A stretch of DNA of 36,897 nt, taken from Actinomycetota bacterium. Its GTDB lineage: Bacteria; Actinomycetota; Acidimicrobiia; Acidimicrobiales; Ilumatobacteraceae. Position 1 is the first letter of the stretch; each line of letters begins with the position of its first letter. The notes beneath the pieces were generated by a model. The model made no database searches and was not told the DNA's origin. It was given only the letters and a program-made list of their open reading frames with translations. Positions 1 through 36,897 of this stretch are shown one piece after another. The translations under genes and the position numbers were made by a program. The stretch spans positions 1 to 36,897 of the forward strand of contig RFST01000003.1 in NCBI GenBank assembly GCA_009923855.1, read 5' to 3'.

Positions 1-1985
1 ATGTAAGCAGACGCACCACCACCGCCGCCTTCAGCCTCCAAGGCACCCAAGGCAGACGTTTCACCATCTCCACCCGCATCATGTGAATCGGATGTGGTGG
101 GAACGGCCACCGGCTGGCCACCGGATCCCACGGTCACCGAGTAACTCGAACTGGGTGACGTGACAGTGCCCGTGAGAACGCGGCCACCACCACCGCCTCC
201 ACTCGCCGTATCTCGACCCGCAGAACCACCCGCTCCTCCGCCTCCCACGAGGAGGTACTGAAAAGTCGAGATTCCTGCCGGGACGGTCCACGTACAGCCA
301 GTCTGAGTTGGGTCGGACCACTTCAGAACGCGGTAGACCGTGCCATCATCGATGTAGGACGACTCGAACGGTTCGCACGACGTGTTGGCGGTGGAGTAGC
401 TCACGATGACGACGCCAGATCCACCCCAGCCACCAGGTCCTCGAGCAGGACTACCGTCAGCGTCCGCACGGCCCGCTCCACCACCACCACCGGTGTTCGC
501 CTCACCAGGTCGCGCGGCCGAAGTTTCAGACGAACTGCTACCAGCGCCTCCAGCACCGCCGCCTCCAGTACCGCCCGCAAGCGGCCCACGTACCGTGCCG
601 TCGTTGGGGTAGACACCACCGCCACCACCACCGCCGTAGCTCAGCGAAGAGCCAGTGATGGTGGACGTAGGTCCCGACGAACCTGCTGTGCCCACCGTGT
701 TGACCCCATTGGCGGCAGTACCTCCATCACCGCCGTCCGCGGTTGAGTTACCCCCCGAACCGCCGTCACCCCCATCATCGCCGTTAGGGCCTCGTGCACC
801 TAAGGAACCTGCCGGAGCCGTAAAAACTGTGCTCCCAATCTCGATCGTGGACTGCTGCCCATCCGTCGCCGCCAGTATTGGGTCGTACACGCCACCCCTA
901 CCGCCCATGCCAACGGTGATCGGCAGAACCTCAGCGGCACTCGAGAGGGTTGCGCTCTCATCCCGGATCGAGCCGCCGCCACCACCACTTCCACCGTCTG
1001 TTCCTCCGCCACCTCCGCCACCGACGAGCAGGTAGTCAATCGATGAGGCACCCTCCGGCGCGCGCCAGCCGCCGGCGGCGGTGAGGTAGGAGCGGGGGAA
1101 GGTGACGACGGTGTTGTTGCCGTTGCTGGTGGTTTGCTTGACGTCGGAGTAGGTGGGGCCATTGACGGTGCGCAGGTTGGTGGCGCTGGTGGCGCCGTCG
1201 GCGCGGTTGTAGACGGTGCCGGTGCCGGTGGTACCGGCGGGGCCTTCGTTGAAGTCGTAGTAGGCGACAAGGTCGTCGGTATTCGTCGGGCCGTAGTTGT
1301 GCATGTCGGCTTCGATCTCGGACTGCGACCGAGCGTCGCTATATATGCGAACGTCATCGATTCGGCCCTGGAAGAAGTGAGCACCCGTGTTTAGTGAACC
1401 GACATCAAAGTCATAGGTCGTTGGCATGGCAACACTTTGAGTTGTTGTTCCGACGACTTGGCCATTGACATAGGCCGTCACAGTTGATGCGGACCGGGTG
1501 AGCGCAACGTGCGTCCACGAATTGGCCAACACGGGAGGGCCAGTAATCGTGGACCAATTACTTTCACTCTCGTCGTAGTCCCCGATTTCGAACTGCCAGG
1601 TTCCATCGACATTCAAGATGCTGAAGGCATCAGCTCTGTTGACGACTCGCCGATACCCAGCTGTTGAGGTTGGGTAGGCCCACGCTGAAACCGTGATGTC
1701 ACCCGTCGGGAGGAAATTGTTCGCTCCAGCAGTCGTCACCTGCCCGTATTGGCTGGTGCCGTCGAACACCATGGCGTAGTCCTCGTCACCGCTGGAGATT
1801 GTCCGCGGGGCAACAAGGTCATCGTCGCCACGACCCACATCATTGGTGGCGGGGTTTGCCGCGACGACCGTCGCCGAACCAGACGACAGTGGGCCGCTCG
1901 CCACAACCGACCCAACGGCGATCACCGAAACGGCAACAACCAGCGACGCCAGCGATGCAATGCGATGAGAGACGTTCTCGGCCAT
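1..1985 (-). CDS. Exported LamG and glycine-rich repeat protein, partial (C-terminus beyond window)
   Basis: The minus-strand frame is open from an ATG at 1985 to the window edge, giving at least 661 residues with no stop seen. The N-terminus (MAENVSHRIASLASLVVAV) is a signal peptide or membrane anchor. A LamG/concanavalin A-like domain spans about residues 68-235, shown by the AMVFDGTSQYGQV start and the typical GRIDDVRIYSDARSQSEI end. Two glycine-rich modules follow, at about 310-495 and from 565 onward. Each opens with a YLLVGGGGGG motif and contains long Gly/Ser runs, as in the Gly_rich_2-type domains of large secreted actinobacterial proteins. A surface adhesin or matrix role is inference. 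No Shine-Dalgarno is evident, and an inverted repeat lies just upstream of the start. The gene is 131 bp downstream of the amidohydrolase gene and is probably transcribed separately. Domain calls are fairly secure; the function is not. Confidence 0.8.
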   Translation of the reverse strand, partial: MAENVSHRIASLASLVVAVSVIAVGSVVASGPLSSGSATVVAANPATNDVGRGDDDLVAPRTISSGDEDYAMVFDGTSQYGQVTTAGANNFLPTGDITVSAWAYPTSTAGYRRVVNRADAFSILNVDGTWQFEIGDYDESESNWSTITGPPVLANSWTHVALTRSASTVTAYVNGQVVGTTTQSVAMPTTYDFDVGSLNTGAHFFQGRIDDVRIYSDARSQSEIEADMHNYGPTNTDDLVAYYDFNEGPAGTTGTGTVYNRADGATSATNLRTVNGPTYSDVKQTTSNGNNTVVTFPRSYLTAAGGWRAPEGASSIDYLLVGGGGGGGTDGGSGGGGGSIRDESATLSSAAEVLPITVGMGGRGGVYDPILAATDGQQSTIEIGSTVFTAPAGSLGARGPNGDDGGDGGSGGNSTADGGDGGTAANGVNTVGTAGSSGPTSTITGSSLSYGGGGGGGVYPNDGTVRGPLAGGTGGGGAGGAGSSSSETSAARPGEANTGGGGGAGRADADGSPARGPGGWGGSGVVIVSYSTANTSCEPFESSYIDDGTVYRVLKWSDPTQTGCTWTVPAGISTFQYLLVGGGGAGGSAGRDTASGGGGGGRVLTGTVTSPSSSYSVTVGSGGQPVAVPTTSDSHDAGGDGETSALGALEAEGGGGGASAY

Positions 1986-1993
1986 GATGAGTT

Positions 1994-2011
1994 GGGTGCG
2001 CTGCTGCACCC
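1994..2011. repeat. Hairpin in the leader of the LamG gene
   Basis: GGGTGC and GCACCC form a 6-bp perfect stem around a 6-base loop, ending 8 bases upstream of the ATG at 1985. It could influence initiation of the large exported protein or be chance. The rest of the 131-bp gap (1986-2116) shows no other convincing feature. Confidence 0.3.
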
Positions 2012-2116
2012 ACAGGCACAGCGCAAATCCCTTCTAACTTAGCGAAATTCTGTTCAGCAGCCCACCGGTACCGGCCACGCGACCGCCATCACGGCCTTCA
2101 CACGCAACGGATTCGC

Positions 2117-3517
2117 TCACTCTGCGTGGCGTTGCATCGCAGCGGCTGCCGCGGCGTGCGCCAACACCATCTCATCCACGCGGCTACTCACCGGTGTGCC
2201 ATCGCGCACCACTGCTCGACCAGCCACGATCGTGTCGCGCGCCCCAGTCGGCCCGCACCTCAACCATGCCTCCACCGGGTCGGCCACAGCACCGGCATGA
2301 GTCACACCAGTCAGGTCCCACACGGCAATGTCGGCCACCGCTCCTGGGCTCAGCTGGCCGATCTCACCGTTGCGACCCAGACACGCTGCGCCACCGCGCG
2401 TGGCCATATGCAACACATCACGCGCCACGATCGCGTCGGCACCATCGCGCAGTTTGGCCAGCAGTAACGCCTGCCGGGCTTCGAGCCACAACGAGGCAGC
2501 ATCGGCCGACGACGACCCATCCGCACCAAGCCCGACGGGGCAACCAGCAGCACGCAGCGGCACCACCGGCGCGATCCCCGACGCCAAGATCAGGTTCGAT
2601 GATGGGCAGTGCGCCACCCCCACACCGGCTGCGCCCAAACGATGAATTTCGTCAGCGTCGGGCATCACACAGTGCGCCACCCATGTGCGGTCGCTGCACC
2701 AGCCGGTGCGCTCGAGATACTCGGTTGGTCGACACCCGAAGGTCGCCAGGCTGAACTCGTCGTCTTCGGCATTCTCCGCGAAGTGGGTGTGCAGACGAAC
2801 ATCGAGTCGTTCAGCCAACTCAGCACTGGCCACAAGAAGATGCTCACTCACGCTGAACGGCGAGCACGGCGCCAACGCGATACGCACCATCGCCCCATGC
2901 GACCGGTCGTGATGGCGCCCCACTGCTGCTTCGGCAGCAGCGAGGATGTCGTCGTCATCATGCACCACATCATCTGGAGGTAATCCTCCGTCTTTCACCG
3001 ACAACGACATCGATCCGTGGGTGGGATGGAATCGCATGCCCACATCTCGTGCCGCGTCGATCTCGGCGCTGAGCAGGTCACCTGCGCCATGCGGATGCAC
3101 ATAGAGATGGTCGGTGGAGGTGGTGCATCCCGACAGGGCAAGCTCGGTGAGTCCGACCCACGCCGACAGGTACACGTTCTCCGTGTCCAAAGCGCGCCAC
3201 TGCGGATACAGAGTCTGCAACCATCCGAACAACGGCCGGCCGGTCATCGGCGGCCACGCTCGCGTGAGGTTCTGGTACATGTGGTGATGGGTGTTCACCA
3301 GCCCGGGGGTCACCAGGCACCCGCGGGCATCGATCGACGTGCGTGCTGGCGGTGCCGCACCTGCGCCCACGGCACTGATCAGGCCGTTGTCGATGGCCAC
3401 CCAGCCGTCGGCCAATTCGGTGCCGGCATCATCGACGCAGGCCACCAGTCGGGCCGAGTGCACCACAAGGTCGTGCGTGACCGGGTGGGGCGCGCCCCCC
3501 GACGCGGCAGCGTTCAC
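2117..3517 (-). CDS. Amidohydrolase, 8-oxoguanine deaminase / TrzN-AtzA-like
   Basis: This metal-dependent amidohydrolase (466 residues from the chosen start) has the cytosine/guanine-deaminase-like layout. GLVNTHHHMYQNL carries the first HxH metal site, RLHTHFAEN the third His, WVAHCVM the fourth His, and GLGADGSSSAD the catalytic Asp. The sequence around LAPCSPFSVS and the MYQNLTR segment resembles proteins annotated as 8-oxoguanine deaminase, which convert 8-oxoguanine to urate. Other triazine or aminopurine substrates cannot be excluded. The open frame extends to 3616, but that extension overlaps a small membrane protein gene and does not resemble the family. A GTG at 3517 puts the start 7 bases after that gene's stop and matches the usual N-terminal strand (DLVVHSARLV). 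RidA two genes upstream is a plausible partner, since RidA proteins detoxify imine by-products. Confidence 0.85.
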   Translation of the reverse strand: MNAAASGGAPHPVTHDLVVHSARLVACVDDAGTELADGWVAIDNGLISAVGAGAAPPARTSIDARGCLVTPGLVNTHHHMYQNLTRAWPPMTGRPLFGWLQTLYPQWRALDTENVYLSAWVGLTELALSGCTTSTDHLYVHPHGAGDLLSAEIDAARDVGMRFHPTHGSMSLSVKDGGLPPDDVVHDDDDILAAAEAAVGRHHDRSHGAMVRIALAPCSPFSVSEHLLVASAELAERLDVRLHTHFAENAEDDEFSLATFGCRPTEYLERTGWCSDRTWVAHCVMPDADEIHRLGAAGVGVAHCPSSNLILASGIAPVVPLRAAGCPVGLGADGSSSADAASLWLEARQALLLAKLRDGADAIVARDVLHMATRGGAACLGRNGEIGQLSPGAVADIAVWDLTGVTHAGAVADPVEAWLRCGPTGARDTIVAGRAVVRDGTPVSSRVDEMVLAHAAAAAAMQRHAE

Positions 3518-3524
3518 AGCGAAC

Positions 3525-3680
3525 TCAGTCGTCGATGTCGAGCAGTTCGCTGCCCTCGTGACGGGTTTCCCCGTCTCGTTGGAGCACCGTGCCGAGAATG
3601 GCACTTGCCACACCACCGCTCATCAAGATGGCGACGGGGAACAGTGCGAGGACAACGATGATCGCGATTGCTCCAGCCAT
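3525..3680 (-). CDS. Small single-span membrane protein (51 residues)
   Basis: The protein begins MAGAIAIIVVLALFPVAILM, a membrane segment over about residues 3-27, and ends with a short charged tail (DGETRHEGSELLDIDD) probably facing the cytoplasm. It sits 28 bp after ridA and 7 bp before the amidohydrolase start on the same strand, so it is probably cotranscribed. I do not recognise a family. A longer frame begins at 3776, but its extra N-terminus is Arg-rich, overlaps ridA and is unlikely to be real. Support comes from the operon spacing and the clean hydrophobic pattern, not from homology. Confidence 0.55.
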   Translation of the reverse strand: MAGAIAIIVVLALFPVAILMSGGVASAILGTVLQRDGETRHEGSELLDIDD

Positions 3681-3708
3681 GGCGATCAGCCTACTGCGAA
3701 CGCGGCGT

Positions 3709-4056
3709 TCACGAGTCGCCGACGTATGCCCATGCTTCGATCTCCACCTGGGCGCCGAAGGGCAGACCGGCCACACCGATGGTGGAGCGTGCCGGGCGAT
3801 TGCCGTTCATCGCGGCCACATAGGCGTCGTTGAACTCGGCAAAGGTGTCCATGTCGGTGAGGAAACACATGGTCTTCACCACGGAATCAAGGCCGAGGCC
3901 TTCATCGCCCAAACGGGCCGCAAGGTTCGCCACCACCGCAGCGGTCTGGGCAGCAACCCCGTCGGCCATCACGCCGTCGACCATGCCGACCTGACCCGAC
4001 ACGATCACGAACTGGCCGGCGCGAACCACCGGTGAATAGGGACCAAGTGCGCTCAT
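3709..4056 (-). CDS. RidA family protein (reactive imine deaminase-like)
   Basis: This 115-residue protein has the YjgF/RidA fold signature: GPYSPVVRAG near the N-terminus, VIVSGQVG, VVKTMCFLTDM, FNDAYVAAM and a C-terminal RSTIGVAGLPFGAQVEIEAWA. Family members hydrolyse enamine/imine intermediates made by PLP enzymes or act as stable trimers in catabolic operons. The central Arg of the family is represented by the R in ARSTIGV. The ATG at 4056 overlaps the stop of the upstream helix-hairpin-helix gene as ATGA, which fixes this start and indicates translational coupling. An in-frame ATG at 4065 is less likely. Its position before a deaminase suggests handling of reactive products, but that is inference. 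Confidence 0.88.
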   Translation of the reverse strand: MSALGPYSPVVRAGQFVIVSGQVGMVDGVMADGVAAQTAAVVANLAARLGDEGLGLDSVVKTMCFLTDMDTFAEFNDAYVAAMNGNRPARSTIGVAGLPFGAQVEIEAWAYVGDS

Positions 4057-4667
4057 GGCCCGCACCGTAGTCGGTCACCAACGCCACGGCGGCTGGCGCG
4101 GTGGGGCGTGCTACGACCTTCGATCGCGTGGAACTCCGCCCAACGGCCCTCAGCCAGCAATCGCGCCTGCAGCGGCCATGTTGTGGGGTCATGCATGCCG
4201 AACCGAGGACCCGCATCACCGAGCATCGACCGCAGATCATCGATGGGTGTGTTCGCCAGATCCCACCAGGTGCGAATGCCGACCCCTTCGCAGAGGCGCT
4301 GCACCGCTGGGCCGATACCGACCACCACCGTGAGATCATCGATTTTGATGATGCGACCGAGCGCTTCGGTGGCACCATCGAGATCGGGGGCGGCCGGCGG
4401 AGCGTCGGCCGCGGCCAATTCGGCGAGTCGTGACTTGGCCTGTTCCAGTTCGCTGCGCAGACCGTCACGTTCGGCCGCTGCGCGTTCGGCACGATCGGTG
4501 CGTTCACGCAGGTCGTTCATCTCGGTCACAGAATCGGCACGGGCACGATCGGCGGCGCGCACGATCTGACGTGCAGCCACACCAGAACGTCCCAACCAGC
4601 CGAGCACCACCCCCAGCACAAGAGCGCCGAGATACCACAAGATCCCGAGGGTCAACGTGTACGGCAC
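4053..4667 (-). CDS. Membrane-anchored coiled-coil protein with helix-hairpin-helix domain
   Basis: The protein has 204 residues. Residues 4-26 form one membrane span (LTLGILWYLGALVLGVVLGW). Residues 35-88 are Arg/Glu/Ala-rich and predicted to be a coiled coil. Residues 108-150 (IKIDDLTVVVGIGPAVQRL and following) match the helix-hairpin-helix type seen in predicted flap-endonuclease-like H3TH proteins, with the GIGP hairpin turn. No nuclease active site is visible, so a DNA- or protein-binding membrane tether is more likely than catalysis. The C-terminus is basic. It starts 19 bp after the OmpA-like gene and ends in a 4-base overlap with ridA. Pairing of such proteins with OmpA-like proteins suggests an envelope function; this is inference. 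Confidence 0.75.
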   Translation of the reverse strand: MPYTLTLGILWYLGALVLGVVLGWLGRSGVAARQIVRAADRARADSVTEMNDLRERTDRAERAAAERDGLRSELEQAKSRLAELAAADAPPAAPDLDGATEALGRIIKIDDLTVVVGIGPAVQRLCEGVGIRTWWDLANTPIDDLRSMLGDAGPRFGMHDPTTWPLQARLLAEGRWAEFHAIEGRSTPHRASRRGVGDRLRCGP

Positions 4668-4686
4668 GAGTTCATCCTCCCACAGG

Positions 4687-6276
4687 TCATCGCATCACCA
4701 CTGCGAACTCCACGCGCCGTGACGCGTCTTTGTCCTCCACACCATCGACCAGAATCGGTTCGGCCGACCCCACACCGACAGCGCTGAGACGATCGGCGTC
4801 CACACCCAAATTCACGAGCGCGGCCACGATCTCGCTGGCGCGCTGACGACTGAGGTCGAGGTTCGATTCTGCGATGCCGTCAGAGTCGGTGTGGCCACGC
4901 ACAATGATGTCCAACTCGGGGTAGCTCTCGATCACCGCAGCAATCTCGACCAATGTCGACAGTCCCGATACGAGGTAGGTGCCGTTCGGTGCGAAATCGA
5001 TGTTGCCCTCGGCCACAAGCACCGCGATCTCTTCGGCGGCACGTGCAGCGGTGCTGTCCACCGGCGCGGGCACTTCCACCAGGTCGAGCGTGGCGTTCGC
5101 GGCTGCGGCCAGCGCACCGAGTGCATCGACGTCGGCATCATCCACCGCATCGGTGTAGGTGCCGGCTACCACCAGCCCATCCGCATCGAGCGTGATACTG
5201 GCGCTCTGCACCGTGTTCACCACGGCCACCAGCAACCGCGTGAGCGCACTGGTGACCTCCGCGTCGTAGCTGACCGACGGATCGACCCCGAGTTCGATCA
5301 CCGGTTCGCGGTCACCGTCACCGCTCAATGCATTGGTGATGTCGGCCACCGTGGTGGCATCGGGCAGGGTGCCCGACACGGCGATCTGGTCCGCGGTGAT
5401 CGACACGACAAGCGTGGGGCTGCGCACCTCGACGGTGGGCACCAGCACCGCATCGATCAGCCACACATGACCCCGGGCCACCTCCACGGTGTCGAGCACC
5501 CGAGCGAGACCGTCGAGGAGTAGCCCGTCGGCGTCGCTGGTCACCAGCACCGTGTCGGCGGCGGCGGTCGACAGTTCGATACCCCCATCTGATGCAGTCG
5601 CATCGGTGGTGACGCTGGTGATCGGATGGCGTGCGGTCAGCACATGGTGACGCAACAAAGTGGCGATGGTGTCGGCATCGGTGGTGAGGTTGCTCAACTG
5701 GTCGGCGCCCAGTTCATCGAAGGCCGCATCGACGGGCACCAGCACGGTGATGCCATCGGGGGCGTCCACTGCCATCAACAGCCCGCTGTCGCTGAGCAGG
5801 CCGGCCATATAGCTCAGCTGCGGGTCAGCGGCCACCACCTCGTCAACGGTGACGGTGACCTCATCGACGATGTCGGTGACAGGCAGGGTCACATCGGGTG
5901 GCACCGTGGTGGGCGTGGTGCCATCGGGAGATTCCGTGGTGGTGCCAACGGTTGGGGCGCGCGTGATGCGACACGAGCGATCGACATCAACGCTGCGTAC
6001 GCCACGCACATCGGCGATGCCATCGGACAACTCTGACGGCCGGGTGACCGGTTCGGTACAGAACAACGTGACGTTCTGGCCGCTCACGCTGACCCCATTG
6101 ATGGCCTCGGACACGTCGCCGGCACGCGCCAGAACCCGCGTGGTCAGGTCGTCTTCCACGCGGTTCACGTACCACGGGGCGCCGATCGCACCGAGAATGA
6201 CCGCACCGGCCACAACGACGATCGCAACGAGTCGACGTCGGGCGCTGCCGGGTGCACGACGGCGGTTTGTTGCCAC
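4687..6276 (-). CDS. OmpA family protein with BON-like and fasciclin (FAS1) domains
   Basis: This 529-residue envelope protein has a basic N-terminus and a single membrane anchor (about 15-36). A BON-like segment follows (about 44-102), then a Thr/Pro linker. A FAS1 domain occupies about 145-281, recognisable from ITVLVPVDAAFDEL, LLRHHVL and the C-terminal GHVWLIDAVLVP. Two more BON-like stretches cover about 287-405. A C-terminal OmpA peptidoglycan-binding domain spans about 415-529, with GHTDSDG, NLDLSRQRA and ASRRVEF. The layout recalls mycobacterial ArfA (anchor, BON, OmpA) with an inserted FAS1 adhesion-type domain. It probably tethers peptidoglycan outside the membrane. It is the first gene of a run with the HhH protein and ridA. 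Domain boundaries are estimates; FAS1 and OmpA are clear. Confidence 0.88.
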   Translation of the reverse strand: MATNRRRAPGSARRRLVAIVVVAGAVILGAIGAPWYVNRVEDDLTTRVLARAGDVSEAINGVSVSGQNVTLFCTEPVTRPSELSDGIADVRGVRSVDVDRSCRITRAPTVGTTTESPDGTTPTTVPPDVTLPVTDIVDEVTVTVDEVVAADPQLSYMAGLLSDSGLLMAVDAPDGITVLVPVDAAFDELGADQLSNLTTDADTIATLLRHHVLTARHPITSVTTDATASDGGIELSTAAADTVLVTSDADGLLLDGLARVLDTVEVARGHVWLIDAVLVPTVEVRSPTLVVSITADQIAVSGTLPDATTVADITNALSGDGDREPVIELGVDPSVSYDAEVTSALTRLLVAVVNTVQSASITLDADGLVVAGTYTDAVDDADVDALGALAAAANATLDLVEVPAPVDSTAARAAEEIAVLVAEGNIDFAPNGTYLVSGLSTLVEIAAVIESYPELDIIVRGHTDSDGIAESNLDLSRQRASEIVAALVNLGVDADRLSAVGVGSAEPILVDGVEDKDASRRVEFAVVMR

Positions 6277-6298
6277 CTTGTGATGATGTCAGATGTGT

Positions 6299-6318
6299 AC
6301 CTGCCGAGCGTGGCAGGT
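6299..6318 (-). terminator. Hairpin between erpA and the OmpA-like gene
   Basis: ACCTGCC and GGCAGGT form a perfect 7-bp stem with a 6-base loop, starting 14 bases past the erpA stop. There is no T-tract on the minus strand after it, so it would be a weak or Rho-assisted terminator or a processing site. It separates the iron-sulfur genes from the envelope run. Confidence 0.35.
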
Positions 6319-6332
6319 CAGCAGATCACCGC

Positions 6333-6656
6333 TCAGCTGAAGCTCTGACCACAGCCGCAGGTGCGGGTGGCGTTGGGGTTCGTGATGGAGAACCCGGACT
6401 GGTCGAGACCGTCCTTGTAATCAAGGGTGGCGCCTTGCAGCAGCTGTGCCGATGCGGGGTCGACCACCACGCGCACGGTGTCGCCGAAGGTGACCTGCTC
6501 ATCGTCGCCAGCGATGTCGCCGTCGAAGAACATCTCATAGGAGAAGCCGCTGCAGCCGCCCGGACGCACGGCGACGCGCAGAGCGAGGTCGGCGGCGCCT
6601 TCGGCGTCGAGCAGTTCGCGGACCTTGGTGGTGGCGGTGTCGGTGAGTGTGATCAC
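6333..6656 (-). CDS. erpA: A-type iron-sulfur cluster carrier (HesB/IscA/ErpA)
   Basis: This 107-residue protein carries the three conserved cysteines of A-type carriers: one in RPGGCSGFSYEM and two in the C-terminal TCGCGQSF. TFGDTVRVVVDP, LLQGATLDYKD and GFSITNPNA are also diagnostic. These proteins receive Fe-S clusters from the SUF or ISC scaffold and pass them to apo-targets in the cytoplasm. The start is GTG at 6656, supported by a strong GGAGG six bases upstream. It lies 33 bp downstream of a SufR-like regulator gene on the same strand, with mrp divergent, so three iron-sulfur genes cluster here. The distinction between ErpA and IscA-type names is not secure; the family is. Confidence 0.93.
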   Translation of the reverse strand: MITLTDTATTKVRELLDAEGAADLALRVAVRPGGCSGFSYEMFFDGDIAGDDEQVTFGDTVRVVVDPASAQLLQGATLDYKDGLDQSGFSITNPNATRTCGCGQSFS

Positions 6657-6689
6657 GATGTTCCTCCCGGTGGGTGTTGTGGACTGATG

Positions 6690-7346
6690 CTAGTGGGCGG
6701 TCACGAGGGCGTGACACGCAGCTCCATCGCCGTCGGCGACGAGCATGGTGACTTGATGGTCGCTCTGGCTAAGCCAGCCGTCGAGCAGGCCGCGGTGCAG
6801 AGCGCACACCGAGTCGGTGGTCGTGGCAGCCCGCAGGGGGCATGCCGCGAAGGAAATGCAGGTCGTGTCGCCGTCGACGTCGATCTGCGGGGCGAATCCG
6901 AGGCGACGCTGGTCGGCGACCAGGTCGGCAATGGTTGTCGTGGTGCAGGTGTCGTGGGTTAGCGCCCGGCGACGACCGAGTTCGATGCCGGCCACGGTTG
7001 CGACGTCGGCGCTGAGGTCGGCATGGTCGACGAGAGCGCCGAGCATTTCCACGGTGGCCGCGTCGCTGTCGACCGTGACCGCCGCAGGGTCGATGAGGAT
7101 GTGTCGGCGGCGTGGACGACCCACACTGCCTCCGCGGTCGTCGCTCTGCATGGTGACACCCTCGGCGTGCAGGTGAGCGAGGTGTTCGCGGGCGCTGTTG
7201 GGGTGCACCCCGACGGCGTCGGCGACGTCGTCGGTGGTGAGCCCCTCCGCACCGGCGGTGGCGAGAGCGTCACGAATGCGGTCACGGGTGCGCGCACCGT
7301 CGCGCCGTGTCCGGCGGCGGATGTCACGGTGTGCACGAGCGCTCAC
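6690..7346 (-). CDS. SufR-like Fe-S sensing transcriptional regulator
   Basis: This 218-residue regulator has an N-terminal winged helix (about 18-83), with GLTTDDVADAVGVHPNSAREHL as the HTH and a basic wing (GGSVGRPRRR). Its C-terminal half has cysteines at 134, 163, 169, 181 and 211. The CP-x10-C-ALHRGLL pattern is typical of SufR-type members of the ArsR/DeoR-like superfamily that ligate an Fe-S cluster. Such proteins repress suf genes when cluster supply is sufficient. Placement between erpA and a divergent mrp fits that role. An inverted repeat overlapping the mrp -10 element in the 40-bp divergent gap is a likely operator. The residue-level cluster ligands are inferred; the suf operon itself is not in this window. 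Confidence 0.82.
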   Translation of the reverse strand: MSARAHRDIRRRTRRDGARTRDRIRDALATAGAEGLTTDDVADAVGVHPNSAREHLAHLHAEGVTMQSDDRGGSVGRPRRRHILIDPAAVTVDSDAATVEMLGALVDHADLSADVATVAGIELGRRRALTHDTCTTTTIADLVADQRRLGFAPQIDVDGDTTCISFAACPLRAATTTDSVCALHRGLLDGWLSQSDHQVTMLVADGDGAACHALVTAH

Positions 7347-7355
7347 AACTCACAA

Positions 7356-7380
7356 TTTACACGGATAAGTCCGGTAAAAT
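7356..7380 (+). promoter_or_regulatory. Candidate leaderless mrp promoter with overlapping inverted repeat
   Basis: TAAAAT at 7375-7380 is a near-consensus -10 box, and the A of the mrp ATG (7387) lies exactly seven bases after it, the usual transcription start distance. No Shine-Dalgarno is present, so a leaderless mRNA is likely. TTTAC (7356-7360) pairs with GTAAA (7374-7378), and CGGA (7362-7365) pairs with TCCG (7370-7373) around a TAAG centre. This gives a dyad with one extra base in the left arm that would occlude the -10 box. The obvious candidate ligand is the divergent SufR-like regulator. No good -35 is seen. Confidence 0.55.
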
Positions 7381-7386
7381 CACCCC

Positions 7387-8607
7387 ATGGCTGACTCCCC
7401 CGATGCCACGACGACACCGACCGATACGGCAGCGGTCACACCCGAGGCCATCACTGAGGCGCTGCGCAGCGTGATCGATCCCGAACTCGGTGTGGACATC
7501 GTGACGCTCGGCATGGTGCCCGACGTCGCAGTAAACGGTCGTGACGTCACCGTCACCATCAAATTGACCATCGGTGGCTGCCCGCTGCGTGCCGAAATCA
7601 AACGCGAGGTCACCGATCGCGTCAGCGTGCATCCCGGCGTCGACTCGGTGCGTATCGAATGGGGCGAGATGACCCCTGAGGAACGCTCGAAGGTGATGTC
7701 GACCGCGCGGTGGAATGCCCGCGAGAACGCACCCGACACCGCCATCGCGCAACGCACCCGCGTGCTCGCCGTCGCCTCGGGCAAAGGCGGCGTGGGCAAA
7801 AGTTCGATCACGGTGAACCTGGCAGCCGGTCTCGCCGCCGCCGGCCACACCGTTGGCGTTCTCGACGCCGACATCTGGGGGTTCTCGGTGCCGCGGCTGC
7901 TCGGCATGTCCGACCGGATGGACGCCCACGAGGTAGACGGCCGCCCACGCATCATTCCGAATCGCCGCACGATCGGCGACGGCGTCCTCGAGGTGGTGTC
8001 CACCGGGTTCTTGGTGGAAGAGTCGACGGCGTTGATGTGGCGTGGCCTGATGCTCACCAAAGCGGTCGAGCAGTTCTTGCGCGACGTCGCGTGGGGCGAC
8101 CTCGACTATCTGCTCATCGATATGCCACCCGGCACCGGCGACGTGCAGATGGGATTGGCCCGGCTGCTGCCCCGCACCGAGATGATCGTGGTGACCACCC
8201 CAGCGCGTGCGGCACAAACCGTCGCCCAACGCGCCGCCGATATGGCCGCCCGGTCATTCCTTCCCGTCATCGGTGTGATCGAGAACATGAGCGCGTTCGT
8301 GTGCGAACACGGCACCGAATACGCCCTGTTCGGCTCGGGCGGCGGCGCTGCCCTAGCCGACGCGGTGGATGTTCCCCTCCTCGGGTCCATTCCGATGGAA
8401 GCCGCCCTCGCGGCCGGTGGTGACGACGGTGAACCGGTGGTGTTGCACGGTGAGGGCCCCGCAGCGACCGCGCTGCGTGCCGTCGTCGACCGGGTCCGCA
8501 CGGATGTGGCACCACCACGCGGCGGCGATGACGCTGTCGACATGTCGGGCTGCTCAGCGCGCCTGCTCGATGCCGTGAATGCCGCTCTTGACGCAGCCGA
8601 CGTGTGA
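7387..8607 (+). CDS. mrp: Mrp/ApbC/NBP35 family Fe-S carrier ATPase
   Basis: This 406-residue protein begins with a MIP18/DUF59 domain (about 18-100, with VIDPELGVDIVTLGM and GCPLRAEI). A deviant-Walker P-loop ATPase follows: SGKGGVGKSS at about 131-140, DADIWGFSVPRLL, and LLIDMPPGTGD as Walker B. Family members bind and transfer Fe-S clusters in an ATP-dependent way. The usual C-terminal CxxC cluster site is not intact. The matching stretch ENMSAFVCEHGTEYALFG keeps a single Cys (about residue 305), so cluster binding would have to be atypical or intermolecular. It is transcribed away from the SufR-like gene, 40 bp apart, which supports an iron-sulfur role. The start is the ATG directly at the predicted transcription start. 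Confidence 0.93.
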   Translation: MADSPDATTTPTDTAAVTPEAITEALRSVIDPELGVDIVTLGMVPDVAVNGRDVTVTIKLTIGGCPLRAEIKREVTDRVSVHPGVDSVRIEWGEMTPEERSKVMSTARWNARENAPDTAIAQRTRVLAVASGKGGVGKSSITVNLAAGLAAAGHTVGVLDADIWGFSVPRLLGMSDRMDAHEVDGRPRIIPNRRTIGDGVLEVVSTGFLVEESTALMWRGLMLTKAVEQFLRDVAWGDLDYLLIDMPPGTGDVQMGLARLLPRTEMIVVTTPARAAQTVAQRAADMAARSFLPVIGVIENMSAFVCEHGTEYALFGSGGGAALADAVDVPLLGSIPMEAALAAGGDDGEPVVLHGEGPAATALRAVVDRVRTDVAPPRGGDDAVDMSGCSARLLDAVNAALDAADV

Positions 8608-8609
8608 GC

Positions 8610-8640
8610 GTTGCCGGCTGAGCACAACCGTCGCGGCAAC
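8610..8640. terminator. Possible terminator between convergent mrp and NUDIX genes
   Basis: GTTGCCG (8610-8616) and CGGCAAC (8634-8640) are a perfect 7-base inverted repeat in the 51-bp gap between two convergent stops. The 17-base loop is long and no T-tract follows, so this is a weak call. Confidence 0.3.
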
Positions 8641-8658
8641 AGAGCAGTTAGCGACGTG

Positions 8659-9528
8659 TCAACGATGCGACCCGAGCACGAACTCGGGCAGTGGCACATC
8701 GAAATAGTCCGCGTCGTCGGGCATCGCGATACCGCGCATGCGGCCATCGGCATCGATGCGGAGCCGCGGCAGAATCGGTGATGGCACACCCATCGCCTCG
8801 CCAGCGGCCAGCGCCGCATCCGCATCGGGCTGGGCATCGAGCCATTCAAGGTTCACGATCGTCGGCGGGAACATCTGCAGGTCGCCATCACGGCATCGCT
8901 GCAGGGCATCCGATGGCCGCACCCACAATGAATCGATGGTTTCCCCACCGTCGTGAAGGGGTTCTTGCGCTTCGGGAGCCCGCGCCAACAAGAACCGGGT
9001 GTCGAAACGTCGACGTTCACCCATCGGGGTGATCCAGTGGCTGACGAACCCGATCGGGTCGGTCACCAGGCGAAGACCGAACTCGGCGCACACATTGGCC
9101 AAGCTGCGCTCACCGGCATGCACCTGATGCCGGGCCGTCGCCATCGCCGTGGCAAGGTCGCCCTCGAAACGCACGAACGATTCCTCGTCGGCGCGTCGAG
9201 CCAGCAGCACCCCGGCCTCTTCGAAACATTCACGAATTGCCGCGACCATCCAGCCGATTCCGCCGCGCTCGAGCCCGAGGCGCGCCGACGCCTCGGCGTC
9301 GTCGATGCCGTCGCAGATCGCTTCGAGTTCATCGGCGTGGTCGGCGTCGTCCACACGACCGCCGGGGAACACGTACTGGCCGCTGGCGAACGATGCCGAC
9401 AGCGTGCGCTTCATCATGAACACCTCCACACCGGGGTGTGCGTCACGCACCAGCATCACCGTGGCCGCAGGCCGCACCGGCACCTCATCGGCACGTTGCG
9501 GACGATCATCGGTGTTACTGCCAGCCAT
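8659..9528 (-). CDS. NUDIX hydrolase, NUDT7/8/19-like
   Basis: The protein is 289 residues from the chosen ATG at 9528. After an N-terminal strand (RPAATVMLVRDAHPGVEVFMMKR), the Nudix box is split by an insertion. FPGGRVDDAD opens it, and AIRECFEEAGVLLA supplies the REx2EExG helix about 40 residues later. Such a split box is typical of NUDT19-type enzymes, some of which cleave CoA or acyl-CoA to 3',5'-ADP and phosphopantetheine. RRFDTRFLLAR and the C-terminal half resemble the same group. Substrate is inferred only. The open frame extends to 9705 through a Gly/Arg-rich stretch that overlaps the CcdA gene and is not credible. It is convergent with mrp and 56 bp downstream of ccdA. Confidence 0.85.
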   Translation of the reverse strand: MAGSNTDDRPQRADEVPVRPAATVMLVRDAHPGVEVFMMKRTLSASFASGQYVFPGGRVDDADHADELEAICDGIDDAEASARLGLERGGIGWMVAAIRECFEEAGVLLARRADEESFVRFEGDLATAMATARHQVHAGERSLANVCAEFGLRLVTDPIGFVSHWITPMGERRRFDTRFLLARAPEAQEPLHDGGETIDSLWVRPSDALQRCRDGDLQMFPPTIVNLEWLDAQPDADAALAAGEAMGVPSPILPRLRIDADGRMRGIAMPDDADYFDVPLPEFVLGSHR

Positions 9529-9584
9529 GGCTGCGACCGTATCCGCAGCCGGTGCGGCCCTCGGCACCGGGGCTGATGTGATGC

Positions 9585-10451
9585 TTAGGCGTCCGACGCC
9601 GCGTCGCCGGCGGCATCGCTGCTGCGGGCACCGCCCCGGCCGGCAGCCACCGCCGCCACCGCTGCGGCCACCACCGCCACCAACACCACCGCGATGATGC
9701 GCCAATGGTCGTTCACCAACTGCAGGGCGTTGCGCTGCACCGATTCGACCGCGCCCGTGATCGGGTCGATATCGCCGCGGATGTCGACCACCCAGAAGTA
9801 CCAGGCCAGATACAGACCCGATGCGATGACGAAACCGGCCGCCACCCGGTCGACGTGGCGCATCGCGCCGCGCAACACGCGCAACAACCCCACATTCGCC
9901 ACAGCAAGCGACACGGTGAGCGCGGTGACCACGAGGCCCATGCCCGCGGCGTACACCGCCACATGACCAACGGCAGCGATCACACCGTCATCACGCACCG
10001 TGAAGATCGACGGCAAGAACAGCCCGATGGTGCACCCCAACGACGCCACCGCGTAGGCCACCCCGAACAGCAGCATCGACCACAACGACCGGTCACGACC
10101 CCCGATGTCGACGCGGGGCGACAACCACACCGGAGTGCGCCCGCTCAGCATCACCACACCAAGAGCCACCAACGCCACCGCGATCACGATGGTGGCGTAC
10201 TTCGCGTTCGCTTGGATCCACGAGGTGAAGTTGTAGGTGATGAGACCCACCGCGACGAACACACCGATGAATCCGGTCGTGAGCGCTCCACTCACCACCA
10301 GCGCCCGTCGCAACCCGGCGCGTTGGGCACCCATCGCCGCCGATGCTCGACCGGCCTCGGTGCCGAGGAAATACATGAGATAGGTGGGCAACAGAACGAA
10401 CCCACAGGGGTTCACTGCGGCAACCAGTCCGCGCAGGAACGACAGCGTCAT
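9585..10451 (-). CDS. ccdA: CcdA/DsbD-type transmembrane thiol-disulfide transporter
   Basis: This 288-residue polytopic protein begins FLRGLVAAVNPCGFVLLPTY, with the first redox Cys at about 16. The second, in AVASLGCTIGLFLPS, is at about 140. This pair is the hallmark of CcdA, which passes reducing electrons from cytoplasmic thioredoxin to extracytoplasmic thioredoxin-like proteins for cytochrome c maturation or other disulfide reduction. About seven or eight hydrophobic spans are visible, and the C-terminus is an Ala/Arg-rich tail. The ATG at 10451 overlaps the stop of the TlpA-like gene by 4 bases, so the two are translationally coupled and form a functional pair. Several c-type cytochrome domains and Cys-dependent copper sites are encoded later in the window, which are likely clients. 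Confidence 0.9.
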   Translation of the reverse strand: MTLSFLRGLVAAVNPCGFVLLPTYLMYFLGTEAGRASAAMGAQRAGLRRALVVSGALTTGFIGVFVAVGLITYNFTSWIQANAKYATIVIAVALVALGVVMLSGRTPVWLSPRVDIGGRDRSLWSMLLFGVAYAVASLGCTIGLFLPSIFTVRDDGVIAAVGHVAVYAAGMGLVVTALTVSLAVANVGLLRVLRGAMRHVDRVAAGFVIASGLYLAWYFWVVDIRGDIDPITGAVESVQRNALQLVNDHWRIIAVVLVAVVAAAVAAVAAGRGGARSSDAAGDAASDA

Positions 10452-11053
10452 ACGCCCATCTCAATCTCGAATAGTTCGCTGATGCGATCGCGGAGTTGGT
10501 CCTCGGTCAGCACCCCGGTGCGGTCGAGCACGGTGCCATCAGCCGCGACGAACACGGTGAGCGGGAACGACACGGTGCCCAGTGCATCGGTGAACCGTCC
10601 GAGCGGGTCGCGTAGCAGTTCGTATTCCACCCCGGTGCTGACCGCGAACGACAACATCCGCTCCACATCGTCGATCGGGTTCACCCCGACGAAACGCACC
10701 TGCTCGCCCACATCGGACTCCACTGCAGCGAACTCGGGCATTTCGCGGGCGCACGGCGGACACGCCGAGAACCACAGGTTCATCACCATCGGTTGACCAA
10801 TGAGGTCGCCGGTGAGCACACCGGTGCCATCGGTGGCGAGTACCTCCACCGAGGGCAGTGGGTCGCCTACGTCGCCACCGGAGACAGGTGCATCATCTGC
10901 GGGTTGCTGGTATTCACCGGGGGTATCGAGAGCCACCTCGTCGTCGACACCGTCGACGGCGTCGCGTACCCGCGGAGCACCGAACGACACGGCAGCGATC
11001 GCGATCACGGCGCACAGGGCCGCGAACATGCGCAACCGGGTACGTCGCTCCAT
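10448..11053 (-). CDS. TlpA/ResA-like membrane-anchored thioredoxin
   Basis: The 201-residue protein has one N-terminal membrane anchor (about 8-26), an acidic linker, and a thioredoxin fold (about 62-195). The active site SACPPC (Cys 98 and 101) is followed by the expected cis-Pro in TVSFPLTVFVAADG. Such proteins reduce apocytochrome c haem-binding cysteines or copper-site cysteines outside the membrane. Its stop overlaps the ccdA start (ATGA), so CcdA is its likely electron donor. The C-terminus (LRDRISELFEIEMGV) is normal. The 103-bp gap upstream to whiB shows no clear promoter. The exact client is unknown: cytochrome c, SCO or the CuA site are all plausible. Confidence 0.88.
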   Translation of the reverse strand: MERRTRLRMFAALCAVIAIAAVSFGAPRVRDAVDGVDDEVALDTPGEYQQPADDAPVSGGDVGDPLPSVEVLATDGTGVLTGDLIGQPMVMNLWFSACPPCAREMPEFAAVESDVGEQVRFVGVNPIDDVERMLSFAVSTGVEYELLRDPLGRFTDALGTVSFPLTVFVAADGTVLDRTGVLTEDQLRDRISELFEIEMGV

Positions 11054-11156
11054 GCGGTCAGGCTAACGGTGGGCGATCCGGCGTGCCTGTCGGCCATGAC
11101 AGCGTCGTGACGTTGGCCACGCCAAGGTGGTCGCGCACCGCTCGCACGACGATGTC

Positions 11157-11567
11157 TCACGCGACGTTGTCGGCGAGCAGGTGTGCGGGAACCGGCACCT
11201 CGTCGACGACGAGTGTGGGTCGTGGTGTACGTGGCGGGCGGCCACGTCGCGGCCGATCGGCCACGATCACTCCGTCGAGCAGCAACTCGCCGCCCCATAC
11301 GCCATCGACCTCGGCGCGTTCGAGTGCGCCGGCCAGGCACGACGCCGCCAACGTGCACCGCGAACAGATGGCCTTGGCTCGGGCGATGTCGAAGGGATCG
11401 TCGGAGAAGAACAGTTCGGTGAGGCTGCCGTCACCGTCGGCGCAACGTGCACGACGGGTGGGCAACAAATCGACACGCTGATCGAACGGGTCGGGCAGGA
11501 TCGGCTCGCTGAACGCGTGGGCGTCCGTATGTGATTCGGTGGTGGTGTGAATGTCGGTGATGCTCAT
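11157..11567 (-). CDS. WhiB-family [4Fe-4S] transcriptional regulator
   Basis: The 136-residue protein has the WhiB core: Cys 42 in RARCADG, then Cys 68, 71 and 77 in ICSRCTLAASC, which together ligate a [4Fe-4S] cluster. The G[I/V]WGG turn follows (DGVWGGELL, about 88-96). The C-terminal region contains RRGRPPR, an AT-hook-like basic DNA-binding motif. WhiB proteins occur essentially only in actinobacteria and their phages and act through the primary sigma factor. The N-terminus is Thr/His-rich and variable. It lies alone between the thioredoxin gene and the quinone oxidoreductase gene. Which WhiB subclass it belongs to cannot be decided from sequence alone. Confidence 0.92.
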   Translation of the reverse strand: MSITDIHTTTESHTDAHAFSEPILPDPFDQRVDLLPTRRARCADGDGSLTELFFSDDPFDIARAKAICSRCTLAASCLAGALERAEVDGVWGGELLLDGVIVADRPRRGRPPRTPRPTLVVDEVPVPAHLLADNVA

Positions 11568-11656
11568 GTCCGTCCAGAGGACGTAACCGGCATCTCCTCG
11601 CAGTTTTCTCCGCGGTATTCATCGCGGTTGGCGACCCGGCTGGGTCACCGCCACGC

Positions 11657-12631
11657 TCACATACGCAGCAGGATCTTGCCCACGTTCGCGTCGGCTTCCA
11701 TGTGACGGTGCGCATCGGCGATGTCGTCAAGGGCGAACGTGGTGTCCACCACCGGTCGCAGCGTGCCATTGGCGATCAGCGGCATCATTTCGGCTGCGAA
11801 ACGCTGCACGGCCGCGATCTTCTGCTCCAAGGGTCGGTTCCGCAAGGTGGTGCCAATCCAGTGGATGCGCTTGGTGAGAAGCAATCCGGTGCTCACCGAC
11901 GCGGTGGCGCCACCAAGGAGACCCACCTGCATGATCGTGCCCTGAGTGCGCACCACTTTCAGGTTGCGATCAACTTCGTCCCCACCAACCACGTCAAGAA
12001 CCACATCAACGCCATCGGGCACCGCATCACGCAGTTGTGATGCCCAGTCCGCTGGCGAGCGTTCCAACACCAGGTCGGCACCCAGATCTCGACACGCATC
12101 AGCTTTGCGTGCTGAACAGGTCACCGCGATCCGCGCGCCAATCGCACGAGCGATCTGAATGGATGCCGTTCCCACGCCGGAGCCGCCGGCATGCACCAAC
12201 GCCCAACGGCCGGCCGACAGACTGCCTTGGGCAACGAGAGCATCCCATGCGGTGATGAACACCTCGGGGATGGCCGCCATCTCATCGTCGGCCAAGCTGT
12301 CGGGCACGGCGAGCGCCATGCGTTCATGCGTGACGACGAGTTCGGCGTTGCAGCCACCGGCTTCGATGCCCATCACCCGGTCGCCGACCGACCAGCGGGT
12401 GACGCGCTCACCCACCGATTCCACGAAGCCGGCATATTCGAGTCCCAGGATGTTGTGCGAGCGTTGCACCGGGTCGGGGTAGCCGCCCAAGCGCTGCATG
12501 ATGTCGGCCCGGTTGCATGCCGAATGGGTGACCCGTACTCGGATCTCATCCGGGCCGGGGACCGGGTCGGGAACCTCCATGATCTCGAGGACCTCGGGCC
12601 CTCCGGGTGTGGTGACGACGGCGGCGCGCAT
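11657..12631 (-). CDS. NAD(P)H:quinone oxidoreductase, zinc-independent MDR family
   Basis: This 324-residue medium-chain dehydrogenase/reductase starts MRAAVVTTPGGPEVLEI. It has the quinone-oxidoreductase N-domain (ACNRADIMQRLGGYP) and a nucleotide-binding domain with GGSGVGTASIQIARAIGA. It lacks the zinc-ligand cysteines of alcohol dehydrogenases. The C-terminal pattern RPVVDTTFALDDIADAHRHMEAD is typical of the TP53I3/PIG3-like group. It probably reduces quinones or enones with NADPH in the cytosol. An in-frame ATG at 12658 would add nine residues; the ATG at 12631 matches the family start. It is 86 bp downstream of orn and 89 bp upstream of whiB on the same strand. Confidence 0.88.
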   Translation of the reverse strand: MRAAVVTTPGGPEVLEIMEVPDPVPGPDEIRVRVTHSACNRADIMQRLGGYPDPVQRSHNILGLEYAGFVESVGERVTRWSVGDRVMGIEAGGCNAELVVTHERMALAVPDSLADDEMAAIPEVFITAWDALVAQGSLSAGRWALVHAGGSGVGTASIQIARAIGARIAVTCSARKADACRDLGADLVLERSPADWASQLRDAVPDGVDVVLDVVGGDEVDRNLKVVRTQGTIMQVGLLGGATASVSTGLLLTKRIHWIGTTLRNRPLEQKIAAVQRFAAEMMPLIANGTLRPVVDTTFALDDIADAHRHMEADANVGKILLRM

Positions 12632-12717
12632 GCGGGCAGTGTCGCCGCTCGAACACATCGACGACGAGTCGTGATGGTGCGCGCACGATCCGGTGGTTCG
12701 CCTCGTGGTGCCGCGCC

Positions 12718-13308
12718 TCAGGCGTCGGCGTCGTCGGTGGTGGCACGCGCCGCGATGGCGGCGGCCACTTCAGTGCTGTCGCGGAACAGCAGATCGCGAT
12801 ACAGCCGCAACTCGGCAACGCTTTCGCGAATGTCGTCGAGGGCGCGATGGTTGTTTGCTTTCCAGCGCCGCTGGGCCAACACGTCAGGGTTCCAGCGCCG
12901 CGCGAGTTCCTTGATACTCGACACGTCGACGGAGCGATAATGCAGATGGTTCTCGATATCGGGCAGGTACCGGGCGAGGAACCGCCGGTCGGTGCCAATC
13001 GAGTTGCCGCACAGCGGCACGGTGCCGGCCTGCGGGCAGTGTTCACGCAAGAACTCAAGGGTGCGAGCACCGGCTGTGGCGAGGTCCACCTCAGAGGCGC
13101 GGATCTCGTCGAGCAGACCCGACTCTGTATGCATTTTCGTCACCACGTCGTTCATCGCGTCGAGCACGTCGGCCGGCTGGTGGATCACGATGTCGGGACC
13201 CTCTGCGATGATCTCCAGGTCGTCGTCGGTGATCAGGGTGGCGATTTCGACGATGGTGTCGACGGTGTGGTCCAGCCCGGTCATCTCGAGGTCCATCCAC
13301 ACCAGCAC
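12718..13308 (-). CDS. orn: Oligoribonuclease
   Basis: The 196-residue protein is a DEDDh 3'-5' exonuclease. MDLEMTGLD carries the first Asp-Glu pair, GNSIGTDRRFL the second-block Asp, and NNHRALDDIRESVAELR the His and final Asp. YRSVDVSSIKEL and RRWNP are also characteristic. Orn degrades dinucleotides and short oligoribonucleotides, including pGpG from c-di-GMP turnover. The open frame reaches 13383, but a GTG at 13308 gives the canonical N-terminus (LVWMDLEMTGLD) and is the better start. It is divergent from the poly-gamma-glutamate hydrolase-like gene. Confidence 0.94.
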   Translation of the reverse strand: MLVWMDLEMTGLDHTVDTIVEIATLITDDDLEIIAEGPDIVIHQPADVLDAMNDVVTKMHTESGLLDEIRASEVDLATAGARTLEFLREHCPQAGTVPLCGNSIGTDRRFLARYLPDIENHLHYRSVDVSSIKELARRWNPDVLAQRRWKANNHRALDDIRESVAELRLYRDLLFRDSTEVAAAIAARATTDDADA

Positions 13309-13408
13309 GACCTCGATGCTACGCCGGTGAGCGGGGTTCACCCCAGTGGAGTGCTGTTCACATGGGCAGGGTTCGCCCCACACCTACTGCGGCGGCGACG
13401 ATGGTGCC

Positions 13409-14062
13409 ATGGTGCGCACGCGGTCGGGAGAACCCTGCGGGGTGGAGACCTTCGGCGACCTGCTGGCTGAGCCGGGTGTGCGCGAGGAGTGTGTGCTGCG
13501 GTCCCGGTTCGGGTTCATGGCATTCCACGGTGGGGGGCTCGAAGCCGCCACCGATGTCATTGCCGCGGCGGCCGCGGAACGTGCCGGCGCGTCGTATTAC
13601 GCGGTGCTGCATCCGGCTGGCGATCCACCGCATCTGCCATCGACGCGATTCGACCCTCAACACTCGGCGTTGATGACGGACTTTCTGGGCCACGTCGATG
13701 TGGTGGTGACGGTGCACGGATTCGGTCGTCGTGGACTGTTCTCATCGATGCTGCTCGGCGGGCAGAACCGAGACCTCGCGCGCCACATGGCCGACCATCT
13801 AGAACCGCGCTTGCCGGCCTACCGGGTGATCGCCGATGCTGAGGAGCTGCCGCGTGATCTCGCCGGGATGCATCCGGCGAACCCGGTGAACCTGCCACGC
13901 AATGCTGGCGTGCAGTTGGAGTTGCCGCCACGGGTGCGTGGCGAGTCGCCGATGTGGTGGGATTTCGAAGGCGACATGTGCCCGCATACCGAGACTCTGA
14001 TCGATGCGTTGGCAACGGCCGCGACCACGTGGCCGAGCCTGTCTGTGCCCGCCACGGGCTGA
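13409..14062 (+). CDS. Poly-gamma-glutamate hydrolase-like zinc peptidase (PghP family)
   Basis: The 217-residue protein matches the poly-gamma-glutamate hydrolase family (Gamma_PGA_hydro). FMAFHGGGLEAATD supplies the first zinc His and Glu, DVVVTVHGF a further His, and the C-terminal AGVQLELPPRVR the conserved strand. No signal peptide is seen, so the enzyme is probably cytoplasmic unless the start is elsewhere. Family members first known from phages cleave gamma-glutamyl polymers; many bacteria carry copies with unknown substrates. The longer frame start at 13346 has no support. An orphan WXG100 gene follows 97 bp downstream. Nothing else phage-like is nearby. Confidence 0.8.
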   Translation: MVRTRSGEPCGVETFGDLLAEPGVREECVLRSRFGFMAFHGGGLEAATDVIAAAAAERAGASYYAVLHPAGDPPHLPSTRFDPQHSALMTDFLGHVDVVVTVHGFGRRGLFSSMLLGGQNRDLARHMADHLEPRLPAYRVIADAEELPRDLAGMHPANPVNLPRNAGVQLELPPRVRGESPMWWDFEGDMCPHTETLIDALATAATTWPSLSVPATG

Positions 14063-14159
14063 TCATCTTCCGCGCAGTCGTTGTGGCGTGCACCACCGGC
14101 TCCGTGCTGGGCAGGCCGGCACCCGCACACATGCGGTGATCGATACTGAGGACAACGAC

Positions 14160-14426
14160 ATGACGATGTACGGCGCAGATCCCGAACAGTTGACAGCCCT
14201 AGGCAACACCTTGAGTGCCCAGATCGAGGTGTTGCATCAGGTGACCGGCACCGTGGAGAGGGTGATGACCGGCACCGTGTGGCAGGGCCCGGCTCGTCAG
14301 CGTTTCGAGCAGGAGTGGTACGGGTCGTTCACCCAGGTGTTGGCGCGGCTCCAAGATGCGCTCGACGCCGCCGGGCGTGACTGTGTGAATCGGTCCCTCG
14401 AGTTGTCACGCATCATGGGCGGCTAG
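14160..14426 (+). CDS. WXG100-type small helical protein (orphan)
   Basis: This 88-residue all-helical protein begins MTMYGADPEQLTALGNTL and has the WXG-type turn near the middle (TGTVWQGPARQRFEQEW). Charged and hydrophobic positions repeat as in ESX/type VII substrates of the EsxA/B superfamily. The start at 14160 is fixed by GAGGAC six bases upstream. No EccA-E, FtsK-like ATPase or second WXG100 gene is visible in this window, so it is an orphan here. Its export or partner may be encoded elsewhere. The C-terminus (SLELSRIMGG) lacks an obvious YxxxD/E export motif, which is worth noting. Confidence 0.82.
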   Translation: MTMYGADPEQLTALGNTLSAQIEVLHQVTGTVERVMTGTVWQGPARQRFEQEWYGSFTQVLARLQDALDAAGRDCVNRSLELSRIMGG

Positions 14427-14468
14427 CCAACTCCGACCGGTACTCCGACACCGCCTAGCATCGGGGCC

Positions 14469-14711
14469 GTGGCACGAGTGGAGTTCACGGTAGAGCCGTT
14501 CATCGACGGGCAGCCGGGCCCTCACGTGACCGCTCCAGTCGACGCTCTTCGAGCTGCCGGTTTCGAGGTTGTGCTCGATGCTTTCGGCACTGTGGTCGAC
14601 ACCGATGCTGACCGGGTGGCCGAGGTGGTGTCGATCGCTGTCGGCGCGGCGGTAGCGCATGGCGCCACCCACGTGAACACCATGGTCAGCACCGATGGAG
14701 CGACATCGTGA
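14469..14711 (+). CDS. Thiamine-binding / MTH1187-YqgV family protein
   Basis: The 80-residue protein matches the small ferredoxin-like family PF01910 (MTH1187/YqgV): VEFTVEPFIDGQPGPHVTAPVDALRAAG, then FGTVVDTDADRVAEVV and GATHVNTMV. Some family members bind thiamine or hydroxymethylpyrimidine; the in vivo role is uncertain. The GTG at 14469 is the natural start. Its stop overlaps the next gene's GTG as GTGA, so it is coupled to the HTH protein and, through a second GTGA, to the HAD hydrolase. A regulatory or carrier role in vitamin metabolism is inference. Confidence 0.82.
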   Translation: MARVEFTVEPFIDGQPGPHVTAPVDALRAAGFEVVLDAFGTVVDTDADRVAEVVSIAVGAAVAHGATHVNTMVSTDGATS

Positions 14712-15070
14712 GCACGCCAGAGCATCCGCTCATCGACGCGGTGCGCCCCGTGCTCGACGCCGTTGGGGCCCGAGTGGTGGATCTCGCCGACGCATCAGCT
14801 GCCGATATCGAACTGCGCTGGGATGGCCACGCTGTTGCGGCCGTGCGGCTTCCGCCGATTCACGGTGCTCTCGACCGCCTGATCGAAACTGTCGAAGCCG
14901 AACTCGGTGGCCGTCTTCCCACCCTGTCGCGTGAAGATAAACAGCGAGCGGTGCGCCTTCTCGATGAACGCGGCGCATTCATCCTGCGTCGCGCCGTCGA
15001 AGATGTGGCCGATGCGCTCGAGGTGAGCCGCATCACCGTCTACAACTATTTGAACGCGATCCACCGGTGA
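14708..15070 (+). CDS. Small HTH DNA-binding protein (HTH_22 / YheO-like C-terminus)
   Basis: In this 120-residue protein, residues 70-120 (LSREDKQRAVRLLDERGAF and then VEDVADALEVSRITVYNYL) match the helix-turn-helix of YheO/DAUP-type regulators, which usually follow a PAS-like sensor. The N-terminal 65 residues are much shorter than that sensor. They include ELRWDGHAVAAVRLPP, a small beta-rich segment I do not recognise. The start is GTG at 14708, inside the stop of the thiamine-binding protein gene. The stop at 15070 overlaps the GTG of the HAD gene. It may autoregulate this three-gene operon or sense the ligand bound by its partner; neither is shown by the sequence. Confidence 0.75.
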   Translation: MSTPEHPLIDAVRPVLDAVGARVVDLADASAADIELRWDGHAVAAVRLPPIHGALDRLIETVEAELGGRLPTLSREDKQRAVRLLDERGAFILRRAVEDVADALEVSRITVYNYLNAIHR

Positions 15071-15801
15071 CGCCCCACATCGTGGATCACCACGACCCGT
15101 CGACCCGATCACAGATCGAGGTTGTGGCCTTCGACGCCGACGACACGTTGTGGCGTAACGAAGAGTTCTTCCGCGGCGCAGAGGACCTGTTCATGGAACT
15201 CGTTGGGCCGTATGTGCCCGACGGCGTCGATCTGCGGGCTGCTCTCACGTCGGTCGAGGTCGGCAATATCTCCCTGTCGGGTTACGGAGTGAAAGCGTTC
15301 GGCTTGTCGATGGTGGAATGCGCGGTGACGGTGACCGCCGGTCGGGTTCCGGCATCGGTGATCGGTCGCATCGTCGACCATGTGCACGACCTGCTGCGGC
15401 ATCCGGTCGAGATCCTCGATGGTGTGCCCGAGACTCTTGCGGCGGTCGGTGCGACCCATCGTGTGGTGCTGATCACCAAAGGTGATCTGGTGCATCAGAC
15501 CCGCAAGGTGCGCACGTCCGGTCTTGAACATCATTTCGAGCACGTGGCGGTGGTGCTCGAGAAGGATCCCGACGCATACCGGCGGCTCCTCAGCGAATGG
15601 GATATCAACCCGGCCACGTTCGCAATGGTCGGCAACTCAGTGCGCTCCGATGTGTTGCCGGTGGTGGAGATCGGCGGCTTCGGCATTCATGTGCCGTATC
15701 ACCTCACCTGGCATCACGAGACTGTCGACGACCCCGAGCATTCCTATGCCGAACTGGGTTCGATTCGTGATGTGCCGGCCTGGCTGGCAGGCCACGCCTG
15801 A
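15067..15801 (+). CDS. HAD superfamily hydrolase
   Basis: This 244-residue phosphatase-like protein has all HAD motifs. Motif I is FDADDTLW (Asp 23 and 25), motif II is LITKGD (Thr 137), motif III is the Lys in LEKDPDA (166), and motif IV is VGNSVRSDV (189-196). A helical C1 cap lies between motifs I and II. The cap and C-terminus (HVPYHLTWHHE) resemble uncharacterised YjjG- or phosphoglycolate-like proteins. A phosphate ester substrate is likely but unidentified. The start is GTG at 15067, overlapping the HTH gene stop (GTGA). It is convergent with coaA, 18 bp apart. Confidence 0.88.
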   Translation: MTPHIVDHHDPSTRSQIEVVAFDADDTLWRNEEFFRGAEDLFMELVGPYVPDGVDLRAALTSVEVGNISLSGYGVKAFGLSMVECAVTVTAGRVPASVIGRIVDHVHDLLRHPVEILDGVPETLAAVGATHRVVLITKGDLVHQTRKVRTSGLEHHFEHVAVVLEKDPDAYRRLLSEWDINPATFAMVGNSVRSDVLPVVEIGGFGIHVPYHLTWHHETVDDPEHSYAELGSIRDVPAWLAGHA

Positions 15802-15819
15802 TCTACGTCGCGGCGCCGG

Positions 15820-16737
15820 TCACAGTTTGCGGAGCCGCACCGATTCCACCCGGTGGTCCGCGCCTTTACGCAACACCAACCCTGCCCGGTCGCGGGTGGG
15901 CTCGATGTTGCTGCGCAGATTCTCGCCGTTGATGCGTTCCCAAATACCGCGCGCCATCTGTTCTGCCGCGGTGTCATCGAGCCCGGCGAAGTTTCTGAAG
16001 TAGCTCTCGGGCCGTGTGAACACCGAGTTGCGCAGGGTGAAGAACCGCTGCACATACCACTCTTCGATATGAGCTGGGTCGGCGTCGATGTAGATCGAAA
16101 AGTCGAAGTAGTCGCTGACGAACTCGGTGCCGTCACGATCGACCTGCAACACGTTGAGCCCTTCGACGATGACGATGTCGGGGTTTTCCACCACCACAGT
16201 GCGGTCATCGACGATGTCGTAGACGACATGGTCGTACACGGGGGCGACCGCCCGCGGTGCGCCGCTCTTCACAGCGCGCAAGAATTCGAGCAGGCCTCGC
16301 GTGTCGAAACTCTCGGGGAAACCTTTGCGTTCCATCAGGCCGCGGGCCGCGAGTTCTGCGTTGGGGTACAAGAATCCATCGGTGGTCACCAGGTCCACCT
16401 TGGGATGGTCGGGCCAGCGCCCCAGCAGGGCCTGCAGCACCCGGCTGAATGTGCTCTTGCCCACCGCGACCGAGCCGGCCACACCGATCACGTACGGCAC
16501 CTTTGGTGCCATGTCGCCGAGAAACGTCGACGAGACCCGATGCAGGTCCTGCACAGCGCTCACATACAGGTTCAGCAACCGACTGAGCGGCAGATACACG
16601 GTGGCGACTTCATCGAGATCGATCTGTTCATTGATGCCGAGCAACTGATCGAGGTCGTCAACGCCGAGGGTGAGCGGCGTGGCAGCCCGCAGCCGCGACC
16701 ATTCGTCGCGCGAGAACGTGGTGTAGCGGTCGACCAC
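15820..16737 (-). CDS. coaA: Type I pantothenate kinase
   Basis: The 305-residue protein is a classic bacterial CoaA. It has Walker A at [12 protein letters not shown] (85-96), the downstream [13 protein letters not shown] loop, [25 protein letters not shown], and the IVEGLNVLQ strand. It phosphorylates pantothenate in the first step of coenzyme A synthesis and is normally feedback-inhibited by CoA. The GTG at 16737 gives the expected N-terminus ([16 protein letters not shown]). The frame is open to 16815, but that extension overlaps the divergent methyltransferase gene. The two divergent starts are only 17 bp apart. Confidence 0.94.
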
Positions 16738-16754
16738 GGCGCGAACCCTACGCT

Positions 16755-18138
16755 GTGTCGGTGTCGGATCGGCAAATAGCCGAGCGGCGACGCCTCGGTG
16801 CGTGGTACACCCCACCGGCGCTCGTCGCGAAGGTGGCAGAGATGGCGATGGCCACCGTCACGTCGCCGACCACCGATTCGGCGCGCACGATGACCGTGCT
16901 CGACCCAGCCTGCGGCGACGGTCGCCTGCTGGTGGCTGCGGCCGACCGACTGCGCGCCACAGGGCACACGGTGCGCACCATCGGCATTGATATCGACCCG
17001 ACGCTCACCCACCCAGAGGGCGTGGACGAGTTCATCTGTGCCGATGCGTTGGACATCGACTGGTCGGCTGTTCTGCCCGGTGGATGCGCCGATGTGGTGG
17101 TGGGCAACCCACCATTTCGTTCGCCTCTTCCACGCGGCCAGCACACCCCATCTGCGCCAACAGCTGACACGGGACCCTATGGCGATCTTGCGCTCGCATT
17201 CATCGATCTGTCGATGACGCTGGTGCGACCCGGAGGGCGCGTGGTGCTGGTGTTGCCCACATCGGTGCTGGCCTCACGAGATGCGGGACGTGTGCGACGA
17301 CGTGCGGAACAGCGCGCGGTGCTCGACACATGGTGGTGGCAACCCGACCGGGTGTTCGACGCCCACGTCGATGTGTGCGTGCTGGGCTTCACTGTCAGTT
17401 CTGCGCCGCGAACGGTGACCGGATCGCCAGTGTGGTCGCATGTGGTCACCTCATCGGTGGGGGTGCCCGATCTCGGCACGTTCACGGTGGATGGCACGGT
17501 GGGTGATCGTTGCCGAGTGTCGGCAAATTTCCGCGACGAGTACTACGCCTTGGTCGACGCGGTGGTGCCGTCATCGGGTGCTGCGCCCACCCGTGAACGA
17601 CCAGCGCTTGTCACCTCCGGTGTGATCGATCCGTGGCACTGCCACTGGGGTGAACGCCCGGTGCGTTTCGCCTGTTGTGGACCGCTCGCGTCTTACCGGG
17701 CGTTTCGTGGCGTGGGCGGAACGACTGTTGGTGCCCAAGGTGCTGGTCGCCGCGCAGACCCGCACGGTGGAAGCCGTGGCTGATGTGGATGGCGTGTGGC
17801 TGCCCGGGGTGCCGGTGGTGTCGGTGATCCCGTCGGGTGTGCCGACGGTGGATGTCCGCCAGGTGGCGGCCGTGTTGACGTCGTCGGTGGCCACGGTGTG
17901 GGCCTGGCATCAGCGCGCCGGCACCGGATTGTCGGCAACGTCGTTTCGGCTGTCACCAGCCACGGTGGCCGACATGCCTTGGCCGGCCGGCGATCTCACC
18001 GCTGCAGTGCAGGCATGTGAGGCCGGTGACATCGAAGCGGGGCGTCGCGCCGCCGATGCCGCCTTCGGGGTCGACGCCCGTACCAGCGACATCTTCGCGG
18101 TGTTCATGGCGTCACTCGTCACACGCCGCAGAACGTGA
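16755..18138 (+). pseudogene. N6-adenine-type DNA methyltransferase with a +1 frameshift
   Basis: The first part (16755 to a stop at 17783) has the class I methyltransferase motifs. [17 protein letters not shown] is the N-terminal helix, DPACGDGRLL is SAM motif I, and VVVGNPPF is catalytic motif IV of N6-adenine enzymes. After GERPVRFA near 17674 that frame turns into unrelated sequence. The +1 frame then continues a family-like C-terminus (RLTGRFVAWAERLLVPKVLV, then TFRLSPATVADMPWP-like text) to 18138. Joining them gives about 460 residues, a normal length. A single extra base between about 17670 and 17690 would explain it, by mutation, sequencing error or recoding. No slippery site is obvious. 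No restriction endonuclease gene is adjacent, so it is a solitary enzyme if functional. Confidence 0.75.
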
Positions 18139-18183
18139 CCTCTGACCTGTGCAGGACATCAGCCGGACTGGTTGACTGGGGTT

Positions 18184-18591
18184 ATGGCCAGTCGACGTGG
18201 TGGGCGCATCGCGATGACGTTGGCCGCCGCCGGTCTCGCGGTTGGCGCGGCGGCATGTGGCTCAGACACGCCAGCGGTGCAACTCAGCGATGCCGCCGCG
18301 GCCGGCCGGTCGCTCATGATTTCATCGGGCTGTGCGGCCTGTCATGGCAGCGACGGTGGTGGCGGTGTGGGCCCGGCGTTTGTGGGGCTATTCATGTCGG
18401 ACCGGCCGTTGTCGGACGGCACGATCGTGACCGCTGACCGTGACTACCTGGTGGAATCGATCATGATGCCGGGCATGAAGCAGGTGGAGGGATACTCCTT
18501 GCCGATGCCGTCAAACTCGCTGACCCGTGACGAGGTGGATCTCATCGTTGGCTACATCGTTGAGTTAGCTACTTCTGGGACAACACCATGA
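18184..18591 (+). CDS. Mono-haem cytochrome c lipoprotein
   Basis: The 135-residue protein has a lipoprotein signal (VGAAACGSD, lipid-modified Cys about 25) and one haem c site CAACHG. Downstream GYSLPMPS supplies the likely Met ligand. The domain (SDGTIVTADRDYLVESIM, then LTRDEVDLIVGYIVEL) closely resembles the cytochrome c domain fused to some subunit II proteins of caa3 oxidases. It could be an electron donor to the oxidase or to the copper proteins that follow. The ATG at 18184 gives a proper signal peptide; a TTG twelve bases upstream is less likely. Its stop overlaps the SCO start (ATGA), so it heads a coupled copper/cytochrome operon. Confidence 0.87.
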   Translation: MASRRGGRIAMTLAAAGLAVGAAACGSDTPAVQLSDAAAAGRSLMISSGCAACHGSDGGGGVGPAFVGLFMSDRPLSDGTIVTADRDYLVESIMMPGMKQVEGYSLPMPSNSLTRDEVDLIVGYIVELATSGTTP

Positions 18592-19193
18592 GTGGTGCTC
18601 GTCGTGCCATGGTGGTGCTGTCTGTGGTGGCCGCGACGGTGCTGTCGGCCTGTGGCGGCGACGGCGATGCAGGTTTTGCAGGGTATTCACGATCACCGGC
18701 TCCGCAGGTGGGCGACGTCACCCTGCCGCGTGCCGATGGCTCGGGCGAGGTGGCGTTTCGCGCGCCCGATGGCGGGTTGCTGCTCGTGTATTTCGGATAC
18801 ACGAACTGCCCGGACTTCTGTCCCACCACTCTCGCTGATCTCAAGGTGGCGTTGAACCGGTTGGGCGATGCCGCCGCAGACGTCGATGTGGCGATGGTGA
18901 CCGTCGACCCCGATCGCGACCTGCCAATTCTCGATGACTACATCCAGAGTTTTTTCGCTGATGGCATCGCGTTGGGTTCGGCGGACCCCACGGTGCTAAC
19001 AGCAGCCACCGAACCCTTCGGCGTGTCGTATCTGGTGACCGACAACGATGCCGGTGGCACCGACGTGGCCCATTCCACCCAGCTCTATGCCGTGGACGAC
19101 ACGGGGGCGCTGGTGCTCACCTGGCCATTCGGCATTGAGACCCAGGAACTGACCGATGACATCGGTGATCTGCTTGCCGGGCTGCGGCCATGA
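18588..19193 (+). CDS. SCO1/SenC family copper chaperone lipoprotein
   Basis: The 201-residue protein has a lipobox (LSAC, Cys 22) and a thioredoxin-like fold. The copper site is the two cysteines in NCPDFCPTTLADL (74 and 78) with His 162 in DVAHSTQLYAVD; VTVDPDRD is also diagnostic. SCO proteins deliver copper to, or reduce, the CuA site of cytochrome oxidase subunit II outside the membrane. The canonical subunit II encoded at 29249-30577 has a complete CuA site and is the natural client. The gene overlaps both neighbours by 4 bases (ATGA at each end), so it is translationally coupled to the cytochrome c and cupredoxin genes. Confidence 0.94.
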   Translation: MSGARRAMVVLSVVAATVLSACGGDGDAGFAGYSRSPAPQVGDVTLPRADGSGEVAFRAPDGGLLLVYFGYTNCPDFCPTTLADLKVALNRLGDAAADVDVAMVTVDPDRDLPILDDYIQSFFADGIALGSADPTVLTAATEPFGVSYLVTDNDAGGTDVAHSTQLYAVDDTGALVLTWPFGIETQELTDDIGDLLAGLRP

Positions 19194-19645
19194 ACTCCGA
19201 TCAGATCTCTGCCGATGATGACGCCATCACGGCATCACACGGTGGCATGTCGCGCCGCCTGATCGCGGCTGTGGTGGCGATTGTGCTCGCCGTCGGCGGA
19301 GTGGTTGCCGTGATGGCGGCCACCGGTGGTGATGACCCACAGCGTCCGGGGGTAGCTGCCGCAGTTGACGACGCCGATATCGATCACGACTATCTGATTC
19401 CCGCTGGCACCGGTGCACGCATCGACGACGGCGAGGTGATCGACATCTTGCCGGCCGAGTTGGTGATGACCGTCGGCGAGACGATTCGCATCGTGAATGA
19501 TGACGACCGTGGGCATACCGTCGGTGTGTTCTATGTGGGGCCCGGCGAAGAGCTCCGCCAGACGTTCACCGCACCTGGTGAACTGTCCGGGGAATGCTCG
19601 GTGCATTCCAGCGGTCAGTTCGTGCTGCGTGTGGTGGCGGCGTGA
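19190..19645 (+). CDS. Membrane-anchored cupredoxin
   Basis: In this 151-residue protein, residues 21-43 form a membrane anchor and 85-150 a cupredoxin fold. Copper ligands are visible: His 109 in DRGHTVGVF, Cys 136 and His 139 in GECSVHSSG. The fourth (axial) ligand position, normally Met, holds Gln 143, as in stellacyanin-type blue copper sites. Gln ligation would usually lower the redox potential. It may be an electron carrier or copper store for the oxidase. It is coupled to the SCO gene by an ATGA overlap and followed 77 bp later by the membrane protein gene. Confidence 0.82.
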   Translation: MNSDQISADDDAITASHGGMSRRLIAAVVAIVLAVGGVVAVMAATGGDDPQRPGVAAAVDDADIDHDYLIPAGTGARIDDGEVIDILPAELVMTVGETIRIVNDDDRGHTVGVFYVGPGEELRQTFTAPGELSGECSVHSSGQFVLRVVAA

Positions 19646-19722
19646 CCAAGCATCCATCGAGCAACCGACGCCTCCGGCCGTCAGTTCGCGCATGTCAACC
19701 CCACGACGGTCGGCGGCAACTC

Positions 19723-20793
19723 ATGAGGTCATTCATGCGTGTGTGTGGTGTCGTCTGTGCGGTGGTGTTGTGGCCGGCGGGCCCGGTGGCGGCCGATGCG
19801 GCGGGGCCGACGGACTACCGCAGTGTGATCACCGAGGTGATCGTGGATGATGCCGTGACCCCTGTGACCACCACCGACGGTGCGGTCACTGTGCCGGGTG
19901 CGCTCATCAGCGTGGAGGGTCACGACTCGTTCCTATGGCTACGCACCACACCGGGCAGTACCGCCAGCATCCCCGGCTATGAGGGCGAGCCGTATCTACG
20001 TATCGATGCCGACGGCTCGGTGTGGCGCAATCAGCGCAGTTTCTCCACCTACTACAACCAGGACCGTTACGGCGATGCCGCACGACCCGCCATCGTCGAC
20101 CATTCCGCAGAGCCCCTGTGGGAACAGGTGGACGACGACGGATCGTGGGCGTGGCATGACCATCGCATCCACCTGATGGAGTCCACACCTCCGATCGGCG
20201 CCGAACCCGGGGACGAGGTGGTGAACGCTGTCGTGCCGCTGGTGATCGACGGGCGTTCGATCGCGGTTCGGGTGGTGTCGACACTGCAGCCGCCACCATC
20301 GATCGCTGCGCCAATTATTGGCGCGGTGGTTGGAGGCGTGCTGATGGCCGCGGGTGTGATGGTGTGGCGACGCCAGCGTCACACCAGGTCATTCGCCGCG
20401 GTGACCATTGCCGGAATTGCCGCAAGTGCTGCGGTGGTGGCTGGTGCCGGGTGGTGGCGTGACGCGCCTGCCGACACCGCACCGTCTGTCACCTGGTGGG
20501 CACTGCCCGCCACTGCGGTGCTCGCGGTCGTGGTGGCCGCGGTGACGGGCCGACGTTCGGTGTTCGTCGCCACAGCGGCTCTGGTGGTGGCTGCGGTGCA
20601 GATCGTGGTGTGGACCATCGGCCGATTCGACGTCCTGTCGGCGGCGCTCATCCCCACGGTGCTGCCTGCTGGTCTTGACCGTGGCCTCACCGTGATGGCT
20701 CTGATCACGGCTGTGGGGGCGGCTGCGATGATGGTCATCGCTTGGTTGCGACCGGCCTCGCGATCGGCGTCGGTCGACGCCGTCAATGACTGA
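19723..20793 (+). CDS. Exported membrane protein with conserved WHDHRIH motif, likely copper-related
   Basis: The 356-residue protein has a signal peptide (MRSFMRVCGVVCAVVLWPAG), an extracytoplasmic domain (about 30-180) and a membrane region with about five or six spans (about 190-345). The domain contains GYEGEPYLRIDADGSVWRNQ, TYYNQDRYG and WAWHDHRIHLM. I recognise this combination from uncharacterised actinobacterial proteins found near copper genes. The His cluster followed by Met could bind metal. Its place after cytochrome c, SCO and cupredoxin genes, and opposite a PCu(A)C gene, supports a copper or oxidase-assembly role. The ATG at 19723 is preferred; an ATG at 19735 is an alternative. 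The function is not established. Confidence 0.75.
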   Translation: MRSFMRVCGVVCAVVLWPAGPVAADAAGPTDYRSVITEVIVDDAVTPVTTTDGAVTVPGALISVEGHDSFLWLRTTPGSTASIPGYEGEPYLRIDADGSVWRNQRSFSTYYNQDRYGDAARPAIVDHSAEPLWEQVDDDGSWAWHDHRIHLMESTPPIGAEPGDEVVNAVVPLVIDGRSIAVRVVSTLQPPPSIAAPIIGAVVGGVLMAAGVMVWRRQRHTRSFAAVTIAGIAASAAVVAGAGWWRDAPADTAPSVTWWALPATAVLAVVVAAVTGRRSVFVATAALVVAAVQIVVWTIGRFDVLSAALIPTVLPAGLDRGLTVMALITAVGAAAMMVIAWLRPASRSASVDAVND

Positions 20794-20825
20794 TCAACGC
20801 CCGGTACGAGCAGTATCGCCTGTGA

Positions 20826-21434
20826 TCAGGGCGCGGTGTCGCGTACCTCGGCGGTCACGGTGCGCACCGCACCGCTCGCCATGGTAAGGGTGACGTCGAT
20901 GGTTTCGCCGACCTCGAGCGGATCCACGAGGCCGATGAGCATGACGTGGTAGCCACCGGGGGCCAGTTCAACGGTCTCGCCGGCGGGCAGTGGCAGCGAC
21001 ATGATCTGGCGCATCACCATTGCACCGCCGCCCATCTGGCCGTCCATGTCGCCATCCGTGTCCATGTTGTGATCCGTGTCCATGTTGTGATCCATGTCCA
21101 TGTTGTGATCCATGTCCATGTCGCCGTTCATGCCCATCTCGTGCTCACCCGACGCCATCATCTCGTCGTGCTGAGCCGCCATGTCGGCCGACATCATGGT
21201 GTGAATCTCTGCGGATGCCGCCACCGATTCATCCACGGCCACCGCGACCAGTTCGTCACCCGCTCGCGCGGTGATGTGCATGTAGGCCGCGCCCATGGTG
21301 ACCGCCGCGGGGCTGGTGCGCGCCCACGCACCATCGATGTCGATGGCATTGGGGCCATCGTCGGCGCAGGCCGTCAGGGTCAGCGCCACAACAGCAACGA
21401 GGGCGAACGTGTGGCGCAGGGAGCGCAGTGTCAT
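20826..21434 (-). CDS. PCu(A)C copper chaperone lipoprotein with Met/His/Asp repeat insertion
   Basis: The 202-residue protein has a lipobox (LTAC, Cys 23) and a PCu(A)C fold. The copper site is split between AEIHTMMSAD (His 78, Met 80/81) and GGYHVML (His 163, Met 165). Between them lies an insertion at about 96-134 built from repeats such as DMDHNM, rich in Met, His and Asp and likely to bind more copper. PCu(A)C proteins deliver Cu(I) to CuA, often with SCO, which is encoded convergently here. The ATG at 21434 is chosen because GGAG lies six bases upstream; an ATG at 21446 is also in frame. The repeats are reflected in an 18-bp DNA tandem repeat. Confidence 0.92.
   Translation of the reverse strand: MTLRSLRHTFALVAVVALTLTACADDGPNAIDIDGAWARTSPAAVTMGAAYMHITARAGDELVAVAVDESVAASAEIHTMMSADMAAQHDEMMASGEHEMGMNGDMDMDHNMDMDHNMDTDHNMDTDGDMDGQMGGGAMVMRQIMSLPLPAGETVELAPGGYHVMLIGLVDPLEVGETIDVTLTMASGAVRTVTAEVRDTAP
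21054..21125. repeat. 18-bp tandem repeat inside the PCu(A)C gene
   Basis: The unit ATCCGTGTCCATGTTGTG (with ATCCATG variants) occurs three times in full at 21054-21107. A fourth, diverging copy starts at 21108. It encodes six-residue Asp/Met/His/Asn units on the minus strand. Such in-frame repeats can expand or contract by slippage, changing the number of metal-binding units. Confidence 0.85.
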
Positions 21435-21462
21435 GATCGACTCCATTGTCGGGGGTGGGGGA

Positions 21463-21480
21463 TGACAGCTGACGTTGTCA
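21463..21480. promoter_or_regulatory. Inverted repeat upstream of the PCu(A)C gene
   Basis: TGACA and TGTCA flank an 8-base centre, 28 bases upstream of the chosen start. TAACCT on the minus strand just upstream could be a -10 box. An operator for a metal-responsive regulator is possible, but the match to known copper boxes is not evident. Confidence 0.3.
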
Positions 21481-21521
21481 CTGATCAGGTTATCCGACAG
21501 GTGTTGTTGCTTACCAGCAGG

Positions 21522-22499
21522 TCACCGGGTCCACGGCGGCGATGGTGACACCGCATCGGGCCCACCGGTCAACACCTCATACCCGTCGTCGGTGACGACC
21601 AGTGTGTGTTCGAACTGGGCGGTGCGCTTGCCGTCGGCGGTGACTGCGGTCCAGCCGTCGTCCCACATCCGGTGCTGCCAGGTGCCCAGCGTGATCATCG
21701 GTTCGATGGTGAACACCATGCCGGGTTGCATCACGGTGGCCGCACGCGAGTCGTAGTAGTGCAGCACCTGGATGTCGGTGTGGAACTGGTGGCCGATGCC
21801 GTGGCCGATGAAAGCACGCACCACTCCGTAGCCACCTGTGCGGGCGTGGTCTTCAATGGCACGACCGATATCGGACAGCGGCCGGCCCGGGCGCACGGCT
21901 TCAATGCCACGCCAGGTGCATTCCTCGGTGATGCGCACCAGTTCCCGGCTGGCTGGGTCGACGTCGCCGATGCAGAACGTGGCGTTGGTGTCACCGTGCA
22001 CACCGCCGATGAAACCGGTGACGTCGAGGTTCATGATGTCGCCATCGCGAATGATGCGGCTGTCGGGGATGCCGTGACAGATCACCTCGTTAGCCGAGGT
22101 GCACAGGCTCTTCGGGTACCCGTGATAGTTCAGTGTGCTCGGGTAGGCGCCGCGTTCGATGAACAGGTCGTGCACATACGCATCGACGTCGTCGGTGGTG
22201 ATACCGGGCTGCAGGAATTCGCCGGCGAGCCGCAGCACCTCTGATGCCACGCGACCCGCGTGGCGCATCGCCTCGATGACCTCGGGGCTTTTCACGATCG
22301 GTTCGTCCCAGCGCTCCACCTCACCGGTGTCGGCATAGGACGGTCGTGCGATGTGGTCGGGCACGGTGCGCATGGGCGACACCTCACCCGGCATCACTTT
22401 GCCTTCGTCGCGGCGATGGCACCGCTTGTACTTGCGTCCGCTACCACACCAGCACGGATCGTTTGCCTGCGGCAACACGGCGGGAGGGTTCGCGGACAT
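21522..22499 (-). CDS. map: Type I methionine aminopeptidase with N-terminal SEC-C zinc motif
   Basis: The 325-residue protein opens with a SEC-C motif (NDPCWCGSGRKYKRCH, about 13-28), a zinc knuckle that often mediates ribosome or protein contacts. The catalytic domain (about 70-315) has the five metal ligands. These are Asp in NLDVTGFIGG, Asp in GVHGDTNATF, His in GHGIGHQFH, Glu in FTIEPM and Glu in QFEHTLVV. YHGYPKSLCTS holds the substrate-side His. It removes initiator Met cotranslationally. Many actinobacteria have several Map copies, and the SEC-C form is one standard type. An ATG at 22505 would add two residues. Confidence 0.95.
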   Translation of the reverse strand: MSANPPAVLPQANDPCWCGSGRKYKRCHRRDEGKVMPGEVSPMRTVPDHIARPSYADTGEVERWDEPIVKSPEVIEAMRHAGRVASEVLRLAGEFLQPGITTDDVDAYVHDLFIERGAYPSTLNYHGYPKSLCTSANEVICHGIPDSRIIRDGDIMNLDVTGFIGGVHGDTNATFCIGDVDPASRELVRITEECTWRGIEAVRPGRPLSDIGRAIEDHARTGGYGVVRAFIGHGIGHQFHTDIQVLHYYDSRAATVMQPGMVFTIEPMITLGTWQHRMWDDGWTAVTADGKRTAQFEHTLVVTDDGYEVLTGGPDAVSPSPPWTR

Positions 22500-22561
22500 C
22501 GCCACCGAGTCTACGAGTGGTGCCGAATGCCGTCACCCCCGGCGCTAGAACACCGTGCCGA

Positions 22562-22614
22562 ACGGCGCCAACCGCAATGGTGTACGGCGCCAACCGCAGT
22601 GATTTACGGCGCCA
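22562..22614. repeat. 22-bp tandem repeat downstream of pdxH
   Basis: ACGGCGCCA recurs at 22562, 22584 and 22606 with a 22-base period. The first two units are nearly identical over their full length (ACGGCGCCAACCGCA then variable bases). The third copy overlaps the last codons and stop of pdxH, so the repeat looks like a partial duplication of the gene end. Each unit holds the palindrome GGCGCC. The function is unknown. It fills most of the 104-bp gap between pdxH and map. Confidence 0.6.
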
Positions 22615-23248
22615 GTCGTTCGAGCACCCAACCGTCGCTATCACGCCGGTAGCGGATGCGGTCGTGCAGCCGGCTGGGGCGCCCCTGCCAGAACTCCCAC
22701 GAGTCCACCATGATCAGCCAGCCACCCCAGTACGGCGGCCGTGGCACATCGGCATCGACGTAGCGTTCCTCGGTGGCGGCCACCAGCGCTTCTAATTCGG
22801 CGCGGTCGGCAATCACCTCGCTTTGTGGCGATGCCCACGCCCCGATGCGGCTGCCGCGTGGACGCGACGCAAAGTACGCGTCGCTGTCATCGGCCGACAC
22901 TCGTGCCACGCGCCCACGCACCCGCACCTGGCGGTGCAGTGCCAGCCATGAGAACACCGCCACCGCATGCGGGTTGGCATCGAGTTGACGGCTTTTCGCC
23001 GAGTTGTAGTTCGTGTAGAACCTCAGCCCGTCGGCGTCCACGCCGCGGGCCAACACGATGCGGGCATCGGGCACACCGTCGGTGTCGGCGGTGCCCACGG
23101 TCATGGCATGAGGTTCGGCGATGCCTGCTTCTGACGCCTCTGAATACCACCGATGCCATTGCTGCCCCGGGTCAACATCCACATCGCTCGCATCAAGACC
23201 AGCGGTCTCGTATTGGATGCGGCGGTTGCGGATCTCGTCGGGGTCCAT
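22604..23248 (-). CDS. pdxH: Pyridoxamine 5'-phosphate oxidase
   Basis: The 214-residue FMN enzyme matches PdxH along its length: [13 protein letters not shown] at the N-terminus, [29 protein letters not shown] (FMN and substrate binding), [33 protein letters not shown], and the C-terminal [15 protein letters not shown]. It oxidises pyridoxamine/pyridoxine phosphate to PLP. The ATG at 23248 gives the usual MDPDEIRN start with GAG-rich sequence upstream. A GTG at 23272 would overlap serS by 11 bases and add eight residues. It follows serS closely on the same strand and is probably cotranscribed with it. Confidence 0.94.
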
Positions 23249-23261
23249 GAGGCGCTCGTTC

Positions 23262-24587
23262 TCAGTTGGCACCGATCACATCGATGCCGCGCATGTAGGG
23301 CCGTAGGACGTCGGGCACGGTCACGGTGCCGTCGGCGTTGCGGTGGGTTTCACAAATCGCGGCCCACACACGGGGCACCGCGAGCGCCGAGCCGTTCAAG
23401 GTGTGCACCAACGCGGTGCCCTTCTGTGGGGTGCCATCGGCGTCGACAGGTTTGTAACGAATGTCGCCGCGACGTGCCTGATAGTCGGAGAACCAACTCA
23501 CCGATGACACTTCCAGCCATTGCGTACACCCTGGGGCGTACACCTCGATATCGAATGAGCGGTGATGGCTTTGGCCAAGGTCGCCAGTGCAGATCTCGAT
23601 CACGCGGTGGTGCAGACCGAGGGCGGCGATCATCGACTCGACACGATCCACCATCTGCATCAGTAATTCGGGGGCTTGGTCAGGGGTAGCCAGGGCGAGA
23701 ATCTCGACCTTGTCGAATTCGTGGCTGCGCAACATGCCGCGCGTGTCACGACCGGCGGCTCCGGCTTCGCGACGGAAGCACGGGCTGTAGGCCATGAACC
23801 GAGCGGGGAGTTCGGCGGCGGCGACGACTTCACCGGCGTACATCGAGGTGAGCGGTACCTCGGCAGTGGGAATGCACCACAGGCCATCGCGTTCGATTGC
23901 GTACGAATCGTCGGCGAACTTGGGCAGCTGACCAGTGGCTGTGAGCGTGGCGGTCGAGACCAGCGACGGCGGGCGAATCTCTTCGAACTCATCGGCGCAG
24001 GTGTCGAGGGCGTACTGGCACAGCGCGCGCGCCATGGTGGCGCCTGCTCCGCGCTGCATGGTGAACATCGACGCAGCGATTTTCGTGGCGCGTTCCGCGT
24101 CGAGGATGCCGAGTTCCACTGCGGTGTCCCAGTGCGGCACCTGTTGATGATCAGCGAAACCGTTGGTGCCACCGTCGGGCAGATACGGGCCGCGCACCAC
24201 CGGGTTCTCGGTGTCGTTGATGCCGTCGGGTGCGTCGGAATGCGGCAGGTTCGGTATCGCCAACAGCACTTCTCGCAGAGCAGCCTCGACCTCGTCATGT
24301 TCGACCGCGAGACGGTCTTCGTCGGCGCCGAATGCGCGACTGGTGGCCTGCAGTTGTTCGGCTTCGGCGATATCGGCGTCGCTGCCGGAGCGACGCAATT
24401 GCCCCACCTGTTTCGAGATGGCGTTCACCTGGGAACGAATGTCGTCACGTGCCGATGTGATCTCGCGCAGACGCGCATCGAGCCGAGTGGCGTCGTCGAG
24501 TTGGGTGAGCACCGCGGTGTCGCCGCGGCGGGCGAGTGCGGCGCGCACGCCATCGGGGTCGGTGCGCAGAAGCCGGACGTCGATCAC
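23262..24587 (-). CDS. serS: Seryl-tRNA synthetase
   Basis: The 441-residue class II synthetase has an N-terminal coiled-coil arm (about 30-105), which recognises the long variable arm of tRNA-Ser. The catalytic core follows: motif 2 is [19 protein letters not shown] with [12 protein letters not shown], and motif 3 is near the C-terminus ([18 protein letters not shown]). [14 protein letters not shown] forms the serine/ATP pocket. The stretch usually written E-[IV]-SS-x-SNF appears here as [15 protein letters not shown], with Trp-Phe in place of Asn-Phe, a mild variant. The start is GTG at 24587. The 55-bp leader is too short for a T-box. Confidence 0.96.
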
Positions 24588-24642
24588 GGTGCAGAGAGTA
24601 CCGGCGGTGATCCGCCGTGCCCCGTCTGGTGTCGTGGTGCGG

Positions 24643-25230
24643 TCAGCGGGTGCGCACCACGACGGTGCCGGCCACCTTGTCGTGCCAGGTTTGACGGTCC
24701 TTGTCCCAGATCATCCACAGGTACCCGAGGTACAAGATGTTGGCAGAGATGATCCACCCGAAGAGTTCACGCCCGAGAGCACGGCCGATGCCGGGGACAT
24801 CACCGTTGTCGACCCGGACCACCTTGTTGCCGACAATGCGACGACCCCACGTCTGGCCGGTACGGCCGAGGGCGCGTACGTACAGAATCACGACGAATAA
24901 GAACCCGAGCACCGCCACCGCAATCCCACCACCGAGAAGCCCGCCTGATGGTGCGCCGTCGGGGCAGATGACATCATCAAACACGGTCACACAGTCCGCG
25001 AACGCGGCCACGATCATCACGACACCGATGATGATCGGTACCGCCATGGCGATGCCGTACAGCAAGCCGTCGAGAAGGTAGCCGCCGAGTCGGTTACCAA
25101 AACCTGCGCGACCAGACGAATCGGATCCCCATACGTCGGCGCCACTGGTTGCCGATGACGCGTCGCCCGGTGGTGGCGGTGGCGGCATATCCCCGAGTGG
25201 TGGTGGCGGTGGCGGCTGCATATCGCTCAT
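24643..25230 (-). CDS. RDD family membrane protein
   Basis: The 195-residue protein has a Pro-rich cytoplasmic N-terminus with runs of Pro (MQPPPPPPLGD...) up to about residue 25. An RDD domain follows: GFGNRLGGYLLDGLLYG, a long double-span region, GRTGQTWGRRIVGNKVV and a final WDKDRQTWHDKVAGTVVV. RDD proteins are small integral membrane proteins of mostly unknown role; some act in transport or ion homeostasis. The extracytoplasmic loop has two Cys (DCVTVFDDVICPDG) that could form a disulfide. It is 55 bp upstream of serS on the same strand and 42 bp downstream of ctaG. Confidence 0.88.
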   Translation of the reverse strand: MSDMQPPPPPPLGDMPPPPPPGDASSATSGADVWGSDSSGRAGFGNRLGGYLLDGLLYGIAMAVPIIIGVVMIVAAFADCVTVFDDVICPDGAPSGGLLGGGIAVAVLGFLFVVILYVRALGRTGQTWGRRIVGNKVVRVDNGDVPGIGRALGRELFGWIISANILYLGYLWMIWDKDRQTWHDKVAGTVVVRTR

Positions 25231-25272
25231 ACCCCGTACCCTATTACACCTGCCGCGGCAGGTCGGACGGTT

Positions 25273-26217
25273 TCAGTCGCGGTCGTCGCGGGCCGGTGTG
25301 GTCTCGGCAAAGGCGCGTTCGACGTCGGCCGTGGTGAGCGGCACCTCGGCATTACCCACGATTTCCGCATCGGGCATACGGCTGCCGCGGCGGTAGTCGT
25401 GGCTGGTGCGGAAATCTTTGGCGAACTGGGTGAAGTAATAGATCACCAGGCCCCACAAGAAGATGCCGCCACCGAGTTTCATGAACGCACCCGCAAGCTG
25501 CTGGTCGGATGCCACCGAGATCCCCCATAGCCGCAGTGGTACCTCGTAGGCGGTGTACACGGTGCCCTCGGCGAAGGTGAGCCAGGCCGCGGGGATGGTG
25601 GGCACAATCGACTGGGCAAACAGGTAGATCATCTTGCCGACCACACCGATGCGGAACTCCTCAATGGGCCCGATGACCGGCATCCACATCAGCAATGAGG
25701 TGACCACAACCGCAACATGCAGCCCGTAGTGCAGGGCACCGTTCCAGAAGCCATCACCGACCGAGGCGTTCACCAGCAACGGGATGTGGGTGAGCATGGC
25801 CACACCGTTGAACACCACGCCGGCGACGACGGGTCGGGTGAGCCAGCGCACCGCGCGATACAGGCCACCGTCGCCGATCAGAATCCGCATCAGCCATGCC
25901 GGAGTGGCCAGCAGTGCAAGCGGTGGGATGAAGAAGCTGAGGGCCATGTGCTGCACCATGTGCACGGAGTACAGGTAGTCCTCGCTGATGTCATGCACGG
26001 GCCAATCTGATGACACCCACAGCAGCGCCATGGCCGCACCGAAGGCATACAGATTGCGTCGCGTGACGACCGGTTGCCCAGCGGGCACGGCCTTGGGGCC
26101 GATGACGCGGACGGTGTAGATGTATGCCGCAGTCAGGAAGCCGACGAGCAGCCACACCTCGGGGTGCGCCACGAAATCCCACGGGTCGAGATTCCAGTTG
26201 TCGGTCTGGGCGACCAT
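25273..26217 (-). CDS. ctaG: Cytochrome c oxidase assembly protein CtaG (caa3 type)
   Basis: The 314-residue polytopic membrane protein matches the CtaG_caa3 family. It has SSDWPVHDISEDYLYSVHMVQHM, a His-rich motif that may bind copper, then LLATPAWLMR, MLTHIPLLVNASV, HYGLHV and MWMPVIGP. This family, distinct from the Cox11-type CtaG, is needed for active caa3/aa3 oxidase and probably helps insert CuB into subunit I. The ATG at 26217 has GGAG five bases upstream. It is the last of the oxidase gene run (40 bp after ctaF). The C-terminal tail is charged and cytoplasmic. Confidence 0.92.
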   Translation of the reverse strand: MVAQTDNWNLDPWDFVAHPEVWLLVGFLTAAYIYTVRVIGPKAVPAGQPVVTRRNLYAFGAAMALLWVSSDWPVHDISEDYLYSVHMVQHMALSFFIPPLALLATPAWLMRILIGDGGLYRAVRWLTRPVVAGVVFNGVAMLTHIPLLVNASVGDGFWNGALHYGLHVAVVVTSLLMWMPVIGPIEEFRIGVVGKMIYLFAQSIVPTIPAAWLTFAEGTVYTAYEVPLRLWGISVASDQQLAGAFMKLGGGIFLWGLVIYYFTQFAKDFRTSHDYRRGSRMPDAEIVGNAEVPLTTADVERAFAETTPARDDRD

Positions 26218-26257
26218 GTCGTCTCCAGGGGTGGGGGGCGACCCTGACCCGTACGGG

Positions 26258-26587
26258 TCAGGACGAGAAGAAATGCATGCTCAGCAAGAACACGCCATAA
26301 CAGCCAATGGCTAGGAACATGCCGATGTAGAACATCAACCCGAACAACTTTGAGTCGAACTTCAGGTGCATGAAGTACAAGATCACGCAGAAGAACTTGA
26401 TGCCCATCAGGATCAACAGCAGCGGGAGGAATGCCGCACCGAGTTGATCTTGGGTGTAGCTGAGCGCCACTTCGATGGCGGTCACCACGGCCAAGAAGAC
26501 GGCGATCTTCACGTAGCCCATGTCGGACAGGCCATGAGACTCGCCCTCGTGGGTGTCGTGATGCTGGTCGGTGTCGGTGACGGTCAT
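26258..26587 (-). CDS. ctaF: Cytochrome c oxidase subunit IV (COX4_pro/CtaF type)
   Basis: The 109-residue protein has a His/Asp-rich N-terminus (DTDQHHDTHEGESHGLSD) and three membrane spans, with KIAVFLAVVTAIEVALSY, GIKFFCVILYFMHLKFDS and FYIGMFLAIGCYGVFLL. The LYFMHLKFDS motif is diagnostic for the prokaryotic subunit IV family. It stabilises the subunit I/III core. GAGG lies upstream of the ATG at 26587; the longer frame to 26650 overlaps ctaE and is not needed. The canonical CtaD of this operon also carries a fused two-span tail of actinobacterial subunit IV type, so two subunit IV-like elements are encoded. Confidence 0.92.
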   Translation of the reverse strand: MTVTDTDQHHDTHEGESHGLSDMGYVKIAVFLAVVTAIEVALSYTQDQLGAAFLPLLLILMGIKFFCVILYFMHLKFDSKLFGLMFYIGMFLAIGCYGVFLLSMHFFSS

Positions 26588-26607
26588 GATGTCCTCGCTG
26601 GTGGGCG

Positions 26608-27234
26608 TCAGGCCGGGATCAGGTAGACGAGGGTGAAGATCAGAATCCACACCACGTCAACGAAGTGCCAGTACAAGCCGAACAGTTCCACGGTTTCGGC
26701 TTTGTCGCCGGGCACCCGATTTTTGCCGATCATGCCGACCAACGAGGTCAACATGATGATGCCAACGGTGACGTGCACACCGTGGAATCCGGTGAGCGTG
26801 TAGAAGCTGGATGAGAACAGGCTCGTGGTGAAGCCGAGGCCCTCGCGGTAGAAGGTGGTGAATTCGTACACCTGGCCGGCCACGAAGAGCGCGCCGAGCA
26901 GGGCCGTCACCATCAACCAGACCTTGGTGTTGCGGTCGTCTTTGCGGTGCGCAGATGACACTGCGAGCACCATCGTCAGTGACGACATGAGCAAAACGAA
27001 GCTCGACGCCGAGGTGAAGGGAATGTCCCACACCTGGTCGGGGCCCAAGTTCTCCGAGTGGCGACCGCGGTAGAGCATGTAGGTGGAGATCAGGCCGCCG
27101 AAGAGCAGGCACTCCGACCCGAGGAACATCCACATCGCCAACTTGTTGTTGGACAGACCAGTGGAGGTGTGATGCGCCCCGTGGTCGTCGTGGGCGTCAT
27201 GTCCGGTGGCCGGGGCCACGGCGGTGTCAGCCAT
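26608..27234 (-). CDS. ctaE: Cytochrome c oxidase subunit III
   Basis: The 208-residue protein has a His-rich N-terminus (TGHDAHDDHGAHH) and five membrane spans. Diagnostic motifs are MWMFLGSECLLFGGLISTY, GQVYEFTTFYREGL, FYTLTGFHGVHV and the final YWHFVDVVWILIF. It binds lipid and keeps proton uptake stable in subunit I. The ATG at 27234 overlaps the ctaD stop by 8 bases. The frame continues to 27345, but that part is antiparallel to nothing sensible and overlaps ctaD. All conserved Glu/His positions are present, in contrast to the subunit III-like protein at 31702-32280. Confidence 0.95.
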   Translation of the reverse strand: MADTAVAPATGHDAHDDHGAHHTSTGLSNNKLAMWMFLGSECLLFGGLISTYMLYRGRHSENLGPDQVWDIPFTSASSFVLLMSSLTMVLAVSSAHRKDDRNTKVWLMVTALLGALFVAGQVYEFTTFYREGLGFTTSLFSSSFYTLTGFHGVHVTVGIIMLTSLVGMIGKNRVPGDKAETVELFGLYWHFVDVVWILIFTLVYLIPA

Positions 27235-29239
27235 GAGCGGCGACCTCCAGTTCGGTGCCGGCAGCCGGCGGGTCGTAGTCGTCGTCGGGTGCGGTGTGGG
27301 GCTCCATGCCCCAGCCGTACATCGACAGCAGCGCGAGTGCCGCACCGCCGGCGATCAGCCAGATGTTGTAGATCACGCCGTAGGCCATGATCGGCAGCGC
27401 GAGCGACAGTAGAATCGGCCAGTACGACGGCGACGGCAGATGGATGTGGCTGTCTCCCTTGGCCTCCTCTTCAGCAACGATCTCTTCTGCGGTGGCCACC
27501 TGGTGGTAGTCGTGATGATCGCCTTCGCCACGGTCTTCATACTTGCGATGGAAGAACTCGTCGAGGTGGCCCACGGTGGGGGTCCGGTCGAAGTTGTGCT
27601 CCTTCGGCGGGCTGGTGGTAATCCACTCGAGGCTGCGGGCATCCCACGGGTCGAGCGGCGCCTTCTGCGTGCCCTTGCGATGCGACACGTAGATGTTCAC
27701 GAAGAACATCAGCACGCCGAGCGCGAGGACAAACGATCCGATGGAGGCGATCAGGTTCCAGAACCCGATGTTGAAGAATCCTTCACCGGCGCGGTTCTCG
27801 GTCCACCTGTACATACGGCGCGGCTGGCCTTGCAGACCGAGCACGTGCATCGGGCCGAAGGTGAGGTTCATGCCGATGATGGTCAGCCAGAAGTTCCAGC
27901 GTCCCATGCGCTCGTTCAGCATCTTGCCGAACATCTTCGGCCACCAGTAGTAGAGGCCGGAGAACAGACCGAGCACGGCACCACCGAAGATCACGTAGTG
28001 GAAGTGCGCCACGATGTAGTAGGTGTCGGTCTGCTGAGTATCCGACGGCGCAACCGAGTGGGTGACGCCGGACAGACCACCGATGGTGAACTGCACGATC
28101 ACACCGACCGCGTACAGCATGGGCACGGTGAACTTCAGTTTGCCGCCCCACATGGTCATCACCCAGTTGATGATCTTGACGCCGGTGGGAATGGCAATGG
28201 CCATGGTGGCCACGGAGAACACGGCCACCGAGATGGGGCCGAGGCCGGAGGCGAACATGTGGTGGGCCCACACGCCCCATCCGACGAAACCGATCGCGGC
28301 GCCCGAGAACACCACCAGCGGGTAGCCGAACAGCGGCTTCTTCGAGAACACCGGCAGCACTTCGGACACGATGCCGAAGGCCGGCAGAACGATGATGTAC
28401 ACCTCGGGGTGACCGAAGATCCAGAAAAGGTGCTGCCACAGCAGCGGGTCGGCACCGGCTTCCACCGAGAAGAAGGTGGCATCGAAACTGCGCTGGAACA
28501 TCAACAGGAACAGCGCGACGGTGATGACCGGGATGGCGAACAGCAACAGGAACTGCACCACCATGATCATCCAGGTGAAGATGGGTACCTTCATCAGGCT
28601 CATGCCGGGTGCGCGCATGTTGATCACGGTGACGATCAAGTTGATGGCGCCGGTGAGCGATGCGATACCGGTGATCTGCAGGCCGAGCGCCCAGAAGTCC
28701 ACACCGTTGGTCGGCGAGAAAGCCACCGAGGAGTTCGGGGCGTACATGAACCAACCACCGTCGGCGGCACCACCCAAGATCCAGGAGGTGTTCAAGAACA
28801 GGCCACCGAACAGGAACGTCCAGAAACCGAACGCGTTGATGCGGGGGAAGGCCACGTCGCGGGCGCCGATCTGCAGCGGCACCATGTAGTTGGCGAAGGC
28901 GGCCGCCATCGGCATGACAAACAGGAACACCATGGTGGTTGCGTGCATGGTGAACATCTGGTTGTAGGCATCAGCCGACAACACGGTGCCGTCGGGGCCG
29001 GCGAGCTGCAACCGGATCAGCAGGGCTTCGATACCGCCGATGACGAAGAACGCCATGGCGACGACGCCGTACATGATGCCGAGCTTCTTGTGGTCGATGG
29101 TGAACAGCCACGACTTCCAGCCGGTGGTTTCCACCGGGCGACGGAACACACCGTAGGAGGTGGCCGGTGTGGCCACCGCAGGTGCGGCGTCGGGGCTGAC
29201 GACAGCAGGTGTGTCGGTCGGTCGTTCGATGATGGCCAT
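27227..29239 (-). CDS. ctaD: Cytochrome c oxidase subunit I, with subunit IV-like C-terminal fusion
   Basis: The 670-residue catalytic subunit has all redox ligands. His 99 (MFTMHATTMVF) and His 414 are for low-spin haem a. His 277 with cross-linked Tyr 281 (GHPEVY) and His 326/327 (WAHHMF) are for CuB. His 412 (VAHFHYVIFGG) is for haem a3. The D-channel region (QIGARDVAFPRINA) is intact. After the usual end (LEWITTSPPKEHNF) comes a His/Glu-rich linker. A two-span tail follows at about 600-650 (LPSPSYWPILL, then LIAGGAALALLSMYGWGMEP), resembling the C-terminal half of actinobacterial subunit IV. GAGG upstream of the ATG overlaps the ctaC stop. Confidence 0.97.
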   Translation of the reverse strand: MAIIERPTDTPAVVSPDAAPAVATPATSYGVFRRPVETTGWKSWLFTIDHKKLGIMYGVVAMAFFVIGGIEALLIRLQLAGPDGTVLSADAYNQMFTMHATTMVFLFVMPMAAAFANYMVPLQIGARDVAFPRINAFGFWTFLFGGLFLNTSWILGGAADGGWFMYAPNSSVAFSPTNGVDFWALGLQITGIASLTGAINLIVTVINMRAPGMSLMKVPIFTWMIMVVQFLLLFAIPVITVALFLLMFQRSFDATFFSVEAGADPLLWQHLFWIFGHPEVYIIVLPAFGIVSEVLPVFSKKPLFGYPLVVFSGAAIGFVGWGVWAHHMFASGLGPISVAVFSVATMAIAIPTGVKIINWVMTMWGGKLKFTVPMLYAVGVIVQFTIGGLSGVTHSVAPSDTQQTDTYYIVAHFHYVIFGGAVLGLFSGLYYWWPKMFGKMLNERMGRWNFWLTIIGMNLTFGPMHVLGLQGQPRRMYRWTENRAGEGFFNIGFWNLIASIGSFVLALGVLMFFVNIYVSHRKGTQKAPLDPWDARSLEWITTSPPKEHNFDRTPTVGHLDEFFHRKYEDRGEGDHHDYHQVATAEEIVAEEEAKGDSHIHLPSPSYWPILLSLALPIMAYGVIYNIWLIAGGAALALLSMYGWGMEPHTAPDDDYDPPAAGTELEVAAHG

Positions 29240-29248
29240 ATCAGGACC

Positions 29249-30577
29249 TCACTTACGCTCGAGCAGGTAGGCAATGAGTTCGTCGATCTGGTCCTCGGAA
29301 AGTGCCAGATAGGGCATGCCGCGCGTCTTGCCGTCGGTTTCGGTCAGCATTTCGGCATCGGCATACATCGGCTTCTTGGCCGGTGAGTTGCGGAGCCATT
29401 CGCGCAGTTCGATTTCGTTCAGACAATCCTCGGTGACGCCGGCCAGGTAGCGCTCGCCGAACACCTCGGGGTCCGCTTCCCACACGTCGGCTCGACACTC
29501 GTCGGTGAGCAGATCGAAGGTGGCGCCAGCGAAGGTGTTGCGACCCATCAGATTGGTGAGGTTCGGTGCCGCGCCGGAGTACACGAACTGGTCGGGGTAC
29601 GACACCACCAAGGTGTCGTCATCGGGGTCGTCGGTGCCACGGTCATCCACCAGCCCGTTCACCTGGTGGCAGCGCGAGCACTGAGTGATGAAAGTGGCCT
29701 CACCAGCGGCAGCAAGGGTGCCTTCTTCCGGCGACGTATACGGCTCGAGTTCGTTGTCCAACCACTGCTGGAAGTGGTCGGGTTCCAACACGATGGTCTC
29801 CATGCGCATGTTGGCGTGACTGAGGCCGCAGAACTCGGTGCACTGCCCGGCGTAGATGCCAGGCGTCTCCGATGAGAGGCGCAGGTAGTGCACGCGCCCG
29901 GGCACCATGTCGCGCTTGCCGTTCAGGCGCGGGATCCAGTAGCTGTGAATCACGTCGCGGCTGGTACCACGCAGCAACACCTTGGTGTCGGCGGGGATTA
30001 CCAACTGGCCGGAGGTGACGATCGGAGCAGCCTCAGCGGCGGTGGGGGCGAACCCGCAGATAGTGCCATCGTCTTCGACCTCGTAGTCGTATTCCCACCA
30101 CCACTGCTGGCCGGTGACGTTGATGACACATTCGGTGTCGTCGGTGTCGGCGAGGGCCATGACCACGCCCACGGTTGGGATGGCGATCGCGGCGAGGATC
30201 ACCGCCGGGATAGCGATGAAGAGATACTCGATGACGGGCTTGCCATGGGTCTGCTCGGGCATCGCCTGTCCCTTGTCGCGGAACCGCAGCACGGTCACGG
30301 CTAGCAGGCCGAACACCAACACGCCGACGATGCCAGCGGTGAGGAATACCGGCCACTGCAGATCATGAATCTTCTGTGCGTTCTCGCCGACGGGTTGCCA
30401 GGTGTCCTGCGGTGCGTCGGTGGCGCAGGCTGACAGGGCAATCGCCGCGCCAATGGCAGCGGCGATACCGGGAATACGACGGCGACGGCGGGGGTTGACG
30501 GCGCTCACGCGGTCAAGTGTATGCGCGTCATGTGAGCCGTCCGAGATGGTGCGATCGTGATTCGTGCGACTGCTCAT
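29249..30577 (-). CDS. ctaC: Cytochrome c oxidase subunit II with C-terminal cytochrome c domain
   Basis: The 442-residue lipoprotein-like subunit has a lipobox (ALSAC, Cys 51), two membrane spans (about 74-97 and 116-142) and a CuA cupredoxin domain. The CuA ligands are complete: His 211, Cys 246, Cys 250, His 254 and Met 257 (GQCTEFCGLSHANM), and VTGQQWWWEYDY forms the electron entry patch. A cytochrome c domain follows, with CSRCH at 300-304 and a long insertion. It accepts electrons from cytochrome c or the bc complex. The ATG at 30577 overlaps the upstream stop (ATGA). A GTG at 30508 would give a more typical 28-residue signal peptide and is a real alternative. Confidence 0.95.
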   Translation of the reverse strand: MSSRTNHDRTISDGSHDAHTLDRVSAVNPRRRRRIPGIAAAIGAAIALSACATDAPQDTWQPVGENAQKIHDLQWPVFLTAGIVGVLVFGLLAVTVLRFRDKGQAMPEQTHGKPVIEYLFIAIPAVILAAIAIPTVGVVMALADTDDTECVINVTGQQWWWEYDYEVEDDGTICGFAPTAAEAAPIVTSGQLVIPADTKVLLRGTSRDVIHSYWIPRLNGKRDMVPGRVHYLRLSSETPGIYAGQCTEFCGLSHANMRMETIVLEPDHFQQWLDNELEPYTSPEEGTLAAAGEATFITQCSRCHQVNGLVDDRGTDDPDDDTLVVSYPDQFVYSGAAPNLTNLMGRNTFAGATFDLLTDECRADVWEADPEVFGERYLAGVTEDCLNEIELREWLRNSPAKKPMYADAEMLTETDGKTRGMPYLALSEDQIDELIAYLLERK

Positions 30578-31686
30578 GGCACGACCACCTCGAGTTCAGC
30601 GCTTGACACCCCTGGGACATAGAACCGGTATCCGCCGATATCGGTGATCTCAGGCGCGAAGCTGGGAACAGCGAAATTCACGGTGATCAATTGCACCCCA
30701 CCTGGGTCGACCAAGGTCGTGCAAATTCGCGGTGGCGACCCCTCGTAGTCGGGCGCAAGGTCGATCACGAGGCGGCGCTCCTCATCGGAGTCGTTACGGA
30801 ACAGCAAGTTGTTCGCGTTTGAACGGGGGAGCTGCAAGGCACTGGAGCGATCGGTCTCATCACCGGGCTTGCGGTGCACAAGGGTGCCAGCCGCGGTGAG
30901 GCGCACCTCAGCGTTGCCGGCCTTACCGGCAACCGTCTGGCTGGCGTGCTTGTCGGCGTAAGTTTTTTCGGCGCCGCACTCGTCCTTGGCAGCGATGTAG
31001 GCGGTGGTCTCGTGTTCGTGGATATGCCGTTCACCGTTCAGGCCGCTGACGGCGCCGCCGCCGATGAGCACCACGCCAGACACGGCGAACAGCGCGGTGA
31101 TTTTCGGCGCCGTGATCGATCGCTTGGCACCGACGATGGCGCCCAAGATCAACACGATGGTCGCCACGATCGAGAACGCCACGATGGTGGATGTTTTTGA
31201 TGGCACGCCGAGCATCACTCGCGAGAACGAGTAGATCACGATGCCGAGTCCAATCGCGGCAGCCACCGGCATTTCTGCGGTGTAGGCCAGGCGGCTTCGA
31301 ACTTCGGCGTTATGGCTGGCATCGGCGCTGGCCCGCTCGGACCACGCCTGCAGAATCCATTCGGCGATGCCGGCAACGAACAGGATCGCACCGAGGATGA
31401 AGATCGCCGGGTAGGTCACCAACCCGAGGGTCATGGTGGTGACGGCAAGGCCGAGGGCGAAGGGCCACATGCTGGCACCGGGACGCGCGGCGTTCGCGGC
31501 CGCACCGTCGAAGGTGTCGGGTTCGTCGGCAAACACGTTCGCGTCGCGGGTGAAGATCACGATGCCGGCGAGCGTGGCGAGCGCCACGGTGGCCGAGACC
31601 AACCCGATGGTGCCCATCGTGCCTTCGGCGAGAACGCCGTAGGCCACAGTGCCGGCAAGCGACGCGACGGCTCCGGTGGTGAACAT
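30574..31686 (-). CDS. Polytopic membrane protein with cupredoxin-like tail lacking copper ligands
   Basis: The 370-residue protein has about seven hydrophobic spans (near 3-20, 26-45, 73-92, 94-114, 139-157, 167-187 and 196-216), then an extracytoplasmic domain (about 217-370). That domain opens with HIHEHE (221-226). It ends in a beta-rich stretch (LLFRNDSDEERRLVIDL, then GGYRFYVPGVSSAELEVVVP) that reads like a cupredoxin fold. The Cys-x2-His copper motif is absent. Cys 238 and the Cys in PRICTTLV could pair. I do not recognise a named family. It is 15 bp after the subunit III-like gene and overlaps ctaC by 4 bases. It may play the subunit II part in a redox-inactive paralogous complex; this is inference. 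Confidence 0.7.
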   Translation of the reverse strand: MFTTGAVASLAGTVAYGVLAEGTMGTIGLVSATVALATLAGIVIFTRDANVFADEPDTFDGAAANAARPGASMWPFALGLAVTTMTLGLVTYPAIFILGAILFVAGIAEWILQAWSERASADASHNAEVRSRLAYTAEMPVAAAIGLGIVIYSFSRVMLGVPSKTSTIVAFSIVATIVLILGAIVGAKRSITAPKITALFAVSGVVLIGGGAVSGLNGERHIHEHETTAYIAAKDECGAEKTYADKHASQTVAGKAGNAEVRLTAAGTLVHRKPGDETDRSSALQLPRSNANNLLFRNDSDEERRLVIDLAPDYEGSPPRICTTLVDPGGVQLITVNFAVPSFAPEITDIGGYRFYVPGVSSAELEVVVP

Positions 31687-31701
31687 GTCAGACCTGGGTC
31701 C

Positions 31702-32280
31702 TCACTTGGTGACGTAGACGACGAACCACACGGCCGAGTAGGCCGCGGCGATGAAATACCAGTACATGGCGTGGGCGCTGATGAGTTCGACCTCACGGTC
31801 GCGCCCGCCGAGGGAGCGGAACGCCGCCACCACGGTGTAGACGAGGCCGGCGATGACCAACGCGGCCATGGTTCCGGTCACGGCATAGAACAGGGCGCCG
31901 TAGGCGCTGTCGGCCAGCACCACACCCATGTCGACGTACACGAACGCTTGGGCGTTCACGTAGGCAAGACCCATCAAGAACACCACGCCGAGGGCGAGGG
32001 CGGTGTGGGCGCGGTCGCTGCGACGCGCGGCGTACACGGCCCACTGGGCGAAGAGGCACAGTGACCACACGGTGATCAACATCACGTTGGAGGGCACCTC
32101 GGGAATGATGTAGCTGTCGGGGAAACGCTCCCCTGCCGACACCACTCGTTCGCGGAGCAGCACCCAGATGGCGAGCATGCCGCCGATGAGCATGGTGCCG
32201 GCCACGCCTGCGAGGGCGGTGGCCACGAAGACCTGCCGGCGCGGGGCCGGGGCAGCAGCAGCGGGCAATGCGAGCGTCAC
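31702..32280 (-). CDS. Cytochrome c oxidase subunit III-like protein, divergent
   Basis: The 192-residue protein has five membrane spans and the subunit III pattern: an N-terminal GTMLIGGMLAIWVLLRER, then MLITVWSLCLFAQWAVYAARR, ALFYAVTGTMAALVIAG and a last span with AMYWYFIAAAYSAVWFVVYV. Where the canonical subunit has FYTLTGFHGVHV and YWHFVD, this one has FYAVTGTMAALV and YWYFIA, so the conserved His positions are gone. The GTG at 32280 overlaps the stop of the subunit I-like gene as GTGA and is clearly the right start; the longer frame to 32388 is not credible. It is probably a partner of that subunit I-like protein. Confidence 0.8.
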   Translation of the reverse strand: MTLALPAAAAPAPRRQVFVATALAGVAGTMLIGGMLAIWVLLRERVVSAGERFPDSYIIPEVPSNVMLITVWSLCLFAQWAVYAARRSDRAHTALALGVVFLMGLAYVNAQAFVYVDMGVVLADSAYGALFYAVTGTMAALVIAGLVYTVVAAFRSLGGRDREVELISAHAMYWYFIAAAYSAVWFVVYVTK

Positions 32281-33899
32281 GACGGGCTCCCTTCGGTGCC
32301 GGCGAGGTTGTCGAGTTCGGGTTCGGCCGAGGACACCGTGGGCAGCGCCTCGAAGTTGTCGGCCGGGGCGGGCGAGGCAATCGTCCACTCGAGCGTGTGG
32401 CCACCCACCGGGTTGGCCTCCACCGTGTCGTCGCTGCGCGACGAGGCGATGGCGCCCAAGGTGGCGAGCACGGTCAGTGCCATCAAAGCGTGACCAACGA
32501 GCACGATGCCGTTCAAGATGGTGGATGCGCCGTCACCGTCGTAGATGCCCGCGCCTGCAGGCTGGTCGGTGAAGCCGGCGATGTAGTGCGGCAGCGATGC
32601 CGCCACGGTGGCGATCAGCCCAAGGCCGGCCAGTGGCAACACTTTGCGGTCGGCCACCTGGATGCCCCACAGTTTCGGCGCCCAGAACACCAGAGCACCC
32701 AGTCCGCCGAGCAGGGCGCCGTAGGTGACGTAAACGGCGGCGGCCTCTTCGAACACGGTGCCGGCCAGTTCGAGGTCGTCGATGGCGGCCAGCAGGCTGC
32801 CCGCGGCGCCAGCGAGGATCATCAGCGTCGACACCACACCGAACAGCAGTCCGGCAGAGATCTTCGGGGTGACACGATCGCCCTCGGGCTTGGCGACGAT
32901 GGCGCCGAGCGCCAGCACCACCACGGCGCCGAGCAGCGGCAGACCGTAGAAGAACAGCGCGATGACCGCTTGTTTCACGACATCGGCGCCCTCAGCGGAG
33001 AAATCCACGCCGAAACGCTGCTGTTGTGCCACTCCGGCGAAGGCGCCCACGGCGATCAGACCAAGACCGGCGAACACCACTTGGCGCAGCGGATGGCGGC
33101 GTCCGAAAGCCACCGGCAAGGTCTCGGCCAGCAGGCCAAGCGCGGGCAGCGCGTAGATGTAGGTCATCGGCTGCGACCAGAACATCGAGATCCAGTCACC
33201 GATGGCCTCGGGGCCGCCAAAGGTGAGGCCGGCGTTGCGGGTGTCGACGAACAGCAGCACGATCGCGCCGAACATCACGGGCAGGGCCACCAGCAGTGCG
33301 AGCGATTGCACCAGCGCCGACCAAGTCATGAACGGCACACGCCGAAGGGTCACGCCGGGAGCGCGGGTGGTGAGCACGGTGGTGGCCACGCTGGCCGCCG
33401 AGGCGAGCAGGCCGAGAACGGTGAGGCCGAGACCGGCAAGGAACATGTCGACCATCTGATCGCCGCCACCAATTCCACCGTTGGCGGCGAGAGCGACGAT
33501 GGTGAGGGTGATGCCGCCGAGCCAGGAGTAGAAACCGGTGAGGGCCAAGCGCGGGAACGCCATGGCGCGTGCGCCCACCTGCATCGGTGCGATTGCGATC
33601 GCCACACCGAGCGTGACCGGGATGGCCATGGCGAACACCAGGCCGATGCGATGCAGTTGGAACAGCTGCAACAACGCACCACCGTCGAGCACGTTGCCGG
33701 CATCGTCGGTGCGCTCCAGACCGAGCAGGGCACCGATGACGGCCACTGCCACTGCGGCCAGCAGGCCGGTCACGGCGTAGAGGCGGCCGATCTTTTTGTG
33801 GTCGGTGGACGTGGCCCAGTCGGCGGCTCGGGCCACAAAGGTGCCCACGGTGCCATCACCGAGGGCCGAGGGCCGAGCGGGGGTGTCGATCGTGGTCAT
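32277..33899 (-). CDS. Cytochrome c oxidase subunit I-like protein lacking CuB and haem a3 ligands
   Basis: The 540-residue protein aligns with canonical subunit I from STDHKKIGRLY to the C-terminal HTLEWTIASPAPADNFEALP. Conserved landmarks include MQVGARAMAFPR, TTRAPGVTLRRVPFMTW and FWAPKLWG. His 83 (QLHRIGLVF) matches the first haem a ligand. The other ligands are missing. GHPEVY is replaced by SQPMTY (Gln 243), WAHHMF by VAQQQRF (291-296), and AHFHYV by AAAVYV (386-391) with no His. The D-channel Asp and Asn (GARDVAFPRIN) are Ala and Leu. It cannot bind CuB or haem a3 normally, so oxygen reduction is excluded by sequence. About 12 spans remain. It heads the operon and overlaps the subunit III-like gene. 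Confidence 0.88.
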   Translation of the reverse strand: MTTIDTPARPSALGDGTVGTFVARAADWATSTDHKKIGRLYAVTGLLAAVAVAVIGALLGLERTDDAGNVLDGGALLQLFQLHRIGLVFAMAIPVTLGVAIAIAPMQVGARAMAFPRLALTGFYSWLGGITLTIVALAANGGIGGGDQMVDMFLAGLGLTVLGLLASAASVATTVLTTRAPGVTLRRVPFMTWSALVQSLALLVALPVMFGAIVLLFVDTRNAGLTFGGPEAIGDWISMFWSQPMTYIYALPALGLLAETLPVAFGRRHPLRQVVFAGLGLIAVGAFAGVAQQQRFGVDFSAEGADVVKQAVIALFFYGLPLLGAVVVLALGAIVAKPEGDRVTPKISAGLLFGVVSTLMILAGAAGSLLAAIDDLELAGTVFEEAAAVYVTYGALLGGLGALVFWAPKLWGIQVADRKVLPLAGLGLIATVAASLPHYIAGFTDQPAGAGIYDGDGASTILNGIVLVGHALMALTVLATLGAIASSRSDDTVEANPVGGHTLEWTIASPAPADNFEALPTVSSAEPELDNLAGTEGSPS

Positions 33900-34098
33900 G
33901 TCGGTATGCAGCTCGCTTCCGGTACCGGGGGCCCTGCGAACCCCACCGATATCGGGGCGTGACAGAGCATGGTTGCGTAACGGCTCAATCCTACTTGCCT
34001 GATCGCGCGACGACAGAAATCCACAGCCAGATCGTGACGCAGGTCATCGTGCACCCCGTCGCAGCAGTGCAGGCGACGGCCGTGCGATCAGCGCCGAC

Positions 34099-35067
34099 TC
34101 AGACGAGAACGTCGAGGGTGAGCGCGGCGAACAACACACTCACATAGGTGATCGAGAAGCCGAACACCCGCATGGAACGGGCCTCGGTGGGTTCCCGACG
34201 CAACCATTCGCAGGCCCACAGGAACGCGGCGCCCAATGCGGCGGCTGAGATCACGTAGATCGGGCCGAGCCCGGCGCCATCACCGGCAATGGTGGTGTCG
34301 CCGTTGGCCACGGGCACCAATACCAATGTGGTGGTAACGAGAGCGATGGTGTGGCCAATCATCTGGACGTAGGCGTTCTTGAACGGCACGACCGCGGGCA
34401 GCATCGGCACGTTCGCCGCCCGATAGTCGTCGGCGTAGCGCATGGCGAGCGCCCAGAAGTGCGGCGGAGTCCAAAAGAAGATGGCCGCGAAGAGCACCAC
34501 GGGGGTCCAGGTGAGGTCATTGTTCACCGCGGCCCAGCCGACCAGCACTGGCACGGCTCCCGCCGCACCACCGATCACGATGTTCTGGCGACTGGTGCGC
34601 TTCAACCACAGGGTGTAGACCCCCACATAAAACGCGGTCGCGGATGCGGCGAGGATGGCCGCGAGCAGGTTGGCCCCGGCCCACAGCACCGCAAAAGCCG
34701 CAATTTCTAGGGACAGGGCGAACACCAGCGCTTCTCGTGGTTGCACCACGCCGGTGACCAGCGGCCGGGTGCGGGTGCGTTCCATCAACGCGTCGATGTC
34801 GCGGTCGACATACATATTGATGGCGTTGGCACCACCGGCGGCCAGGCTGCCGCCGATCAGGGTGATGATGACGAGTCCAAGACCGGGCCATCCGCCGTCG
34901 GCGAGCACCATGGTGGGCACGGTGGTGATCAGCAAAAGTTCGATGATGCGCGGTTTGGTGAGCGCGATGAATGCGCCGACACGGCTGCTGGGAGCGCGGC
35001 GGCTGCCGTGGGCCACTCCTCCGGGGGCAAGCCGCGAGGGGACGAGGGGGCGGCTGCCGAGGCTCAT
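34099..35067 (-). CDS. ctaB: Haem O synthase (protohaem IX farnesyltransferase)
   Basis: The 322-residue UbiA-family prenyltransferase has about nine spans. Its two Asp-rich motifs are [22 protein letters not shown] (diphosphate/Mg binding, first loop) and [15 protein letters not shown] in the later loop. [13 protein letters not shown] is diagnostic for CtaB. It adds a farnesyl group to haem B, the first step to haem A needed by the oxidase downstream. The ATG at 35067 has a perfect AGGAGG three bases upstream, which rules out the longer frame to 35346. The 199-bp gap to the subunit I-like gene (33900-34098) shows no clear terminator or promoter. Confidence 0.95.
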
Positions 35068-35245
35068 GGTCCTCCTAGCGTACGGCCACCCCGCTGTAGC
35101 GGCCAACGCCGGCTCGGGTCGTGCGTGTGTGCATGTTGACAATGTGGCCCCATGCGGCGTCACCGCCGAGGTGATGGCAACCGAGCTGGCGCATGGCCGT
35201 TGGGTGACGGTTGAGCCAGTCACCGCTTCGGGGCACACTGGGTTG

Positions 35246-35587
35246 GTGAGCAGTCGGCCCGAGCGCAGCGCAACCCGTGTCTGCGCGGTGGCCGTCCGGG
35301 CGTCAATCGTCGAGACCGCCCCGGTCGTTGATGCCGATGCCGACACCGCTCAGGATCGGCCGTGGAAGGTCATTGTGTGGAACGACCCGGTGAACCTCAT
35401 GAGTTATGTCACCTTCGTGCTGCAGAAACTGTTCGGCTACGACCTCGACACTGCAACAGCGCTGATGCTCGAAGTGCATCACGATGGCCGTGCGGTGGTG
35501 GCCGACGGTGGCCGCGAAGAAGCCGAAATGCACGTGTTCCGGCTACACGAACATGGGTTGTGGGCCACGATGGAGCACGACTCGTGA
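35246..35587 (+). CDS. clpS: ATP-dependent Clp protease adaptor ClpS
   Basis: The 113-residue protein has the ClpS core: [29 protein letters not shown] (N-degron pocket with Asn-Asp-Pro), [37 protein letters not shown]. It delivers N-end-rule substrates to ClpAP/ClpCP. The N-terminal tail is unstructured. The start is uncertain. GTG at 35246 follows a possible -35 (TTGAGC, 35212-35217), a 17-base spacer, CACACT as a poor -10, and six bases to the GTG, a leaderless layout. GTG at 35288 would give a 99-residue form. DUF2017 follows 31 bp later, the usual actinobacterial arrangement. Confidence 0.92.
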
Positions 35588-35618
35588 TGTATCGGTGTCG
35601 GCTGTGCCGGAGGCCGCC

Positions 35619-36236
35619 GTGTTGAGGCGACGGCGTCCGCCGTGTGAACGCACCGGACCCGATACGTTCGCGTTGCGCCTGTCAGCCGAGGAGCACGAGG
35701 TGCTGGTGCGCCTGCTCGGCGATCTCGATGCGATGCTCGACGAGGCCGACCTCGACGATCTGGCATCGGAACGCGCTGCCGACGGCCGGTCCACGCCGTT
35801 ACGTCGGCTGTTCCCGCCGGCGTTCACCGATTATGCCGGCGCCGACGCCGAACGCGATGCCGAATATCGGCGGTTGATGTATTCAGAGTTAGTCACATCG
35901 CGGCGTGCGGCGCTCGCCGCAGTGCTCAACGTCATCGACCCCGACCGTGACGGTGACGATGATCAACATGATGGTGTGCGGCGTTTCGGTGCCGACATCG
36001 TGTTGGACACCGCTCAGATCACTGCATTCATGCAGGGGCTGAACTCATTGCGCCTGGTGCTCGGAGCAATTCTTGGCATTGTCGATGATGATGCGGCAAC
36101 CGATGCCGACGACCGCCTTGGTGACACAGCCGAGTACGCGTTGTTCGGCTGGTCGGGGTGGATGCTCGAATGGGTGGTGCAGGCACTGTCGGGCAACTCC
36201 GGGTCGCCGTTCATGCCGTCGGGCCCCGACGCCTAA
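35619..36236 (+). CDS. DUF2017 family protein
   Basis: The 205-residue protein is mostly helical and acidic, with LRLSAEEHEVLVRLLGDLDAMLDE near the N-terminus, RRLFPPAFTDY and DAEYRRLMYSELVTSRRAAL in the middle, and QITAFMQGLNSLRLVLGAILG plus LFGWSGWMLEWVVQAL at the end. This is the DUF2017 pattern of actinobacteria, regularly encoded right after clpS. The molecular function is unknown; a link to ClpS-dependent proteolysis is suggested only by synteny. GGAGG five bases upstream supports the GTG start at 35619. Confidence 0.85.
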   Translation: MLRRRRPPCERTGPDTFALRLSAEEHEVLVRLLGDLDAMLDEADLDDLASERAADGRSTPLRRLFPPAFTDYAGADAERDAEYRRLMYSELVTSRRAALAAVLNVIDPDRDGDDDQHDGVRRFGADIVLDTAQITAFMQGLNSLRLVLGAILGIVDDDAATDADDRLGDTAEYALFGWSGWMLEWVVQALSGNSGSPFMPSGPDA

Positions 36237-36253
36237 ACGCACATGACGTCCCC

Positions 36254-36282
36254 GTGGCACCGCGCGGTGCCGCTGCTAGCGT
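36254..36282 (+). promoter_or_regulatory. Candidate tRNA-Glu promoter
   Basis: GTGGCA (36254-36259), a 17-base spacer and TAGCGT (36277-36282) resemble a primary sigma promoter 32 bases upstream of the tRNA. The -10 fits the actinobacterial TAnnnT pattern; the -35 is imperfect and overlaps the palindrome. Confidence 0.4.
36256..36271. repeat. Palindrome after DUF2017, overlapping tRNA-Glu promoter region
   Basis: GGCACCGCGCGGTGCC is a perfect 16-base palindrome 19 bases after the DUF2017 stop. It could end the clpS transcript, although no T-tract follows. Confidence 0.4.
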
Positions 36283-36314
36283 TCTCCGCGCCTCGTTCTA
36301 CGAGGTGGCATCAG

Positions 36315-36387
36315 GCCCCCATCGTCTAGTGGCCTAGGACACCACCCTTTCAAGGTGGCGGCACGGGTTCGAATCCCGTTGGGGGTG
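36315..36387 (+). tRNA. tRNA-Glu (anticodon TTC)
   Basis: The acceptor arm GCCCCCA pairs with TGGGGGT, with a G-T at the first position as is usual for this tRNA. The anticodon stem is CCACC/GGTGG with loop CTTTCAA, so the anticodon is TTC. The T arm is ACGGG-TTCGAAT-CCCGT. The discriminator is G. CCA is not encoded. Confidence 0.95.
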
Positions 36388-36389
36388 CG

Positions 36390-36409
36390 GTACCGGCTCC
36401 GGCTGGTAC
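36390..36409 (+). terminator. Hairpin after tRNA-Glu
   Basis: GTACCGGC and GCTGGTAC form an 8-bp stem with one G-T pair and a TCCG loop, 2 bases past the tRNA. There is no T-tract, so it may be a processing signal rather than a terminator. Confidence 0.4.
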
Positions 36410-36468
36410 TCCCGATAGCGCGGTGTCGCAATTGCGTCGCCGGCAGGTAATGTTGTCGGGCGCCACAT

Positions 36469-36542
36469 GGTCCCGTGGTGAAGTTGGAGTTCACGCCGGC
36501 CTGTCACGCCGGAGGTCGCGGGTTCGAGTCCCGTCGGGACCG
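36469..36542 (+). tRNA. tRNA-Asp (anticodon GTC)
   Basis: The acceptor arm GGTCCCG pairs with CGGGACC. The anticodon stem CCGGC/GCCGG holds loop CTGTCAC, giving anticodon GTC. The T loop is TTCGAGT. The discriminator is G, as expected for tRNA-Asp. CCA is not encoded. Confidence 0.95.
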
Positions 36543-36545
36543 CTC

Positions 36546-36568
36546 GGGGTCACCATTTTGGTGGCCCC
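36546..36568 (+). terminator. Hairpin after tRNA-Asp
   Basis: GGGGTCACC and GGTGGCCCC form a 9-bp stem with one T-G pair and an ATTTT loop, starting 4 bases after the tRNA. No T-tract follows. It may end or process the tRNA transcript. Confidence 0.45.
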
Positions 36569-36611
36569 GCTGCATGTGATGGCGACGGGTCGCCCGTCGT
36601 CGTCACACCAC

Positions 36612-36684
36612 GGTCGAGTAGCTCAGTTGGCAGAGCGTCCGCCTGAAAAGCGGAAGGTCACCGGATCGACGCCGGTCTCGACCA
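36612..36684 (+). tRNA. tRNA-Phe (anticodon GAA)
   Basis: The acceptor arm GGTCGAG pairs with CTCGACC. The anticodon stem TCCGC/GCGGA holds loop CTGAAAA, giving anticodon GAA. The D arm is GCTCAGTTGGCAGAGC. The T stem ACCGG/CCGGT is intact, but the loop reads ATCGACG, with A in place of the usual T at position 54. The discriminator is A. CCA is not encoded. Confidence 0.94.
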
Positions 36685-36686
36685 CC

Positions 36687-36718
36687 GGGCACCCTGCGGG
36701 GTGCCCTTTGTGCTTTCT
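36687..36718 (+). terminator. Rho-independent terminator after tRNA-Phe
   Basis: GGGCACCC and GGGTGCCC form a perfect 8-bp stem with loop TGCG (36687-36706). The T-rich run TTTGTGCTTTCT follows. This is the clearest intrinsic terminator in the window and probably ends the tRNA cluster. Confidence 0.8.
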
Positions 36719-36841
36719 GAGCCGCGGTCTCGCGCGCCGCGTCCGTTCCCAGCGGACCGACGGATGGCTGAGCCGACTTATCGGTCACCTAGCGTCGGTG
36801 TCGCGTTGCCGGTGTACGGCGCGCAGTGAGCGAGGCGGGGC

Positions 36842-36897
36842 ATGACCACATCAGATCCGGACGCAACAGGTACGAGCACCGACGACGCGGCGGCACT
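36842..36897 (+). CDS. Start of an unidentified gene, partial
   Basis: An ATG at 36842 opens a frame to the window edge (MTTSDPDATGTSTDDAAA), with GAGGCGGGG directly upstream as a possible ribosome-binding site. Only 18 residues are visible, Asp/Thr/Ala-rich and without a family signature, so no function can be given. The 123 bp between the tRNA terminator and this start hold nothing else I can support. Confidence 0.4.
   Translation, partial: MTTSDPDATGTSTDDAAA

Follow-up and report, generated by a model that had tools for sequence, protein, structure and literature searches.

The caa3-type oxidase operon of a member of the Ilumatobacteraceae (order Acidimicrobiales) is preceded by three genes, here called psD, psE and psX, that resemble oxidase subunits I, III and IV, the last with a cupredoxin tail. 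There is about an even chance that they encode a catalytically dead, oxidase-like membrane complex (I-III-IV plus a cupredoxin arm) whose dedicated client is the caa3-type oxidase of the operon directly downstream. To judge from sequence, the products of psD, psE and psX would form one putative complex serving that oxidase, and linkage, co-occurrence and selection together suggest that the oxidase depends on the module and that this explains its retention. The genes lie in a stretch of 36,897 nucleotides (contig RFST01000003.1, positions 1–36,897), called the window below.

The gene run in the window is on the minus strand throughout, in the order ctaB, psD, psE, psX, ctaC, ctaD, ctaE, ctaF, ctaG. 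It opens with ctaB (34099–35346), encoding a haem O synthase that scores 369 bits over the NF003349 cut-off. psD (33899–32277) encodes a COX1-like pseudo-subunit I of 540 aa without CuB or haem a3 ligands, psE (32280–31702) a COX3-like subunit III of 192 aa counted from a GTG start, and psX (31686–30574) a protein of 370 aa with seven transmembrane (TM) helices, subunit IV-like and then 3-TM, and a degenerate C-terminal cupredoxin domain (30577–30942, about residues 249–370). Downstream are ctaC (29249–30577), encoding a subunit II with a C-terminal cytochrome c domain and a lipoprotein-like signal (LSAC); ctaD (27227–29239), encoding a subunit I with the full ligand set; ctaE (26608–27231), for subunit III; ctaF (26258–26650), for a COX4_pro-type subunit IV; and ctaG (25273–26217), for a Caa3_CtaG copper assembly factor.

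An earlier note on this DNA had placed psD, psE and psX correctly, all three on the minus strand, and the junctions that it gave were confirmed: psD and psE overlap in GTGA, psE and psX are 15 bp apart, and psX and ctaC overlap in ATGA. The last overlap is likely for the window, where the natural start of ctaC could also be a GTG within the ORF. Overlaps of 4 nt join psD to psE in 52 of 110 loci, psX to ctaC in 56 of 107 and ctaB to psD in 18 of 104, with the loci of a genome present twice in the set counted twice. The neighbour had been taken for a canonical aa3 oxidase; it is an oxidase, but of the caa3 type, because CtaC has a cytochrome c domain.

Subunit I is the catalytic subunit of haem-copper oxidases. 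psD matches COX1 in a profile search (E 9e-33, 114 bits against a cut-off of 34.8), and its predicted model (pLDDT 88, pTM 0.90) has the complete 12-TM COX1 fold, with mycobacterial subunit I, 6adq_F, as its top structural match (Z 38.2, rmsd 2.9, 497 residues). What defines subunit I of a catalytic A-type haem-copper oxygen reductase is thus present in psD as far as the fold goes; the three CuB histidines are missing, and of the three haem histidines (the a3 ligand and the low-spin pair) the window protein has one. By site, its ligands number none of three for CuB, none of one for haem a3 and one of two for the low-spin haem. The only low-spin haem position still occupied by histidine in the window is His83 (33651–33653, minus strand). 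Gln243 (33171–33173, minus strand) stands at the CuB histidine position of helix VI, and Ala388 (32736–32738, minus strand) at the haem a3 histidine position of helix X. CtaD in the window retains every ligand. None of 62 psD proteins has the K-channel lysine; among 48 bona fide subunit I proteins, 47 have it. The FeB histidines of the nitric oxide reductase NorB, which we take to sit at the CuB histidine positions, form a complete set of three in none of the 62. Within the window's family, psD is almost certainly unable to reduce O2 and probably has no bound haem.

Across the order, the ligands are lost in a graded series. All six histidines are kept in each of the 48 bona fide subunit I proteins, the three of CuB included, whereas 59 of the 62 psD proteins have none of the CuB histidines and the other three have one. 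All three haem histidines are present in 8 psD proteins, the low-spin pair only in 15, the helix II and a3 histidines in one, the helix II histidine only in 11, and none in 27. The minimum number of changes on the psD tree is one for CuB, seven for haem a3 and three for the low-spin pair. With one histidine left, the window's psD lineage is near the far end of the series. The psX tail varies as well: 21 of 61 psX rows have an unbroken type-1 copper motif, and the remainder have a degenerate domain (12, all from the window's family), a short tail (26) or another tail (2). A record labelled acIV (L223) carries a psX of the degenerate-tail type. The ligand tables for psD bear out the claim that metal ligands have been lost. 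The description of the module as redox-inactive fits the window's family but not the whole family, in which 23 of 62 psD proteins have the low-spin pair and a third of psX rows the copper motif.

psE matches COX3 (E 6.5e-8); its best NCBIfam match is aa3_CtaE_Actin (E 1.9e-12), and its PDB matches include mycobacterial subunit 3. The N-terminus of psX scores 20.1 bits against actinobacterial subunit IV (PF12270, Cyt_c_ox_IV), under the curated cut-off of 26.9, and a psX profile matches solved actinobacterial oxidase polypeptide 4 over residues 7–117 (E 0.0028–0.024). This part is related to subunit IV, though below the membership threshold of PF12270. Columns 1–121 of the psX profile resemble small subunit IV-like proteins and also the C-terminal extension of some CtaD proteins; columns about 130–230 resemble a separate protein, in many cases one with cupredoxin domains, whose gene closes the ctaCDEFG run of other Actinomycetota. 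Because both halves match separate proteins, psX reads as a fusion of a subunit IV-like protein and a 3-TM cupredoxin protein.

The psX tail matches auracyanin A in the profile comparison (E 1e-4). The model of the window psX (mean pLDDT 71, pTM 0.42, with the tail mostly 80–90) comprises seven TM helices along with a beta domain, and the tail has a cupredoxin fold (Z 10.8, rmsd 2.1, 87 residues aligned) in a fold search that covered residues 249–370 and barely tested the TM part. The type-1 copper motif (His, Cys, His, Met) is absent from the window psX tail; the whole protein contains two cysteines, at 237 and 322.

The earlier note saw in the three genes a shadow of subunits I, III and II of the oxidase encoded next. 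The likeness holds for psD (COX1-like) and psE (COX3-like), but psX, with its IV-like and 3-TM-cupredoxin parts, does not mirror subunit II, and the adjacent oxidase is not what is being mirrored: psD does not group with the CtaD beside it and belongs to an old clade on the side of actinobacterial aa3-type CtaD. The 62 psD proteins make up a single clade (SH-aLRT 100) that includes none of the 48 bona fide subunit I proteins, and a branch with a support of 98 has psD and the actinobacterial-type rows on one side and 44 caa3-like and other rows on the other. The tree was made by a quick method, has long branches and an unknown root, and includes rows chosen by group (62 psD; 14, 12, 4 and 18 others) from a pool restricted to subunit I ORFs longer than 470 aa, the shorter ones being contig-edge pieces. 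The separate clade and the branch support led to rejection of psD as a copy of the neighbouring ctaD.

By its tree position, psD is an old, actinobacterial-like lineage. The closest solved chains to it are mycobacterial aa3 subunit I; in the actinobacterial bcc-aa3 complex (PDB 6adq, 6hwh), the counterpart of psD is thus CtaD, while psE is akin to CtaE and the psX N-terminus to CtaF. The module differs from that complex in that psD is without catalytic ligands, further helices and a cupredoxin domain are present in psX, and no subunit II of its own is included. While the ligand losses are directly evident from the sequences, descent from an aa3-type oxidase of the actinobacterial kind is the probable origin. 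On such a history, psD-psE-psX would have come from an actinobacterial aa3-type oxidase whose CuB site was lost a single time, ahead of the divergence of the known psD lineages, and haem a3 ligands, then later low-spin haem ligands, would have been lost in several lineages.

The three genes form a conserved unit, as had been claimed, in the same order between ctaB and ctaCDEFG across Acidimicrobiales. In 40 neighbourhoods (L023–L062), the genes follow one another as ctaB-psD-psE-psX-ctaC-ctaD-ctaE-ctaF-ctaG as far as the contigs extend, with a few exceptions: four are another oxidase operon (L051, L054, L057, L061), two are cut (L055, L026), and in one (L046) psX and the downstream genes were not detected. 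No ctaB was found within 4 kb ahead of psD in L034. All three module genes are present in 108 of 122 loci that have at least one searched gene, some records being included twice.

A failure of the genes to co-occur in other genomes had been named in advance as grounds for abandoning the idea, and the survey found the reverse. In a census of 198 genomes of the order (completeness at least 90%, the window's own genome excepted), psX was found in 132 and a CtaD of the neighbour's type (E below 1e-180) in 126; 123 genomes have both, 63 have neither and 12 are discordant (Fisher p 8.5e-38, kinship ignored). Among the discordant genomes, two have the module with a weaker psX (G673, G686), one is cut inside ctaC (G705) and one inside ctaD (G230, locus L135), in one the oxidase is present but its frame is broken (G607), two are truncated at a contig end (G040, G605), and one has a broken psX match (G059). 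In the other four (G619, G633, G653, G667), psX is ca. 2.5 kb or less from a contig end on the ctaC/ctaD side, judged by coordinates only. After this follow-up, there appears to be no clear exception to the pairing of psX and the oxidase.

No psX of full TM length was seen outside Acidimicrobiales in 296 genomes of the class and 296 of the phylum, only partial matches, in a profile search that weak psX members (f34, for example) could escape and a contig scan that used two short peptide patterns only. psX may be confined to the order, though its absence elsewhere is unproven by these scans. In 20 loci from other orders and classes of the phylum (L114–L133), the ctaCDEFG operon of a same-type oxidase is present without psD or psE, so the module is not generally required to build a caa3-type oxidase.

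psD is, by these substitution patterns, under strong purifying selection, with its conservation moved to the cytoplasmic loops. The dN/dS ratio of psD was 0.04–0.10 in all but one of 27 pairs, the exception being a partial pair with 0.20 (pairs from 23 loci with psD identity above 75%; values are rough where dS is above 1). Ratios for psE, psX and CtaB were similar and those for CtaD lower, 0 to 0.04; psD changes faster than CtaD. In a comparison of 50 matched psD/CtaD pairs, with loops placed on membrane sides that we presume and one periplasmic loop scored as TM since its motif was missing in the reference, psD positions with at least 80% conservation numbered 30 of 112 in the cytoplasmic loops, 3 of 86 in the periplasmic loops (p 4e-8 for the two sides) and 18 of 283 in the TM part. 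The corresponding counts for CtaD were 68 of 112, 61 of 107 and 157 of 284, with no difference between the cytoplasmic and periplasmic sides (p 0.40). At 28 of the 30 conserved cytoplasmic positions, psD has the CtaD consensus residue. The mean frequency of the top residue in TM helices and periplasmic loops was 0.45 and 0.38 in psD, versus 0.77 and 0.78 in CtaD.

The most likely mechanism, with a probability a little short of even, is that the complex is an assembly platform for the oxidase. psD would mimic nascent subunit I on the cytoplasmic face, so that CtaB and other maturation factors dock there; the arm of psX, which in early branches is a copper cupredoxin, would face the periplasm next to CtaC; and coupled translation would bring the platform into the membrane just ahead of CtaC and CtaD. 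In favour of this reading, the module is flanked by ctaB and ctaC, the cytoplasmic face is retained, psX has its cupredoxin arm, and some loci include a thioredoxin-like gene. Of 59 loci with data, 7 have this gene in the interval from psX to ctaC (Pfam redoxin E 4e-15 in one), by a crude motif search that gave none in three loci with gaps of 570–708 bp; on that count it was rejected as a constant part of the module. Neighbours of the module in early branches look like assembly genes. Against a platform, oxidases of this type in other orders and classes do without psD and psE, the 28 cytoplasmic positions in common with CtaD could be needed for the fold instead of forming a docking face, a permanent subunit would leave nearly identical genomic evidence, and the cofactor sites retained in early branches, for a low-spin haem and a type-1 copper, point there to electron transfer and not to assembly.

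A permanent structural partner is the main alternative, possible but rather unlikely: the dead complex would remain attached, once the caa3 oxidase is complete, to that oxidase or to the oxidase plus the cytochrome bc complex, as a stabilising or linking blind protomer. The retention of three core-like subunits together, their coupling to ctaC, the complete psD fold and the purifying selection would all fit, and the window's genome (an 86% complete assembly) encodes a cytochrome b of the bc kind and has CtaD and psD as its only subunit I genes. However, the TM helices and periplasmic loops of psD are far more divergent than those of CtaD, unlike a conserved lateral interface. Alternative complex III was also considered as an electron donor and is unsupported; the sole NrfD match of the genome is in an apparent molybdopterin-oxidoreductase cluster.

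An electron relay in the early branches is unlikely as the explanation. Type-1 copper in psX and low-spin haem in psD would pass electrons without O2 reduction; a route from quinol or a cytochrome to CtaC, with the cofactors shed later in the window's lineage, is an equally doubtful elaboration. The low-spin pair was kept in the 23 psD proteins noted above with a minimum of three changes, and 19 of these 23 have an intact psX copper motif, against 2 of 38 others (Fisher p 5e-10, kinship uncorrected). On the tree, however, haem state and copper state gave only three independent pairs and no significance, so that the joint loss of haem and copper may reflect shared ancestry; four low-spin psD proteins are without the copper motif, two ligand-poor ones have it, and the relay is inapplicable to the window's proteins, which have lost both sites.

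These two alternatives can be combined in an oxidase with two faces, in which an active caa3 protomer has an inactive protomer of separate origin as its permanent partner; on the whole this seems improbable. On that view, Acidimicrobiales would preserve the successive stages from oxidase to pseudo-oxidase. It is no more probable that the dead protomer of early branches was a relay of low-spin haem and type-1 copper without O2 reduction, or that in the window's lineage, after loss of CuB, haem a3 and low-spin haem in that order, it is now a pure scaffold; both suggestions are to be taken with considerable reserve.

A non-functional relic retained by chance is very improbable: ligand loss was gradual and patchy and psD evolves faster than CtaD, but its dN/dS is low, psX is widespread in the order, the fold is complete, and no psD match listed has an internal stop. 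That the module is a complete alternative oxidase with unusual ligands can practically be dismissed, since, for all its COX1, COX3 and cupredoxin parts, the window psD is without the CuB site, the haem a3 ligand and the K-channel lysine, and no CuA subunit II of its own is encoded.

The bare idea of a dead COX1 protein adjoining ctaB is already in print. PMC10715153 describes in Acetobacter genomes a "deranged COX1-like protein" that lacks all metal-binding residues and is clustered with ctaB, with a proposed structural role in stabilising CtaB. It is the closest precedent and speaks for the main reading of psD-psE-psX. psD, in the window and the neighbourhoods, is likewise a ligand-poor COX1 protein adjoining ctaB; the difference is that one gene is described in that text, while here an order-wide module of three subunits precedes an intact caa3 operon, and graded retention of haem ligands and a cupredoxin arm are features of psD-psE-psX. 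The same text reports a deranged cytochrome bc1, retained after ligand loss in acidophilic Acetobacteraceae, for which a structural role was proposed (PMC10715153). Ligand loss with retention is common to both cases, but the complex is a different one and, as described there, has no adjoining intact copy.

Within the phylum, the 3-TM cupredoxin protein encoded after ctaCDEFG in other Actinomycetota (the 20 loci above) is homologous to the middle of psX. Five of the six such proteins scanned match copper-protein families over the cut-off. It is a separate gene, mostly behind ctaG, and is not fused to a subunit IV-like part, whereas psX is. A literature search with most subscription papers outside its reach returned no account of a dead three-subunit module, its order-wide conservation or a stepwise ligand series.

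If the proposed role is correct, the retention throughout an order of a dead I-III-IV complex ahead of a live oxidase would represent a non-catalytic role for the oxidase scaffold. The graded natural ligand losses offer material for study of the extent to which cofactors are needed for folding and assembly. The module is carried by closed genomes from the window's family, which are probably those of cultured Ilumatobacter. For annotation and metagenome pipelines, COX1 and COX3 matches in Acidimicrobiales are often not oxidases.

The window CtaD (27227–29239), the catalytic subunit I of the caa3-type oxidase, carries a two-helix C-terminal extension scoring 30 bits, above the cut-off, against PF12270, a subunit IV family. 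This extension occurs in addition to the separate COX4_pro-type subunit IV encoded by ctaF. A search for subunit I in G035, a 96% complete genome from the same family as the window, gave zero matches. In G607, another of the genomes compared, CtaD is spread over two frames (6638–8802 of its neighbourhood, L237), which reflects either a sequencing error or a real frame break.

Approximately 7 residues that follow MFTTGA in psX of the near relative G001 are absent from the window psX (31650–31690) – on comparison of the sequences, as if a 21-base deletion had occurred where the first helix begins. Elsewhere, in the gene neighbourhoods L244 (8950–13930) and L142, psX and ctaC are separated by a block of ca. 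5 kb. Judged by eye, the L244 block appears to encode a Fur-type regulator together with a zinc-type ABC uptake set. Tandem cupredoxin domains, two or three per protein, are found in oxidase-operon proteins of three neighbourhoods (L128, 7379–8698; L130, 6857–7834; and L235, 5741–7162).

On contig C58 of the window's own genome (G000), an iron-sulphur/NrfD fusion protein adjoins a large molybdopterin-type oxidoreductase (1–4354, read by eye).

Follow-up and report, generated by a model that had tools for sequence, protein, structure and literature searches.

A ligand-free paralogue of oxidase subunit I in the caa3 operons of Acidimicrobiales

Few membrane enzymes have been studied as thoroughly as the haem-copper oxidases, and the six ligand histidines of their subunit I are treated as defining. 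The window analysed here, a whole contig of 36.9 kb, carries on its minus strand a caa3 oxidase operon with two genes for subunit I: ctaD, whose product has all six histidines, and a second gene, COX1', whose product has one. The question raised by this locus is what a subunit I that has lost its haem and copper ligands does beside an intact one.

A subunit I homologue without its ligands

COX1' (32277-33899, minus strand) encodes a protein of 540 amino acid residues with a 12-TM oxidase fold. The frame opens with ATG and contains no internal stop; a sequence-only reading of the window had already called it intact. The full-length alignment with CtaD described in that reading also stands: against the CtaD encoded in this operon (27227-29239, minus strand) it runs end to end at 33% identity. 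The protein matches the Pfam COX1 family (PF00115) at 8.9e-33 and covers positions 1-504 of the 504 in the TIGR02891 CtaD model, scoring 179 bits against an equivalog cut-off of 670.75. The AlphaFold model (AF2, family alignment) has a pLDDT of 91.5 and a pTM of 0.93. Its best Foldseek match is the Corynebacterium CtaD, 7qhm_D, at a TM of 0.83, and the Mycobacterium CtaD and subunit I of E. coli bo3 are matched as well. The PF00115 match, the AF2 model and Foldseek together give COX1' both A-type haem-copper oxidase homology and the 12-TM fold; that is, COX1' is a full-length A-type subunit I homologue.

The ligand positions read HHHHHH in canonical CtaD and HQQQAV in COX1'. Five of the six histidines are gone and, as had been read from the window, His83 alone remains. 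The CuB and proximal a3 positions are occupied by Q, Q, Q and A in place of four histidines, and the bis-His pair of the low-spin haem is also broken, with Val opposite His83. Alignment with CtaD confirms the earlier description of the motifs: GHPEVY has become SQPMTY, WAHHMF has become VAQQQRF and AHFHYV has become AAAVYV, while the GAR..AFPR, TRAPG and LEW..SP..NF segments are kept. An alignment that placed the histidines elsewhere in the haem pocket would have overturned these assignments; none of the alignments did so. The claim that the oxygen-reducing centre has been removed is thus borne out by the ligand losses, from sequence alone and without activity data.

Residues of the proton channels and the propionate arginines, overlooked in the sequence-only reading, are affected as well. 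The COX1' of the window has lost the D-channel Asp, Glu278, the K-channel Thr and Lys, and both propionate Arg residues; the equivalents of Asp124, Lys354 and Glu278 are A, A and M, leaving neither the D and K channels nor Glu278. All of these residues, like the CuB histidines, are invariant in 54 canonical CtaD sequences and are lost from most of 56 COX1' sequences. Nearly all of the 56 keep DHK, the AFPR Arg, the RAPG Arg and Gly, W-PK-G (PK..G) and LEW-SP-NF. The His83 position is taken in many members of the family by Q, Y, F, E, A or L. Because the position is not conserved in its own family, selection probably does not maintain His83 as a haem ligand, as far as the alignment can tell, and a one-ligand haem protein is unlikely. 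This weakens one of the roles offered in the sequence-only reading, and the loss of the D, E and K residues weakens another, the canonical proton path; scaffold and assembly factor remain.

A single-protein search of genome contigs returned nine close relatives of COX1', and a near-identical relative of the window (L136, 98% identity) stands in another record. From L136 the window's genome is inferred to be of Ilumatobacteraceae type, within Acidimicrobiales. By the Nei-Gojobori method, applied to close pairs only, dN/dS is 0.07 between the window and L136, 0.08 between L138 and L139, and 0.20 between L137 and L189 (partial); for comparison, CtaD gives 0.03-0.04. A neutral ratio would have refuted the proposal that selection maintains COX1' for a role other than oxygen reduction. 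At about 0.07 the result came out against neutrality, and the proposal is further supported by homologues found across the order. With the frame intact and ratios of 0.07-0.20, COX1' shows neither the broken frame nor the neutral evolution of a pseudogene.

The shadow set and its distribution

On the minus strand, the gene order is ctaB, COX1', COX3', IV'/cup, ctaC, ctaD, ctaE, cox4, ctaG. The sequence-only reading covered one gene of a set of three, and the parallel duplication of subunit III and of the CtaF-like subunit went unnoticed. COX3' (31702-32280) is a divergent subunit III paralogue, supported by Pfam COX3 at 6.5e-08, aa3_CtaE_Actin at 1.9e-12 and the family alignment; the listed ORF extends over 31702-32388, and the GTG start at 32280 is inferred. 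IV'/cup (30574-31686) consists of a CtaF-like segment of 4 TM, a further 3 TM, and a C-terminal cupredoxin-like domain without copper ligands. Its match to Cyt_c_ox_IV, at 7e-4, is below the cut-off, and the cupredoxin domain is supported by the AF2 model with Foldseek cupredoxin matches, plus alignment. These three genes form a shadow set (30574-33899) coupled to ctaC-ctaD-ctaE-cox4-ctaG. Of the active partners, CtaC (29249-30577) is a subunit II fused to cytochrome c, identified by profile matches, and CtaD is the canonical subunit I; they are followed by the canonical subunit III, CtaE (26608-27345), the COX4_pro subunit IV (26258-26650) and the caa3 assembly factor CtaG (25273-26217). The haem O synthase gene ctaB (34099-35346, start codon uncertain) lies upstream, outside the shadow set. 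The stop and start codons of COX1' and COX3' overlap as GTGA and those of IV'/cup and ctaC as ATGA, which suggests translational coupling. The C-terminal extension of the window CtaD matches Cyt_c_ox_IV (PF12270); the active subunit therefore carries a fused CtaF-like element.

Conservation of COX1' is concentrated on the cytoplasmic face. Columns with a conservation of 90% or more in CtaD reach the same level in COX1' at 16 of 39 positions in cytoplasmic loops, at 2 of 21 in periplasmic loops and at 16 of 142 in TM helices. Mean conservation is higher in helices 1-5 than in helices 8-12. In oxidase structures, subunit III contacts helices 1-5, and subunit II contacts mainly helices 8-12. On this general knowledge, the pattern would fit a shadow set with a subunit III and without a full subunit II.

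The sequence-only reading had proposed a search for homologues with the same ligand losses, asking whether they always sit beside an active oxidase. In Acidimicrobiales, COX1' is upstream of CtaD and on the same strand in 60 of the 60 loci that have a caa3-type CtaD and enough upstream sequence, so that a cofactor-free paralogue is co-encoded with the active subunit in every testable case. Three more loci are cut by contig ends and stand outside this count. The count is biased, since most of the 60 loci were found via COX1' similarity; in a subset picked for weak COX1' hits, COX1' is present in all eight with upstream sequence. The genomes are mostly metagenome assemblies. The usual order is COX1'-COX3'-IV'-CtaC-CtaD-CtaE(-CtaG). 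At one locus, L060, COX1'-COX3' is present and ctaCDE was not seen downstream, and at another (L183:5641-7820, minus strand) the canonical ctaD is split over two frames, probably by an assembly error. The loci read in the order that hold only another oxidase type have no COX1'. In the other orders of the class, the shadow set is absent upstream in 20 of 20 loci of the same oxidase operon. In orders that lack the set, the gene after ctaG encodes a short membrane-anchored cupredoxin with a relationship to the second half of the CtaF-like protein (L201:2338-3141 and L212:3159-3944, both minus strand).

COX1' and CtaD distances are correlated (r 0.78; 0 of 2000 permutations as high); therefore, the pair has largely been inherited together, with COX1' evolving about 2.5 times faster by distance. 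High-scoring matches outside the order were considered as members of the family and rejected: they are ordinary oxidases, HHHHHH where sequences were read, the lower-ranked matches having been only partly read. It follows that raw bit score is an unsafe test of membership. A tie to a complex III was likewise not upheld, as NrfD hits, for the alternative complex III, occur here and there without following the shadow set, and split cytochrome b occurs with and without it.

Ligand loss within the family and in a second subunit I

None of the 75 COX1' sequences examined has the CuB triad, and five have a single His at one of its three positions. Both haem a histidines are kept in 13 of the 75, six of which also keep the a3 His; about half (38) have none of the six. 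In the tree, a branch with a support of 100 separates the COX1' rows from all CtaD. Nearest to CtaD is the group with HRAGHH-type ligands (the HR group), together with one other long row, L081. In this basal group, the CtaF-like IV' protein retains an intact type-1 copper cupredoxin (L076:12058-13074, minus strand; L077:5629-6633, plus strand; L079:12273-13292, minus strand), a domain that persists without ligands in Ilumatobacteraceae and is absent from most families. Because the group nearest CtaD keeps haem ligands without CuB, the tree suggests that CuB was probably lost first, then haem a3 and then haem a, with the reservation that the root is uncertain and the branches are long.

Other orders of Acidimicrobiia have a ligand-free subunit I of another kind. 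A cbb3-like (CcoN) subunit I lacks conserved ligand His in 20 of 20 sequences, and its gene (L198:8093-10237, minus strand; L219-L255) adjoins a cluster for split cytochrome b, Rieske protein and cytochrome c, with bc genes beside it in 17 of the 17 loci read (L239-L255). In one examined case a FixO-like cytochrome c is fused to the subunit and a second cytochrome c comes next; in genome G577 the fusion partners are three helices and a type-1 copper cupredoxin, and the gene lies directly upstream of ctaC. The cbb3-like subunit-I part found no match in the window's order among the matches listed. This protein resembles COX1' in being a haem-copper oxidase subunit I without ligand His beside respiratory genes, and it differs in its C-type ancestry and in lying by a bc cluster, outside the oxidase operon. 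It arose independently of COX1', and the presence of two such ligand-free subunits within a single class leads us to infer a shared structural need. The window's own genome encodes an unusual bc complex with split cytochrome b (petB/petD-like; L256:3047-7588, contig C334), in a cluster that also encodes a dicluster 4Fe-4S protein and a Rieske protein and includes a divergent cytochrome c gene.

Possible roles of the module

We propose, at about even chances, that the COX1' module is a cofactor-free structural partner bound to the active oxidase or to a supercomplex, as follows. COX1' would be a haem- and copper-free pseudo-subunit I that joins COX3' and the CtaF-like protein in a membrane module shaped like an oxidase core. 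The module would be made from the operon of the active caa3 oxidase and would bind that enzyme, in one of two ways: in an asymmetric oxidase dimer of which it is the inactive half, or in a bc-caa3 supercomplex where it acts as a structural spacer. The confident full-length fold prediction, the missing cofactor and proton-path residues, purifying selection, strict operon linkage, co-inheritance with CtaD across the order and the conservation of the cytoplasmic face are observations; the three-protein complex, its binding to the oxidase and its structural role are inferred, without proteomics or co-purification data. The recurrence of a ligand-free, cbb3-like subunit I beside the bc complex fits a recurring structural need. 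Evolution about 2.5 times faster than CtaD is faster than might be expected of a tight interface and counts against one, and since other orders run the same caa3 oxidase without COX1', the partner is not strictly needed by the oxidase.

The main rival, unlikely in our estimate but the one that has to be taken most seriously, is that COX1'-COX3'-IV' acts as an assembly factor, a transient template or chaperone that binds new CtaD, CtaE and CtaC while haem and copper are inserted and has no place in the mature enzyme. The set neighbours ctaB and ctaG within one gene cluster, which suits such a factor; conservation of the cytoplasmic face could mean contact during insertion, and fast evolution suits a transient binder. 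However, the same caa3 oxidase is built in other orders without the shadow set, and three membrane subunits in one coupled operon would be unusual. Structural partner and assembly factor cannot be separated by sequence alone.

More doubtful is a role for COX1' with haem a, passing on electrons from the cupredoxin domain or sensing redox state or oxygen. The sequences with both haem a histidines and the intact cupredoxin of the basal HR group speak for it, but half of the family has none of the six histidines, the window COX1' has a single non-conserved one, and the cupredoxin is degenerate or missing outside that group; this reading may be true of the basal group only. Still less probable is an ion or proton conduit, or an uncoupling valve, through a gutted core lined by a polar network of Gln. 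Gln is indeed the commonest replacement (35 of 56 at CuB1, 37 of 56 at CuB2 and 22 of 56 at a3), but it is not invariant, both CuB1 and CuB2 are Gln in only 32 of 75, and the D-channel Asp, Glu278 and K-channel Lys are lost. Finally, ligand losses and fast divergence might be those of a decaying pseudogene or an assembly artefact, which we reject: frames are intact in dozens of families and many assemblies, motifs and operon order are conserved, dN/dS is low, and the near-identical L136 comes from a separate record.

The structural-partner proposal has a precedent in CydB of cytochrome bd, a haem-free paralogue of the haem-bearing subunit and a proven subunit with a structural role. COX1' may work likewise, although it belongs to a different superfamily and its partner is undemonstrated beyond operon linkage and co-inheritance. 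The nearest structural relatives are in the bcc-aa3 supercomplexes of M. smegmatis and C. glutamicum, the source of the best Foldseek match, which share the CtaD/CtaE/CtaF set. Subunit I of those supercomplexes is catalytic, and the genomes studied here differ from them in having split cytochrome b and a caa3 oxidase. Compared with A-type subunit I in general (CtaD/CoxA; PF00115, TIGR02891, NF050116 cyt_aa3_Actin), COX1' is alike in fold, length, loop motifs and neighbourhood; it differs in lacking CuB, a3 and complete haem a ligands, D and K channel residues and propionate Arg, and scores far below the equivalog cut-offs. The fold is known. A cofactor-free, order-wide pseudo-oxidase locked into the operon, or a ligand-free cbb3-like subunit, is not described in the open-licence literature searched; an account in a subscription journal is not excluded.

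It is tempting to go further and suggest that Acidimicrobiales respire with an asymmetric oxidase, an active caa3 core permanently paired with a complete and cofactor-free pseudo-oxidase core (I', III', IV'), and that sister orders answer the same need by placing an independent, dead cbb3-like subunit I on the bc complex; this wider picture we hold only tentatively, and with less conviction than the proposal of a structural partner. At the level of PF00115, annotation names COX1' genes "cytochrome c oxidase subunit I"; therefore, the numbers of oxidases counted in this group, in genomes and metagenomes alike, are likely too high. The members of the COX1' family form a natural series, with haem ligands at one end and none at the other, and make it possible to test whether oxidases can acquire a structural pseudo-partner. 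If the proposal is true, a cofactor-free form maintained by selection across an order, in the operon of the enzyme that does the work, would be to oxidases what CydB is to cytochrome bd.
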